From Pyrrhoderma lamaoense (taxonomy: Eukaryota; Basidiomycota; Agaricomycetes; Hymenochaetales; Hymenochaetaceae): a stretch of 64,000 nt of DNA. The notes beneath the pieces are model-generated. The model saw only the letters and a list, made by a program, of their open reading frames with translations, searched no databases and was not told the DNA's origin. The stretch covers positions 496,001 through 560,000 of the forward strand of contig NBAZ01000006.1 of the NCBI GenBank assembly GCA_002794735.1, written 5' to 3'. Both the position numbers and the translations under genes were made by a program. Within the stretch, counting starts at the first letter, position 1. Every line of letters begins with the position of its first letter. This document shows positions 1 through 64,000 of the stretch, one piece after another.

Positions 1-1656
1 AGCGAATTCAGAACAACGCGGTCTGAACTAAAATCATTAAACACATGCTGGTAATCAACACTCTGTGCAAATCTTCAGCTTACTTGAGTGATGTCGAGCT
101 ACTCATGACAATGCGGTGCTTGCGACAGCATCCGTAATGAGCGTCTAAACTTGTACTTGTGAAGATATTTTTGTTATCTCATCAATATCATAGGTCGTAC
201 CCTCCATCTTATGATCAATAGAAACATGCACAACAGCTCTCATGCAGCTCAAGCGTTGTCTACTTCATAGCACGGCGTATTTCCCATGTTCTGATACATG
301 CATTCCATAAATAATCTTTCTTGTAATTAGCCAAAGATTCCTGATTCCATACAACCAGCATACAACGTACATCATGACCTTTCGAAGAACACTCAATAGC
401 AGCCAGTCTGCGGGTTGGATCAGAAGCCTCATGCTATATGCATTACTCTCATGAATGATTCCCTTCCCTTCTCTCCTGCGTTACAAGGTATCCTATCAAA
501 ATCAAGTCCGTATTTAGGATAGTCCTCGATTCAATGACCATACAGGAGTCCAAAATTTCTGAATAACCCCAAAAGAAGCGACCAAAAGATCACTTCCATC
601 TGTGAGTTTGAGTCGGAGCTTGCGAGAGATGATAGGGAAACGCGTGTGCTATTCAAAGAGATTATGAGTCTCTTCTCTAAGCCGGATCTTCCGAGGAAAG
701 TAAAAACCATCAAAGATGGTGAAGATTTCTATGTTAAACACTAGGTTAATGAAAGTGTCTTGCCAGCAAGATCCTTGAGTTTCGAATTTATCTAGTATCG
801 ATGGTATCGAAGAAGAAATATAATGAAAATTGATAATGCATAAGTATCAAGACAAGATTGATGTTGGTTGTCTTCAACGTCAGATCTGCGCCTCGATCGA
901 GCCAGAGAGCCTTTCGTGTTGATTGTAGTTGCAATTGTAAACATAAGCACAGTATCTTGTGCGGTATCTGCAAGGACTCAGAGTGTAGCAAGCATAAGCA
1001 AGAAAAGTGACGACTCTGGGTGACTCGTATAATAATAATTTGGGACTCTGTGACAACTGATACCAACTATGTCACTTGGTTAGTATTCGGCGTGACACAT
1101 CACAGTTGTTACTTACTTACCAAACACTAATTTTATTCCGTCCCCCCGAACCATGTACACTATTATGAGACTTAGCTTAACGTGACCACTACCAATAGCT
1201 ATTAACTGGTCGATATGGCTATTTAACTTGATAAAACTAGGCTTAATACTATCATTGATAATATCAATGGTAATGAAAAAGCAACAAAACATCAACGCAT
1301 ATCAGCTGAGAGTAGCGACATTACCCCATTTGCTTAGCAATTGAGCTGTTGGAAGCTGATTAGAAGTGTTGTATCACATATGTAAGTTGTGCGTAAGCAA
1401 GTTAAGAAAAATCAATCCAGATTTCAGATTGTCACTGTTTCTGTGACAGAGATCATGGAATACACGTGATGTGACCAAACGCGATAGATTCAAAATTCTA
1501 ATTTGTGATCTGAGATTATAAAAGAAAATAATAATGTGGAAGAACCTTGTAAACTTCTTTGAGTAACTCTACGTTAAATAAAAGCTTTGATATGTAAATG
1601 TGATTCAAGTTACTAGTCTACGTACGAGGTTTCGTCCATAAAAAATGAATTCTCTA
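1..1656. repeat. Inter-gene spacer of the NWD tandem array (left-edge copy)
   Basis: No gene is supported here. The stretch resembles the other spacers of the array piece by piece. The first ~120 bases match the region just upstream of NWD-A (about 5810-5930), 380-720 matches about 6240-6560, and a block with CACGTGATGT near 1470 recurs in every spacer. Because the spacer lies upstream of a minus-strand gene, a further NWD copy probably starts just left of position 1. Short ORFs here are not conserved between spacers. Confidence 0.6.
1441..1499. repeat. Conserved spacer block with E-box-like CACGTG (copy 1)
   Basis: The block combines CTGTGACAGAGATCAT with ACACGTGATGT and an AT-rich continuation (GATAGATTCAAAATT). 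The same arrangement is found at about 7211, 7413, 13127 and, diverged, 18831. It lies 150-700 nt beyond the stop codon of the nearest NWD gene. CACGTG is a typical bHLH site; function here is unproven. Confidence 0.45.
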
Positions 1657-4600
1657 CTAATCGCGAACACGCAGAATCATGCAATATCCTAAGCTCTTCA
1701 TCAAACCTGGGATATCATCTGTAGGCTTACAAACATAACGACGCAAATCTTCAGGAATCCAAAATGCATGATCGTTTCCTTTAACCTTCACCCAGCCATC
1801 ATCTCCCATTTCCCACTCCGATTCTGACGTTCCTTGAGAAGGAGAAAACGATATGAATTGAGTATTTGTCGACGATTTCTTGGTAAACCCGTGTCTTTTG
1901 GAATTTGGAATTAGTTTGCCAACATCCCATATCTTGATAGTGTTGTCGGTCGAGCCTGAAACAACACGAGTGCCTTCAGGGGAAAAAGAAACAGAAATGA
2001 CGTATTTCGTGTGCCCTTCAAGGGTAGAAAGAAGCTTTCCATTCTTGGCATCCCATATTCTGATAGCACCATTGTCCGAACCTGTGACAACACGAGTGCT
2101 ATCAGGAGAGAAAGAGATGGAAAGGACCCGATCTGTGTAACCTTTAAGGACGGTAAGAAGCTTCCCATTCTTTGTATCCCAAATCCTGACAGTGTTATCA
2201 AACGATCCTGAGACAATGCGAGTACCATCAGGGGAGAAATAAACAGTAATAACACAATCTGTGTGCCCCTCGAGGGTAAAAAGAAGCTTTCCATTCTTAG
2301 CGTCCCATATTCTAATAGTTTTATCATCCGATCCTGAGGCAACGCGAGTACCATCATAAGAGAAAGAGATAGAATTGACGCAAGCTGTGTGCCCCTCAAG
2401 AGTGTAAAGATGCGTTCCGTTTTCGGCATTCCATATTCTTATAGTTTTATCGTCAGAGCCAGAAACAACACGAGTGCCATCAGGGGAGATAGAAACAGTA
2501 TTGATCCAATTCGTGTGCCCTCAAGGGTGAAAAGGGATCTTCCATTGTCAGCATCCCATATTCTGGCGGTCGTATCGAGTGAGCCTGAGATAACACGAGC
2601 ACCGTCAGAAGAGAAAGAAACTGAATTGACGCAATTCATGTGTCCTCTAAGGGTGTAAAGAAGCTTTCCACCCTTAGTGTCCCATATCCTGACAGTGTTA
2701 TCGAGCGAGCCTGAAACAGCACGAGTACCATCAGGGGAGAAAGAAACGGAAGTGAGGCAATCTGTGTGCCCTTCAAGGGTAGAAATAAGTTTCCCATTGT
2801 TGGCATCCCATATCCTGACAGTCCTATCGGCTGAGCATGAGACGATACGAGTACTATCAGGAGAGAAAGCCGCAGATATAGCATATCCCGTGTGCCCTAC
2901 TAAAGGCCGATGTCCAATCTCTTCGATCTTTAAAGGCGATATCACATTGCTCTGATAATGATCAACAACATCAGAACGCCCCTTTTCAATCTGCAGCATT
3001 GTCCGATATACTTGGACTGCGCACTGAGAGATGCACTCAGCATACTTCGTCACATTATCGTATACATCTTGTAAAAAGTTGGCCAGTCGCACATCATGAT
3101 CCTGATTTCTCATCAGCACCAAAACTCCGCCATCCTGGTATAAAAACTCACTGATATCCATGAAATCGCTTTAAGTAAAGCAGGTCCTACAGAATCATAT
3201 TCTCCCAACAAGCTCATCACCTCAATCCAAATCAGCAATTTCTCGTGTGCAAATTGTGAGAGCAATGTATGCGATTTCTTCGAGAACGGTGAGAGCGCTA
3301 ATGCATAAAACCATGATAAACAAGCCTCCCTTATAGAAAGGGGTATCTCCTTATCTAGTATATCATCTAAATACGGCATTTGCTTGTTTAAAACATGTAG
3401 ATATGTTTTCCCTGTAATAACACTATGCAAATTATTATTAAGTATATCCAAACGGCATACCACGTGTTTCTATATGTGGTCATTCATTAGTGAAATCTGA
3501 TACTTCAAAAATGAGAAGGTGCATACGTAGTCAAATTTTCTCTGATTGATAATCGCACTATTGTACAGGTGCAAGCTATAATCAACAATGCCGAATTCTC
3601 GGCGAATGTCTTCTAGTAACATCTTATTGATGGAACAAGCTCTTTCAGCCGTCCGTAAGGGATCTTCTTTCGGATATAGTTGCACATGGTGAACAGGATT
3701 CGAAGATGAAAGCAGTATGCGAGATATCTTCCGGTCCCACTCACTTGTGATCAGAAAACGGAAATTCCGTGGAAGCTTGGAGAAAAGTCCACTACTAAAG
3801 AGATCAAGAAAGGCATTCCTAGCTTCGGAGGATCCGTACTCAACCAATCCATCTAGAATGATGATCACTGGTCCGAGCATCGCTCGTGCGGAGTTTAGAA
3901 GAGGATGTAGTAACAGCTCCTTAAACTGTGTACCCATAGTCAAAATTTTGTGATAGGGCCGTGCATGGTTACTGATCTCGCTACCTATGATCGAATCGAA
4001 TGTCGAAAGTTGATAGGCGATCATTGGAATAATTGATTCGAGACTGATTGATTCATGGCGGAAGTATAGATATGCACCCAGTCTCTTGATACCTCTGAAA
4101 TATTCAGCAAGAGTGAGACTGAGAATACTCTTCCCACTACCAGGTGGTCCAAATAACCAGACGACGTTGCTGTCCGAGGTCGACATCAAGAGACTCGTAA
4201 TATTTGATATCACCTCAGCGCATGTACCCGGGGAACATCTTTTTCCATTATTAGATGTACAATATTCTAGAGGTCCTAATTGTCCCTTGATATCTTTATA
4301 GTTACTGATAAGATTGTATATCGCGTTTAGAACTGAAATACTTACATATGATATCGATTTGCTTCGATATACGTGCAACAACAAGAGCTGTATTCGTTGC
4401 CATAGCCGTATTTAATCGATTTTGTAACTTTTTTAAGACACCTTGAAATGATTTGATCTTCTCATAGCTCTCAATGAGTGTCATCCGCTCTGAATACATA
4501 GTCAAATTACTGTAGGTCTAAAAAAGAAAAGAGAAGTGCATACCAAAGAATCCATGACCCATGTACTCCCGAACAAAAGTACAGCATTCCGTTATTTGCT

Positions 4601-5671
4601 GAAGTATCTGAATGACAACAATCTCGAGACCCTTAAATTTTTCTTTTATGCCATTAATTTCTAGTACACAGTCCACAGTGAACGTCATCACGTCTATGAG
4701 GCCAACTACTTCCGCATCTGCTTTCAGTTGCCTTGACACGGCCTGGTACCAAGATAAGTATCATATATGGTGCATATCTATCAGATTATTCACCTCAAAG
4801 AAACTCTTTGCAATTCGCCAAGCAGCGTCTGAGTATGGGTGAACCTGATGATACAGTTTAACCTTCGTTTAGATTGCCAAATTAGAATGACGCACTTCCG
4901 ATAACCTGTCCACAACTTTTACAAACGTGCCCAGTTTCATTACAAGATGACCTATTGATACGTACAAGTCGCTCTGTTCAGCAACTAGTGACGAAATGTC
5001 TCCTGTCACTTCAATGAGACGAGATGATGGTCTCGCGTTACGAGCAACAACTTCTGATGTCTTTTCAATTAATGCCTTGTAGTCGAAAGGAGCACAATGG
5101 ATAGTGATTTTCCCTGGGCTTGGGAAAGAAGTAGCCACCAGATCAAGCGACACTGTGAGAATGGCAGTTAGCAACTATCATTGAGAGACCTATTTGATAC
5201 ATACCCTTTCCATCCATCGTTTTCAATCGGAGATCTTCGAGGGTAATCTCCAACTGACCGATAGTTGTGTCAACCTGGCTGACCGAATCATGCATAACCA
5301 CAATTCTAAGGACTGTTCCGTTATTCGATTGGTATCTAAAAGTGATGTATTAGGCATTATTCTAGTGGTGGTAGAGATACATACGGCCTGACTACTAATT
5401 GCTTCTCGCCAAATGAAGGTGACAGACTCTTCTTGACCGTAGACGTCCTAGCCTTCTCCTTCCCATATTCCAATATCACATACAAGCTAGGAGTCTTCTG
5501 TCGGCTGCGCCTTATTTTCTTCCAGTGATCGTCAATGATAGATACTTCTTGCACTGTAAGGACGAGTCTGATGAGAATAGCATGATATATAGTAGTAGGG
5601 GCTAACATACCTTGTATGAAGTAATCTAGCCTAAGGAGCACGTTTTTATCTATGTGTTCTAGCTGTGACAT
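1657..5671 (-). CDS. NWD-A: C2-NACHT-WD40 NLR-like protein (one apparent frameshift)
   Basis: STAND/NLR-like protein; relatives in fungi act in non-self recognition and cell death, but the ligand here is unknown. The start is the ATG at 5669-5671, followed by an intron. A C2-like domain spans two exons (about 5560-5395 and 5365-5210; LYVILEYGKEKART, then DTTIGQLEITLEDL). A helical region (about 5170-4340) holds TECCTFVREYMG. The NACHT exon (about 4320-3520) has Walker A GPPGSGKS and a Walker B reading VIIILDGLVEYG, where V replaces the usual second acid. A helical linker (3450-3180) leads to eight WD40 repeats of ~42 aa (2910-1920) and a tail with WIPEDLRRYVC. The frame breaks in repeat 4 at 2518-2520, where one base is missing from a C run; it is open before and after, to the stop at 1657-1659. 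Roughly ten exons. The long plus-strand ORFs here are antisense shadows. Confidence 0.85.
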
Positions 5672-5738
5672 GATGGTTTTTCAGGTAAGCTTGAGATGGG
5701 ATCTAAGCCTGAGTTGCCTCTTTGCCCTAAAGGCTTAA

Positions 5739-5753
5739 GTATATAACCCTTTG
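5739..5753 (-). promoter_or_regulatory. TATA-like core promoter element of NWD-A
   Basis: On the minus strand this reads AAAGGGTTATATAC, about 70 nt upstream of the ATG. The same AAAGGG-plus-TATA-like motif sits 48-70 nt upstream of NWD-B and NWD-D, and a diverged form precedes NWD-C. Its role as a promoter is inferred from position and conservation. Confidence 0.45.
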
Positions 5754-7210
5754 GTCTTTGTTCAAGTTTATAAATCGATCACTTCCATGCCACTGAATAG
5801 AAGAGTGGAGTAAGCGACGAATTTGGAACAGCAGCGGTCTAAACCAAAATCAATAAACACATGCATTCTGATTCAACACTCTTGTCACGGCCCTTTCAAC
5901 TGATCAGCTTGAAGTTATGTGAGTGAACTAATAAAAACTACTATGCATGTTAGTTACAGTGATGTCCTTGTGATAGTGTCTGTAATGAGCGCCGAAACTC
6001 ATTATGATCAACATATTCTGTTATCTTATCCATATCTGGTCGTACCCAGAACCTTGGGGTCATCAGATGTCAGCACTACGCCTAACTCGTGGTTCGAACA
6101 TCGTCCACTTGCCATCAAGTATTGCGTAATCGTCACATTCCAACACATAATTTCCAAAAATAATCCAATTATCATTTGGTCAGAGATTCCCGGTTTCGTA
6201 TTTTTAGTCTGTAACGTACAACATGTTCTTTCGAAGAGCCCTCAATAGCACCCAGTCTTCGGGCTGGATCAATTGCCTCAAGTTGAGTGCATTGTTCCCC
6301 CTTCTCTCCATTACAAGGTAGTCCTATCAGACTCAGATCCGTTTTTAGAATAGTCATCAATCCGATGATCAGATAGGAGACTCTAATCCGAGCACCCGTA
6401 GAATAAGTAATCAAAGGAACACAGTTGTTATTATTATTCGAAGCTCGAGAGATATGATAGAAGAACCCTCAAGTCATTCAAAGAGTCAGATTTTATGTGC
6501 TTCTTCTCTATATCGGATCTTCCGAGGGGAGAAAACGCTATTAAAGTTGGTGAAGATTCCCTTAGTGTTCGTGTGCGAGATGAGCTGGCACGATGCCATC
6601 AGAATGATACCAATGAGAATTCCATTACTTGAGCGTCAAGACAATATTTAATACGGTCTTCGTGCAACAGATATGCCTAAAAGAGGACTCCTTGGCGTTG
6701 ACTATAGTTGCAAGTGTAAACGTATATATAGCATTCTGCATATGCAGGGTTCAATCAAGCATAAGTGAGATAAGTGAAATATCCAGATGACTAATATAAT
6801 CGGGGACAATTTGAAAATTGAAACCAATTTATCACCATTTGTTTGTATAAGTAGTATTCAGAGTGACACATAACACTTGATACGTACTTATCAAACACTA
6901 AGTTTATTCCATATCTCCGTGCCCCATACACTTTTGTAACGGTCGATATTAATAACCGTCGGCTGGTCGTTATGCTGATCAGCATTATCAACCATTAGAA
7001 CTCGGTTTATTACCTATTGCGTTGGCGATATCTGTGATAACAGAAAAAAACATCGATACAAGTCAGCTAAGAGTAGTTTATCCACTCTTTTGATCCAGAT
7101 CACATATTTATGAAAGCTAGGTGTAAGTATGAAATTATATATGCAAGTTATGCGTCGCAAGTCATGAAAATTTAATACAGGCTAGTTGAAGATCCAGTCA
7201 GTCACTGTCA

Positions 7211-7243
7211 CTGTGACAGAGATCATACAACGCACGTGATGTT
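7211..7243. repeat. Conserved spacer block (copy 2)
   Basis: Shows CTGTGACAGAGATCAT followed by GCACGTGATGTTA. It is the first of two copies in this spacer. Confidence 0.4.
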
Positions 7244-7412
7244 AGTAGTAGCTTTCGGCTACATGCTGATTTGGCAGCTTCAAGTAACGTAGTCGGCCTC
7301 AGAAACTGCTTATGTGCACATCGCTTTTGATAGCAAACCTTTTGAAAAACGAAGCAAAAGTGAGGAAAAAGATATACAAGGATTCTTGAAGGAAAACTTG
7401 GATTGCAACGAA

Positions 7413-7463
7413 AGTCACGAGATACACGTGATGTTATTATTCGCGATAAATTCAAAATTGTGG
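7413..7463. repeat. Conserved spacer block (copy 3)
   Basis: Shows AGATACACGTGATGTTA and a following TTCGCGATAAATTC, very close to copy 4. The upstream GTGACAG part is missing. Confidence 0.4.
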
Positions 7464-7937
7464 GAACTTCACAAATCTTGCCCCTGATGATAAGAAAGTT
7501 GTCTTTTATGAGAATATAATTCGAAATTAAATAATATAGAATCTTGTTAAATGCAATACAAAGCACTAAGACCAAAAGAAAATATGGACTTGTTCAATAA
7601 GATAATAACAAGAGATTATTAGTGTACCTGTCTTACTTATCAAACACATACTTACTTTTGAAACAAGTATGTAAGCATCAACAAGGTATCGACTCATATC
7701 CAGATGTATCAACGTGTCAAGAGAAAGCAGAATCAGCATACACATTTCACACAATAATGACCTTTGCTCAGATGCTAAGCTAATCCCGAACTCACCTATC
7801 GTGAGCAGAAAATAAATAATATGAAGAGCCTTCATAGGGTTCTGTAATAATAAGACGTTAAAAAGAGATTTGTATATATACGTGCTTCACAGTTTAGGTA
7901 CATGCAAGGATGCGTTTATAAACAAATAAATGCTCTA

Positions 7938-10900
7938 TTAATCGCGAACACGCAGAACCATGCAATATCCTGATCTTTTCACCAAACTAGTGATATCATC
8001 CGTAGGCTTACAAACATGAGGACGTAAATATTCAGGAATCCAAAATGCATGATCGTTCCCTTTAACCTGTACCCAGCCATCATCTCCCAATTTCCACTCT
8101 GATTCCGATATTCCTTGAGAAGAGGGATCTGATATGAATTGAGTATTAGTTAACGATTGTTTAGTGAGCCTGTGTTCTTCGGAAGGTGGATTTCGCCTGT
8201 CAACATCCCATATACTGACGGTCTTATCTCCTGAGCCTGAAACAACGCGAGTGTCATCGAGAGAGAAAGTTATAGATGTAGCCCAATTTCTACGTCCTTC
8301 AAGGGAGAAAAGAAGCTTTCCATTCTTAGCGTTCCATATCTTTACAATGCTATCTTCCGATCCTGAGACAACACGAGTACCAATGGGAGAAAAAGAGACA
8401 GAGTTGACGCAATCCGTGTGCCTACAAGGGTAAAAAGAAGAAGAAGTCTATTATTGGTATCCCATATCCTAACCGTCCTATCTCCCGATCCGGAGATGAT
8501 ACGAGTTCCATCATGAGAGAAAGAGCAGATTTGACGCGATCTGTGTTCACTACAAGACTGAAAAGATACTGACCATTCACAGAATTCCATATTCTGATGG
8601 TATTACCGTCGGAGACTGAGACAGTGCGAGGATAAGCGGGAGACAAAAAAACGGAAGTGACGCGATCTATGCGCCCTTTAAGAGTGGAAAGAATTATTAC
8701 ATTCTTAGCAATCCATATCCTGACGGTCTTATAGTCCGAGCCTGACACACCACGTGTACCATCAAGAGGAAAGAGTGCCCTACTAAAGACAGATGCCCAA
8801 TCTCTTCGATCTCCAGAGGCGATATGACATTGCTCTGATAATGATCCGCAACAGCAGAATGCCCCATTTCAATCTGCAGCATTGTCCGATATACTTGGAC
8901 TGCGCACTGAGAAATGCACTCAGCATATTTTGTCATATTATCGTATGCATCTTGTAAAAAGATGACCAGTCGCCCATCATGATTCTAATTTCTCGTCAGC
9001 ATGGACTCTTTGTCATCCTAGAATAAACACTTACTGATATCCATGAAATTGCTTTAAGTAAAGCAGGTCCTACCGAGCTGTATTCTCCTATTAAGCTCAT
9101 CACCTCAATCCAAATCAGCAGTTTCTCGTAAGCAAATTGTGAGAGCAAAGTATGCAATTTTTTCGAGAACTGTGAGAGCGCTAATGCACAAGACCATGAT
9201 AAGCAAGCCTCCCTCATAGATGGTAGTATCTCTTTGTCAAGTATAACATCTAAATCAGGGATTTTCTCGTTTAGGGCATGCATACTTTTTCTGGATGCAA
9301 TAATGCTCTTCAAATCTGCATTCAATGTTTCGAGATGCCATGCTATATATTTCTATTATCTATAATTAGCGGGGTCCATTGCATCAACTTTCAGAAGACA
9401 CGTACGTAATCAAGCTGAGGGAGGCCGTTTTGATGGCTAGTAGGGCTCTCGTAGAAATGCAGGTTATAATTACATTCTATATCTCCAAACAGCGTCTTGA
9501 GCAAGTTAATTTCATTAGCTATATGCGAAGCGGCATTCGTGCTATCCCCTGCTGAATATAGATGAACATGATGAACAGAGTTTGGCGATGAGAGCAATGA
9601 ACAAGATATATCCCTATCCCATTGGCTAGTAATCAGAAATCGGAAGTTTCTAGGAAGCTTGGAGAAAAGTCCACTGCTGAAAATCCTAAGAAAGTCCTCC
9701 TAGATTCAATTGGTCCACAACCATCCACTCCATCTAGGATGATGATCACTGGCCCACGCATAGCCTGTGCTGCTTCAGTAAGAGGCTGTAGTAACAGCTC
9801 CTTGAACTGCGTTTCTATAAGCAATCCTTTGTGATAGGGCTGTGCACAGTCACTGAGATTACTCCCTATAGTCGAGTCAAAGGAAGCAAGCTGGTATGCG
9901 ATTGTCGGGATGATCGATTCAGGACTAGGTTCTGTTTCATGACGGAAGTGTAGATATGCACCCAGTCTCTTGGTCCCTCTGAAATGTTCAGCAAGTGCAT
10001 GGCTGAGCATACTCTTTCCACATCCAGATGGTCCGAATAACCAGATAATATTGCTGTCTGTAGTCAACACTAATAGATCCTAATATTTGATATCACCTCT
10101 GTGCATGTCCCGGGCACACCTCTTAATGTTTTGATGTATAATACTCTTTAGGTTCTAATTGTCCCTTAATATCTTTATAGTTGTTGAGATGTGCGTATAT
10201 CGCATTCAGGAATGAGATACTCACATATGATATCAATTTTCTTCGACATACGCGCAACAACAAGAGCTGTATTCGTCACCATAGACATGTTTAATCGATT
10301 TTTCAACGTTCCTAAGACATCTCGAAATGATTTGATCTTCTCATAGCTTTCGATCAGCGTCATCCGCTCTGAGTATATTATCAAATCATTGTAGGGCTAA
10401 GGGGTGAAAATAGAAGTACGTACCAAAGAATCCATGACCCATGTACTCCCGGATAAAAGTACAGCATTCCGTAATTTGCTGAAGTATCTGGATGATAACA
10501 AGCTCGAGGCGCTCAAATTTGTCCTTCACACCATTAATTTCTAGTACACAATCCACAGTGAACGACATGTCATCTACGAGGTCAACCACTTCTGCATCTG
10601 CTTTCAGTTGCTTTGACACGGCCTGGTACCAGTATAAGTAGTATAATTTAGTACATTTCTATCGATCTACTCACATCGAAGAAACTCTTTGCAATCTGCC
10701 AAGCAGCGTCTGAGTATGGGTGAATCTGATATTGCTGTTCAATCTTCATTCAGTTCGCAGATTTAATAATGACACACTTCCGATAACCTGTCCACGACGT
10801 TTCACAAACGTGCCCAGCTTCATTACAAGATTGCCTATCGATATATACAAGTCGCTCTGTTCAGCAACTAGCGACGAAATGTCTCCTGTCACTTCAATGA

Positions 10901-11548
10901 GATGAGATGTTGTAATTGCGTTGCGATCAACTTCTTCTCCCGTCCTTGCAACTATTGCCTTATAATCAAGAGGCTCACAGTGGATGTTAATCGTCCCCGG
11001 ACTTGGACAATAAGAGGATTTCAGGTCAAGCGACACTGAAATCAGTTAGCACGTATTAATGGATAACTTTATGAATGCAAACCTTTCCCGTCTATCGTTT
11101 TCAATCGCAGATCCTCAAGAGTAATCTCCACTTTACCGATGGTTGTGTCAACCTGGCTAATCGAATCATGCATGACCACGATTTTGATAATTGTTCCGTT
11201 ATCCGGTGGTGATCTAGAGGTGACGCATTAAGTAATGTTATGACAGTAGTGGGGATGCTTACGGTCTGACTACTAATTGCTTGTCATCAAAGTTAGGTGA
11301 AAAACTGTTATTAACCGTCCTCGTCTTGACCTTCTCCTTCCCATATTTCAATGTCACGTACAAGCTCGGAGCTCCCCGTAAACTGAGCCTTGTTTTCTTC
11401 CAATAGCCTTCACTAATAGATACTTTTTGTACTGCAGATTGTCGATTTGTAAATACAATATAGTATATAGTAGTAGGAACAAACATACCTTGTATGAAGT
11501 AATCTGGCCTAAGGCCATAGGTTCATATACTTGCTCTAGCTGCGACAT
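7938..11548 (-). pseudogene. NWD-B: degenerate C2-NACHT-WD40 paralogue
   Basis: Same layout as NWD-A with the ATG at 11546-11548: C2-like exons (about 11440-11270 and 11220-11090), helical region with TECCTFIREYMG (10620-10390), NACHT exon (10110-9400) with Walker A GPSGCGKS and a Walker B reading LDGVDGCG, helical linker (9330-9040), about five WD40 repeats (8790-8180) and the tail (WIPEYLR). Three breaks are one-base losses in homopolymers (10079-10080, 9680-9683, 8421-8422) and may be sequencing errors. Two others are not. About 4 nt are missing in the third WD repeat near 8530. In the first WD repeat (8766-8781) a segment between VGH and the DGTR strand is deleted. The repeats are also the most diverged of the four copies (GRID and VVNT in place of GHT). 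It is probably a decaying copy. Confidence 0.65.
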
Positions 11549-11610
11549 TAGGATTTGCCAGGTGAGACTTGAAAAGGCGGTCTGAGTCTGAGTTGCTTTC
11601 TTGTCTTTAG

Positions 11611-11625
11611 TTATTTATCCCTTTG
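11611..11625 (-). promoter_or_regulatory. TATA-like core promoter element of NWD-B
   Basis: The minus strand reads AAAGGGATAAATAA about 65 nt upstream of the NWD-B ATG, matching the element of NWD-D almost exactly. Confidence 0.45.
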
Positions 11626-13126
11626 CTCTGAGTTATAACTCTTCAATTGGATAATTATGTGTCACTAAATGGATGAGTTACTCATAGTGGAGTAAGAAAC
11701 AACAGTCTTAATCGGGATTAATAGGTACATACTTGGTAATTCAGCACTTATGTTGCATCCCTCTTAGCTTGAAGTTACGTGTGAGATACAAAAGTTAGCA
11801 CACGAATAACAGTGAGGCACCTGTGATAGCATCAGTAATGAGCACCTAAGCTCATGCTTGTGACGGTATCTTTATCATCTCACCTAAATCCAGTCATACA
11901 CTTTATCTTAGGGCCATCGAATACAGCATAACACCTTACATGTGGTTCAGGAATTATTCACTTTCTATCTGAGCACTGTGCAATCATCACATTCCGACAC
12001 GGGATTTCCAACGAGAATCTACCTTTCAAGGAAGAGTAATCTTTATATTCCCTGCTTCACATAATTAATATACAACATACATCACAACATCTTCTTGAAA
12101 TTTCCTCAATATCAAATGGTCTGCAAGTTGGATCGGGTGCCTCATGTTGAATGCATTGTCCTCATGGAAGCTTCTCCTCGTTAGTCCTTAAAATCTGAAT
12201 CTACAATTCTTAATCTATTGACCAGATAAGGATCTATAATACCGTATAACCTTAGAATAAGTGGCCAAAAGCACATTTATTTTGTAAATTTGAGTTGGAG
12301 CTTGATAAAGATAATAAGAAAACCCTTAACCATTCGAAGAGACAGATTTCATGTGCTTTTCTCCTGTGCCGGCCTTCCGAGGAAGCAAATGCCATCGAAT
12401 TTATTGGATATGTCCACTTTTTTCACTATGATACTATCCCCCTTACATGGCAATGATTTTTCAGCAAGACCTGAGAGTTCCGTGCATGAATTGAGCTAGG
12501 GTCGGTGCCATCGAGGAAAAAGCAAACAGAAATTGACGATGCTTCAAGACAAGATTTGATACTATCTTCTTTGGCGATCAATCCACGTTACTATTGGTAT
12601 AGAGGAGCTTTTCTTGTTTATAAAGCTACAAGTACTATGTGTAAATATAGCGTCTTGCACAGTATCTGCAAAGGTTCAAAGTGTGCGCAGGCCTAGTGAG
12701 AAAAATGATGTGTCACCAATGGACTAGTGTCTTATTGGGATAGTGTGACAACTAATACTGTTAATGTCACAAGTTATCAAATATTCGGCATGACACGTCT
12801 TAGGTTATACTACGTACTTAACGCCAATTTAATACTGTCCTCCAAATTACACACATAACTATGAGAATTGGACTTAGTGACAACCATCGAATCTAGCTGC
12901 TAGCTGATCAATATGTTTCTTCGTACTATCAATCGTTAGAATCTTGCTTGATACTTCTCGTGTTGATATCACCTTGATTATGAAATGTTTACACATGGAA
13001 GCCGAGAATAATGGCATCTCCTCACTATATGAGCATATAAGAAGTATCACAAAGAAGTATAAGTACTTAGTTATATATGTACGTTTTGCGTGCACAAGCA
13101 CATTATACAGGCTAAGAGGAGACTCT

Positions 13127-13180
13127 GACTGTGACAGGGATCATGAGATACACGTGATGTTACTATTCGCGACAAATTTG
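13127..13180. repeat. Conserved spacer block (copy 4)
   Basis: Shows CTGTGACAGGGATCAT, then AGATACACGTGATGTTAC and ATTCGCGACAAATT, the most complete form of the block. Confidence 0.45.
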
Positions 13181-13617
13181 AAGTCAGAATTGTGATAACT
13201 CCATAGATAATGCCCATGACGATAAAGAAACTAGCTCATTGATCTATATAATTATCTGCTTGAGCACGATACAAAATACTCCAGATTGAACGAAACATGG
13301 AACCGCTTCTGATAAGATATGAAGGATCCTTACTGTACCATATCCTGTCCCATCTGCCACGATCATCACCACTTTTTAAGAGGTCGTATATACATTAGTA
13401 ATTTTATTCGAGATTCGTTCTGATTTTAGAAAAAGTCCTGTCACTTCTAGTAGCCCTTTCTAAGCACTAAACACATCTCGGGAGCAAAAATATATAATAG
13501 GGAAATTCTCATTAGAAAACTTGAATTAACGTGACTCCAAAAGGTGCTTTAATATAAGAGATTGCTTCATGAATATAGGCACGTATACAAGGATGGGTAT
13601 CTAAGCACATATTAGCA

Positions 13618-16600
13618 CTACTGGCTGTGTACATGTAGAATCAAGCAATATCCTAGTGACTTCATCAGATTGTTGATACTATCTGTGGGTCTACAAACAT
13701 AACGACGCAGATTTTTAGGGATCCAAATCGCATGATCGTTCCCCTCAACTTTCACCCAGCCATCATCACCCATTTCCCACCTTGTTTCCGACATACTTTG
13801 AGAAAGGGATATCGATTGAGCATTCATCGACAGTTCTCTGGCGAATAAGTGCTCTTTAGAGTACAAGTTTTGCCTGTCAACATCCCATATCCTGACGATC
13901 TTATCTCCTGAGCCTGAGACAACGCGAGTTCCATCAGTAGAGAAAGCCACAGAAGTGACCCAATCCGTGTGCCCTTCGAAAGTGGAAAGAAGCTTTCCAT
14001 TTCTGGCATTCCAGATTCTAACAGTATTATCGTCCGCGCCTGAGACAACACGAGTGCTATCGGGGGAGAAAGAAACAGATCTAACCCAGAAGGTGTGCCC
14101 TTTAAGAGTGAAAAGAAGTTTTCCTTTCTTTGTGTCCCAAATCCTGACGGTTTTATCACCCGATCCAGAGACAACCCGAGTGCCATCAGCAGAAAAGGCT
14201 ACAGATCCGATCCAAAGTGTGTGACCTTTTGAAACAGAAAGAAGTTTTCCGTTCTTAGCATTCCATACTCTGACAGTCTTATCTTCCGATCCTGTGACAA
14301 CCCTCTTGCCATCAGGAGAAAAAGAAACAGCTCTGACGTAATGTGAGTGTCCTACAAGGGCAAGGAGTTGCTTTCCATTTTTGGCATCCCAAATCCTAAC
14401 GGTCATATCATACATGTTTGAGGCGATACGTGTACCATCGGGAGAGAAAGCAATAGTGCTGACTCACTCCGTAGTCTTTTCGAGGGTAGAAAGATTCTTT
14501 CCATTCTTAGAATCCCACACCTTAACAGTCTTGTCGACCGAGTCTGAGACAACTCGTGTGTCATCAGCAGAGAAGGTAACAGACGAGACATAGCCTGAGT
14601 GTCCTACAAAAGGCCGATACCCGATCTCTTCGGTCTTCAGGAGCGAGGAAATATTGCTCTGATAATGATCCGCAACATCAGAATGCCCCTTTTCAAATAG
14701 TAGCATGGACCAATACACTTGAATCGCACATAACGAAGTACATTCAGCGTACTTCACCACAAGATCATGTGCATTCTGTAGAAAGGTGACTAGTTGCTCA
14801 TCATGATCCTAAACTGTCGTTAACATGAGATCCTTGTTATCGCATCAGATACACTCACTGATATCCATGAAATCGCTTTAAGTAAAGCAGGCCCTATGAA
14901 ATCATACTTCCCCATCAAGCTCATCACCTCTATCCAAATTAAAAGTTTTTTGTGAGCAAATTCTGAGAGCAAATCAAGCGTTTTCTCCGAGAACGGTGTC
15001 TCTGACAAATCACAAGACCATGATAGGCATGCGTTTTCGTAAAAGGTGATATCTCGGTTCTAAGTAAATCTTCTAAATCTGGTATTTGCTTGTTCAAAAC
15101 ATGCATATGATTCTTCCCCGTAATAATGCTATTCAAATGATTATTCAGTATAGCCAAATTCAAAACGTTTTTCTTCTGTGAGGTATTATCAATTAGCGAA
15201 TTATGATATTTAAAGCGTGAAAAGTGCATACGTAGTCAAATTGATAATGATCATTAATTATGCTGCTGTAGAGGTGAAAGGCATAATCACCTGTGTCGAA
15301 GTCTCGGTGAATGTCTTCTGGTAACACTTTGTTGGTTAAATCAATTGCATTAGCTATCATCAGGGTGTCCTCTCCCGGATATAATTGCACATGGTGAATG
15401 TGATTCGAAGATGAAAGCAATGCAAGAGATATCTCTCGATCCCATTCACTAGTGATCATGAATCGGAAGTTTCGAGGAAGCTTGGAGAAAAGTCCACTAC
15501 TAAAGAGCTCGAGAAAGGCACTCCTAGCTTCGATAGGTCCATATTCATCCACCCCATCCAGGATGATAATCACTGGTCCTAGCATAGATCGTGCTGCTTC
15601 AGTAAGAGGCTGTAGTAATGATTCCTTAAACTGTGTCTCCATAGTCAATCCTTTGTGATAATGTTGTGCATGATTACTAATCTCGCCGCCTATGGTCGAA
15701 TCGAAAGTAGAAAGCTGATATGCGATTGTTGGGATAATTGATTCAGGACTAGCTGATCCATGGCGGAAGTGTAGATATGCACCCAATCTCTTGATCCCTC
15801 TGAAATATTCAGCAAGAGTGAGACTGAGCATACTCTTCCCACATCCTGATGGTCCGAATAACCAGACGATATTGCTGTCTGAAGCTGACATCAAGAGACT
15901 CGTGATGTTCGATATCGCCTCAATACATGTACCTGGATCACATTTTGCAGCAAGAGATACATGATATTCCATAGGCTGTAGTTGTGTCCTGATATCTTTC
16001 CGGCTGTCAGTATGGATACATCATATTTAGAAGTGAAGCACTCACACATGATATCTATCTGCTTAGACATACGCGCAACAACAATTGCTGTACTTGTTGC
16101 CATAGTCGGATCTAATTTACCTCTTAATTTAGCCAAGACATCTCAGAAAGATCTAATTTTCTCGTAGTTCTCGATAAGGTTCATCCTCTCTGTACGCATT
16201 GTCAATACATTATAAACGTTGAAATATAGAGGAGTTCGTACCAAAGAATCCATATCCCATGTACTCTCGGACAAAGATACAACATTCCGTAATTTGCTGA
16301 AGAATCTGGATGATAACAATTTCAAGGCTAGAAAATTTGTCCTTCATGCCCTCAATCTGTAGTATACAACTCATAGTGAACGTCAAGTCATCTACGAGGT
16401 CAACCACTTCAGCTTCCGCGTTCGGTTGATTTGACACGGCCTAGTACTAGGATAAGCGTAATATTTGGCATATATCTAAAAATTTACTTACCCCTTCCTT
16501 TTTCTCTCCACTCTTCGCGATTCTCCAAGCAGCATCCGAGTATAGATGAATCTGAAGTTACCGTTTACCGTTTAGTCTTCATTACGATTGTCAAGTTATA

Positions 16601-17386
16601 AATGACGTACTTCTGATGACCTGTCTATAACTTTAACAAAATCATCCAGCTTCACTACGAGATTATCTATCGATTCATTCAAGTTGCTCTGCCTAGCAAT
16701 TAGCGACGAGATGTCTCTTGTCACTTCAATGAGATGAGACGATCGTTTCGCGATACGGGCAACTTCTTCCCCTGTTTCCGCGACTAATGACTTATAGTCA
16801 AAAGGCTCGCAATGGATGGTGATCGTCCCCGCACTTGGATGGGGAGAAGACATCAAATCTAGTGTCACTATGAGAATGCCTATTAGCATTATCATTGAGC
16901 ACAGTATTGGATACGCACCTTTCCCATCTATCGTTTTTGATCGCAAGTCTTCAAGCTTAATCTCCATTTGACCGATAGTTGTGTCAACCTGGCTGACCGA
17001 ATCATGCATAACCACAATTCTGATTTTCGTCCCTTTATCGGATGACGAACTAGAAATTGTGTATCAGGCGGTGTCCTGACAGAAGGTGCCAATACTCACG
17101 GTCTGACTACTAACTGTTTGTCTTCTAACGAAGGTGACAGGCAGTTATTAGCTGTCCTCGTCCTGACCTTCTCCTTCCCATATTCTATTATCACATACAA
17201 GCTTGGAGCCTTTCGTCGGCTGCGCCTTATTTTCTTCCAAGAAGCTTCGCTTATAGATACTTCTCTAACTGTGAGGATGAGTAAAGTAAGTACAGTATAG
17301 TATATAGTGATAGGGATTAACGTACCTTGTATGAAGTAATCTGGTCTATGTCCTGTTGCTTTTTTGGTCCCTTTAGACTGGGACAT
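13618..17386 (-). CDS. NWD-C: C2-NACHT-WD40 NLR-like protein (in-frame stop in WD region)
   Basis: Third tandem paralogue; start ATG 17384-17386. C2-like exons lie at 17290-17100 and 17040-16920, the helical region at 16870-16050 (TECCIFVREYMG), and the NACHT exon at 15970-15230. This copy keeps the most canonical ATPase: Walker A GPSGCGKS and Walker B VIIILDGVDEYG. The linker exon (15190-14870) has one apparent frameshift where one T is missing from the run at 15034-15037. Six WD40 repeats follow (14620-13870), then the tail to the stop near 13618. In repeat 2 an in-frame TGA (14464-14466) sits where the family has Trp, and the flanking EGHT is EKTT. Reading continues in the same frame on both sides of it. 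As written the product would lose five of six WD repeats. It is either a nonsense allele or a recent pseudogene. Confidence 0.8.
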
Positions 17387-19395
17387 TCCGATTTTCTGAG
17401 TGAGCCCAAGATGTTAGCACAACGTTAACCTCTTGCTTGTTGGTTCAAGTTATAGCCCCCTCCTTGTCTACAGCATTTCAACCTGTGCTTTGTATCAAGG
17501 ATTTCAATCGGCCATTTCCGCATCACTAGTTAGTAGAGTGAAGGATCAGATCCGGGATCATAGCAGTCTGATTTGAAAAGTTGACAAGTACATACCCAGT
17601 GATTCAATGCCCATTCTGGGTCGCCTCATTACGAAAGCAAGATGGATCGAAGCGCCCTATTAGTTTAGTGCTTCGTGAGTGTGATACAAAAACAACCACA
17701 CATGGTAATGTAGATTTTGTAATAGTATCCATTGGGGGGCGTAAACCCAAAACTTTGTGTACCCAGGCAGGTGTATAATCTTTGGCAAAGTGGGAGCTAT
17801 ACGCCAATTCGAAGAGGCCACAAAAATCATCGGTTAGAGGTCAGATACATGGATAAAAAAACCCTGCATGAAATTTAGATGCCATCGTTTGCTACTAGAA
17901 ACTTGCTTGATTATCATATTCCGACAAGTATTCTTATGAGAATCTTACTCTGGAATTAGTTGATGATCACCAGCTTTCCAAACTAGGTATACAGCATACA
18001 TCACGGCCCTTCGATGAACAAGAAAACGTCATTCACAATCTGTCAACAGCTTTGATAAGGCGCACATTGAGAAGTACAATTGATTTGGGCGTTAAGATTT
18101 CCCCTTCACAAAATGACAGCTTAAAAGTACCAAAAGATGATTCTAACCTACTAACTCGGGAAGGAGACTCTAGTTCCGAACAACATATAGATGACCATAA
18201 GCACACTTACATTCGCACTAAGATCAAGAGAGATAGTAAGTAAAACTCGGAAGCCCTCCATAGTACGAGTTTTATGTGATTTTTCTCCGAGCTGTATCCC
18301 CCGAGGAAGCACATGCCATCAAAGATAATAAGATGTCCACCTTTTCTCTTTATTGAGAGACTACTATCCTACACTGGAGTAGAGCCATCAACGAAAGCAC
18401 GGAACATTGTGTATAAAAGGTATATATCCTAGCAGAGAAATGACTGTTGGAGAATGTTTGAGAGTCAAGACGCGACTTTCTAGAGGTCTTCGTTAGAAAC
18501 TAATTAATCAACATCCCAGAAAACTCCTGGTGATTTGATTTCGGTTTCATGAGCTCAAAGCAATTTTCGGATTCCTTGTGGGAATAGGCTCAGTAATACC
18601 CTTTGTTGCTAGCTATTACTAACTAAGCTAGGTCGCTGATCTAGCAACTCCGACTGACAGAATATGGCTCGCTACTTTCATACAGATTATGTTTTGGACA
18701 CAGATTATCCAGAAATATCGGCCCTTATTCCATTCACTTAGCAGAATAACTTAAGGTCGTTGTTTGTACATGTACACTAGAACGCTCATAAGTTGTTAAA
18801 ATAAGAAAATCTTTGACCCAGAAGATCCAGACTGTGACAGACCACAAGATACACGTCACTTGGCATTTCTCTTTTGCAGGAATCAAGATTTATCATGTAT
18901 GACATAGAGCATTGAATAGCTTCGCAAAATCATGCTCAGATGATGAGATGTCCATGTTTCTCGTAAGAGCTTTCCTCGAATATGAAGGTTCTGTCCACTA
19001 GTTTTTGTGAAAAACTTGCTCAATTGCAATATGGAGCAATCAGGGATAGTCTATATATCTCTGCTAGAATGATGAAGGAGTTCTGCGAGATTGTATCTTA
19101 TCTATCTTGCAAGAACTTACTTTCCGAACACTCTTGTACACAACATTGAGAAAAATAGAAGATCATACTCTGCTCGCCATGAATACGCAAAATTTGCTTT
19201 AACTCATCACGTTGTATTCAGCCTTACTCGAATACTAAGCAGCTACTCACTTAACTCACTGGAAGTGAAATTTGAACGTATAGACAATAACTATAGAATA
19301 TCATAGACGTCGTGACGTCAAAGAGGCCTTTGATATGAATGTGCTGCAAAGTATAAGTGAACATACTAGGCGAATTTGTGTACAACTTTTATACA
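17387..19395. repeat. Spacer between NWD-C and NWD-D
   Basis: No gene is supported. It shows weaker but recognisable similarity to the other spacers, including a diverged copy of the conserved block at about 18831-18860 (ACACGTCACT in place of ACACGTGATG). The small plus-strand ORFs at 17581, 18052 and 19091 have no recognisable content. Confidence 0.45.
17449..17462 (-). promoter_or_regulatory. Diverged TATA-like element of NWD-C
   Basis: The minus strand reads GGGGGCTATAACTT about 65 nt upstream of the NWD-C ATG, at the place of the conserved element in the other copies. Only the G run and the TATA core are kept. Confidence 0.3.
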
Positions 19396-22300
19396 CTAAT
19401 AATCGCGAACATCTAAAACTAAGCAATATCCTAATGTCTTCATCAAACCTGGGATATTATCTATAGGGCTACAAACATAACGACGTAAGCTTCTAGGGAT
19501 CCAAAATACACGATTGTCCCTTTCAACCATAATCCAGCCATCATGTCCCATCTCCCATTCCATTCCCGATTTACCTGTAGGAGGGGAATACAATATGCAT
19601 GATGCGTTAGTCAATGTCTGTCTGGTGAGTTTATGTCCTTTGTTATCTGTAATTCGCTGATTCACATCGTAGATTTTGACGGTCTCGTCAAAGGAGCCTG
19701 AGACAACACGAGTCCCATCAGGAGAGAAAGAAACAGAAGCGACCCAAAGCGTGTGCTCTCGAAAAGTAGTAATAAGCTTTCCATTTCTAGTATCCCACAT
19801 CTTGATAGTGTTGTCTACTGAGCCTGAGATAACACAGGCACCATCAGCAGAGAATGCTACAGTTTTGACGCAGCCCATGTGCCCTTCAAGAGTGAAAAGA
19901 AGAATTCTATTCTTTGAATCCCAAATTTTGACAGTCCTGTCGTCCGAGCCAGAGGCAATACGTGTGTCATCAGGAGAGAAAGCAACAGATCTTACCCACG
20001 CCGCGTGCCCTTCAAGGATAGAAAGAAGCCTAACATTTTTAACATCCCAAATTCTGACAGTCTTGTCAAGCGAGCCTGAGACGACACGGGTACCATCAAA
20101 AGAAAAAGCAACAGAACTGACTTCCTTAGTATGCCCCTCAAAAGTAGCAAGAAGCCTTCCATTATTGGCATCCCAGATCCTGATGGTCTCATCTAACGAG
20201 CCAGAGACAATGCGAGTGCCGTTCGGAGAGAAGGCAACAGAAATGACCCGATCATTGTGTCCTTTAAAATTGAAAAGTAGTTTTCCATTCTTAGTATCCC
20301 AAATCCTGATCGTCTTATCAAACGAACCTGAAACAACACGAGTGTCATCAGGAGAGAAAGCAACAGAAGTGACTCCTCCAGTGTGGCCTTTGAAAGTAGA
20401 AAGAAGCTTCCCATAACTAGCATCCCATATTCTGACGGTCTTATCAACTGAGCCAGAAACAACAAGGGTGCCATCTGCGGAAAAAGCAACAGACAAGACA
20501 TCGCATGTGTGCCCCACAAATGGTCGATATCCGATTTCTTTGATCTGCACAGATTTTACGACGCTAGTTTGATAATGGTCCGCAACATACGAATGCCCTT
20601 TTTCAATCTGTAACATTGTTCGATAGATTTCAGCTGCAGACTGCGAGATGCACTCAGAATATTTTATCACAACATCGTACGCATCTTGTAAGAAGGCGAC
20701 CAGTTGCTTATCGTGCCCCTTGATTGACGTGAGCAAGAAATTCTTGTCATTCTAACCAGATAACACTCACCGTTATCCACGAAATTGCCTTAAGTAAAGC
20801 AGGTCCAACCGAGTTATACTCTCCTATCAAGCTCATCACCTCGATCCAAGATAGGAGTTTCTCGTAAGCAAAACGTGAAAGCAAAGTATGAGCAGGGTCT
20901 GAAAACGGTGTACTGGATAAAGCACAGGGCCACCATATGCATGCATCCCTCAAGTAGGGAGAAATGGTTTCTTCAAGTACTTTCTGTAAATCAGTTATCT
21001 GCTGGTTCGGGACCTGGAGATGCTTCTTTTCCATAACTACACTCTTTAAATTGATGTTAATTGACTCCAATATCTTCATGTTCCAGGGTATACATGCCTG
21101 AATCAACAGTAAGGGATGTAACAACTTCTGGAGCGTTGATTGACGTACATGCACATAGTCATAGCGCAGCTGATTTTTAGGTGCTTCCTTCTCTGTCTCT
21201 TGATGTGAGGTATAAAATGGCTAAAAATTTCCTCGGCTTGGTCCCTAGAAGCCATAAAATCCCACATTCTTTTTACATCCCAAAGTACAATTTGAGTGTC
21301 ATCAGCACAAGCCCGGAGCATTTCAGTAATTTCTTCATCGCTCTCGCTTGTTGCGGTGATAAGGAAGCGGTAGTTGCGGGGAATGTCAGAGAAAAACCCT
21401 TTTCTACAAAGCTCAAGTACAGCCTTATTTATCCCATCGAGAATGATGATCACCGAACCACGAACGGTATGCTTGGCCTCCTTGAGGGGTTGCAGAAGAT
21501 ATTCCCTGAATTGTGTCTCGACAGACAACTCTCCGTGATAACGCTTCACATTATCTGTGATTGTACGAGCAAGACTCGAATCGAAGCTTGCGAGTTTGAA
21601 AGCAATAGTTCGGATGATGGAACCTGGGCTATGAGAGTGATCGTCGAAGTGAAGATATGCACCCAACATAGAAACGCTGTTAAAGTATTCGGCGAGGGTA
21701 AAGCATATAGTACTTTTTCCACTTTATGTAACCCGTGCAACCAGACGACATTGTTCTTTGAGGTTGACATCAAGAACCCTTGATATGAGAAACAACATCA
21801 TGACAAGTACCCGGGTCACATTGTTTCATGTGAGATGCATCAAATCTGATAGGTTCCAATTTGCTAGACAGATCTGAGTTCATTATTAACATCACTCATG
21901 ACTCTTTTTTAGTGCATTTACCTACACAATATATTGATTTCTTCCGATATACGTGCAACAACTAGCGCGGTATTCGTAGTCACTGTCAGCTCGAACTGAT
22001 TCCTCAAATCTGCTAATGCACCCCGGAACATTAGTATCTTCTCATACCCGTTCATGAGAAACATGCGTTCTGTATTGCAGAGAAGTAAAATAATCATGCT
22101 GTTTACGAATGTAAGTAGTACACACCATGGAATCTAAAGCCCATATAGTCTTGGATAAACTCGCAGCAAACAGTGATCTGTCCCCAAGACGAGTAAACTT
22201 GTCATTGATGGCTCTGATTTCCAAGACACAGTCGAGAGTTATTGTCATATCCTCAACCAAGTTGACTACTTCGGCATCTGCTTTCAATTGTTTTGTAATA

Positions 22301-23218
22301 CCCTGAAAGTAACTTGAGAAAATGGTAATAATAAAGTAACAGGAATTCCCACCTCGTAGAAGCACTTCGCAACTTGCCATGCTGCGTCTGCATATGGGTG
22401 GATCTATTGATATGAAATGATACAATTGTTGGTCTAACTTAGGAATATCATACCTGTGATATCTTGTCTATAAATTTTACAAATGTATCCAGTTTCATCA
22501 CTAAATCTCCTAATGATGAATACAAGTCGTTCTGCTGAGATATTAGTGACAACGTTCCCTCTGTTACTTCGATGAGACGATATGATGATTTAGCATTACG
22601 AGTAACCACCGTGGTAGTTTCCTCCATCAATCGCATGTAGTCGCAAATGTCGCAATGGATGATAATCGTACCAGATACCGAATCGTCTGTAGATATTAGA
22701 TCAAGTTTGACTGTAGCAATTACTTAGTTACCACCTCAACACAAGATAATATATTGATACCTTCTCCATCTTTCGTTTTCATTCTAAGATCTCCAAGAGC
22801 AATCTCTAATCGACCAATGTCTATATCAGATAGCACAGAGGATTCGTGCCTAGCAGTAATTTTGAGTTTAGTATCTTCAGCTGTTGGTGCGCTGTATATC
22901 ACAATTGCTCAGTTGAATGACAGTGAGTACTATGTTCCATTGGAAACTCACGCACGGACAACGAGCGGGTTATCACTAAAAGTGGGTGACAGATCAGTCT
23001 CAGCTGTATCCGTCTTCTTCATTTCGTTCCATATTCTATTATCACGTATATATTTGGTGCTTTACGTCTACTACGCCTCACTTGTTTCCACGAATGTTCA
23101 CTGATTGTCACGCTTTTCACTAGTAGAGCAAGTTCAGCACAAATATGATAGTAATCAGAATGAGACTACCTCGTAGAAAGTAGTCTGGCCTAGCTGAGAT
23201 GAGATCCTGGCAAGCCAT
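19396..23218 (-). CDS. NWD-D: C2-NACHT-WD40 NLR-like protein (intact WD exon, lesions upstream)
   Basis: Fourth and most diverged paralogue; start ATG 23216-23218 (MACQDLISARPDYF), then C2-like exons near 23120-22970 and 22900-22750. The helical region (22640-21950) lacks about nine residues of the conserved VIIQILQ stretch and changes frame there (near 22185), picking up again as QITVCCEFIQDYMG. The NACHT exon (21780-21150) is out of frame in Walker A because one T is missing at 21723-21725; with it the site reads GLHKSGKS. Walker B is LDGINKAVLE, shorter than in its sisters and without the second acid. The last exon, 19396-20736, is an uninterrupted 446-aa frame with seven near-identical WD40 repeats and the WIPRSLRRYVC tail. 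Several lesions upstream of a perfect WD exon suggest either recent decay plus read errors, or conversion of the WD array. Confidence 0.8.
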
Positions 23219-23264
23219 CCTAGTGAGCAGCGTGAGCGCTAGAGGCGATGGGTCTTAACCATAA

Positions 23265-23279
23265 CTATTTATCCCTTTC
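23265..23279 (-). promoter_or_regulatory. TATA-like core promoter element of NWD-D
   Basis: The minus strand reads AAAGGGATAAATAG about 50 nt upstream of the NWD-D ATG, matching the NWD-B element. Confidence 0.45.
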
Positions 23280-24397
23280 CTTCGCGATTATATTCTGATT
23301 TATACTTCAATAGGTTACTTCCTGTGACTCTAAGTCACTGCTAGCCCGAGGGGTCTGTGTAGGATCTTCAGTATCTATCTACAGAAGGGAGAGAAGAGTG
23401 CGGCGACTGACAAATTCGGAATATCATTAATCTGGACATGAATCGTGTATACCTGCTCATTCACCGCCCTCGCCATCTAACAGTTTCCTTATCAGCGCAA
23501 AACGGCCAACTGACCAACATCGTCAGAACCGTGTCCCTGGACTCTACTGAAGTTGAAACGGCCATGTGGTCATTGCTTGTTATCATTATTCCTACAATTG
23601 AGATGCAACAAAGTCACTGGCATCGATTATATTCTAAGTCAAACAGCACATCGCAATACTGTATCATTAGGCGAAGACATGATAGAAGCGATACATTTCT
23701 GCCATCTCATTTTATCTACTATAGTTTGTTAGCCTAGGCTAATATTTAAAGGCAAACACGCAGATTAAGCAATGCAAACATGAAGAAAACACGCAGCACT
23801 AGATTAAAGAAATCAGCTCCATTTTCAGGGCTATTGTATGCTATGACCTCTAGAGGAAAAAGTTGAAGTAAAAAGTAAAAAAAGATGGAGAAAAGGACGT
23901 ACTCGTGGTATTTGCATTGTGCACTACTAAGCCTTATGGCGTGCTTCCATTACGCCAAAGAGCCTCAATCAGAATCAGCTTGAGAAATTTCATGTGCAGT
24001 TACATGGTTGAAAAAAAAGTTATGGTTGTTGGAAAAAGATACCGGTATACAAAGTCAGATCCTAGAAGGAACTGGAATATATTCATGATTTGAGCCCGTG
24101 GATAATTATATACTGTATTTGCTTTTGTAGCATGTTTATTGCTGTTGTTCCGTACCTCAAAACCAACTTTTCCGAGGGTTCAGAAAGCTGTTTGGGCACG
24201 CAGGCACTGAAGCAGTATTCAGCAAATCCCTGGGAAACATGATGCACGTATATCACTATATGAATGTGTGACAATTTATTAGAATACATAATACAATAAT
24301 AATATTCATTGATATAAAAATCATACTAGTACTTATGAGTCAGCGTCACATGTGTACTTTGTAGGCAAATTAGTAAGCAACGTTTGTTGTTGACTTC
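23280..24397. other. Right edge of NWD array, no gene seen
   Basis: Similarity to the array spacers fades after the NWD-D promoter. The plus-strand ORFs at 23438 and 23905 and the minus-strand ORF at 24083 have no recognisable motif or splice-supported structure. I see no RNA gene or repeat. Confidence 0.4.
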
Positions 24398-25186
24398 ATG
24401 CGACGCGTTCACACACACTCAACTATATACTTGACCTCAGACGAATCCGAAATGTCGACGACAAATGTCTACGAAGGCCAACCATCTTGCTTCGCCATGA
24501 CTAAATATCCTGTGCTCGAAATCAAGAACACGGATGCACCCAATGCACGCATCCCATCTCATATTATAATTGAGGACAATATTTGTCCAATATCAGATGA
24601 AGCTCATCGTCGGTACTGGAAATGCGTGATCGGAACGTATCTGATGCATGAAGCCGGGTTTTATGATAATCTAAGTGAGTTACTCCTGTAAAATATTTAT
24701 ATTCAGCTAGATTCTTTGTTTCAGGACCGGACGAGTTATTCAGAATTAGAAAGTTTCCAGCAGGTTACGAGTTGTATATGAAGGAGCGACCAGAAGGGTC
24801 GACAAGAACGCCTGATCACTACCTATATAGTGCGTGTTTGACCATCTAATAATCTGTCTCTCGACTCTCTATCGTGTCAGGACTGTCTCATCTGGAATCA
24901 TAGGTTTTGACCACCAGGGTGAACGAGTACTCAAATTCGACTCGCCTTATGTTTGTGGTTTACTATCGTTCTTTTACTAGTTACTGTTAATCCTCATTTC
25001 ATTTCAAAGGTTTTTGTGTTACATGCGAAATGGCTTGCCTATGGGCGCCCTGGTCGCTGTCCATGTAGTGTCTGCTCTGGTGATAACCAGAGGGATATAC
25101 GTAAGGAACTCATTGCTTCTGCTCCAGAAGTAACGATTCCAAGTATAATCAAGTTCAAGAACGAGGTGGCGAGTCGATCTAGATGA
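24398..25186 (+). CDS. Short Clr2-like (transcription-silencing) domain protein
   Basis: Four exons give a consistent 201-aa frame: 24398-24674, 24725-24829, 24904-24950 and 25010-25186, with introns of 50-74 nt. The middle carries FPAGYELYMKE..PDHYLY, then HQGERVLKFDSPYV and HAKWLAYGRPGRCPCSVCSG. This series (PxGYxL, DxYLYG, then a W-containing stretch and a CxCxxC cluster) matches, as I remember it, the N-terminal domain of cryptic loci regulator 2, a subunit of the SHREC heterochromatin silencing complex in fission yeast. The protein is much shorter than full Clr2, so it would be a single-domain relative, a form I believe is common in mushroom genomes. A second ATG at 24452 is possible. 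The family assignment comes from motif memory, not a search. Confidence 0.6.
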
Positions 25187-26902
25187 GTAGGCTCTTTATC
25201 ATACTCGGAAATACTCATTATCAGCGCTGGCTCAATATTAATATCTGGCTGGACTTTTTGGGTCTTAAATGACCACAGTGTAGTTATGTGCGATCTTTGG
25301 ATATCTACAGTCATCTAACATTTGTAACTAATTAGTTCCGAAATATCGATCACATCCCACAAACCAATGCCTCCTGTAACAATGAAACTTAAGACAATAA
25401 ACTAACTATGAAATAAAATGACCCATGCGCTTACCATATTCTCAACGAAAGTGGTTATTCTTCGCTTCGTTAGAATATGTTTCACCACTGTTAGGGAGCT
25501 TGAGATTTCCAGTCAGTTGATCAAGTGCCTTGAGTCTTTGCCATCTAATTGTAATTAGTTGACAAAGTAACAGAATTAATAATGCAGATAGCTCACTTCT
25601 TGCATTGGTCACATCTGTCTTGTATATGCCTTGGGTGTTGACTAAGCTGGCGGGTGTTGTTTGGTGGACAGAGTCTTTTCCATCTGTTTTGTAGGAGAAT
25701 CGTCGACCCAGGCACGTGAACATGGTTCGAGCTCGCGAGAGGAATCGGGGTAGATATGCGTGCAATCTACATATAGGACAGATGCGAAATCACACATCGT
25801 ATGTGAGTCGATTCTGAGAAAGAGGAGTGAAGCTTGAACAAGGATTAGAGCTATAGTAAAACGGGTGGTTTGTGATCAAGTGATGTATAAGATCCTTTTA
25901 TACGGAAATTCTTGATTGAGATCGATATCTCGAGTCGAGGAAGGAATGTATCCAAGTCTCACCCCTTATTCAATGAGCACGGTGATCTAGGGTGGCTCAC
26001 AAATAATTCAACAAGGGGAACAAAGAAGAACGGAACAAAAACCACTTCAAGACACGCGGGAATCTAAGCCATGGTAACCAACCAAAATATCAAACAAAAG
26101 GTTGCTCATACTCTTGCATTCTCATTTAATCCCCTTTCAAAAAATTTTTTGATGCTAAGCGAAAATTGTACTTACTCGCTATCATAGGTTTTCTCTAGGT
26201 TGTATCCTAATGTGGTTTGGTCTATCCACATGTGGTCGAGCGTAGTGGCCCGGTTGTTGCCCGGTAGCATGGAACTTCTTTGTCGTAAGTCTGAGCTGAA
26301 GCATTGTCAGCTCTATTCCTCCGAGTAATCCACGAGCCTTCATGATCTCCCATACGTGGACTTTAGTTAAGTAGGACAAGTCAAATACTCGAGTACAAAA
26401 AGGGATAATCCTGTTTACGCAATATGGGCCTATAGGCAAGCTCTCACGGGCTCATTTGACGTGTGAGACTAGCAGGTACTAATGAAGAAGTAGGGATAAG
26501 ATAGTAGCGAAACAAAGCATAATTACTTTTGAAACTTGCTGCAGCATATCACAACATAGGTCTCGAGGATTGAATATGCAAATAAATCTGAGAAATTTCG
26601 CGTCTTTTTAAAGAGACAATAATCTACCACGATAACTCTCAATATGCGCCCATTATCAGCTATAACATAGAATACTAGAAAATATATGTTTATCATTCTG
26701 TGATATGCTAGTGTAAATGCTTAGCCACATCGTCTATTACCGTATTTGGAGTATGCACAAATACAAATCAACGACGCGCCTCACAGCCACCGTGACTGTA
26801 TTTGAGACCGCGTCGCGTCGCGGTGGTTCCATTAACACACTTGATCAAGAACGTATTTGGCGTACACAGACATAGAAATCATACTTGAAACAAGCCTTGA
26901 AA
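25187..26902. other. Gene-poor stretch
   Basis: Two minus-strand ORFs stand out only by length: 25442-25765 (107 aa, with a hydrophobic ALLILLLCQLITI stretch) and 26182-26439 (85 aa). Neither has a recognised domain or a convincing splice model. GC-rich runs of GCGTCGCGTCGCGG near 26810 precede the next gene and may be part of its promoter. Confidence 0.35.
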
Positions 26903-27673
26903 ATGAATAACAATATTTACATCCAAACATCCGATACTAATTCACAATGGGTAGAATACCCTCCGGTACCACCTGTTGTGGCCCTACCAGTGCCAGTCAA
27001 CAACGATGAGTCAGTGTTGAACCGAGATTATTCTTACAACTGTTTCCCCATAGAGACACGTTCCCACGGGGTAAACCCCGAGACGACAGCAACACCTACT
27101 AATGAAAACCACAGCTCAGTTATGATGTGGTCTGTCGATGAGAATAAGGAAACAGGCGCAGTACCTATCAGTGCCTCATACGAAGAGTTCGAGTTCATTA
27201 AGAAGAAGCTTCGTATGCTAGAAAATAGACAATCGAAGTGTAAGAGAGAGTCCCTCAGAAGAACTCAAAATGAGTTACAGAAGCTGAAGACCGAGTCGCG
27301 CCAAGCAAATTATAACCATGTCAAGAGGTTTAGAGAACGTATTGAGGTCATGAATAGTAAGACAATGCTACACGAAGGGAGTCGAGTAGAAGAGAGGCGT
27401 GAGATGGTTCTGAGACGGCGTACGTTGCTCTTGCAAGGCTTGATGCACTTGACGGGTGGGACGACATACAAACCCGAGACGTACAATAGCTTGGATAAGC
27501 TCGGCCTGACAAGAGACGATGTAGAAAACATGTCGTCAGAGGTCGTCTCCTTGTCGTATGAATGTTATAATAAATTGAGTGAGTTATTTAAGGTAATAAA
27601 GTCAGGTAAGTATTATGACGCTCTGACGGGACGTATAGATATACATGAGGTGAGTCTTGAGCGTGATATATAA
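26903..27673 (+). CDS. Hypothetical coiled-coil protein
   Basis: Single-exon frame of 256 aa starting at the ATG at 26903-26905. The N-terminal ~90 residues are Pro/Asn/Thr-rich and probably disordered. Residues ~95-165 are strongly charged with heptad-like spacing (RESLRRTQNELQKLKTESR), predicting a coiled coil, followed by a basic EERREMVLRRR segment and a mixed C-terminal part. It could be a regulator with a lost or divergent DNA-binding domain, but no family is recognised. The absence of introns and its position at the border between accessory and core DNA leave some doubt that it is expressed. Confidence 0.5.
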   Translation: MNNNIYIQTSDTNSQWVEYPPVPPVVALPVPVNNDESVLNRDYSYNCFPIETRSHGVNPETTATPTNENHSSVMMWSVDENKETGAVPISASYEEFEFIKKKLRMLENRQSKCKRESLRRTQNELQKLKTESRQANYNHVKRFRERIEVMNSKTMLHEGSRVEERREMVLRRRTLLLQGLMHLTGGTTYKPETYNSLDKLGLTRDDVENMSSEVVSLSYECYNKLSELFKVIKSGKYYDALTGRIDIHEVSLERDI

Positions 27674-27885
27674 CGTCGATTAACGTGGTTTTGAACGAGT
27701 TTAGAGTTCGAGAGTTACACGTGAGACTACTATAGCACTATGCACGACGCGTATGTGTTACTATGTAAGTACTGAGTGTAGGTATACAAGGTAAGAAACT
27801 TAGAAAGTACATGTACATTGCCTGGTGCATTGCAATAATCTAGTGTATGAATAAATAGTATACAATGTATCTAATAAAATTATCA

Positions 27886-28791
27886 TCACACGGACATCTT
27901 CATCGCTATCGGTGGATGTGGGTTGTAATCTTCGATAATTACATCCTCTGGCTGAACGTCATCCAAGTCGACTGAGCTCATGTCCCTTCTCCATCTAATT
28001 TTTGGAAACGCTCGAGGCTCTCTCTCTATTTGGGTTTTGAGTGCATCAACGTGGTCGCGATAAACATGAGCATCTCCAAGCTGTATGATAAGCTGATGCG
28101 CGTCGGTATCCGTAAGCCGAGCAATGAGGTGGGTAAGGATAGCATACGAAGCAATGTTGAAGGGAATTCCTAAACCAAGGTCGGCTGATCGCTGGAACAT
28201 GAGACAGCTCAGCTTCCTCCTCTCACCCCGGGAGGGGTTGGAAAGCGAAGAGACATAGAACTGGCAAAGAATGTGACAAGGTGGAAGGGCCATCTTGTCC
28301 ATATCGGCGGGATTCCAAGCGGAGAGTATGATGCGTCTATCGGTTGGATTATTCTTGATTTTGTTGATAACTTCCCGTAGTTGGTCTATTCCCTTCCCCG
28401 TGTAGTCCGAGTCACAGCTCTCGTATTTGGCTCCAAAGTGTCTCCACTGGAACCCATACACAGGACCGAGATCCCCTTCTCGCCTATGAGTTAAGCCCCT
28501 CTGATCGAGGAATGCTCGCGACCCATTTCCATCCCATATTTTGACGCCTCTCTGGGAAAGAAGATTACTATCCGTCTGGCCCTTGATAAACCATATCAAC
28601 TCTTCGATAATTCCACGAGAAAAGACGCGTTTTGTTGTTAGAAGAGGGAGCGTGTTATCACCAAGGGAGAAACGAAGGTTTGGTGGTGCAAAGATGGAGA
28701 TGGTACCAGTACCTGTTCGATCCTCACGAATCTCCCCAGTGTCTAGTACATCCTTGATGAGCTGTGTGTACTGGTGTTCCTCGTGGTCCAT
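27886..28791 (-). CDS. CDC21: Thymidylate synthase
   Basis: 301-aa single-exon enzyme making dTMP from dUMP with methylene-tetrahydrofolate, for DNA synthesis. Start ATG 28789-28791. Family hallmarks are all present: the N-terminal EDRTGTGTISIFAPPNLRFSL (phosphate-binding Arg), WNPADMDKMALPPCHILCQF with the catalytic Cys, QRSADLGLGIPFNIASYAIL for the dUMP pocket, and a C-terminal MKMSV, the closing tail. QRSAD has Ala where Cys is usual next to the Asp; this is not a catalytic residue. The length is normal for fungi. It is divergently arranged with CDC20; the 150-bp gap carries two ACGCGT sites, the element that drives G1/S expression of this gene in budding yeast. Confidence 0.96.
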   Translation of the reverse strand: MDHEEHQYTQLIKDVLDTGEIREDRTGTGTISIFAPPNLRFSLGDNTLPLLTTKRVFSRGIIEELIWFIKGQTDSNLLSQRGVKIWDGNGSRAFLDQRGLTHRREGDLGPVYGFQWRHFGAKYESCDSDYTGKGIDQLREVINKIKNNPTDRRIILSAWNPADMDKMALPPCHILCQFYVSSLSNPSRGERRKLSCLMFQRSADLGLGIPFNIASYAILTHLIARLTDTDAHQLIIQLGDAHVYRDHVDALKTQIEREPRAFPKIRWRRDMSSVDLDDVQPEDVIIEDYNPHPPIAMKMSV

Positions 28792-28875
28792 CGTCTCGTT
28801 GGTATATTTGTGAGTCTAGCCTCTGCAGTAATCAATGAACATTTAATTTTGTATGCACAACAGGATCACATGATC

Positions 28876-28881
28876 ACGCGT
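28876..28881. promoter_or_regulatory. MCB-type ACGCGT site
   Basis: Palindromic ACGCGT, ~85 nt upstream of the thymidylate synthase start and ~60 nt upstream of the CDC20 start. It is the MBF (Mbp1/Swi6) recognition core known from yeast DNA-synthesis genes. The site is seen; its use here is inferred. Confidence 0.5.
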
Positions 28882-28909
28882 TTGAAGTTGAAAGTAAGTA
28901 ATACTTGCC

Positions 28910-28915
28910 ACGCGT
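28910..28915. promoter_or_regulatory. Second MCB-type ACGCGT site
   Basis: A second ACGCGT 34 nt from the first, ~27 nt upstream of the CDC20 ATG. Paired MCB sites at this spacing are typical of MBF-regulated promoters. Confidence 0.5.
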
Positions 28916-28941
28916 TTTCCAGTCAAGCACTTTAAACCATC

Positions 28942-30899
28942 ATGGCATACGACCCAAAAACACCTTCCAAACGCTCTAGAAACGATACAAGGACCCCTCT
29001 GACACCATCTCTCACTCATGGTGTGAATAACATTACTCAAAGCGCAAATCCCTCACAACACAAGACACGACATGTCACTAGCAAGCACAGGTCAAAGTCT
29101 GTTAAGGCTCCAAAGCCAAGTCAGGCAGATATAACTAATCCTTTCATTGCACAATCCGACTTCACGCCAGACACCTCCAATATCTTGGGACACAAGCCCA
29201 AATCTCAGTCAATATCCAAAAGTACCTCATATGATTTCAAGGCGGCCCTTGATCTTGGAGGTGGTCGCTCGCGGCCTTCATCTCCAGCAAGAAAGTTGAC
29301 CGATAGCGGTACTTTCATTATCACCGATGCACTTAGGAAAGAGGCGAGCATGGGTGTAATCAGCCTTAAGGATGCTCAAAGTCAATTTGACATCCTTAAA
29401 GGGAAGGATTATACGCCTCCTCCACGTGCGAAGATGACTCGCTCACGATCCCAGCCTGCCATTGGTAGAGTATGTGCTTCTTCCCTTTCTCCTGCGAAAT
29501 ACGAAGCTAAAGGATTTGGTGTGTAGCGCACTCGTACTTACTCACATTCACGTGAAAGACCTTACGCCGATCGTGCACACACAGATCGTTTCATCACCAA
29601 TCGTGCTGAACAGGATCTTTGCGCTACCCTTGAATTAATGCATCTCAATGTCAACTCAGCTTCTCCGGGGCATACAAAGCGACTCGCGGATGCAACGGGA
29701 TTACCGATCAACAAACGTGTGCTCGCATACCATGAAGCTCCCCCGCGGCTGCTCGTCCAGACCCAATGTTATCTGAACAGCGTGAGCATGTCAAACCGCT
29801 GCTAGCATCCGCCGGATCAGGCTCAATAGGGAGAAGTGGTGGTGGATCCTCAAAGTCTCGAAAAATAACTACTCAGCCTGAGCGTGTCCTTGATGCCCCA
29901 GGAATGATGGATGATTTCTACCTCAATCTTATCAGCTGGTCTTCTCAAAATATCGTTGCTGTCGCTTTAGGGGAAAGTACTTACACTTGGCGCGCCGATA
30001 CGGGCTCTGTTTCACATTTGGGTGATGTTGCTGATGGTGCATACGCTTCTTCTGTGGAATTTTCTGCGGACGGTACATTCCTTGCTATTGGCACGGGCTC
30101 CGGAGATGTTGAGTTATGGGATACGGAAACAGGTGTGAGGCTTCGCTCAATGATTGGCCACTCAGCTCAGGTACCTGCTCTCGCTTGGAACGGACATGTA
30201 CTGAGTAGTGGTTGCGGGGACGGTAGCATCTGGCATCATGATGTGCGCATCGCGAGACACAAAATTATGGAACTAATTGGGCATCATGGAGAGATCTGTG
30301 GCTTGAAATGGCGTGCTGACGGTGAATACCTTGCCAGTGGCGGAAATGACAATCTGGTCAATATATGGGATGCCAGACTTGAACAGAGCTTACTCAATGC
30401 TGGAGACCCGAACAAAGAAATAGAAGTACGAACTCAGCCTAAGTTTGCTAAGCGAAATCACTCAGCAGCAGTCAAGGCTTTAGCATGGTGCCCCTGGCAA
30501 TCTAATCTACTTGCTACCGGAGGTGGGACGAATGATGCTACTATTCACTTTTGGAACTCTGCGACGGGTGCTCGTGTCCAGTCTCTGAAGACTCCCGCAC
30601 AGATTACGAGTCTGCACTTCGCACCACACAAAAAAGAAATATTTTCGACGCATGGCTATCCCGATAATGCGTTGATGGTTCACTCCTACCCAACACTAAA
30701 CAAAATAGTGGAAATTAAGGAGGCTCATGATGCTCGAGTACTGTTTAGTTGTGTTGGTCCTGCAGGAGACTTAGTGTTGACTGGGGCTGGTGACGAAAAT
30801 CTGAAGTTTTGGAGAATTTGGGAAGTGCCGAAGAAGGAGAAAAGTCTTAAGAAAATGGCAAGTTTGGGCTTATGTAGGGATGGTTTGGGTATACGGTAG
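28942..30899 (+). CDS. CDC20: CDC20/Slp1 anaphase-promoting complex activator (one apparent frameshift)
   Basis: WD40 co-activator that brings mitotic substrates to the APC/C and is the target of the spindle checkpoint. Exon 1 is 28942-29469; a 57-nt intron (29470-29526) joins IGR to RTRTYSHS in phase 0; exon 2 runs to 30899. The N-terminal half has basic and Ser/Pro-rich regions, a C-box-like DRFITNR (~residue 200) and RVLAYHEAPP, the Mad2-interaction motif. The seven-bladed propeller follows (VLDAPGMMDDFYLNLISW onward), and the protein ends in Gly-Ile-Arg, the IR tail that docks on the APC/C. Right after the Mad2 motif the frame changes at a run of five C (29740-29744). One more C gives ...PPAAARPDPMLSEQREHVKPL, the family sequence, so a read error is more likely than a mutation in an essential gene. 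Confidence 0.92.
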
Positions 30900-31186
30900 A
30901 TAGATTTTGTTCATTTGTCATGTCATGGCTGTACCTTTATAGAATTAACGGATTAATTGTACCCTTAATCTGCTCTAAATGCTTTGTAGTGTATTTCTGC
31001 CTGCTAGTTAAATGTAAATTTGCATATCGAAAGGTTCCAAGATACGATTAATCTTTGCTCATTTGATGAGTCAGCAATTCCTGTCTCTTTGCTCTTTCCT
31101 TTCACTTAAAGTTTGCATACATGATACCCACGAGTTCTCCTGACCCGTCGTTTTCCTTCAGATAGTAGAACTTTAATTATTAGTAG
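30900..31186. other. Intergenic, no feature seen
   Basis: AT-rich 3' flank of CDC20 and 5' flank of the next gene, on the same strand. No motif was recognised. Confidence 0.3.
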
Positions 31187-32939
31187 ATGCAAACAAATGG
31201 CAGCGTTAGGGGAAGGGTGAAGGACTCATATTCAACTCCTTCCACATGGAATAGAATACAGCAGACTCCAGAACTCTTGAGCTTGATCTTTGTACAATGT
31301 CTTCCTGTGTATAATATGATTCCAGATGCCAAAACAGCGCCAATGCTACTTCTGGTAAGTAAATTATCTGTCTGTAAAATGCCGCATCCATCTAATCTAA
31401 CAGCTCTGTAGGCAGTCTGTCGTTCGTGGCGTTATCTAGCCTTGGCAACCCCTCAGCTATGGTCTCAATTACGGCTTAAAGTTCCTTACTATAGTACCGA
31501 TGAAGGTGCTGAGCGTTCTGTACAGCTGCTGAAGCAGTTTAGATGCATGCTCAATACTTTTCTCCTTCGATCTGGAGCTGTCCCTTTGTCCCTTGATATC
31601 AACCTTTCAAATGCCATGAGTGATGCCGGGATTGAATCTTATGGTGCTACCGCATTCCTAACTAATTTGATTACCTCTTCGATTTTCCCTTACGCTCACA
31701 AGTGGCGTCACCTAACATTATCATCTTCATTATCTGACATCCTTCCTGTTTTCTATTTCCTTAAATCTGGAAGTCCTCAAGCATTGACCGCTTTGGCCCT
31801 TGATTTTTCATGTACACCTATAATAGTACCTTATGATCAAGATGTAGGGATGGCGATTGATTCACTTACAGAAGATAGACAAAGTCAACTAACCATTCCA
31901 TTATCTCTGGCCGGTCTTAGTCGGTTAGAAACCTTCTCTTTATATGGAAACTCCGATTCCAATATCTGTTTTATCTGGGATCTTAATCGTCTCCCGTCCA
32001 CTGTCAAGAATATCTTGCTTTGGGACGTGAGACTGCAATGTAAACTTGTTTCCCCTTTGCAGATCCATATGAATTCTCTGCAGACTCTGCGTCTTCGTTC
32101 AACATTGTCTATGGAGACGCTAATCTCGATACTTCTTAGTTCCCCCGAACTAGAGGAATTGACTTTGGATGTACAAATTTCAGAAGACTATAAAACATAC
32201 CCAGGTATAGGTTATAAAAAAGTTGTATTGATGTCCAAGCTTAGGGCACTCCGTTTCTGTGCAAACGAAACTACAACAGAATTTCTCGACTATCTTATCC
32301 TTCCATCGTTAATTACGCTTGATTTTGTCATTGAGAACGATTCGAATGGCCCTGAGGCTCTGCGACGTATTCAAACATTAGTCATGAAGTCACAGACAAA
32401 ATTAATTTCATTAGTGCTGAATGATGGACAAGGAGACATTGAGGAAGACAATATAATACATTTCCTACATCAAGTCCCATATTTACAGGAACTTAGGATC
32501 TTGAAGCAAAATATGAGTGATCGAATCCTCAATGCTTTAACTCCAGTTCATGGGGAATCGAACAACTCGATTCCGTGTAATTCCTCGCCATCTTCTTTAT
32601 GTCCGGGTCTGACCAGTATCACGTTCACTTCGCGGAACGATTTTTCTCCACAAAGTATAAGTAAACTGATCATATCAAGGTTTGTTTTCCTCATCATATC
32701 TATTTCGGAGCATCTTCTAATGAAACACATATAGAACCCATCGACATAAAAGTGAGGAGCGTTGTCAGTATCCAGAGCATATATGCGAAACGGATAGTCA
32801 TAACGGTGCCTTGAGACTCTTTCAGGCAGTCGTGCCTGATCCAGGTTCCGTCTATGAACAGCCAAGAATAAAAGATTGTATAAGAAAAGGATTCCATCTG
32901 GTGCTCCAGAAAGCGATCGGGATACCATTCTCTGTCTAA
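31187..32939 (+). CDS. F-box domain protein
   Basis: Three exons, 31187-31354, 31412-32679 and 32735-32939 (introns 57 and 55 nt), give 546 aa. The N-terminus has an F-box of the type frequent in mushrooms: TPELLSLIFVQCLP, then VCRSWRYLALATPQLWSQL (residues ~22-75). The rest is a diverged leucine-rich region (LQTLRLRSTLSMETLISIL, LEELTLDV, LRALRFC) expected to form a solenoid for substrate binding. Such proteins usually serve as SCF ubiquitin-ligase adaptors; the substrate is unknown. The third exon (ending in KAIGIPFSV) keeps the frame, but without it the second would end at 32734. Confidence 0.8.
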
Positions 32940-33068
32940 AGTAGTTATTATATGTATTTTGTACTAGTTATACATATTCACCAAAGTATATTCTCTTAAT
33001 TCGACGTTATGCTTATTCACTATCTCGTGCAAAGAAAAATAATAGAAAACTGGGCGAATCTGAAAAAA

Positions 33069-33147
33069 GGTCCTACCCGGAATCGAACCGGGGTTACAGG
33101 AAAGCTTCTATCAGAATCCTGTGTGATAACCGCTACACTATAGAACC
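33069..33147 (-). tRNA. tRNA-Gln (CTG) with an 8-nt intron
   Basis: 79 nt on the minus strand fold as a cloverleaf. The acceptor stem is GGTTCTA with TAGGACC (one G-T pair), the D-arm starts GTGTAGCGGTTATCAC, the anticodon stem is CAGGA with TCCTG, and the T-arm is CCCGG-TTCGATT-CCGGG. The anticodon loop is 15 nt instead of 7. Placing the intron after position 37 leaves TT-CTG-A plus one T, so the anticodon is CTG (Gln) and the intron is TAGAAGCT. CCA is not encoded, as usual in eukaryotes. Confidence 0.9.
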
Positions 33148-33257
33148 AATAATAAAAGACGTCTATGAATGATATATAATTACAAAGATAGAACTAAATA
33201 CAGGAGGACTTGTAACTCGGTAACTTTTATTCTCTTAGTTCTTGCCCGTTTGCAATA

Positions 33258-34528
33258 ATGGCCACTGTGCTTCACCGAGCTCGTGCACTGCGGATTCTTC
33301 CTGCTCGACGCGCACTGACGCGCGAGTTCACTGCGTCTGCTTCAGGTGAATAGATTTCATTAAACTGAATTATGTAGAATCCCGAACTTAAAATTTCTCT
33401 ACAAGCTTGCAAAAAGCGTGTCAAGTCTGCGGAGGTTCCTTCTGAAGACGAGGATTTCTTCGGAGCGACTTCAGATGACCTCTTTTCATCTGATTCATCT
33501 GCATCTACGTCCGAGGGAACATCACTAAGCTCTACGAATTCGGCAAGAAATTCGTCTCAGTATTTTGACCAACAGCTGGCGTTTGTATCCGAACGCCTTG
33601 GTCCCAACCCCAAAGCAAAGCACCCACAAATCCGTAAATCAGCTATCAGTGATCTCCTTCATCACAGCTCAAGCGCAGACCAACTGGAGAAACTTACTAA
33701 TGTCATTGAAGCCTGGAGAGCTGATGGTCGGCAGGTAGACGAAAAAGTTACAGTCCAGATCATAGGTACGAAACTCTCGTCGTTCAAGATATCTGAGGTG
33801 TACTTGTCGTTTCTCATAGTATATACTTCTTTTTAGATCGGTATCTGCACAGCAAACCTGAACTACTCATTCGGCTATTTGCTGATAGGAGAAAATACGG
33901 CCTTACCATTCCTTCTATGGAAGACGCAAGACGAATTCTACGCCGTTTGGTTCTTTATAGACCTCACAACATCGTTAATTCTACCGATCGTGCAGTTAAA
34001 CATGCATTTGCTGTAGCTTCATTGGGAAATGCTGTCACTTTTGCCGCACTCCTGCCTTCACATGGTCTCAAACCAGCGACTGAGGATCTTACCTGTGCAG
34101 CCCTCTTGGGCCAAGCCTATGCACAAAGTTTATTATCGTCTACCCCTAAACCTTCCAAATCTCCAGAATCATCTGAAGAAGGCAGTCCCTCCGAGGTTCA
34201 GGTTGAGAATGATCAGGCTAGCAAGCGTGGTTTATCAAGTATTTCGGGTTCGCTTGCCAAATTATTCTCTTCAAGTGAGATAGAACAGGAATTTGTTGCA
34301 GATATCAGTAAGAATAGGGGGAGCAATCACGATCCTAAGGTGTTATCTATGCGAAATTACGGTTTCACTCAGTCCAGAGAATTAGAGCAAAAATGGGTAT
34401 TTGATGCTCTACGCGCCGTTGTGAAAACACTAGAAAAGCAGGATAATCGCCCTTACCTACATGTGCTTAATAAAGCGCTTCAGCAACGAAAAGATAATCT
34501 TGCCTCACCGGAAGCTCAAGCTGCTTGA
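33258..34528 (+). CDS. Predicted mitochondrial protein of unknown function
   Basis: Three exons, 33258-33345, 33406-33765 and 33837-34528, give 379 aa. The first exon encodes MATVLHRARALRILPARRAL, rich in Arg with no acid for over 20 residues, a typical mitochondrial targeting peptide. An acidic Ser-rich linker follows (EDEDFFGATSDDLFSSDSS). The body is mostly helical: KHPQIRKSAISDLLHH, IEAWRADGRQV and SMEDARRILRRLVLYRPHN. It carries a low-complexity insert (STPKPSKSPESSEEGSP) near residue 220. Helical pairs such as LIRLFADRRKYGL...ARRILRRL could belong to a divergent helical-repeat protein of mitochondrial expression, but I recognise no family. Confidence 0.75.
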
Positions 34529-34712
34529 TACAGCTTGATATACTTATATACACGTAGATTACTCTAACAAATAATGCAATCTTCTTTAAAACTTAAATTA
34601 TACATGGTTTTGTCTACTGTTTTTTCAATTTTCTTCCAGTCCGCTCGTCTTTGAATGAACTCATATATATCCTTTCATTCGCATAAAAGGAAAATTAGGA
34701 CGATGTAGACAT

Positions 34713-37700
34713 CTAAGTTTCCATCGGGGAAGAACTGACCTCTGGCCTATATGAACCTCCATAACGTGTTACGTCTCGAACAATTTGCGCTAGGTCTTTG
34801 GCGTCCTCTACAACGTAAACATGCCCAAGCATCTTTAGGTTTGAGAAGTCCGATGTCGTGGAGGGCACTTTCAGGGATGAGATGAACGAGTGATATGCAT
34901 TCAAGTCTGCAATAACCTGGAATCCTCCTGATAATGAGATGATCTGTCGCTTGATATGCCGATGGATAATTCTGAACTATCCATTAGGTTGTGTACGAAA
35001 GGGGGCTGAAGCAACTCACCCAAGTAACCTGATGCCGACTTCTTGATAAAAAACTTCTAAAACTTCTTTACTTGTACTCCCACGAAGCAATTTACAATGC
35101 ATGTCTAAACATGCGATGGCTTCACGACAACCTTTTGTTGGGCCCAGATCTAGAGCGGACTCGTCCATTGGATAATACTCGCGAGCCTGAGTGCGAGTTA
35201 TGATGATATGCTCAACCTATGGAACGTCCGCGATTTATCAAGTAATCAATTATATCAGTCAATACTGCATAAAATAGTGCACAAACCACAGGACTAACCT
35301 GGTTCATGAGCACCTCAGTACCTGCATTCATACCAGCCGCCACAGAATCATCGAGGATATTCTCAAAACGCTTCTTCTCACGAACGACCGCGTTAAGGAA
35401 GTCATTGCGATCGATATGTGGAGACAACTCCTTGTCAAAATAGACTTGAATCATCGATTGTATCGTATCACCGATATGCACGAGCTCGAAGAACTGCATC
35501 AGAGGTGCAACAGATGTTGTTTCTGCGTGCTCCGCTGGTTTGTAGGTACGCATTTGCTCTGTTGCTCTACAATGGAGCATAAATAGACTAGTCCATATTC
35601 ACAAACTAATAATGACCTACTTCTCAAAGCCTGTGCTGATATGTCTCTCGCCTATTGTCTGTAAGAGTAGGATGAATATCTCTTCCAGAGTATCATGTAC
35701 ACAATGTCCGTAAGACCCTGGATAGGTAACAAATGTCTCAAGTCGCTTCAGAGACTCTCGGTTCGCATGGATGAGTTCCAAAGCCACATCTAAAGAAAGT
35801 AGCAGATCCATTTTATCAAAGGACGCCACGCTATCTCGGACGCTTCCGTTCCCTACATTTACCGTGCTTGACGATGCATTACTTGAATGCATAGGTCCTG
35901 ATTTGGAAGATGAACTTTTGTCCATTTTCTTTTCACGTAAAGATGGCGACGAAACTATTATGCAAAGTTGAATTGCGTATCATAAGTATCAATTTTCAAT
36001 AATTACGAACTTGAAGATGTGTCATCCTCCTCGTCATCGTCTTCAACTTCAAAAACCGTATCATTCCCCTCCAAGTTGCGAGAGTATTCGGCTCCTACAT
36101 TGCCAGAGTTTGATGTGACCCACCGCTGAGGATTTAACATCGCAATTCCTTGCACGGCTGCATTCCCACCGGTCGTGAGGGCCGCACCGACTACACCAAC
36201 TGTTCTGGGAACAATCGTTACAGGAAGAAGAAGTACATCGGTGAAAGAAGCTAAAACAGTTCGCTTCATTAGAGCTGGATTATGCGATCCAAGGAACCGA
36301 GCAGGTGAAGGTGATATAGAGGTTGTATCGTCATTCTGAGCGACACTCTTTCAAAAATATCATCAATAGTGTCCACACTATTCGATTTATGTGCCCGAAA
36401 ATCACCTTGCGATCCCAATCACGGATAATAGTTTCAAATGACTGTCTAATAGTTTCAACTTCCTCGTCGAGATATTCGTCCATGTTTAATTCAAACATGT
36501 GAAAGCTAAACATCATAGTATTAGTATCAGTAATACTTTCTTCATATAGAGAAAAATCATCTACAAACACGACGTCTTCGGCTTGTGTCTGTGACACATA
36601 TTTGTCGTCATTCTTCAACTGACGAAGAACATCCACTATACGCCATGATTCTCGAAAGGCCGCTGCAGTAGCCCGGAGAAACGATTCATTTGAAATCTCA
36701 CGTGCCTTCGTTAACAATGCAGTGATGTATTCACCTACCTATGAAATCCATGAGCAATATTCAGGTAAGAATAGGTAGGAGGCCCACCACTTCTTGAGCA
36801 AGTCTCTCGGCAAACGAGAGGACAACATACGATTGAGCGGGAAAGACACTGACCGCAGTCAGTCCTTGTGCCTTAAGAGCCGCAAGGATGTGTTCCATAA
36901 ATTTATCCATTGCATTAAAGTCTAATTCACCATCTTCCCTAATTAGACACGCTCACTGAGATTGAAAAATGAATTCAAAGATGTCTAAAACTGCGCACGT
37001 GAAGTTATCTGCCGGGTGCCATTCCCCTTCCTCGTAGAAAATCTCTCTCTTTTCTATCCAGACTTTACCCATTTCCCAATTTGATACTGTGGCCTTTGAT
37101 CCCCACATATGTCCTTCCCAAACATCCCAACTCGCAAGGGCGGCTTCACGCATACTATCCTCATCTTTGTTTCCATCCGCAACATCGAACGCAGTAAGAA
37201 GACTCGCTTGAAAGCGATCAATAGCTGTTCGTAGAGATGCATATAGAGACTGATAATTATATACAGGTTTCACAGATGGAGAGAGAAATAATGTTAGAAG
37301 GTGCAATGTATGGGACTGTTGTAGGAGAGACGGAGAAGGGAGGGGGAAAAGAGACGATAATATTAGATGGGGAGGTGATGATAGAAAAGGAAGAAGACTT
37401 TTGAGAGTAGTATAAGCCCGAATAAATCTTTGTCGGTACGTAGGCTGAGAAGACCCAAAGAGGACGGCCGGATGAGAAGAAAGTGATATACCCTGAAAGC
37501 TACCAAAGAGGTTTTGTGCAGTATTTGCTGTTCCAGATGTCCCAGAGGTAAAATCTCCAAAATCATCATCAGGAACCGTTGAGGTTTGTACCAAAGTGCT
37601 CGAGGAACTCAGTTGTTTCCCCTTTATGCGAGATTCGAGATCTTCAAAGGCCTTCTCTAGATTATCACGTTCAATACCCAAATCCTTCCATTTAGTTTCC

Positions 37701-37924
37701 CAAATCTTTTCACTTCGTGCAAATTCGGAAAACCTTCGTGACACCCTACTAAATGAAGGAATATCTGGTACAGTAAGGTGACTTAAAATGGACAAGTAGA
37801 CGTTCTCTGGAAGAAGGCCTATGAGTGGGATCACAACCTGTCTTTGGGCTCCACGGCCTAGCAAAGTAGACGTTGCGGCCGAAGCATATAGTTTCACTGG
37901 TTCTAATGTCGTAAAACGATCCAT
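34713..37924 (-). CDS. RCY1: Recyclin-1: F-box protein with Sec10-like C-terminal domain
   Basis: Eight exons, from 5' to 3': 36999-37924, 36788-36938, 36406-36738, 36011-36335, 35621-35954, 35299-35566, 35020-35216 and 34713-34971. Together they give an open 930-aa frame with introns of 48-82 nt. An F-box lies at residues ~35-80 (GLLPENVYLSILSHLTVPDI, FSEFARSEKIWETKW). The long C-terminal part resembles exocyst Sec10 (EEVETIRQSFETIIRDWD; MKRTVLASFTDVLLLPV; DRNDFLNAVVREKKRFENIL; IITRTQAREYYPMD). In yeasts Rcy1/Pof6 acts in endocytic recycling and membrane traffic. No CAAX box is seen; the protein ends SSPMET. The first intron (36939-36998) includes an 18-nt segment that could be misread as a mini-intron. 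CLF1 is transcribed divergently. Confidence 0.92.
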
Positions 37925-38321
37925 TCAGTAAAGCTTAGTTTATGGAGACACCTCTATCTCCCTATTCTTGTAATCATATAGTGAATTAGTCAATAGTTAA
38001 GAATCTAGGGGAATCTCACTCAGCAAACTATTTTACGTAAATAAGTATACAAACTTACATGCGTCTCAGAACCTGTACTAGATATGCGTAAAGCAAGTCA
38101 ATGATCACAGTCCTCAAGTGCTTCCTGGGTTTCGGATCCGTGGATTAATACCAGGTCCCCTTGGTTTTTAAATAGTTTGTAGTCGAGAACATTGTAGAGG
38201 AGGAAGCCGTGACCTTTAGTCACATATCTACCCGCATGTCACAGACACATACTATACATGTAGGTACTGCTTTACATACATAAGCTCTAAAACGATCACC
38301 TTCACTCCCTTGTAAGACAAC
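37925..38321. other. Divergent promoter region of RCY1 and CLF1
   Basis: About 400 bases between the two start codons. A minus-strand ORF (38220-38507) overlaps CLF1 exons 1-2 and is not supported. No specific site was identified. Confidence 0.35.
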
Positions 38322-40982
38322 ATGCAGGACGGAAGAGCACCTCGGTAAGTGATTCAAGCATGAAATATACCACAGCGTCTCTGACACAGTCTTATATTCA
38401 AAAGCGTAAAAAACCGCGCGCCGGCCGCTGTTCAGGTATGTCAACTTCCGTCTACTCTCTTCTTGCAAAGTAATGAATCCTATAAAAAATAGATCACAGC
38501 TGAGCAACTTCTAAGGGAGGCTCAAGAACGCCAGGAGTCTGCGTTCCGAGCTCCAAAACAGAGAATTGAAGATTTCGAAGAACTTCATGAGTACAGAGGA
38601 AGGAAAAGGAAGGAATTCGAAGAGCGAATTAGGCGAACGCGAGGAAATCTTAAGGAATGGCAATCATATGCTAGCTGGGAGGCAAGTCAAGGGGAATATG
38701 ACCGATCAAGATCAGTGTATGAACGCGCTTTAGATGTTGATGCACGAAGTGTCCAGCTGTGGCTGTCATACACGGAAATGGAACTGAAGGGACGGAATGT
38801 TCAACATGCTCGCAATTTGTTTGATCGTGCTGTTACCATACTTCCTCGCATTGATCAGCTATGGTATAAGTATGTCTATCTTGAAGAACTGCTGGGTAAT
38901 GTTGCAGGAGCACGTCAAGTTTTCGAGAGATGGATGCAGTGGGAACCTGATGACAAGGCATGGCAAGCTTACATCAAAATGGAGGAGCGTTACCAAGAAC
39001 TGGATCGAGCAAGTGCTATCTATGAAAGATGGGTTGCTGTCCGTCCTGAGCCTCGAGTGTGGGTTAAATGGGCAAAATTTGAAGAGGAGCGACTTCACTT
39101 AGACAAAGCTCGGGAAGTATTCCAAATGGCACTCGAATTCTTTGGCGATGATGCAGAGCAAATTGAGAAAGCTCAAGCAGTCTTCAGTGCTTTTGCTAAG
39201 ATGGAAACACGCCTGAAAGAATATGATCGAGCTCGCGTTATCTACAAATTCGCCCTTGACCGTCTTCCTCGGAGTAAGTCCAATGCACTATACACTGCCT
39301 ATACGAAGTTCGAAAAGCAACACGGAAATCGAACAACCCTTGAGACAACGGTTATCGGTAAAAGGCGGATCCAATATGAAGAAGAAATTGCCCATGATAG
39401 TAAAAATTACGATGTCTGGTTTGACTATGCTCGATTGGAGGAAGGTGCCTTGAGAACGCTGAAGGAGGAAGGGGCATCAGAAGATGAAATCCAATCAGCA
39501 GTAGGTCTCGTAAGAGAGGTGTATGAGAGAGCCGTGGCCCAAGTGCCCCCTGGAGACTTGAAGCGACACTGGAGACGATATATCTTCCTTTGGTTAGACT
39601 ATGCACTGTTCGAAGAAATAGAAACGAAGGTATTGTCAATATAATTTTTCATTAATTCCGTTACTTTATCTCTCAAAATACACAAATCTAACTTCAAGTT
39701 ACATAGGACTATGATCGCACTCGAAAAATATATCAGACAGCAATACAGATTGTACCACATAAACAGTTCACTTTCGCGAAACTCTGGCTAATGTTTGCTC
39801 GTTTCGAATTGCGAAGACTTGAATTACCAGCAGCTCGTAAGCTACTGGGTGCTGCCCTTGGAATGTGTCCAAAAGAGAAAATCTTTAAGGGTTACATTCA
39901 ACTTGAGCTCGATGTTCGCCCTCTTAGTTATTGCATACTCGTTGAAGAATACTGACATTTTCATTTCATTAGCTCCGAGAATTCGATCGCGTAAGAAAAT
40001 TGTACGAGAAATACATCGAGTACGACCCATCCAACTCCTCTTCATGGATTCAGTTCGCCCAATTTGAGAACCTCTTAGCTGATCATGCTCGCGCACGAGC
40101 CATCTTTGAACTTGGTGTCTCTCAACAAACTCCTCTGTCTTACCCAGAGAATCTCTGGAAAGCATACATCGATTTTGAAGTTGAGCAGGGAGAACGTGTC
40201 AATGCTCGTAAACTGTACGAGCGACTCATCAAACTCAGTGGCCATGTCAAAGTCTGGCGTTCGTATGCTGAGTTTGAGGCGTCGGCGATCCGATGAGTCA
40301 GGCAATGAAAGAGGAGTTGGGTATAGAGGAAGATGAGGATGAAGAAGAAAGAATGGTTGAGGGAGACTATGAGTTGGGACGACAGGTCTTCCAGCGTGGC
40401 TACAATGATCTCAAGGAAAGAGGTCTGAAAGAAGAGGTAAACCTATATTTTTGTCTCCCTTTAAATATCTTTTACTAACATGTACATTACCTGCTTTTAG
40501 CGTGTGGTCTTACTGGAATCTTGGAATCAGTTCGAACAAGAACACGGAACACCCGCTGACGTTAAAAAGGTACAAGCAATGATGCCAATAGTGAGTAGGA
40601 AACGACGGATGGTAGGTGAAGATGGGGATAACGAAGAAGAATGTAAGTTTCCTTTCTTACCTTGCGTACCAGCCCAATTTTTCCCCTTCTTCGCCTTTCA
40701 AGGGAGCATATTGACTGATCATACTTCTCTAGACTGGGACATGGTCTTCCCTGATGACGAACGAGAAGCAAATCCAGCTTCATTCAAATTCCTCGAGATA
40801 GCTCATAGGTGGAGACGGATGCAGGCTGCCTCTGGAGGAACATCTAGCGTTTCGGCCTTACTCAGCAATAGCAATAATGACTCTGCGCCATCCACGACTC
40901 AAGACATCAGTGAGGACACTAAAGAAAAGAGGAAAGCGAAGATAGTGATGCTGAAATGGCGAGTTCGGATGGGGAAAGCTGA
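38322..40982 (+). CDS. CLF1: CLF1/Syf3 (crooked neck) pre-mRNA splicing factor, two apparent frameshifts
   Basis: HAT-repeat scaffold of the Prp19-associated complex in the spliceosome. Exons: 38322-38344 and 38405-38435 (tiny, [18 protein letters not shown]), 38493-39629, 39707-39913, 39973-40436, 40501-40642 and 40733-40982. HAT repeats fill residues ~40-600, e.g. [42 protein letters not shown] and [14 protein letters not shown]. The late block [20 protein letters not shown] is near-diagnostic. Two frame changes are seen. At 40290-40291 (CC for CCC) the frame passes from ...EASAI to ...MSQAMKEEL. At 40925-40928 (AAAA for AAAAA) it passes to the acidic end [14 protein letters not shown], the expected C-terminus, with the stop at 40980-40982. 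Both look like read errors; the gene is essential in yeast. Confidence 0.93.
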
Positions 40983-41517
40983 AAGCCGCAGTACACTCTC
41001 CTGTGATTCACAAGCGGCGTGTCCACACCCACAAAACTTGAAGTTTTTCCTTTTCACGAGATGGCATAGGGTAATACTAATTACTTCTAATATCGTCTAC
41101 ATATAAAAATCATTACATGTGTGTATGTATGTCACATAAGTTAATATTCGAGTATTATTATAGACTAGGATTTTGCGAAGAAACCAGGACAAAGCTCAAA
41201 TGTATGGCGTCTTAGAGTTACAGTGTGATATTTAATAGCTAGTATGGTTATTAAGTTTTATGGTTTTTCGTATAGAAGTCCGTTTTTAGGTGGGTGCGAT
41301 GAATTCGTACTAGTCTGTATGATATTGAGTTTAAAGCGGCATTCACATTCCTGTGACTTATACGACAGAGTGATGTCTATTTAATGGTGATTATTCTCTT
41401 GTCAGTATTATCTATCTCGAAATGAAAAGAAAGTACAACATACGTTCCGATCGTGCATAAATTCATCCGATGAGTCGTTGAAACTTGTTCACGCAGGATT
41501 TACTGAGGAGACTTTAT
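40983..41517. other. Convergent 3' flanks, no gene seen
   Basis: AT-rich DNA between the ends of CLF1 (plus) and the coiled-coil gene (minus). Both would terminate here; no motif beyond AT-richness is evident. Confidence 0.3.
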
Positions 41518-43143
41518 TTAGTGGCATGATAAGCCCCGGAAATGATCGCTAGACGTGAGCTGGTTTTCAATGTCTTGAGGCCCTTCTTCAAGCATATCTA
41601 ATAAATTATGGGATCCCTTCAGGCATCGAGACGAAGATTTATCTTCCACCTCATGTTCGGGGCAATCCAGAAGTGTCTCATCTCCAGTGGTAAAATAGAA
41701 ATCTTCACTATAACGGTGAGTGTAAATCAGATACTTGTTCTGTAAAAATAGATCAGGCTTCGTACACAAATTCATCGTCGCATGTAAAGCTCCGACTTGA
41801 TTCTAGGGCAACCTTCAGCTTTCTCTCAGCATCTCGTACACTTCCAGGAACGCATTTGAAAACTGTTCTGTAAATATTTCCCTCTTCTGATTGCCTCATA
41901 TCTGTCAGGAGCTCGGTCGCACGTAACCTACTAAGTTCAATACTATGGGAAATTTTCATAATAGTCTCCTTATACTTCAATGGCTTCAGCGTTGTTCCGT
42001 TTTGCAATTCTCCAAGACCTGCTTGCGCCATATCCTGCGTGACTTGTAATTCTCGAAGAACAGTACATAAGTCACTTCGAAGTCCCTCTAGGTGGCTCTC
42101 CCTCTGGTCGGCGTTGACAAGCTGTTGCGCATAGTCAGTTTGTAATTTATCGAAACGACTGGCGATAGACCAAGCCAATGATTGATATGTCTGTCCGTGT
42201 TTCTTTGCTGAAGATAGTTCCGCTTCAAGCTCTGCACATGTATTTCTTAGATTTAGTGTTGTAGAGACTTCATTATCAAGGCAAATGTTCAATACTGTGA
42301 TAGCTTTTTGAGAATCACGGTAGTTTTTCAAGGTTCTTGTGAGACTATCAAAGGTATATTTATGTTTCTGGCGTAGATCACTGCAACGGTTCTCCCATTC
42401 TTCAAGCTCTTGGACCATAATTTTGTTCTTTGACAGCATATACTTGGAGTAAAGGAAAAATCTGGAGGTCAGACTAAGTACGAATCGAATTTGTTGTTGT
42501 TGCTGTCTTCGCCTTAAACAAACAAGTTCATGACGGGAACTAAGCGTTTTCATCTCCGATTGCAAGGTAAACAAGGATGAATGAGCCTTCAAATGTTTTG
42601 ACCGGAGCTCGACCAGTCTCATATTCGCTCCGGCCTCATCTACTTTCAAAAGAGAAAAGGCAGTCTTAAGATCTCGTAATTTAGAACTTAGGTCTAGGCA
42701 ACGGAGTCGGTCTTGTTTTATTTTTTCGTGTAAACTCGCTATATAGACTCTATCCGCTTGTGATTCACTCTGTTTAGCAGGTTTTTCCACCCTTTATTAG
42801 TGGCTAGGTGATATTACAAGAACTGTTGTGACGTACATCAATTCTATTCTGAATCAACTCCCATTTTCTATGACCCCATTTTGAGTACCAGAGAGTTGAT
42901 TTGAAGAGAATTATAAGTCCAATCGCATACACAAACAATACTATATACCACTGGGAAACCTGAGTGAGAAGTTGTGTTGTTTGCGATTCGAAAACGATGG
43001 CGACAGCATCGAAGCGAACTCGGGCCTGGATTCAGTACGTCTGTAGGTGGCACCAGATATATCACAATTAACTAAGGACTGACCCATAAAAATTGATGAA
43101 CAGAACGTTGAGATACAATCAAGAATTCAGATATCCAAGACAT
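41518..43143 (-). CDS. Membrane-anchored coiled-coil protein, no family recognised
   Basis: Proposed exons (5' to 3'): 43084-43143, 42859-43025, 41766-42791 and 41518-41707, joining in frame to 480 aa with introns of 58, 67 and 58 nt. Residues 1-45 (MSWISEFLIVSQRSVHQFLW...) precede one transmembrane helix (WYIVLFVYAIGLIILF, ~51-66). A basic KSTLWYSKWGHRKWE stretch follows, then ~330 residues of coiled coil (EKIKQDRLRCLDLSSKLRDL to RDAERKLKVALESS) and a short acidic tail with LLDMLEEGP. The intron at 42792-42858 uses a weak GTTGAT donor. An alternative donor at 42836 would split the start codon (AT|G) and give a soluble protein starting at the coiled coil. A single-pass membrane protein with a long coiled-coil rod suggests a tether or organelle-shape factor, which is inference only. 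Confidence 0.6.
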
Positions 43144-43403
43144 TAAGTCGGGTTGATTAGTGCCAGCACTAGGAATTGCGAGAAGAATTTTTGGGGATAG
43201 TGGTGGCAGTAGAAACTAGACCATATAGGAACCTCAACAGGTGACTAGTTAGCGATTCAGCCTGGATTAAAATGAATGATGTCTATCGATCAAGATGGAT
43301 ATCATACACGTTTGACAAGCAAAGCAAAGTAAAAGAATATATGACACAAGTCCCAAGTATGACGAAAAAAAAAGCTTGTATATGGTGAATTATATGTATC
43401 TTA

Positions 43404-45255
43404 TCAGCTTCCCTCCACTTCAACTTTCGTTGCCAGATCCTCCTCTCCCTGCCCCGCCTTTTCACGTGCCAGCCGACCTTTACCTCGTGCATAGTCAACG
43501 GATATCCAATCCTTTTTCGCCTCACGGAAAACTTGAAGATCTCCATCATAAACTTCACAAAAGCGTGTAACTTCCGAGTCGAATTCTTCTTTATCTTCAT
43601 CTTTCAGATATGAACGAATGGAAGAGAAGAATGCGTTTGCGATGGAGAGGTTATGAGCAGCCAAGAATGCATGTGCACTCATTTCATGGGTGTGTAAGAG
43701 GTGATGGATGTAGGCACGTGTATATGGAGGGCCATATCTCTCTTTTCCGGGGATTCGAAGGACATCAGCTACGGCATGAACGAGTTCAGTTTCAGTTTCT
43801 TTGGGTGAACAAGCTATGCATGGGCAAATATTTTCTTCACCGATTCATCAGAGGTAGAGTCTGTAGGAGAAGTAGATGCACGGCCTAAGAACGAGTCCGA
43901 TAAACGTCCAAAGTCCATAGTATACTGGGTAGAGTAGATATTATGTCCTAAGTTATGTTTCTCGATTTTACCATCTAGAGATGAGACGATAGGAGCAGGG
44001 AACGTAAAGTCCAGTGCGACACCCCAATCAGCTGCTTTTTGTGCCCAAGCAACATCGAAAAGATCCAAACCAACATCCCGAATCAAAAGTAGAACTTCAT
44101 GTGGTGAAGCCGTTCCAGATACTAGACGCAGTTTATCCGGGGTCAGTGATGACAAAGACGCACGCACAAGATCCGAAATTCTTGGAACAACTTCTTCAGT
44201 CCTGGGTTCGGTCAGTGGCTTCAGATCTACATAACGTCTATTCGGAGCCTGCTCTCCGTCATCCACTACAGGAGGATTCGTATTTGATGCAAGTAAAGAC
44301 TTTCGTAATGGAATAAGATCAAACGTATAACCTAAAACTCCCTCATCTAAGCACTTATACGGTTCAATCTGTTCAGCTTCTTTCCCATAGAGTATTTCCG
44401 TCAGGGAGTTGGAAAATGCTCGTCTAGCAGCTTCACTGGTATCCCCAACCATTTGAACAAGAACATTTGGTGACGACGATCGTGCAGAAGAAGATTCAGT
44501 TCGGAGAAGGGTGGTAAGCCAAGCAACTGATCGTTCTAGACTCTTCGTGATCCGTTTTTGAGAGAAAGGAGCAGGAGTATAAGGGACGTCGGACAAAGCG
44601 AAAACTATATCGGGTTTACAGATGTTTACATACGAGAGATACTGTTCCGGGGTTACCTAGATTATAGGCATGTTAGTTATACTGTAATTTAGCTGGTATC
44701 GATAGTATCTTATTCGTACTTGCCGAATACCCCTAACACAACTAGCATTTATATATTTATTCCCATTTGGAGGCATTTCCCTATTATCTAATGGATCTCG
44801 TAAAGACATGGATAATAAGCTTTCGGTATGATCAAGTCCAATAAGCTTTTCGAGGGGTTTGGGCCACTAAAGAGACTGAAGATTGGGGACTTGTGTTCTA
44901 GGCTATTATACATATTTTGCGCGTTCAGTTTTCATTTACCGCGATGCACCTAGCTGCCAATTGCAACATGAGTACATAGCACTGACACTTACAATGTTTC
45001 GAAAGGGACATGAACCCATTTTATAGCCTCTGTTGCAGAAACATGATCTAAGGTAAGGTGAGGAACAACACCGCGTGAAGTCGAAGTAATAAGATTCGGA
45101 GTCTCAAGAACTACTTTTTTTCCATTCGGTTTCTGTACAGTAAGACAGCCTACTCTTGGGCCGAGCACTTCTTTGCCTGGAGAGGTAGCATAACTTGATG
45201 GACGTGATAAAACCTTGAACGTTGTACAAGCATCATTGAGTAGATTGGATTGCAT
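43404..45255 (-). CDS. QTRT2: Queuine tRNA-ribosyltransferase accessory subunit 2 (two apparent frameshifts)
   Basis: Non-catalytic partner of QTRT1 in the enzyme that swaps guanine-34 for queuine in GUN-anticodon tRNAs; the eukaryotic complex sits on the mitochondrial outer membrane. Exons 44993-45255, 44720-44902 and 43404-44656 give ~566 aa. The N-terminus has LGPRVGCLTV, TPNLITSTSRGVVPHL and VHVPFET; the middle has MSLRDPLDNREMPPNG, KPDIVFALSDVPYTPAPFS and GTASPHEVLLLIRDVGLDLFD. The C-terminus has the zinc site CPCIAC plus HLLHTHEM..HN. The frame changes twice at shortened homopolymers. At 44864-44867, one more base restores SGPNPLEKLIGLDHTE. At 43826-43828, one more base restores CPCIACSPKETE. 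Fungi usually have to scavenge queuine, so the subunit implies salvage. Confidence 0.9.
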
Positions 45256-45575
45256 ACTGCCTTCTCTCTCTCTCTCAAATTCTCTAGCTATTTCCGAACT
45301 AAATTATTTAGTACTTGTAACAGATGTCACGGACTTCCTTTTTTAGGGATAGGTCTTTGAGTAAACATCTTGACAAACAGATGACAACAGTAGCTTTTTA
45401 GATGATTCCCGACTCAAGATAGAAAATTGAATTATGAAAAGGACATATTAACTATGTACATGTACATGTAACTCCATCAAGTAGATATGATGGTAAGCGA
45501 TACTAAACTTCACTCATTTAGCAGTATAAAACAGTTATTTCAGGGACCATATGGGACATTAGAAATTTCTCTCAC
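45256..45575. other. Intergenic, no gene seen
   Basis: Upstream of QTRT2 and downstream of the small basic protein. It contains a (TC)n stretch at 45261-45280 and a short GTACATGTACATGTA repeat near 45456. Confidence 0.35.
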
Positions 45576-45881
45576 TTAGGTACTTTTGGGCTTTTTATCT
45601 TCCTCTTCCGTAGCAGGTTTAGTCAGTACTTTTTTCCTGCTTACAGGAGTCAGCTTTTTTCTCTGTATAGCTTTCAGCTGTTCTCCTTGTATCTGCTCTT
45701 TCCCCAAACGTCCAAAGGGATCAGGACTAGTTGGATCCAATTTTCTCTTCAGCGGTGCAGAATTACTAGAACCAGAGGACTCAGTAGTGTTAGTCCTCCT
45801 TACAGCTGGGTTGAAAGCTGATCCATCTCTGTGTGCATTCTGCTTAGGTGTGAGCGTATTCGAGTTTTTTGAACCTGACAT
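45576..45881 (-). CDS. Small basic, disordered protein
   Basis: Single-exon 101-aa frame with ATG at 45879-45881. Composition is low-complexity: Ser/Thr/Asn-rich N-terminus, LKRKLDPTSPDPFGRLGKEQ in the middle, and a Lys-rich end (QRKKLTPVSRKKVLTKPA, EEEDKKPKST). KRK and RKK clusters suggest nuclear localisation. No domain is recognised, and it could equally be a chance frame. Its position on the same strand between two conserved genes, with its own ATG and clean flanks, argues for a gene. Confidence 0.5.
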   Translation of the reverse strand: MSGSKNSNTLTPKQNAHRDGSAFNPAVRRTNTTESSGSSNSAPLKRKLDPTSPDPFGRLGKEQIQGEQLKAIQRKKLTPVSRKKVLTKPATEEEDKKPKST

Positions 45882-46441
45882 GTTCCGAAGCTAGGTTTTT
45901 CTTTACTCGTGCCCCTCTTCAAGGATCCCTCTTTTTATATCATCTAATCTTGATTTTGCATGCATCAATCCATTTTTGGTTTGCTACTTCAAGTAGTGAG
46001 AAGCTCTTATTATCAAATACTAGTTAATATCATCGTCAAAAATTTTGATCGTAGTCAAAGCAGTAATTTTGCGAATTATCAAATAGATTAAGTACGGCAA
46101 ATATTATTTTCATCGGTATCGAAACACGTATCTAAGTGTAAATTTTTCTATTGTGCAAAGTTGCCCTTTTCTTTCACCACAATATGCTAGCATAGATGCA
46201 AAGAAAACTATAATCTACATACACATACAATACACAAATAGGAATAAGTCGTTATTATACTTGGATAGGGGAACAATGAATAACACGCGTCCGTAAGGCA
46301 TTCTAGCACAAAGGAAACAAAGGAAAATAGAATCATCGTATCTTCACGAGAGAAAGAAGAAAAGTTGGATGGTCGAAAAAGGGTCTAGAATAAGGTAAGA
46401 AAGGTAGTAATCTGCAATGTTCGAGAGAGCCAGCTCTAAAC
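45882..46441. other. AT-rich intergenic DNA
   Basis: Low-GC region with poly-A/T tracts between the small protein gene and the 3' end of the ATPase gene. No gene or RNA was recognised. Confidence 0.35.
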
Positions 46442-48611
46442 TCAATATTCGTCAACGTCAGGTAGCGACATGTAATCTGACTTGTCATCAGACATTCCGG
46501 AACTCTCCCTATAATCATATTCTTCTCTTTCCCGCATTCTCTTTTCACTTCCCGCCACCATACTTGCGTCATCCTCCTCTTCTTCCTCTTGTGCAGGTTC
46601 ATATTCATATTCCCTTAACACCGTTCGCATAGCATAGGCAATGATCGGAGTTGTCGGCCTCACCACTGGGCCTGGTGCATCCTCTTCAAGTCTATCAAGC
46701 TTCAAAACCTTATCATAACCCCCGCCTTCAACAGTCACAGGATCACTCCACCTCAGCTCAAATATCCGTGCACGGATCATATCATCTACGGCGCGGACTC
46801 CTAACGCTCTACAGAGTGCAAAGTACCTTACACAGCCCGGTCCGGCACCCGAAGCAGAGACCTTGTGTATCACATCAAGTAACTGCATGGCTTTGAACGA
46901 GGGTGGAGCGGTCGAAGCGGTCGAGAATCGGTTTAATGGGGGACCAGTTGAAGGAATTGGAGTATAGATCTTATATCCGGCCGGAGGAAAGTGCGCTGTT
47001 GACCCCCGTGATCCTCGTTTCTCTTTTTCAAGAGCATCCAGTTCGCTCTCAGAGGCGTGGAGTAACTGAAGATTGAGCAGAGAGTGAGCTTGAAGGAAGT
47101 GGCTACTTTTTTCAACTAACATGAAGTTTAGTAAACTTTGAACGCAGAAGTTTGGACAGTTTTCACTTACTTGTAAGTTCTCCACCCGCATTTACTGGAT
47201 AAGGAAGAGAGATATTTAGTACATAGATCGGTATAAGTATCCTTGGAGTGTATTACTTACCGAAATCCGTAACGTAGTCCGCCCAGTGAACTAGTTTTCC
47301 ACCGAATGCATCAAATAATTGTTCAAAATCGAGTTTCGGACGAAGTAATTCTGGAACACCAGGTAGCAACCTCTCCAAGAAGTATTCACGAGTTTCTGCC
47401 TTTGAACAGTCACCTATGCATATAATCTGCTAGAATTTAGATGAGGTTGGTTTTAAGTTAGAAAACGTGATCTCACTTTACAATGCTGCATGATGTTCAG
47501 CTGTCGCAACCAAGACTGATAAAAACTGTCACTAGTTGCATGGACAACATGGCAGAGTCTATCTTGTTTTGTTAAGACAAGCATAGAGTCAAGGATACAC
47601 TTCATAGCTTCTTTTGATCGTATAAGCGCTGGTCTGTATAGCTATTTAATTCAGCGCAGCACCCCATAATATACAATTCAATTACTCACAGCTTGTGCGC
47701 CTCATCAAAAAAGATGACAGGCATTCGCCTCACAGGGTTATCCATAGAAAACGTTGCACGGGGTTCAGATTCTGGCAGCTTCTCCATAGATCTTTCAGTA
47801 TCTCGACTGGGAAGCTTTTGGTGGGTATCCTCAACCTTTGTTCCTTGCGATGAGATAGGGTCGTCCGCCACTACGTTCTCCTTATGAGGGTTAAATTTCC
47901 AGTAGTGAAGAAGAGCACTCTGAAACAGCTCCATCAACCGAGCGATATCACTTGTTTTCACTGATTCGGGTCCATTACGCTCGATACTGCGCTCGATATT
48001 CAACCTGTCGTGCTGTTTCCGTGATTAATCCCTGGTTCATGGATAGCACTATTATTTTCCACCTACCTTAAAGGCCCAAGCCTCCTTTTCGAACTCTTCA
48101 TAGCCCTCAATGCTTTGACTTAAATAGATGAAGTACAGTTCCATCTGCTTGCTCAAGCTCAAGTATAATCCGGAAATATCTGCAAATCCTGCGATCCGAA
48201 GGTCAAAGTGCAAGACATGGTAACGCGAAGAGCTCAGGACTTCTCGAAGAAGTGCGGTCTTCCCTACTGAGCTAGCCCCACATAAGACTGTAAATGAAGG
48301 AGGCCCTTCAAAAATACGGGTGAGGGTGCGAATTTCGGCTGGGCGCTCAAAGAAACCGGGAAGCGGTGAGAAGGTATGAGTCGTCGGGAGTTGAGAGCGC
48401 TCTTTACTCTCTTTGATCTCTTGTCTAGCTTCTTCAAGAGATCTGCGTGCCTCGGCGAGGGATTTGAGTGTTTCTCCGGGCTACATCCGTGCTGAAGAAT
48501 GAGTTTATTCGTTGACTAACCGAGATACATTTGGATACGCACATTTGCTAAGACAGAAAGGATTTCTCCGAGGCCGAATAGATTGCGAGTCTGGATTGTT
48601 GGAAGAGGCAT
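46442..48611 (-). CDS. P-loop ATPase of archaeal-ATPase/STAND type
   Basis: Start ATG 48609-48611 (MPLPTIQTRNLFGLGEIL). Exons 48543-48611, 48067-48480 and 47690-48012 are followed by several shorter ones and a last exon near 46442-47130. After a short coiled segment (LAEARRSLEEARQEIKE) comes FSPLPGFFERPAEIRTL, Walker A GASSVGKTALL (~residue 100) and Walker B VIFFDEAHKL after a Ser/Glu-rich insert. Then comes VVHATSDSFY, a sensor-like strand, and a helical lid (DCSKAETREYFLERLLPG). The C-terminal half is a winged-helix-like region (AMQLLDVIHKVSASGAGPGC, DMIRARIFELRWSDP) with an acidic tail. The order fits the archaeal ATPase family (PF01637-like). In fungi its role is undefined, and mitochondrial association cannot be decided from sequence. 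Confidence 0.8.
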
Positions 48612-49717
48612 CCCCCGCCTCGGGGAAGATTTGTTCGAAATATCCAAGCAAAGGAATCAGTGGAGAGTCTGAAAGCACTGGAACGAGAGCGAGGCATGAT
48701 TGACGACGAAGAACCCCTCATTGTTGTGAAAACAGAGACGTGGTCTGAAAGAGAGCTAAGCGAAGTAGACAACGTTGGAAGGGTGTGGTGGAGGAGAATG
48801 AGCCATATGATGTAAGACTTGACGCTAACATTCTTTGCGTCAATTACTATTCGTTTTATTATTTTTATTATTTTATACTTTTTTCATTCAACTAAATGGA
48901 ACAAACAGCCAGAACAGAGAACAGGGGCACGCCAGAAACACGAGTTACGTGCGTTACACTCCAGTCACGTCGTCACACACACACGTTACTCGGCGCGTAT
49001 ATTATTATTATATCCGAAACCCCGCGAGTCGTCGTTCAGATTTTCTTGCTTTTATTAGCGTTTACTGATTCACAACCCCGTCCAAGGCCCTCGACTGCGT
49101 ATTTTTAGTAGTGGTGACAGGAAAGGAAAGGGAGCTCACAGTGAACTCTTTGTCAGCAGAGCTTGTCTAAGGAGCTGGTGCTATTATCACTCAGAACAGA
49201 ACAAGAACCTTAATCTCGGCGCACAACGGGCCATCATGCTTCTCTGCACTCCTTGTTCTACAATATGGCTTCTTCTGGATCACAAATACGAGCTATCGGA
49301 AGCTGATCTCCTGAATAAACAAATCTAGTCACAAACACTCGTCCGCTCTCTGTATCTCTCTATCAATCGTCGTCATGTTTTATCATAACATTCATTGTTC
49401 GAACCCCCGCTGACACTGGTAGGGGACTGGCCTCAAGCACAAGGAGGCATCCATCGTGTTTTAATAATGAATAATAATAATAAAAACAAAGAGATTAAGA
49501 CTGTCGTCGTGGGAACCGCACCACTAATATGGACAATCGCGATAATGATCGCGCGCGTCTATTTCTCTCAGATCATCGCATACTGGGCAGCTACTACTTG
49601 TCCTTTCCCAAATGCATATATAAGTCTCGATATTTCGGTGCATTTTTCCATCCTCTCACTTTCCGTTCCATTTTCATCTCTCACTTTCAAACATTTTCAT
49701 TTCACTAATTTCAAACA
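48612..49717. other. Divergent promoter region of the ATPase and Argonaute genes
   Basis: About 1.1 kb without a supported gene. The three overlapping plus-strand ORFs around 48819-49108 lie in a low-complexity stretch (ATTATT runs and CACACACACG). The ~100 bases before the Argonaute ATG are C/T-rich (CTCTCACTTTCAAAC), like many fungal 5' UTRs. Confidence 0.4.
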
Positions 49718-52700
49718 ATGAGTTATCGCGGTGGTCGAGGAGGAGACCGAGGTGCTCCTAGGGGACGTGGATCTGACAGAGGAGGGTCAGGTCCTGGCTT
49801 TAGAGGTGGGGGAAGAGGCTTTGGCGGAGACAGAGGCGCCCCTCGTGGAGGTGACCGTGGAGGCTTCCGAGGTGGCGACCGTGGACGTGGAGGACGTGGA
49901 GGTGGTCCAGGACGTGAACCGGGAGGGTTAGTAGCTAAATGCGCCATTATGTCTTTGATCCTATTGGAAGGACATCTCTTATGCATCGCAAACTGACTGA
50001 TGCCATTCATTAGAATTTTCTCTGCGCCGGATCAAGCAAATGAAATTGATAGTCGTCTCAGCATGAAAGATCAGACTAGCTTGGTCTCTAGTTTTCGTTC
50101 ACTAACTATTAATGATAATGAGCTTCCTCTCCGTCCCGGTTGGGGAACTAAAGGTCAAGCCATCAAGCTTCGTTCCAATTTTTTCGCGGTCAAAGTTCCC
50201 AAAGCACCACTTCAAGAGTATGATGTAAAAATACACCCTGCGACTTCTATTCGTCGCGTTAAACGGCGCATTTTTGAACTTGTAGAACAATTGCCAGATT
50301 ACGCGCGTTATCGTGTGGGTGTAGCACATGACTATAGTGCGAAGCTTATTGCTTCAAAACCCTTGCCCCAGCCCCTACAGTTCTCAATCACATACTCGGA
50401 AGATGATGATGCCCGCCCTGATCCCAAGGGTCCCAAGACGTATACAGTCGAAATCATCTTCATCCAAGAAATAGCTTTAGATATTCTTTCGGGATATTTA
50501 ACTGGAGATTTATCGCATCGTGAGACTGATGTAGCGCCTATCTTAGCTGCCTTGAATATAATCCTTGCACAACACCCTACTAGGAACGGCGTAATGGTTG
50601 GTCGGAATCGGTTCTTTTTCCCGCATGATAGCTTCCAACTAGGTGCAGGGCTTGAAGCCTGGAAGGGTTTCTATAGTTCCGTACGCCCTGCGTACAAACA
50701 ATTGATGGTCAATGTCAATGTTGCAACTACGGCATTTTATACCGAAGGTAATCTTGCAAATTCAATGATTGAATTCCGTAATGCAACATATGGCGGTCGC
50801 GTCGATTCGTTCGTAAAGGGTGTTCGTGTGATGACCACTCATCTTGGTCATAAAAAGAATATTCGCAAGGTTTCAAGTTTGACGGCTAGGTCCCACAGAT
50901 TCGAGTGGGATGAAGAAGGAAAGAGGGTCGTCACAGTAGAAGAGTATTTTGCGAGGAGTAAGTTAATTCTCTTTCTCTTTCTTTACAGATGCTAAGTTAG
51001 ATTACAGAATACAGGATTAAACTTCAATACCCGGATATGCCACTCGTGGATGTTGGTTCCATCAAACCGAATCTGATGCCCGCTGAGGTTTGCCAGATAC
51101 TCCCTGGGCAACCTTTCCGAGGCAAATTAACGGATGATCATACGGCTAATATGATTACACACGCTTGCAAGCCTCCTAATGTCAACGCAAGAGCAATCGT
51201 TGGTCCTGGACTCGAGAGTCTTGGATTCAAGTCAAATCAAATACCTCTTCCTGGCTTCGGTATCAGTATCAGTGGTCAGATGGCATTGGTCCCAGCGCGT
51301 GTACTGCCTATGCCACGTGTTATGTACTCTCAAAAGGCTCAAGAAGTCGACGCCCGTGCTAGCTGGAACTTGCGTAGTGTCAAATTTTCTCGTGGCGCTT
51401 CATTAGACCGATGGGCAGTACTACTTATCCGTGACGGTAACTCTCGTGCAGAATTCCAGGGCACTGATGATCCTGAATTGCACCAGACAATCAGGGGCTT
51501 CATGAAAATGTGCAACACAAGTGGTATGAACATTCGTAATGACCCGCGTTATATCCAGGCCTATCTCCCGAACAAGAGGGATGATGATAGTATCCGGAAG
51601 AAGGCTATCACTACAATCCGTAGTGCAATCATAAGCCTTAACCCGAGGGTTGAGCTACTTATGGTGCTTTTGTCCAGCAGTGATAAAAACATCTATTCTG
51701 GTATTAAGCATCTTTGTGACGTTCACTTGGATGTTCATACAGTCTGTGTCCATTCAGAAAAGATTCGCAAGGAGAAGGGACAATTGCAATATTTCGCTAA
51801 TGTCGCCTTGAAGTTTAATATGAAGCTTGGTGGAATCAATCACAATCTTGACATGGACTCTATGCAATGGCTCAAGCAAGAGCCGACCATGCTGGTTGGT
51901 ATGGATGTCACGCATCCTGGTCCGGGAAGCTTGAGGGGTACTCCCTCAATCGCTGCTGTTGTTGGTAGTGTAGATGATCAATTCGCTCAGTACCCAGCCA
52001 GCTTGAAAATTCAAGAGACTAAGAAAGAAGTATGCATGCTTTTGTTTTATCTCAAAGGAAAGCTTTGCTCATAAAATTTTTAATAGATGATTAGCGGTCT
52101 AAGGGAAATGATGCAGGAACGTCTTGAAGCATTCCGTGCGAAGTCGAGGAACATGCTTCCCAGGAGGGTTCTCGTATATCGTGATGGTGTTTCCGAGGTA
52201 CTTACACTTTGATTATTTCATACCCAATATATCTAAACCTCATCTTTAAAGGGTCAATACGCAACAGTTGTCAAGGAAGAGATGCCTGCTATTCTTGAAG
52301 CATTTAGGAGGTTTGATCAACCAGGTAAACCTTACCGTCCAAAGCTCTCTATCGTTATTTGTGGGAAACGTCACCACACACGCTTCTTCCCGACGGATAT
52401 GAGTGACGCGGACTCTCTTGGGAATGCAAGGCCAGGCACTGTTGTCGATCAGGGTGTTACAGGCATCTACGCATTCGATTTCTTCCTTCAAGCGCACGGT
52501 GGTCTCCAAGGAACGACACGTCCAACACATTACCTTGTTGTCCATGACGAGATCAAGTTTGAAGCTGATCAGTTGCAGAAGTTGACGAATGATGTTAGTT
52601 ATATGTTTGCTCGTGCTACGAAAGCTGTTAGTCTCGTTAGTCCTGCTTACTACGCAGATCTTGCGTGCGAACGTGGACGTTGTTATCTTCTTGAGTTGCT

Positions 52701-52824
52701 TACAGCAGTTGAGACGAACACGTCTAGCACTTCGGCAGAACAGGAGGTCTACAAGAACGCTGAGTCCCTCTGGAAGAATGGTGTGCAGGGACCGAATCTA
52801 AAGAACAGCATGTTCTACCTTTGA
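49718..52824 (+). CDS. Argonaute (QDE-2-like), slicer residues intact
   Basis: Small-RNA-guided effector of RNA silencing. Exons 49718-49926, 50014-50957, 51008-52029, 52087-52197 and 52252-52824 give 952 aa, all in frame. An RGG/GGDRG-rich low-complexity N-terminus (residues 1-70) precedes the N domain (LPLRPGWGTKGQAIKLRSNFF), the linker (GRNRFFFP), PAZ (AYKQLMVNVNVATTAFY to YRIKLQYPDMPLVDVG), MID and PIWI. The DEDH tetrad is visible: Asp in VGMDVTHPG, a likely Glu finger in the IQETKKE region, Asp in VYRDGVSEGQ and His in PTHYLVVHDEI. HTRFFP and the small C-terminal FYL are also typical. The protein should therefore cleave target RNA. RGG tails in Argonautes are often methylated and bind Tudor or RNA partners. 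An 87-nt first intron follows the RGG exon. Confidence 0.96.
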
Positions 52825-53491
52825 AGTTTTTTCTCTTGGAAAACAATGATACGTTTTGGAATACTCTTTTCTCTTTACAACTGTTCTTTTTAGAACTGCC
52901 AAATTATCTTGTTCTGTCATCAACCCCCGTCTGTCCCCCTTCACCCACCTATCCCCCTTTCCACTTTCTACTTCTCCCCCTTACCCCTTTTTTCTCTCTT
53001 TCTTTTCTATGATGAAATGACTTGATCACTTTATGCAAAAGCATCTTCTGGTTGTTCAAATAGTCTCTTATATTTCTTTTTCTCTTCTTTTTCTTCTTCT
53101 TCTGTATAGTCTGTAATATCTGATATTGAGACTCGGTTTTTTTTGTTGTACTTATAATAATAATTCAGCGGGGATAAAATATAACTAGGATTTTTTCCAT
53201 TTCCTGATTGTGCAAGTAAATGTTGAATGTATTATATTGAAAATTGTGCCGTTAAATGAGTAAAATGGTATATGTATGTATGCCGATATGAGAACTCTAA
53301 TCAAAAAAAGGAGAAACCGTTATAAAATTACGTCTACATGTAATCCCGCATCCCTCACACAAGCACCTACATTCACATCACATCACATCCACACAAACAC
53401 ATCCACACACAAGTATACTACCAAAGAAGCATCCCTCATCTCCATCAGGAACATCTCGTAAAGCGTCAGGGTTGATTACTGAATTAGCAGT
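52825..53491. other. Convergent 3' flanks of Argonaute and phosphatase
   Basis: T- and C-rich stretches after the Argonaute stop (CTTTTTCTCTTC and similar) and AT-rich DNA further on. No gene was recognised; the small ORFs here are low-complexity. Confidence 0.35.
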
Positions 53492-56035
53492 TTAGAGTTG
53501 TTTCAAAGTCTCGATTTGACTTCTAGGAGGGGGCGATCCGGTGGTAGTGTTCCATTCTTTCCCAGGCGGGACAGTCCAATCTCCGTGGCATTCGTATACC
53601 CAATCAGTCTCTTTGATAATCTCTTTCTGTGCTGCTACGAATGTATCTACCGGACACATCCCGTCTTTTTGGTCCGGACAGCCTCGGATTCCGGTGAGTG
53701 GAGCAACACCATCGTTAATGATGATACGAATCTGGTCACCTTCGAGTCCGTCACAGGATAAAACTGAGTGTGAACGTTGAGATGATTAGAATTTGAGTAT
53801 GGTAGGAGATAAACCAGAAAGAGCTCAATTGATAGTTATCGTATCAGAAGATAAAGTACTCACGCTGGAACTGGACGTTAGTTGCAAAAGGTGAAAGCTG
53901 GCTTGACACGAAACTCCTATTCTCTGGTATCCTGTCCGCGGGCAGTGGTCCGCTAGCCGCAAAACTCGTCAAATTAAGTGCCGTAATGACGTTCAAAACG
54001 ACAACTTCGTGTGTCGCATCTACATATAGACTCTGATCAAGAGGGAACGTTCGGGGATCATCGTCAAGCGTGGCATTTGTAGAGGAATTGTGGACTTCTA
54101 TCGGTGTATGTGTGAGTCGAGCGACGAGTTCCTGTATGTAACCTATTCCTTGCACCCGAGCAACAGGAGAACCAAAAGCGGATCCATACCTAGGAATCAA
54201 GTTTCAGCACTCGATTGACGAAGAAAAGTAACTAATGTTTACCAGAAGAATAGATCAAGTGCATACTCAAACCCTTCCCATTCTTCCTCAGTGAATAGAC
54301 CACAAAATGCACTGTAACCTATCGCAACGGTCTTCCAGTGGGATTAGTATATGTGTTAATTATTATTCTTAGGTTGTTCCCTTACTTCATATGCACACAT
54401 CTGAAAGCGTTTTTAATGAGTGGGTATGGTCTGAGATAGCTGAAGTCTCACCTGTTGTAGAGCATATACATCTTCTATGCTGAGATCATATCCTTGAATT
54501 TGGTTCTGTAGGCGTGTTTGTGCATTTTTTAGATAGATACCGGCCCATTCTTTTATGTAGGGTATTGCTCGATGAGCCTTTGATCGATCTTCTGCATTGG
54601 GACAAGTCTTGTACGGTGCGAGGGTGTTATTATACTAGATAAGATTGGTAAGTTGTTAGTGAACTGAATGGAAGTAAAAGGTAGACGTTTTGTATTTCTC
54701 ACCCCTTTCTCTTCGATGGTTACACTTTGCAGATACTTCCCCTCAATTGGAAGTCCAAAGAAGCCGACAGCAAAATTTAATGCAGAATGTAACATGCGGT
54801 CCCTAAAGCACATCAATAGAGTATTTGACGAATAAAAGAAATTAGGCATTACTGGGATTCAGTGCGGAAAACGGGGAGTGCATTGGCTTCGGTAAAGTTC
54901 TGATACAATTTGTTAGAATTCTTCCGTTAAAAATGAGTTAATTAGATCGATTACCTTCAGTAAGAAGCCATATTTGATACGTAATGATACACCAAGGTCG
55001 ACTTAAGTGATTATCAGGGGAATGCATAATATTCACAGTAAGTGATACTTACACAATTGCTGGCGTCCAAAAGGCGTCAACACTAACTTAAATTAGTTTC
55101 TAGTTCCTAAGTCGATCATGATGAGATCAATTTACCTTCTTCTCCGAGTTTGTATGTCCTAGAGTTTAAATTAGCATGAATTGCTTATAGTTTTATTTTT
55201 CGAACACACCAATCATTCAAAAAGCTAAGCTCTCCAGAAGCATTCCAACCGGCAGCTGATTCATGTAAGCGTTTTGTAAAGTCGGCTGGGCCTCCGTATG
55301 GAGCTAAGTCAAGAGTTTAAGTTACTAGCTGAGGCGGAAGAGAGGGAAGTACTGACACCAGTCCGTAGGATATCGAGCACCATGACGGTGAAGGAAGTGA
55401 AGACCGGTCACCGCACATTGTTCTGGAGCTTCTGGCCCTGAATCGATACCGAACGTCCCGCGTTCAATGCTATACCAGGGAGACAAGTTTCCCCAGCTTT
55501 TGAACATATCGAACTCATCCTTCTTTGGGCCATTGTTACTTCCCTTAGCGGTAGGAGTAACGAGTACTGGTGCACCGGAGTGGATTGGATAAGATGGGGC
55601 AGTTGCGATCACGGCAGGTTCGGCACCAGTTGGAGTTTTACCTGCATATCCAACATCGGTTGGAAATATTGAAGTGTCACCATTAGTCGGGGAAGTAGGA
55701 GGATAGTTATGACGTTCTGTTGACCCAACGTAAGGTGGTGCAGCTATTCTAAACTTGTCTGAGTTGGTAGACACAGACGAGCTCCGGAATGGAGAACAGA
55801 GTGCAGGGAATAGTGCCGAAGTTTGGGCCGAAATCAGAATTCCTCCCAAAAACGCGAGCAAGAGATGAAAGAAGGTGATCCCGGCACCTGAAGAGCTCTT
55901 GACTATACCTGGCGTTTGCTGTTCGACATCGCCCTCTTGAGAATTTAAGAAAGCTTTTTGGTCTTTAGCTTGTACATCAAAGTATGATACGGGCTTGTAC
56001 TCGCCAATTCTCTCGACATCAGAGCTGCGAGACAT
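53492..56035 (-). CDS. Membrane-anchored histidine acid phosphatase (phytase-like)
   Basis: Branch-2 histidine phosphatase hydrolysing phosphomonoesters, possibly inositol phosphates. Start ATG 56033-56035; an in-frame extension beyond it has no ATG. The first exon (~55340-56035) carries a cytosolic ~60-residue N-terminus, one transmembrane helix (ITFFHLLLAFLGGILISA), a Ser/Thr/Pro-rich stem and the catalytic LHFLHRHGARYPT (RHGxRxP). About eight short exons follow (e.g. DRMLHSALNFAVGFFGLP; SAFCGLFTEEEWEGFEYALD). The penultimate exon (~53870-54190) has YVDATHEVVVLNVITAL, where HE replaces the HD of fungal phytases, closer to the HAE type of MINPP enzymes. The last exon, 53492-53763, holds Cys pairs and ends QIETLKQL. 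Predicted type II topology puts the enzyme on the lumenal or outer side. Confidence 0.85.
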
Positions 56036-56962
56036 GGCAGTACCCACTCAGGCTCTGCTCACAGCGCTCCTTGAAGACCCCCGTTAACGGTTGTAAGTAC
56101 TAAAAACGTGACGTAAATCAATTTAATGCCCATGTGAATGTAACAGCATCACAACCGAAGATTCCGTATTTATGCGTCTCTCCAAGGTTGCACCTTCAAC
56201 TATCTATTTACAGAATTACAACACACCCTTTACCCCCACTCTCGGTACTTAGACACAGTCGGCGAAGAGTAACCCTCAGTAATTGCGAAGCTTCTGATGA
56301 TCCTCACAATCTGTATATAAGGCAGATGTTATCATATTATGTAATAGTCAAATGCTGGGAAGTTTGCTATGGATTTGTTGATCACAGATTCTTGACACAT
56401 CCCCCTCCGAAACGCACTCTCGGCCACTTGGAAAATATTTACTCTGTATATATACGTTCATACTACTCCGAAATGCGTATACGCAATTGAGAGTCCAAAA
56501 TGACTTATCAACTCCCCAAATATATTTCATCAGCTAAGGTTCTTCATAGCCGTGTAAAGTCTCTAAAAAGTCTTGAAACGATTTATTTATCTCGAGAACA
56601 GCCTTCGAGATGTTGACCCAAACTTCACGAAATAAAAAATAGAGGTATAACTAGACTAAATCTCTAAAGCTTCCATTTCTTAGTCTTGTGACACAATACC
56701 ATTAGCTAGCCCTATTAATGGTCATTCCACACTATTCGACCGTGTTATCAGAACCTGTTTTCGTTAGTGATGCATGTGGTAAAACAGCTTCCAGCGCTAA
56801 ATTATTCTCTGCTTTACCACGCGATAAGGCTGAAAATCCATATTTAACTTTATACATATATTTTTTTCTCAGTAGTTTGGTAAATATATAACGAGTAGAA
56901 ATTCGCTATCTATCTCTTTGGCAGCTACTTTTCGATATTTCTTTTCACAAGGGAGGTACAAA
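56036..56962. other. Intergenic, divergent promoters of phosphatase and amidase
   Basis: No supported gene. The 118-aa plus-strand ORF at 56134 and the minus-strand ORF at 56348 have no recognisable content. A TATATATTTTTTT stretch ~100 nt upstream of the amidase ATG could be its core promoter. Confidence 0.35.
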
Positions 56963-59067
56963 ATGTTGCCGATGATACTGTACCCAATTCTCCTCCTATG
57001 TTTTGCTTCAAGTATAAGTGGCTCTTCGCTATCCCAAAAATTCCCGGACTTGTATGAAGCTTCTATTGACGAATTGAATATTGGCCTTAATCATGGGGCC
57101 TTCTCTAGCGTCGACCTTGTAAAGGTAAGGCCCATTAATATAACATCTTTCATAGCTATCTATTCATCTATTAACCAACATTTTTCAAGGCTTACTTTGC
57201 TCGGATCGAAGAAGTTAATTTACAAGGTCCCACTTTACGTGCCATTTTGGAGCTCAATCCTTCTGCATTGGAACAGGCAGCTGCCTTAGACAAGGAAAGA
57301 GCGGTCAAAGGGGCAAGAGGTCCCTTACATGGAATCCTATTCTATTGAAAGACAATATCGCTACGGTATCCTCTGAAGGTATCGCTCGTGCCCCATTTAA
57401 TTTTGAGAAAAGACATGACCATGATTGTATGCAGGAATGAATACAACTGCTGGCTCTTTCTCGCTTCTCAATTCCGTTGTTCCCGATGATGCCGGAGTTG
57501 TGAAAAGACTTCGGGCTGCTGGGGCAATCATACTTGGTAGATACATCTTGGCTTTGGTTGAGAAGATTGTAATTTGATTATTGAATGTATTGTATTATAA
57601 GGGAAGGCGAATTTATCCGAATGGGCGCATTTTAGAGGAAATTTGGCATCTGGCTGGTCTGGGAGAGGTGGCCAGTCTACTAATGCTTACTTCCCAAATG
57701 CAGACCCATGTGGGTCATCTTCTGGCTCAGGTATCGCAACATCAATCGGTTTAGTGACGGTATCACTTGGTTCAGAAACGGATGGGAGTATTACTTGCCC
57801 TTCAAGCAATAATAACCTTGTAGGTATCAAGCCCACTGTCGGCCTTACTTCTCGAGCTGGAGGTATTGCAGTCTTAATTCATTAGAGCGCTCACAATATC
57901 TCATTTAACTATTTTTTACTCTTTTTCTTTCTCAATCCCTTAGTTGTTCCAATTTCTGAACACCAGGATACAGTTGGTCCCATGACTCGATCTGTTTCTG
58001 ATGCCGCAATTGTTCTTTCCATAATTGCTGGGCCAGATCCTAATGATAACTTTACGCTTGCACAACCTCCAGTAGTCCCTGATTTTTCTTTGGCACTGAA
58101 TCCTAATGCTCTCAGAGGTGCTCGTATCGGTGTTCCCCGCCGAGTGTTCTTAGACGATAGCATCACTGGAAATGATCCTTTTGTGAATATAGTTTTTGAG
58201 GAAGCACTCGATACTATCAGAAATCTTGGGGCCACTGTAATAGATCCGGCAGACTTACCAAGCGCAGATGAAATCGCCGTGAGCAATAATGAAACCATTG
58301 TGCTAGATGTCGACTTCAAGGTATGCAGATGACGTAACTGTTTTAGCTATTCATTGCCGTTATATAATTTAATGCGTATAACTTATATCACAGATTCAAC
58401 TCAACAATTACTTTGAAGCACTACTTGAGAATCCGAGCGGGGTTCGTAGTCTTGCAGACCTGATAGCCTTTGATGATGCCAATCCAGCTCTTGAGGAACC
58501 AACAAATTTTACTGATCAATCAGAGTAGGAGCCTGTTTTCTAATCCCCTTCTTTGTCAGTATCTCATAGCTTTGGGCTTAGACTTATAGAATCGGAAGCT
58601 ACAAATGGTTTCAACGCGGCGTACTTCCAATCGTTAGCTTTCGATAAGGACCTAGGAGCAACTCGAGGGATCGATGCTGCTCTCAAGGCTTTTGATCTTG
58701 ATGCTTTAGTTCTCCCTGCGCCTGGTTTCACGACAGTACCAGCAGGTGCATAAAACCAGTCTTCTCTAATGGAGACACTTTTCTCAGATGTTTCTCTTAT
58801 TTTTTAGCAATCGCCGGTTACCCCATCGTTACCGTTCCATTGGGTTTCTATCCGGACAACGTAACAATTGGAAGAGCTGGACCCCTGACATTCTATCCTG
58901 CTCCGGGAGTCCCATTCGGACTATCTTTCTTGGGAACAGCCTTTGATGAGTTCAACCTTATCAGCTTTGCATTTTCTTATGAACAAAAGACGAAAACACG
59001 CCTTGCAAGAAAAGCTTTCCCTGCAGCCATACCAAAAACGCAACTTCAAGATATAATTAGGGAATAG
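56963..59067 (+). CDS. Secreted amidase (amidase signature family), one apparent frameshift
   Basis: Amidase hydrolysing a C-N bond of an amide; substrate unknown. Start ATG 56963 opens a signal peptide (MLPMILYPILLLCFASSISG). Eight exons: 56963-57124, 57190-57378, 57435-57536, 57602-57862, 57944-58320, 58394-58524, 58582-58745 and 58808-59067. The Ser-cisSer-Lys site is visible: Lys in LLKDNIATV, the Gly/Ser loop CGSSSGSG, and Ser in SETDGSITCPS; the C-terminal part has AIAGYPIVTVPLGF and ends LQDIIRE. In exon 2 the frame breaks exactly before the catalytic Lys, at 57336-57337 (CC for CCC); with one more C it reads HGIPILLKDN. The relatives I have in mind are annotated as putative glutamyl-tRNA amidotransferase A-like, but the secretion signal argues for an extracellular role. 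A degraded second copy lies downstream. Confidence 0.9.
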
Positions 59068-59126
59068 CAACCAAAGAACGTAAAATTTGTGGAAGTACTT
59101 GTAGTACCCTGAAAAATGATAATATG

Positions 59127-59478
59127 TACAGTGGTATGACACAAGTTTTTGCGCGTCTATTTTTTGATGTATTTCGCGATTTAAGTACTCAATTTTAATT
59201 TTCAACACTTCAAAAAATTCAAGCAACCTTGTAATACATTAAGAAATGTTCATGTAAAAAATTAGACCAGTTTATTAAGTGAGAAGTCGAGAACTCGAAA
59301 AATGAGGGTCTCACTATATGCGCAAAAAATGAGCACTTTTTCGACACATTTTGGACCATAGAAATTCAACAACTTATTTTTACATTACAAAAATTTGGTA
59401 TATTATAGATATCTACAATACCTTTCTGGTCTGAATTTATGAGATTTTTCGGTATGTTGTGTGAGGCTTGATGAGATG
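59127..59478 (+). repeat. Left inverted arm of the fold-back element
   Basis: Begins TACAGTGGTATGACACAAG and ends near TGTGAGGCTTGATGAGATG. It pairs with 59562-59904 read in reverse complement. Confidence 0.8.
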
Positions 59479-59561
59479 AAAAAGATCTATAGGATAAAAA
59501 TATGAAAATTTACTAGTATTTTTTCAGAAAAAACAATGTTTTTTACATTTTCAAACTTTCT

Positions 59562-59904
59562 TGTCTCACCAAGCCTCACACAACATACCAAAAAATCTCA
59601 TAAATTCAGACCAGAAAGGTATTGTAGATATCTATAATATACCAAATTTTTGTAATGTAAAAATAAGTTGTTGAATTTCTATGGTCCAAAATGTGTCGAA
59701 AAAGTGCTCATTTTTTGCGCATATAGTGAGACCCTCATTTTTCGAGTTCTCGACTTCTCACTTAATAAACTGGTCTAATTTTTTACATGAACATTTCTTA
59801 ATGTATTACAAGGTTGCTTAAATTTTTTGAAGTGTTGAAAATTAAAATTGAGTATGGAAATCGCGAAATACATCAAAAAATAGACGTGCAAAAACTTGAC
59901 TGTA
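59562..59904 (-). repeat. Right inverted arm of the fold-back element
   Basis: Begins near CTCACCAAGCCTCACACAAC and ends GCAAAAACTTGACTGTA. It is nearly identical to the left arm in reverse complement apart from its outer ~40 nt. Confidence 0.8.
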
Positions 59905-60049
59905 CATGTATAACCATGGTTCACATGGCTATTACCTAAGGGTATCCTATGCTGACTTATAAAGCAGACACATCCGGACTGGCTTTTGATATTGTCCTGT
60001 GCTTGCTTATATTTCTCTCTAATTATTCTAATTACATCTATACTTCAGG

Positions 60050-60939
60050 CACAAACTATCTTGGAAAGCCAGCTGATCTGTCTGAGTGAATGAACCGATG
60101 TCCATACACATGTATTTTGCTATATAAATCTATTTTTGTGCCATGTCGATCGGTATATGGAACCTATAACTGCTCAATTACCTTAGAATTTATAGTGTTA
60201 TGTAATTGTGTTCTATGCGCAAGTCTCATGCCGGCAAGAACTCGAGTTTTGTTCGCTTTGAATGAAAATAGCAATAGGAGGAAGTTATGCAACTTATGTA
60301 TTGTATTCCACGCTTTCCGGAGTCTTGCAGATTTGATAGCCTTCAACGATGCTAACCCAGCGCTCGAAGAACCAACAAATATCACTGACCAGTTAGTCTA
60401 CAAGATAAGTTTCCATTCTCTTTACCTGAAGATTAATCTTGAAGCTAACAATGGAAATTTTAAAAATCTTTAAATTGGAAGCTACGGCTGGTTTCAGTGC
60501 TAAATCTTTCCAGTCATATGGGAGCAACCCGAGGAATCGATGCGGCTCTTGAGGCTCATAATCTAGATGCCTTATCCCTACCTGTTCCTGCTAGTAGAAT
60601 CTTGACAGTACCCACAGGTGATTAATCCTGTTTCATGTCCAGAAGGAATATGATTCTTGTACCTTTTTATCTAGTAATCGCGGATATCCAATGGTCACCT
60701 TTTCACCTGGATTCTACCCGGACAACGTCACCACTCAGGGCTAGGGTGTAGACCTCCTCTCATTGTATCCTGCTCCAGGGGTTCCATCCGGCATGTCATC
60801 TAAGGGAACAGCATTTGATGAATTCAAGCTCATCAGCTTTGCATTTCCTTATGAGCAGAAGACGAAGACACGCCTCGCAAAGGAGACTTGCCATGCAGCC
60901 ATACCAAAGATACAACTTCAAGATATCATTGGGAAATAG
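60050..60939 (+). pseudogene. Remnant of a second amidase copy
   Basis: Fragments match the amidase upstream in collinear order. LGKPADLSE followed by a stop where Trp is expected lies at 60060-60089. FRSLADLIAFNDANPALEEP lies near 60315-60380, GATRGIDAALEAHNLDAL near 60525-60570, and GYPMVT, GFYPDN, FDEFKLISFAFPYEQ and AIPKIQLQDIIGK lie at 60690-60939. The signal-peptide, Lys and Ser motif exons are missing, several stops and frame changes interrupt the rest, and PGFYPDN is followed by an in-frame TAG. It is a truncated tandem duplicate. Confidence 0.8.
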
Positions 60940-61078
60940 TATATAGGAAATGAACAGTTATAATACACGAGACTAATCGCATTATCCTGCACAACAGTAT
61001 ATGTACACATATTATGGACTACATGACTTTCCACCCAAATTTTTTAAGGAAGTCATTCTATTATATCAAAAAGCTGAT

Positions 61079-63486
61079 TTACCAAGACCAGCTTCCAAGC
61101 TGTCCCTGAGCCAACACATTCTCAGATCTAATTGTATCGATCACAGTTTTATTTCTGGGAACAAAGCGGCACGGGAAGCTAACGGGCTTGGAGTTGAAAC
61201 CATTTGTGTAGTTCATTGAATCTGGTATGATCTCGTGGCCATGTTCATCGAGAGCAGGGAGTATGTCAAACGCCCACAGGATTCGAGAAATATTGATAAA
61301 GATACTGTTACGGGCGAGATGGGCACCAGGACATACTCTTCTCCCGAACCCGAATGGTAAATCGAAAGTAACGAGCCGTGGATCCTTTGTGTTGAGGAAT
61401 CTTTCTGGAAGAAAGCGATCTGGATCAGGGAACATTACTGGGTCATTCATAATTCCACTGGATGTGATATTATAGTTCAACCGTCAGACTTGGGTAGTCA
61501 CAGTAGTAGAGCAAGGTAGAGGGTGACACATACGCAAGATTTGCAAATACTGTAGATCCCTTGGGGATGAACATGCCTTCATATTCATCATCTGCAGTGA
61601 CCGCGTGTGGAGTTCCACCGAGAACAGCGACTGGCCGCCAACGTAAACTCTCATTTACGATGGCATTTATGTATGGAAGAGAATCGAAGTCATCATACTC
61701 AGGCATGCGAATACCATTCGGACCGCAGATTCTATCTAACTCTTCTTGGCCTCGTCTCATGACCTCTGGATAATGCAACATAGCGACTGGATAAAACTAA
61801 ATTTAGATGATATTAGATGTAAAGATCCGGTTGTACATACGGATGAATGTGCAGAGAGTTCCTGCTGTCTATAGATTGATATATTATTTAGCACCGTAGC
61901 CACCTCTAGATAGGATTTAAGAATACAAACCGTCTCAATCCCAGCCCCAAATGGCGAGGAAACAGAATAAGCCAAGAAGACATCATCCATGCCTAATTTT
62001 TGCTGATTTCTCAGTGCTTCAACTGTCAAACACTCTGGGACCGTTCCTGCTGCTAATCTTGATTTGACATCTCCAACAAGATGTGTATATAACTTCAGAT
62101 CTCTTTGTTTTTGGGATTCGGGTTCACGTCTGAACCATTGTAATGATCTCTGAGTATTATATATATTAGAACAGAAAAAACGGGTGTGGTCATTGTTATT
62201 TACTTACCGGAAGCTTCAATAGCCAAGGCAGAGATTCAACTATATACTTTCCCGGGATGCTTAAAGATAATATATTAGAATATATCAGAGCATAGTTTTC
62301 GATATTGCTGCGAGTAATCAGTATACTTACTTAACGCTATTCAAGTGCAGATGGGCCCGCAGGAAATCAGTAAAGTCTTGATTCTGATACTTAGATCAAA
62401 CCGTAATACCTAGTAAGATCTGATACAAGTCAATATTGAATCATCTATACACCATAAAAACTCGGTCTATAGAAAGCAAAAAAATACGCACAGTCCATAG
62501 CCTTATTATTCTCTACTACAATCCATTCATCAATATTCTCCACTCGTCTGCCATAAGTAACAGAAGTAACAACAGATGCAGCATATCTGAAGGAGATCTA
62601 TCAGCTTCTATCAGTTTGAGTGGGTATGAGTCCGTAATACCTCTGAAGATGACGTTCATAATCAGTTGGATTATCAAGAATCTGTTGCATTGCAACTTTC
62701 GATTCAAGACTCTGTATATCTCTATATTTCATTGCTTGCCTCAAATGGAAGCCTGAGTGCAAGATCTATCACAGTCCCGATATCATTTCAGAGCCTGATC
62801 CATGGACCTGCTATTTAAATTGGTAATAAGCTTTTTGAACATACCTTACGCCATTTACGCCACTCATCACCGTAAGGAAGCATTAGCCCACGTTTATTTT
62901 CGGATAAAATTTCGCCTCTGTGTATGTATAAAGATATTAATAGGTCATTTAATCGGTTCTCCGTTTACTTTCTGAGAATATCTCACGCTACAACAAATCG
63001 TGGTCTACTGGAGTATATGTCTGAGCGCTTTTCAAGTAGATCCCAAGCGGCTTGCGCAGTTCCAAGGACTAGATATATTACTAAATTAGCCAGAGTTATT
63101 TAACCCTAGTAAAAAGCTCACCTATAATAGGTGTGTTTCCAAAGAAAAGAGAAACAACAGGTCCTTCATGAAGTTTATTTCATGCGTATATTAAACCATT
63201 TGAGTTACAATAATATGGAATACAGCATACCAAATTGCTTATTAAGCTGTTCAAAATGACGCCAGGGTTTTACGGCAGGCATCTGATGCTTATTTCCTAT
63301 GAAGGGTAGGCCAAGTGGACCGGGAGGCATCTTGCGTCTTAGGGATATACATCTTGCAGTGTATACCAGAACAAGAATTAACAGTGTACATAGGCTAACG
63401 CTGATGGAATTCGAATTGAGGAGACTAGGTGTATAGTAAGTTGTACGCAAGCCTGAGTGGTTTGTAGCGTCAGAATTAGTATACAT
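61079..63486 (-). CDS. Cytochrome P450 monooxygenase (microsomal, basidiomycete type)
   Basis: Heme monooxygenase of unknown substrate; reduced by CPR at the ER. Start ATG 63484-63486. The N-terminus has a signal anchor (SVSLCTLLILVLVYTA) and the hinge RKMPPGPLGLPFIGNKHQMP. Many short exons follow: GPVVSLFFGNTPII; LGTAQAAWDLLEKRSDIYSS; the C-helix YGDEWRKWRK; QAMKYRDIQSLESKVAMQQI; TYGRRVENIDEW. The I-helix is SPFGAGIET joined to T, giving AGxETT, with its end in a 28-nt microexon (TAGTLCTFI). Then come the ExxR NESLRWRPV, the PERF-like DRFLPERF and the heme loop FGFGRRVCPGAHLAR, with Cys as heme ligand. All checked junctions keep frame and no homopolymer error is needed. The CYP family number cannot be fixed by eye. 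The neighbouring amidase is transcribed convergently, and no other pathway gene is in view. Confidence 0.92.
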
Positions 63487-64000
63487 GATGTTAGGTCACT
63501 AATATATCTTTGCCGTTTTATCAGTCTGGGACTAAACTAAGAGTTTATATACCAAAACAAAAGTACGAGAATTTGGTCAGATGTGCTTCTAGATGTGGAT
63601 GAACGAATTTGCCGCTACCAATCAGTAGATAGGTTTGAAAGTACGTGAATAACCAATAATCATGATTGAATTTCCCACTAAAGTTGAATTCATTCTTATA
63701 AACTCGGAGATATGGTCATATGAGGCATAGGATCGAAACATCGTGAGCTTGCCCTGATCGCCAGCCATTCTAAGATTCTTATATCTTACATAGTACTTAC
63801 TAATGTGTTACATAAGCATTACTTTATCAGATACCGAGAAGTTTCAGTTTACTTGTAACCTATATCAAATATAATCTTCAAACCGACTAAACATTTATGC
63901 TCCGTGTCATTAGAATGATAGAACGATGGATAATAAGAGTACGTAAGCCCTTGAACCATGGCTTGAGCATCACGAGAGAGGTCATGCTACAAAAGGAGTA
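63487..64000. other. Upstream region of the P450 gene, no gene seen
   Basis: AT-rich DNA beyond the P450 start, to the window edge. No conserved motif was recognised. Confidence 0.3.

Follow-up and report, generated by a model that had tools for sequence, protein, structure and literature searches.

Organization of the gene array

The window, i.e. the whole stretch of 64 000 nucleotides that was analysed, contains four genes of C2-NACHT-WD40 composition (g1–g4), all on the minus strand, arranged head to tail and sharing a common exon plan. These belong to a tandem array at ∼480.5–519.2 kb of the contig (C6), which is cut by the window edge such that three further copies, A, B and C, lie just outside. 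The features are listed below; for g1–g4 the start codons were counted by hand from the reading frames and the gene ends are approximate.

1657..5671, minus strand: g1, C2-helical-NACHT-helical-WD40 on a ten-exon plan, its WD40 exon bearing a single frameshift near 2519
5672..7937, no strand: spacer between g1 and g2, with stretches matching the A-B, B-C, C-g1 and g2-g3 spacers
7938..11548, minus strand: g2, pseudogene with 7–9 frameshifts
13618..17386, minus strand: g3, pseudogene interrupted by in-frame TGA codons at 16145 and 14466 and by a frameshift near 15043
13849..14604, minus strand: WD40 array of g3, 42-aa units, ends counted by hand
14859..15231, minus strand: intron and exon 9 of g3 (second helical segment), after the NACHT linker, where relatives have the winged-helix segment
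15447..15906, minus strand: NPHP3_N match of g3 (NACHT-type core), with P-loop GPSGCGKS, Walker B IIILDGVDEY and sensor ITSEWD lacking the arginine
16800..17268, minus strand: C2 domain of g3 across exons 2–4, transferred from copy B, end approximate
19396..23218, minus strand: g4, pseudogene of the A subtype with 4–5 frameshifts
19633..20514, minus strand: WD40 array of g4, a single open frame comprising seven 42-aa units, its ends counted by hand

Most families of direct repeats are in register, with a spacing of 5.8–5.9 kb, and nine introns occupy identical reference positions in g1, g2 and g3, with eight of the nine called in g4. Copies A and B each yield a single open frame from ten spliced exons, specifying 1076 and 1186 aa, respectively. 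The sequence-only reading of this DNA had described four head-to-tail paralogues with one exon plan, which is borne out by the same-strand copies, the in-register repeats and the shared introns; its array of four is indeed present within the window, but the true array has seven members. Identity between copies is mosaic, with B and g2 being 92–96 % identical in four comparison windows of the NACHT region and 60–88 % elsewhere. A small spacer gene was considered and rejected, as an ORF common to two spacers had 5, 5 and 6 substitutions by codon position over 42 codons, giving no sign of coding.

Domain content

Profile searches with the joined exons of copy B (first 775 aa) returned C2 (35.4 bits, cut-off 22), NPHP3_N (83.0 bits, cut-off 24.8) and NACHT (27.2 bits, cut-off 26.7). 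Joining across exons thus brought C2 over its cut-off, unlike the single-exon scans, in which it remained sub-threshold on g3 exons (15.0 and 15.7 bits). On single exons of the scanned copies g1, g3 and g4, NPHP3_N exceeded its cut-off and NACHT (PF05729) fell below, whilst WD40 (PF00400) reached 303.7 bits in g4 and 195.6 bits in g3. As the exons score low one by one, no array copy appeared in genome-wide scans with PF05729 (90 matches) or PF00168 (47 matches). The earlier reading had proposed a C2, NACHT and WD40 composition, to be checked by domain search, and this proposal stands, with C2 and NACHT passing Pfam cut-offs on joined B and WD40 scored in g3 and g4. The P-loop is kept in six of the seven copies (GPSGCGKS in B, GPHGSGKS in A); the Walker B stretch is unlike LDALDE in all seven, departing furthest in A, C, g1, g2 and g4. 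Judged by these predicted domains, the array is of the tripartite fungal NLR type, having a NACHT core with P-loop, C-terminal repeats and a recognized N-terminal domain.

Other parts of the earlier description fared less well. The C2-led type is not special to this cluster, as, of the 47 C2 matches in this genome, 25 immediately precede a NACHT at places other than the array, and C2 is in print as the N-terminal domain of NLR candidates in a few basidiomycetes (Dyrka et al., 2014; PMC4986451). The architecture is therefore already known rather than new; the portions of that report considered here name the domain, with no mention in them of a switchless branch or a seven-copy array. The label ‘Ca2+-type’ appears doubtful: when the C2 of B is aligned with dysferlin C2A (E-value 0.036), Asn replaces the loop-1 Asp and His the loop-3 Asp, residues that serve as Ca2+ ligands in C2 domains that bind the ion. 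Finally, two exons of the supposed neighbouring Clr2 relative were scanned, of which one gave only 15.8 bits, short of the cut-off of 27.

Frame lesions

Lesions were called against two references (A and B), each under three penalty settings of the aligner. None of the four copies in the window gave a clean read-through. In g2 there are 7–9 frameshifts, those against B lying near 11512, 10799, 10125, 10081, 9698, 8765, 8526 and 8425; g3 has the two in-frame stop codons and single frameshift listed above; and the 4–5 frameshifts of g4 lie near 23030, 22185, 21778, 21725 (at the P-loop) and about 21200. As such, g2, g3 and g4 are clear pseudogenes. Copy C is likewise broken and, as with these three, carries lesions under both references, whilst g1 does so under one only: a single frameshift is called against B, which the aligner avoids against A via a 77-nt intron with weak sites. 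A and B are intact, and in the aligner's internal control, A against B at 53 % identity, zero lesions were called. Repeat-induced point mutation (RIP) was rejected as the cause of decay, the indices of the broken copies falling within the range of the intact ones.

Absence of switch parts and their phylogenetic depth

STAND signalling is generally regarded as depending on a nucleotide switch. On sequence, the array lacks two parts of the canonical switch, the winged-helix segment and the sensor arginine, and the same is true of P0072, a ‘WD40 domain containing protein’ of Pyrrhoderma noxium. All six measurable copies have a stretch shortened by ∼135 aa, with the winged-helix motif absent. The distance from Walker B to the helix is 175–198 aa in six of the seven copies (g2 is not measurable) and 192 aa in P0072, compared with 298–328 aa in five of six relatives from the same genome (the remaining one not measurable) and 323–327 aa in three of five proteins from other species (the rest not measurable). 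The motif pattern itself missed 13 of 20 loci of this genome; nine of these were inspected, the motif being visible by eye in seven and the other two corresponding to one truncated frame. P0073 keeps the length and not the motif. The sensor arginine (TSR) is found in none of the seven array copies, as opposed to all 15 rows from this genome (14 loci, chosen by us among those fetched) and 10 of 11 rows from other species, the eleventh not covering the site. In the portions considered here of the literature on the NACHT winged helix, Hymenochaetales NACHT proteins and basidiomycete het homologs, we found no description of a switchless form, a statement that extends to these topics alone.

P0072 and B share 37 % identity across an alignment of 776 columns, and the annotated P0072 protein begins downstream of the C2 region. 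The array and P0072 group with support of 100/100, and P0072 groups with A and g4 at 96/84; by this placement in the tree, the switch parts were lost before A, B and P0072 diverged. We infer by parsimony that both parts disappeared in a single early event, before the two subtypes split; at this level of identity, the split between the array and P0072 is deep. P0072 was not found in the present genome, where the best-scoring rows were 34–58 % identical, with a maximum of 67 % among the matches listed (short WD40 pieces); NLR content is, however, variable from strain to strain. A protein search from copy A (E-value 1 × 10−10, 7998 candidates) returned two distant look-alikes and no further member; it also missed P0072, and its reach is therefore limited. 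With whole B as query, WD40 proteins dominated the matches. The predicted model of P0072, of middling confidence (pLDDT 62.9, pTM 0.34, 12 rows), has the NACHT core and then a segment of pLDDT below 50, followed by helices and a propeller. Its best Foldseek match was Apaf-1 (3sfz; E-value 2.2 × 10−15), although whole-chain superposition was poor (TM 0.18 by query). Apaf-1 comprises CARD, NB-ARC and winged helix.

Upstream of the WD40 part, pairwise dN/dS was 0.14–0.30 in all 21 pairs, values that average over time both before and after decay. Codons close to a gap, frameshift or stop were excluded, and dS has reached saturation in comparisons across the two subtypes. The region that follows NACHT evolved faster (0.20–0.61 where measurable). 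The low pairwise values suggest that the switchless form was long kept by selection, a retained function leaning on two intact genes here, A and B, and one named protein, P0072.

WD40 repeats

The repeats, with a period of 42 aa, were cut by fixed 42-aa steps in five copies (A, B, g1, g3 and g4). Identity between repeats within a copy averaged 49–69 %, with a maximum of 81 %. The five most variable positions fall on sites reported for HNWD proteins (PMC12222747), after our own conversion of the numbering from the repeat printed there. At these sites dN/dS, estimated by a counting method in one genome, was 0.43 pooled and 0.13–0.91 by copy, reaching 0.91 in B and never exceeding 1; it was higher than at other sites in four of the five copies. 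Variability at these positions may be common to WD40 proteins at large.

Discussion

We read the array as an NLR cluster shaped by birth and death, whose members represent a switchless variant and have for the most part decayed in this genome, and give this reading, including the mode of action set out for the survivors, a probability of about 0.6. Gene-plus-spacer units of ∼5.85 kb would have been duplicated in tandem and then have exchanged segments, before most copies decayed to leave two of seven intact, both outside the window. The branch would have lost the winged-helix segment and sensor arginine before the subtypes split, whilst keeping the C2, helical and WD40 parts. Surviving copies would then most likely bind ATP without the usual ADP-locked off state, and their C2 may serve in membrane or lipid docking, probably independent of Ca2+. 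Acting through C2 and the WD40 propeller, they may partner or regulate the full-length C2-NACHT-WD40 proteins that this genome also encodes. The more specific proposal, that a C2-NACHT-WD40 branch with a P-loop and no STAND switch has been under purifying selection across the deep split and serves full-length C2-NLRs as a partner, decoy or brake while docked at the membrane, is tentative, and we rate it at somewhat less than an even chance.

Alternatively, the whole branch could be a relic, loss of the winged helix and sensor arginine having ended its function and A and B being merely the last copies without a lesion. Lesions in five of the seven copies (counting g1, under one reference) and the divergent Walker B of all copies, most marked in five, agree with this; nevertheless, the loss is on the tree older than the divergence of A, B and P0072, all of which retain open frames, and the low pairwise dN/dS also argues against it, making such a relic rather unlikely. 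It is far less probable still that most of the lesions are artefacts of the assembly, with all four genes intact in the organism. The calls do rest on assembled sequence, and g1 has a single frameshift, or zero if the odd intron is allowed, but A and B in the same array are free of lesions, the thymidylate synthase of the window has a full-length open frame, and neither the two in-frame TGA of g3 nor the many lesions of g2 and C fit this explanation.

The sequence-only reading had favoured a membrane-sensing immunity or incompatibility locus with fast-evolving repeats as in HET-E/HNWD proteins. Like HET-E, HET-D and HET-R (HNWD) of Podospora anserina, the array has NACHT followed by 42-aa WD40 repeats, and the coincidence of variable positions and the raised dN/dS at these sites in four of five copies, up to 0.91 in B, point the same way. 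However, repeats of HNWD proteins are from over 80 % to 100 % identical (PMC12222747), which those of the array do not approach on average, and the dN/dS analysis of the repeats that had been called for gave no value above 1 and hence no sign of diversifying selection; the variable positions may, moreover, be a general feature of WD40 proteins. C2 also stands in place of the HET domain, which is absent from the 14 families listed for joined B. As to the locus itself, composition, tandem order and fungal NLR membership hold, but as a unit of four, all with lesions, it is a poor fit. A working locus of this type with rapidly diversifying repeats is thus improbable, whilst an incompatibility role of the array is neither shown nor excluded.

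Decay within such families has precedent, as the NWD family of P. anserina also includes pseudogenes according to the part of that account considered here (PMC1805685), although two of three bear RIP marks, which were not seen in the array. For Sordariales, the section considered of a survey of NLR clusters gives two to five NLRs per cluster, with only 16 of 272 clusters made up of paralogous copies (PMC12258605). The array described here, in which the majority of seven consecutive paralogous units are broken, clearly illustrates NLR birth and death. Should A and B be functional, they would represent a natural NLR-type protein without a nucleotide switch, and one that can be compared with full-length relatives encoded by the same genome.

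Extent and composition of the array

The sequence-only reading had proposed four tandem C2-NACHT-WD40 paralogues, and within the window (C6:496001–560000 of the 30.65 Mb, 72-contig genome G000) direct repeats indeed placed four copies at a spacing of 5.8–5.9 kb:

1657–5671, minus strand, array copy g1
7938–11548, minus strand, array copy g2
13618–17386, minus strand, array copy g3
19396–23218, minus strand, array copy g4

Using the NACHT exon of g3 as query, a protein search identified further units outside the window, at contig positions near 494, 488 and 482 kb, and blastn confirmed a total of seven copies (the outer three termed A, B and C). Copy B comprises ten exons, separated by nine GT-AG introns of 50–57 nt, and forms a single open frame of 1186 aa; copy A also has ten exons (1076 aa). 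The gene form, with introns near 50 nt, and the relatives of these genes suggest an agaricomycete. The proposed domain composition was likewise upheld, with C2, NPHP3_N and NACHT all passing curated cut-offs in joined B, and strong WD40 matches for the corresponding exons of g3 and g4. As the array spacers also have stretches in common, the duplicated unit is the gene plus its spacer; a short ORF conserved in two spacers (L031 5349–5498; window 1116–1301) showed no codon-position bias.

Genome-wide there are at least 90 NACHT matches, the array copies not among them. In a comparison of 47 C2 matches with 138 NACHT pieces, 25 of the C2 matches are followed, 0.9–1.3 kb downstream, by a same-strand NACHT piece, and thus C2-NACHT genes are common in this genome; C2 as an N-terminal NLR domain is already in print for a few basidiomycetes (PMC4986451). 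Contigs C30, C14, C28, C43 and C35 carry 15, 12, 11, 9 and 9 of these NACHT pieces, respectively. Some pairs score identically against the g3 NACHT exon (e.g. C16:72104 and C30:143766), and may be uncollapsed haplotypes or recent duplications.

Absence of the winged helix and sensor arginine

The array lacks two switch parts, the winged-helix segment after NACHT and the sensor arginine. In the five measurable of six spliced same-genome relatives, 298–328 aa separate Walker B from the helix LLxWFEVLSL, and this stretch contains an HxSFxDYL-like motif; in the six measurable array copies the distance is 175–198 aa, without such a motif. No exon was overlooked in B, as only a 53-nt intron separates the flanking exons. 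The motif pattern is imperfect, matching the seven closest of 20 other own-genome loci and missing 13; on inspection of nine of the latter, the motif was visible by eye in seven, the remaining two being one truncated frame. The protein P0073 retains the length and lacks the motif. In a related gene, L044 (C27:112907–113869 plus flanks), a P-loop exon is accompanied by a motif resembling that of the winged helix and by an 855-aa WD40 exon frame. All 15 own-genome rows, from 14 loci, retain the arginine of the sensor motif ITSRPE, as does every other-species row covering the site (10 of 11); it is lost in all seven array copies and in P0072.

P0072, a WD40 domain-containing protein of Pyrrhoderma noxium, is the nearest named relative (37 % identical; search with B residues 1–770) and lacks the same switch parts, with a Walker B-to-helix distance of 192 aa. 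It is absent from the present genome, where the best rows were 34–58 % identical and none exceeded 67 % among the matches listed; the host is thus probably a species other than P. noxium. In a NACHT tree (34 rows, 33 different), the array and P0072 form one group (100/100), within which P0072 joins A and g4 (96/84). As such, the simplest reading of these sequences is a single switch loss that predated the split of the A, B and P0072 lines. The AlphaFold2 model of P0072 (mean pLDDT 62.9, pTM 0.34) contains a NACHT core, a stretch with pLDDT < 50 (318–372), helices and a propeller; Apaf-1 ranked first in Foldseek, but its superposition over the whole chain was poor.

Decay, constraint and exchange among copies

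Lesions were called with a spliced aligner carrying frameshift and stop penalties (seven copies, references A and B, three penalty settings). None was found in A or B, which differ from each other at 47 % of residues and so serve as an internal control. Over the runs, C had 9–13 frameshifts and ≤ 2 stops, g2 7–9 frameshifts and g4 4–5, whilst g3 had one frameshift and two TGA codons in 6/6 runs. For g1, one frameshift was called against B in 3/3 runs, whereas against A the aligner preferred a 77-nt intron with weak sites; the g1 signal may therefore stem from mis-assembly, from unusual splicing or from a break that arose recently. RIP indices did not separate broken from intact copies. The thymidylate synthase gene within the window (27886–28815) has a full-length open frame.

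Upstream of the WD40 part, pairwise dN/dS was 0.14–0.30 in 21/21 pairs; because dS reaches saturation when the A/g4 group is compared with B/C/g1/g2/g3, it is the 11 pairs within groups (0.19–0.30) that bear the weight. Regionally, values reached 0.61 after NACHT (g1–g3) and 0.49 in C2 (B–C). B and g2 are 92–96 % identical in four NACHT windows and 60–88 % elsewhere, and the post-NACHT stretch occurs as two types (B/C/g2 and g1/g3); segments have thus probably been exchanged among copies, judging from this mosaic.

The suggested likeness to the fast-evolving repeats of HET-E/HNWD genes did not hold in the copies scored. Among the 4–8 regular repeats taken per copy from five copies (A, B, g1, g3 and g4), mean identity was 49–69 % (maximum 81 %), lower than the 80–100 % given for HNWD in PMC12222747. 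The five most variable positions fall on HNWD sites classed there by high dN/dS; at such sites pooled dN/dS was 0.43 versus 0.33 at remaining sites, higher in 4/5 copies and > 1 in none. These positions may reflect an ordinary WD40-surface pattern.

Neighbouring genes and possible function

The Clr2 identity of the neighbouring gene is unproven: of two exons (24377–25186), the second scored 15.8 bits against PF16761 (cut-off 27) and the first had no match. In the scan of an Argonaute exon (51001–52074, plus strand), the Piwi and ArgoL2 matches exceeded their cut-offs and the PAZ match fell narrowly short. The incompatibility locus proposed from the sequence alone is a speculative possibility, mainly for A and B. 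The surviving array proteins would bind ATP, dock through C2 and act as a partner or regulator of full-length C2-NLRs.
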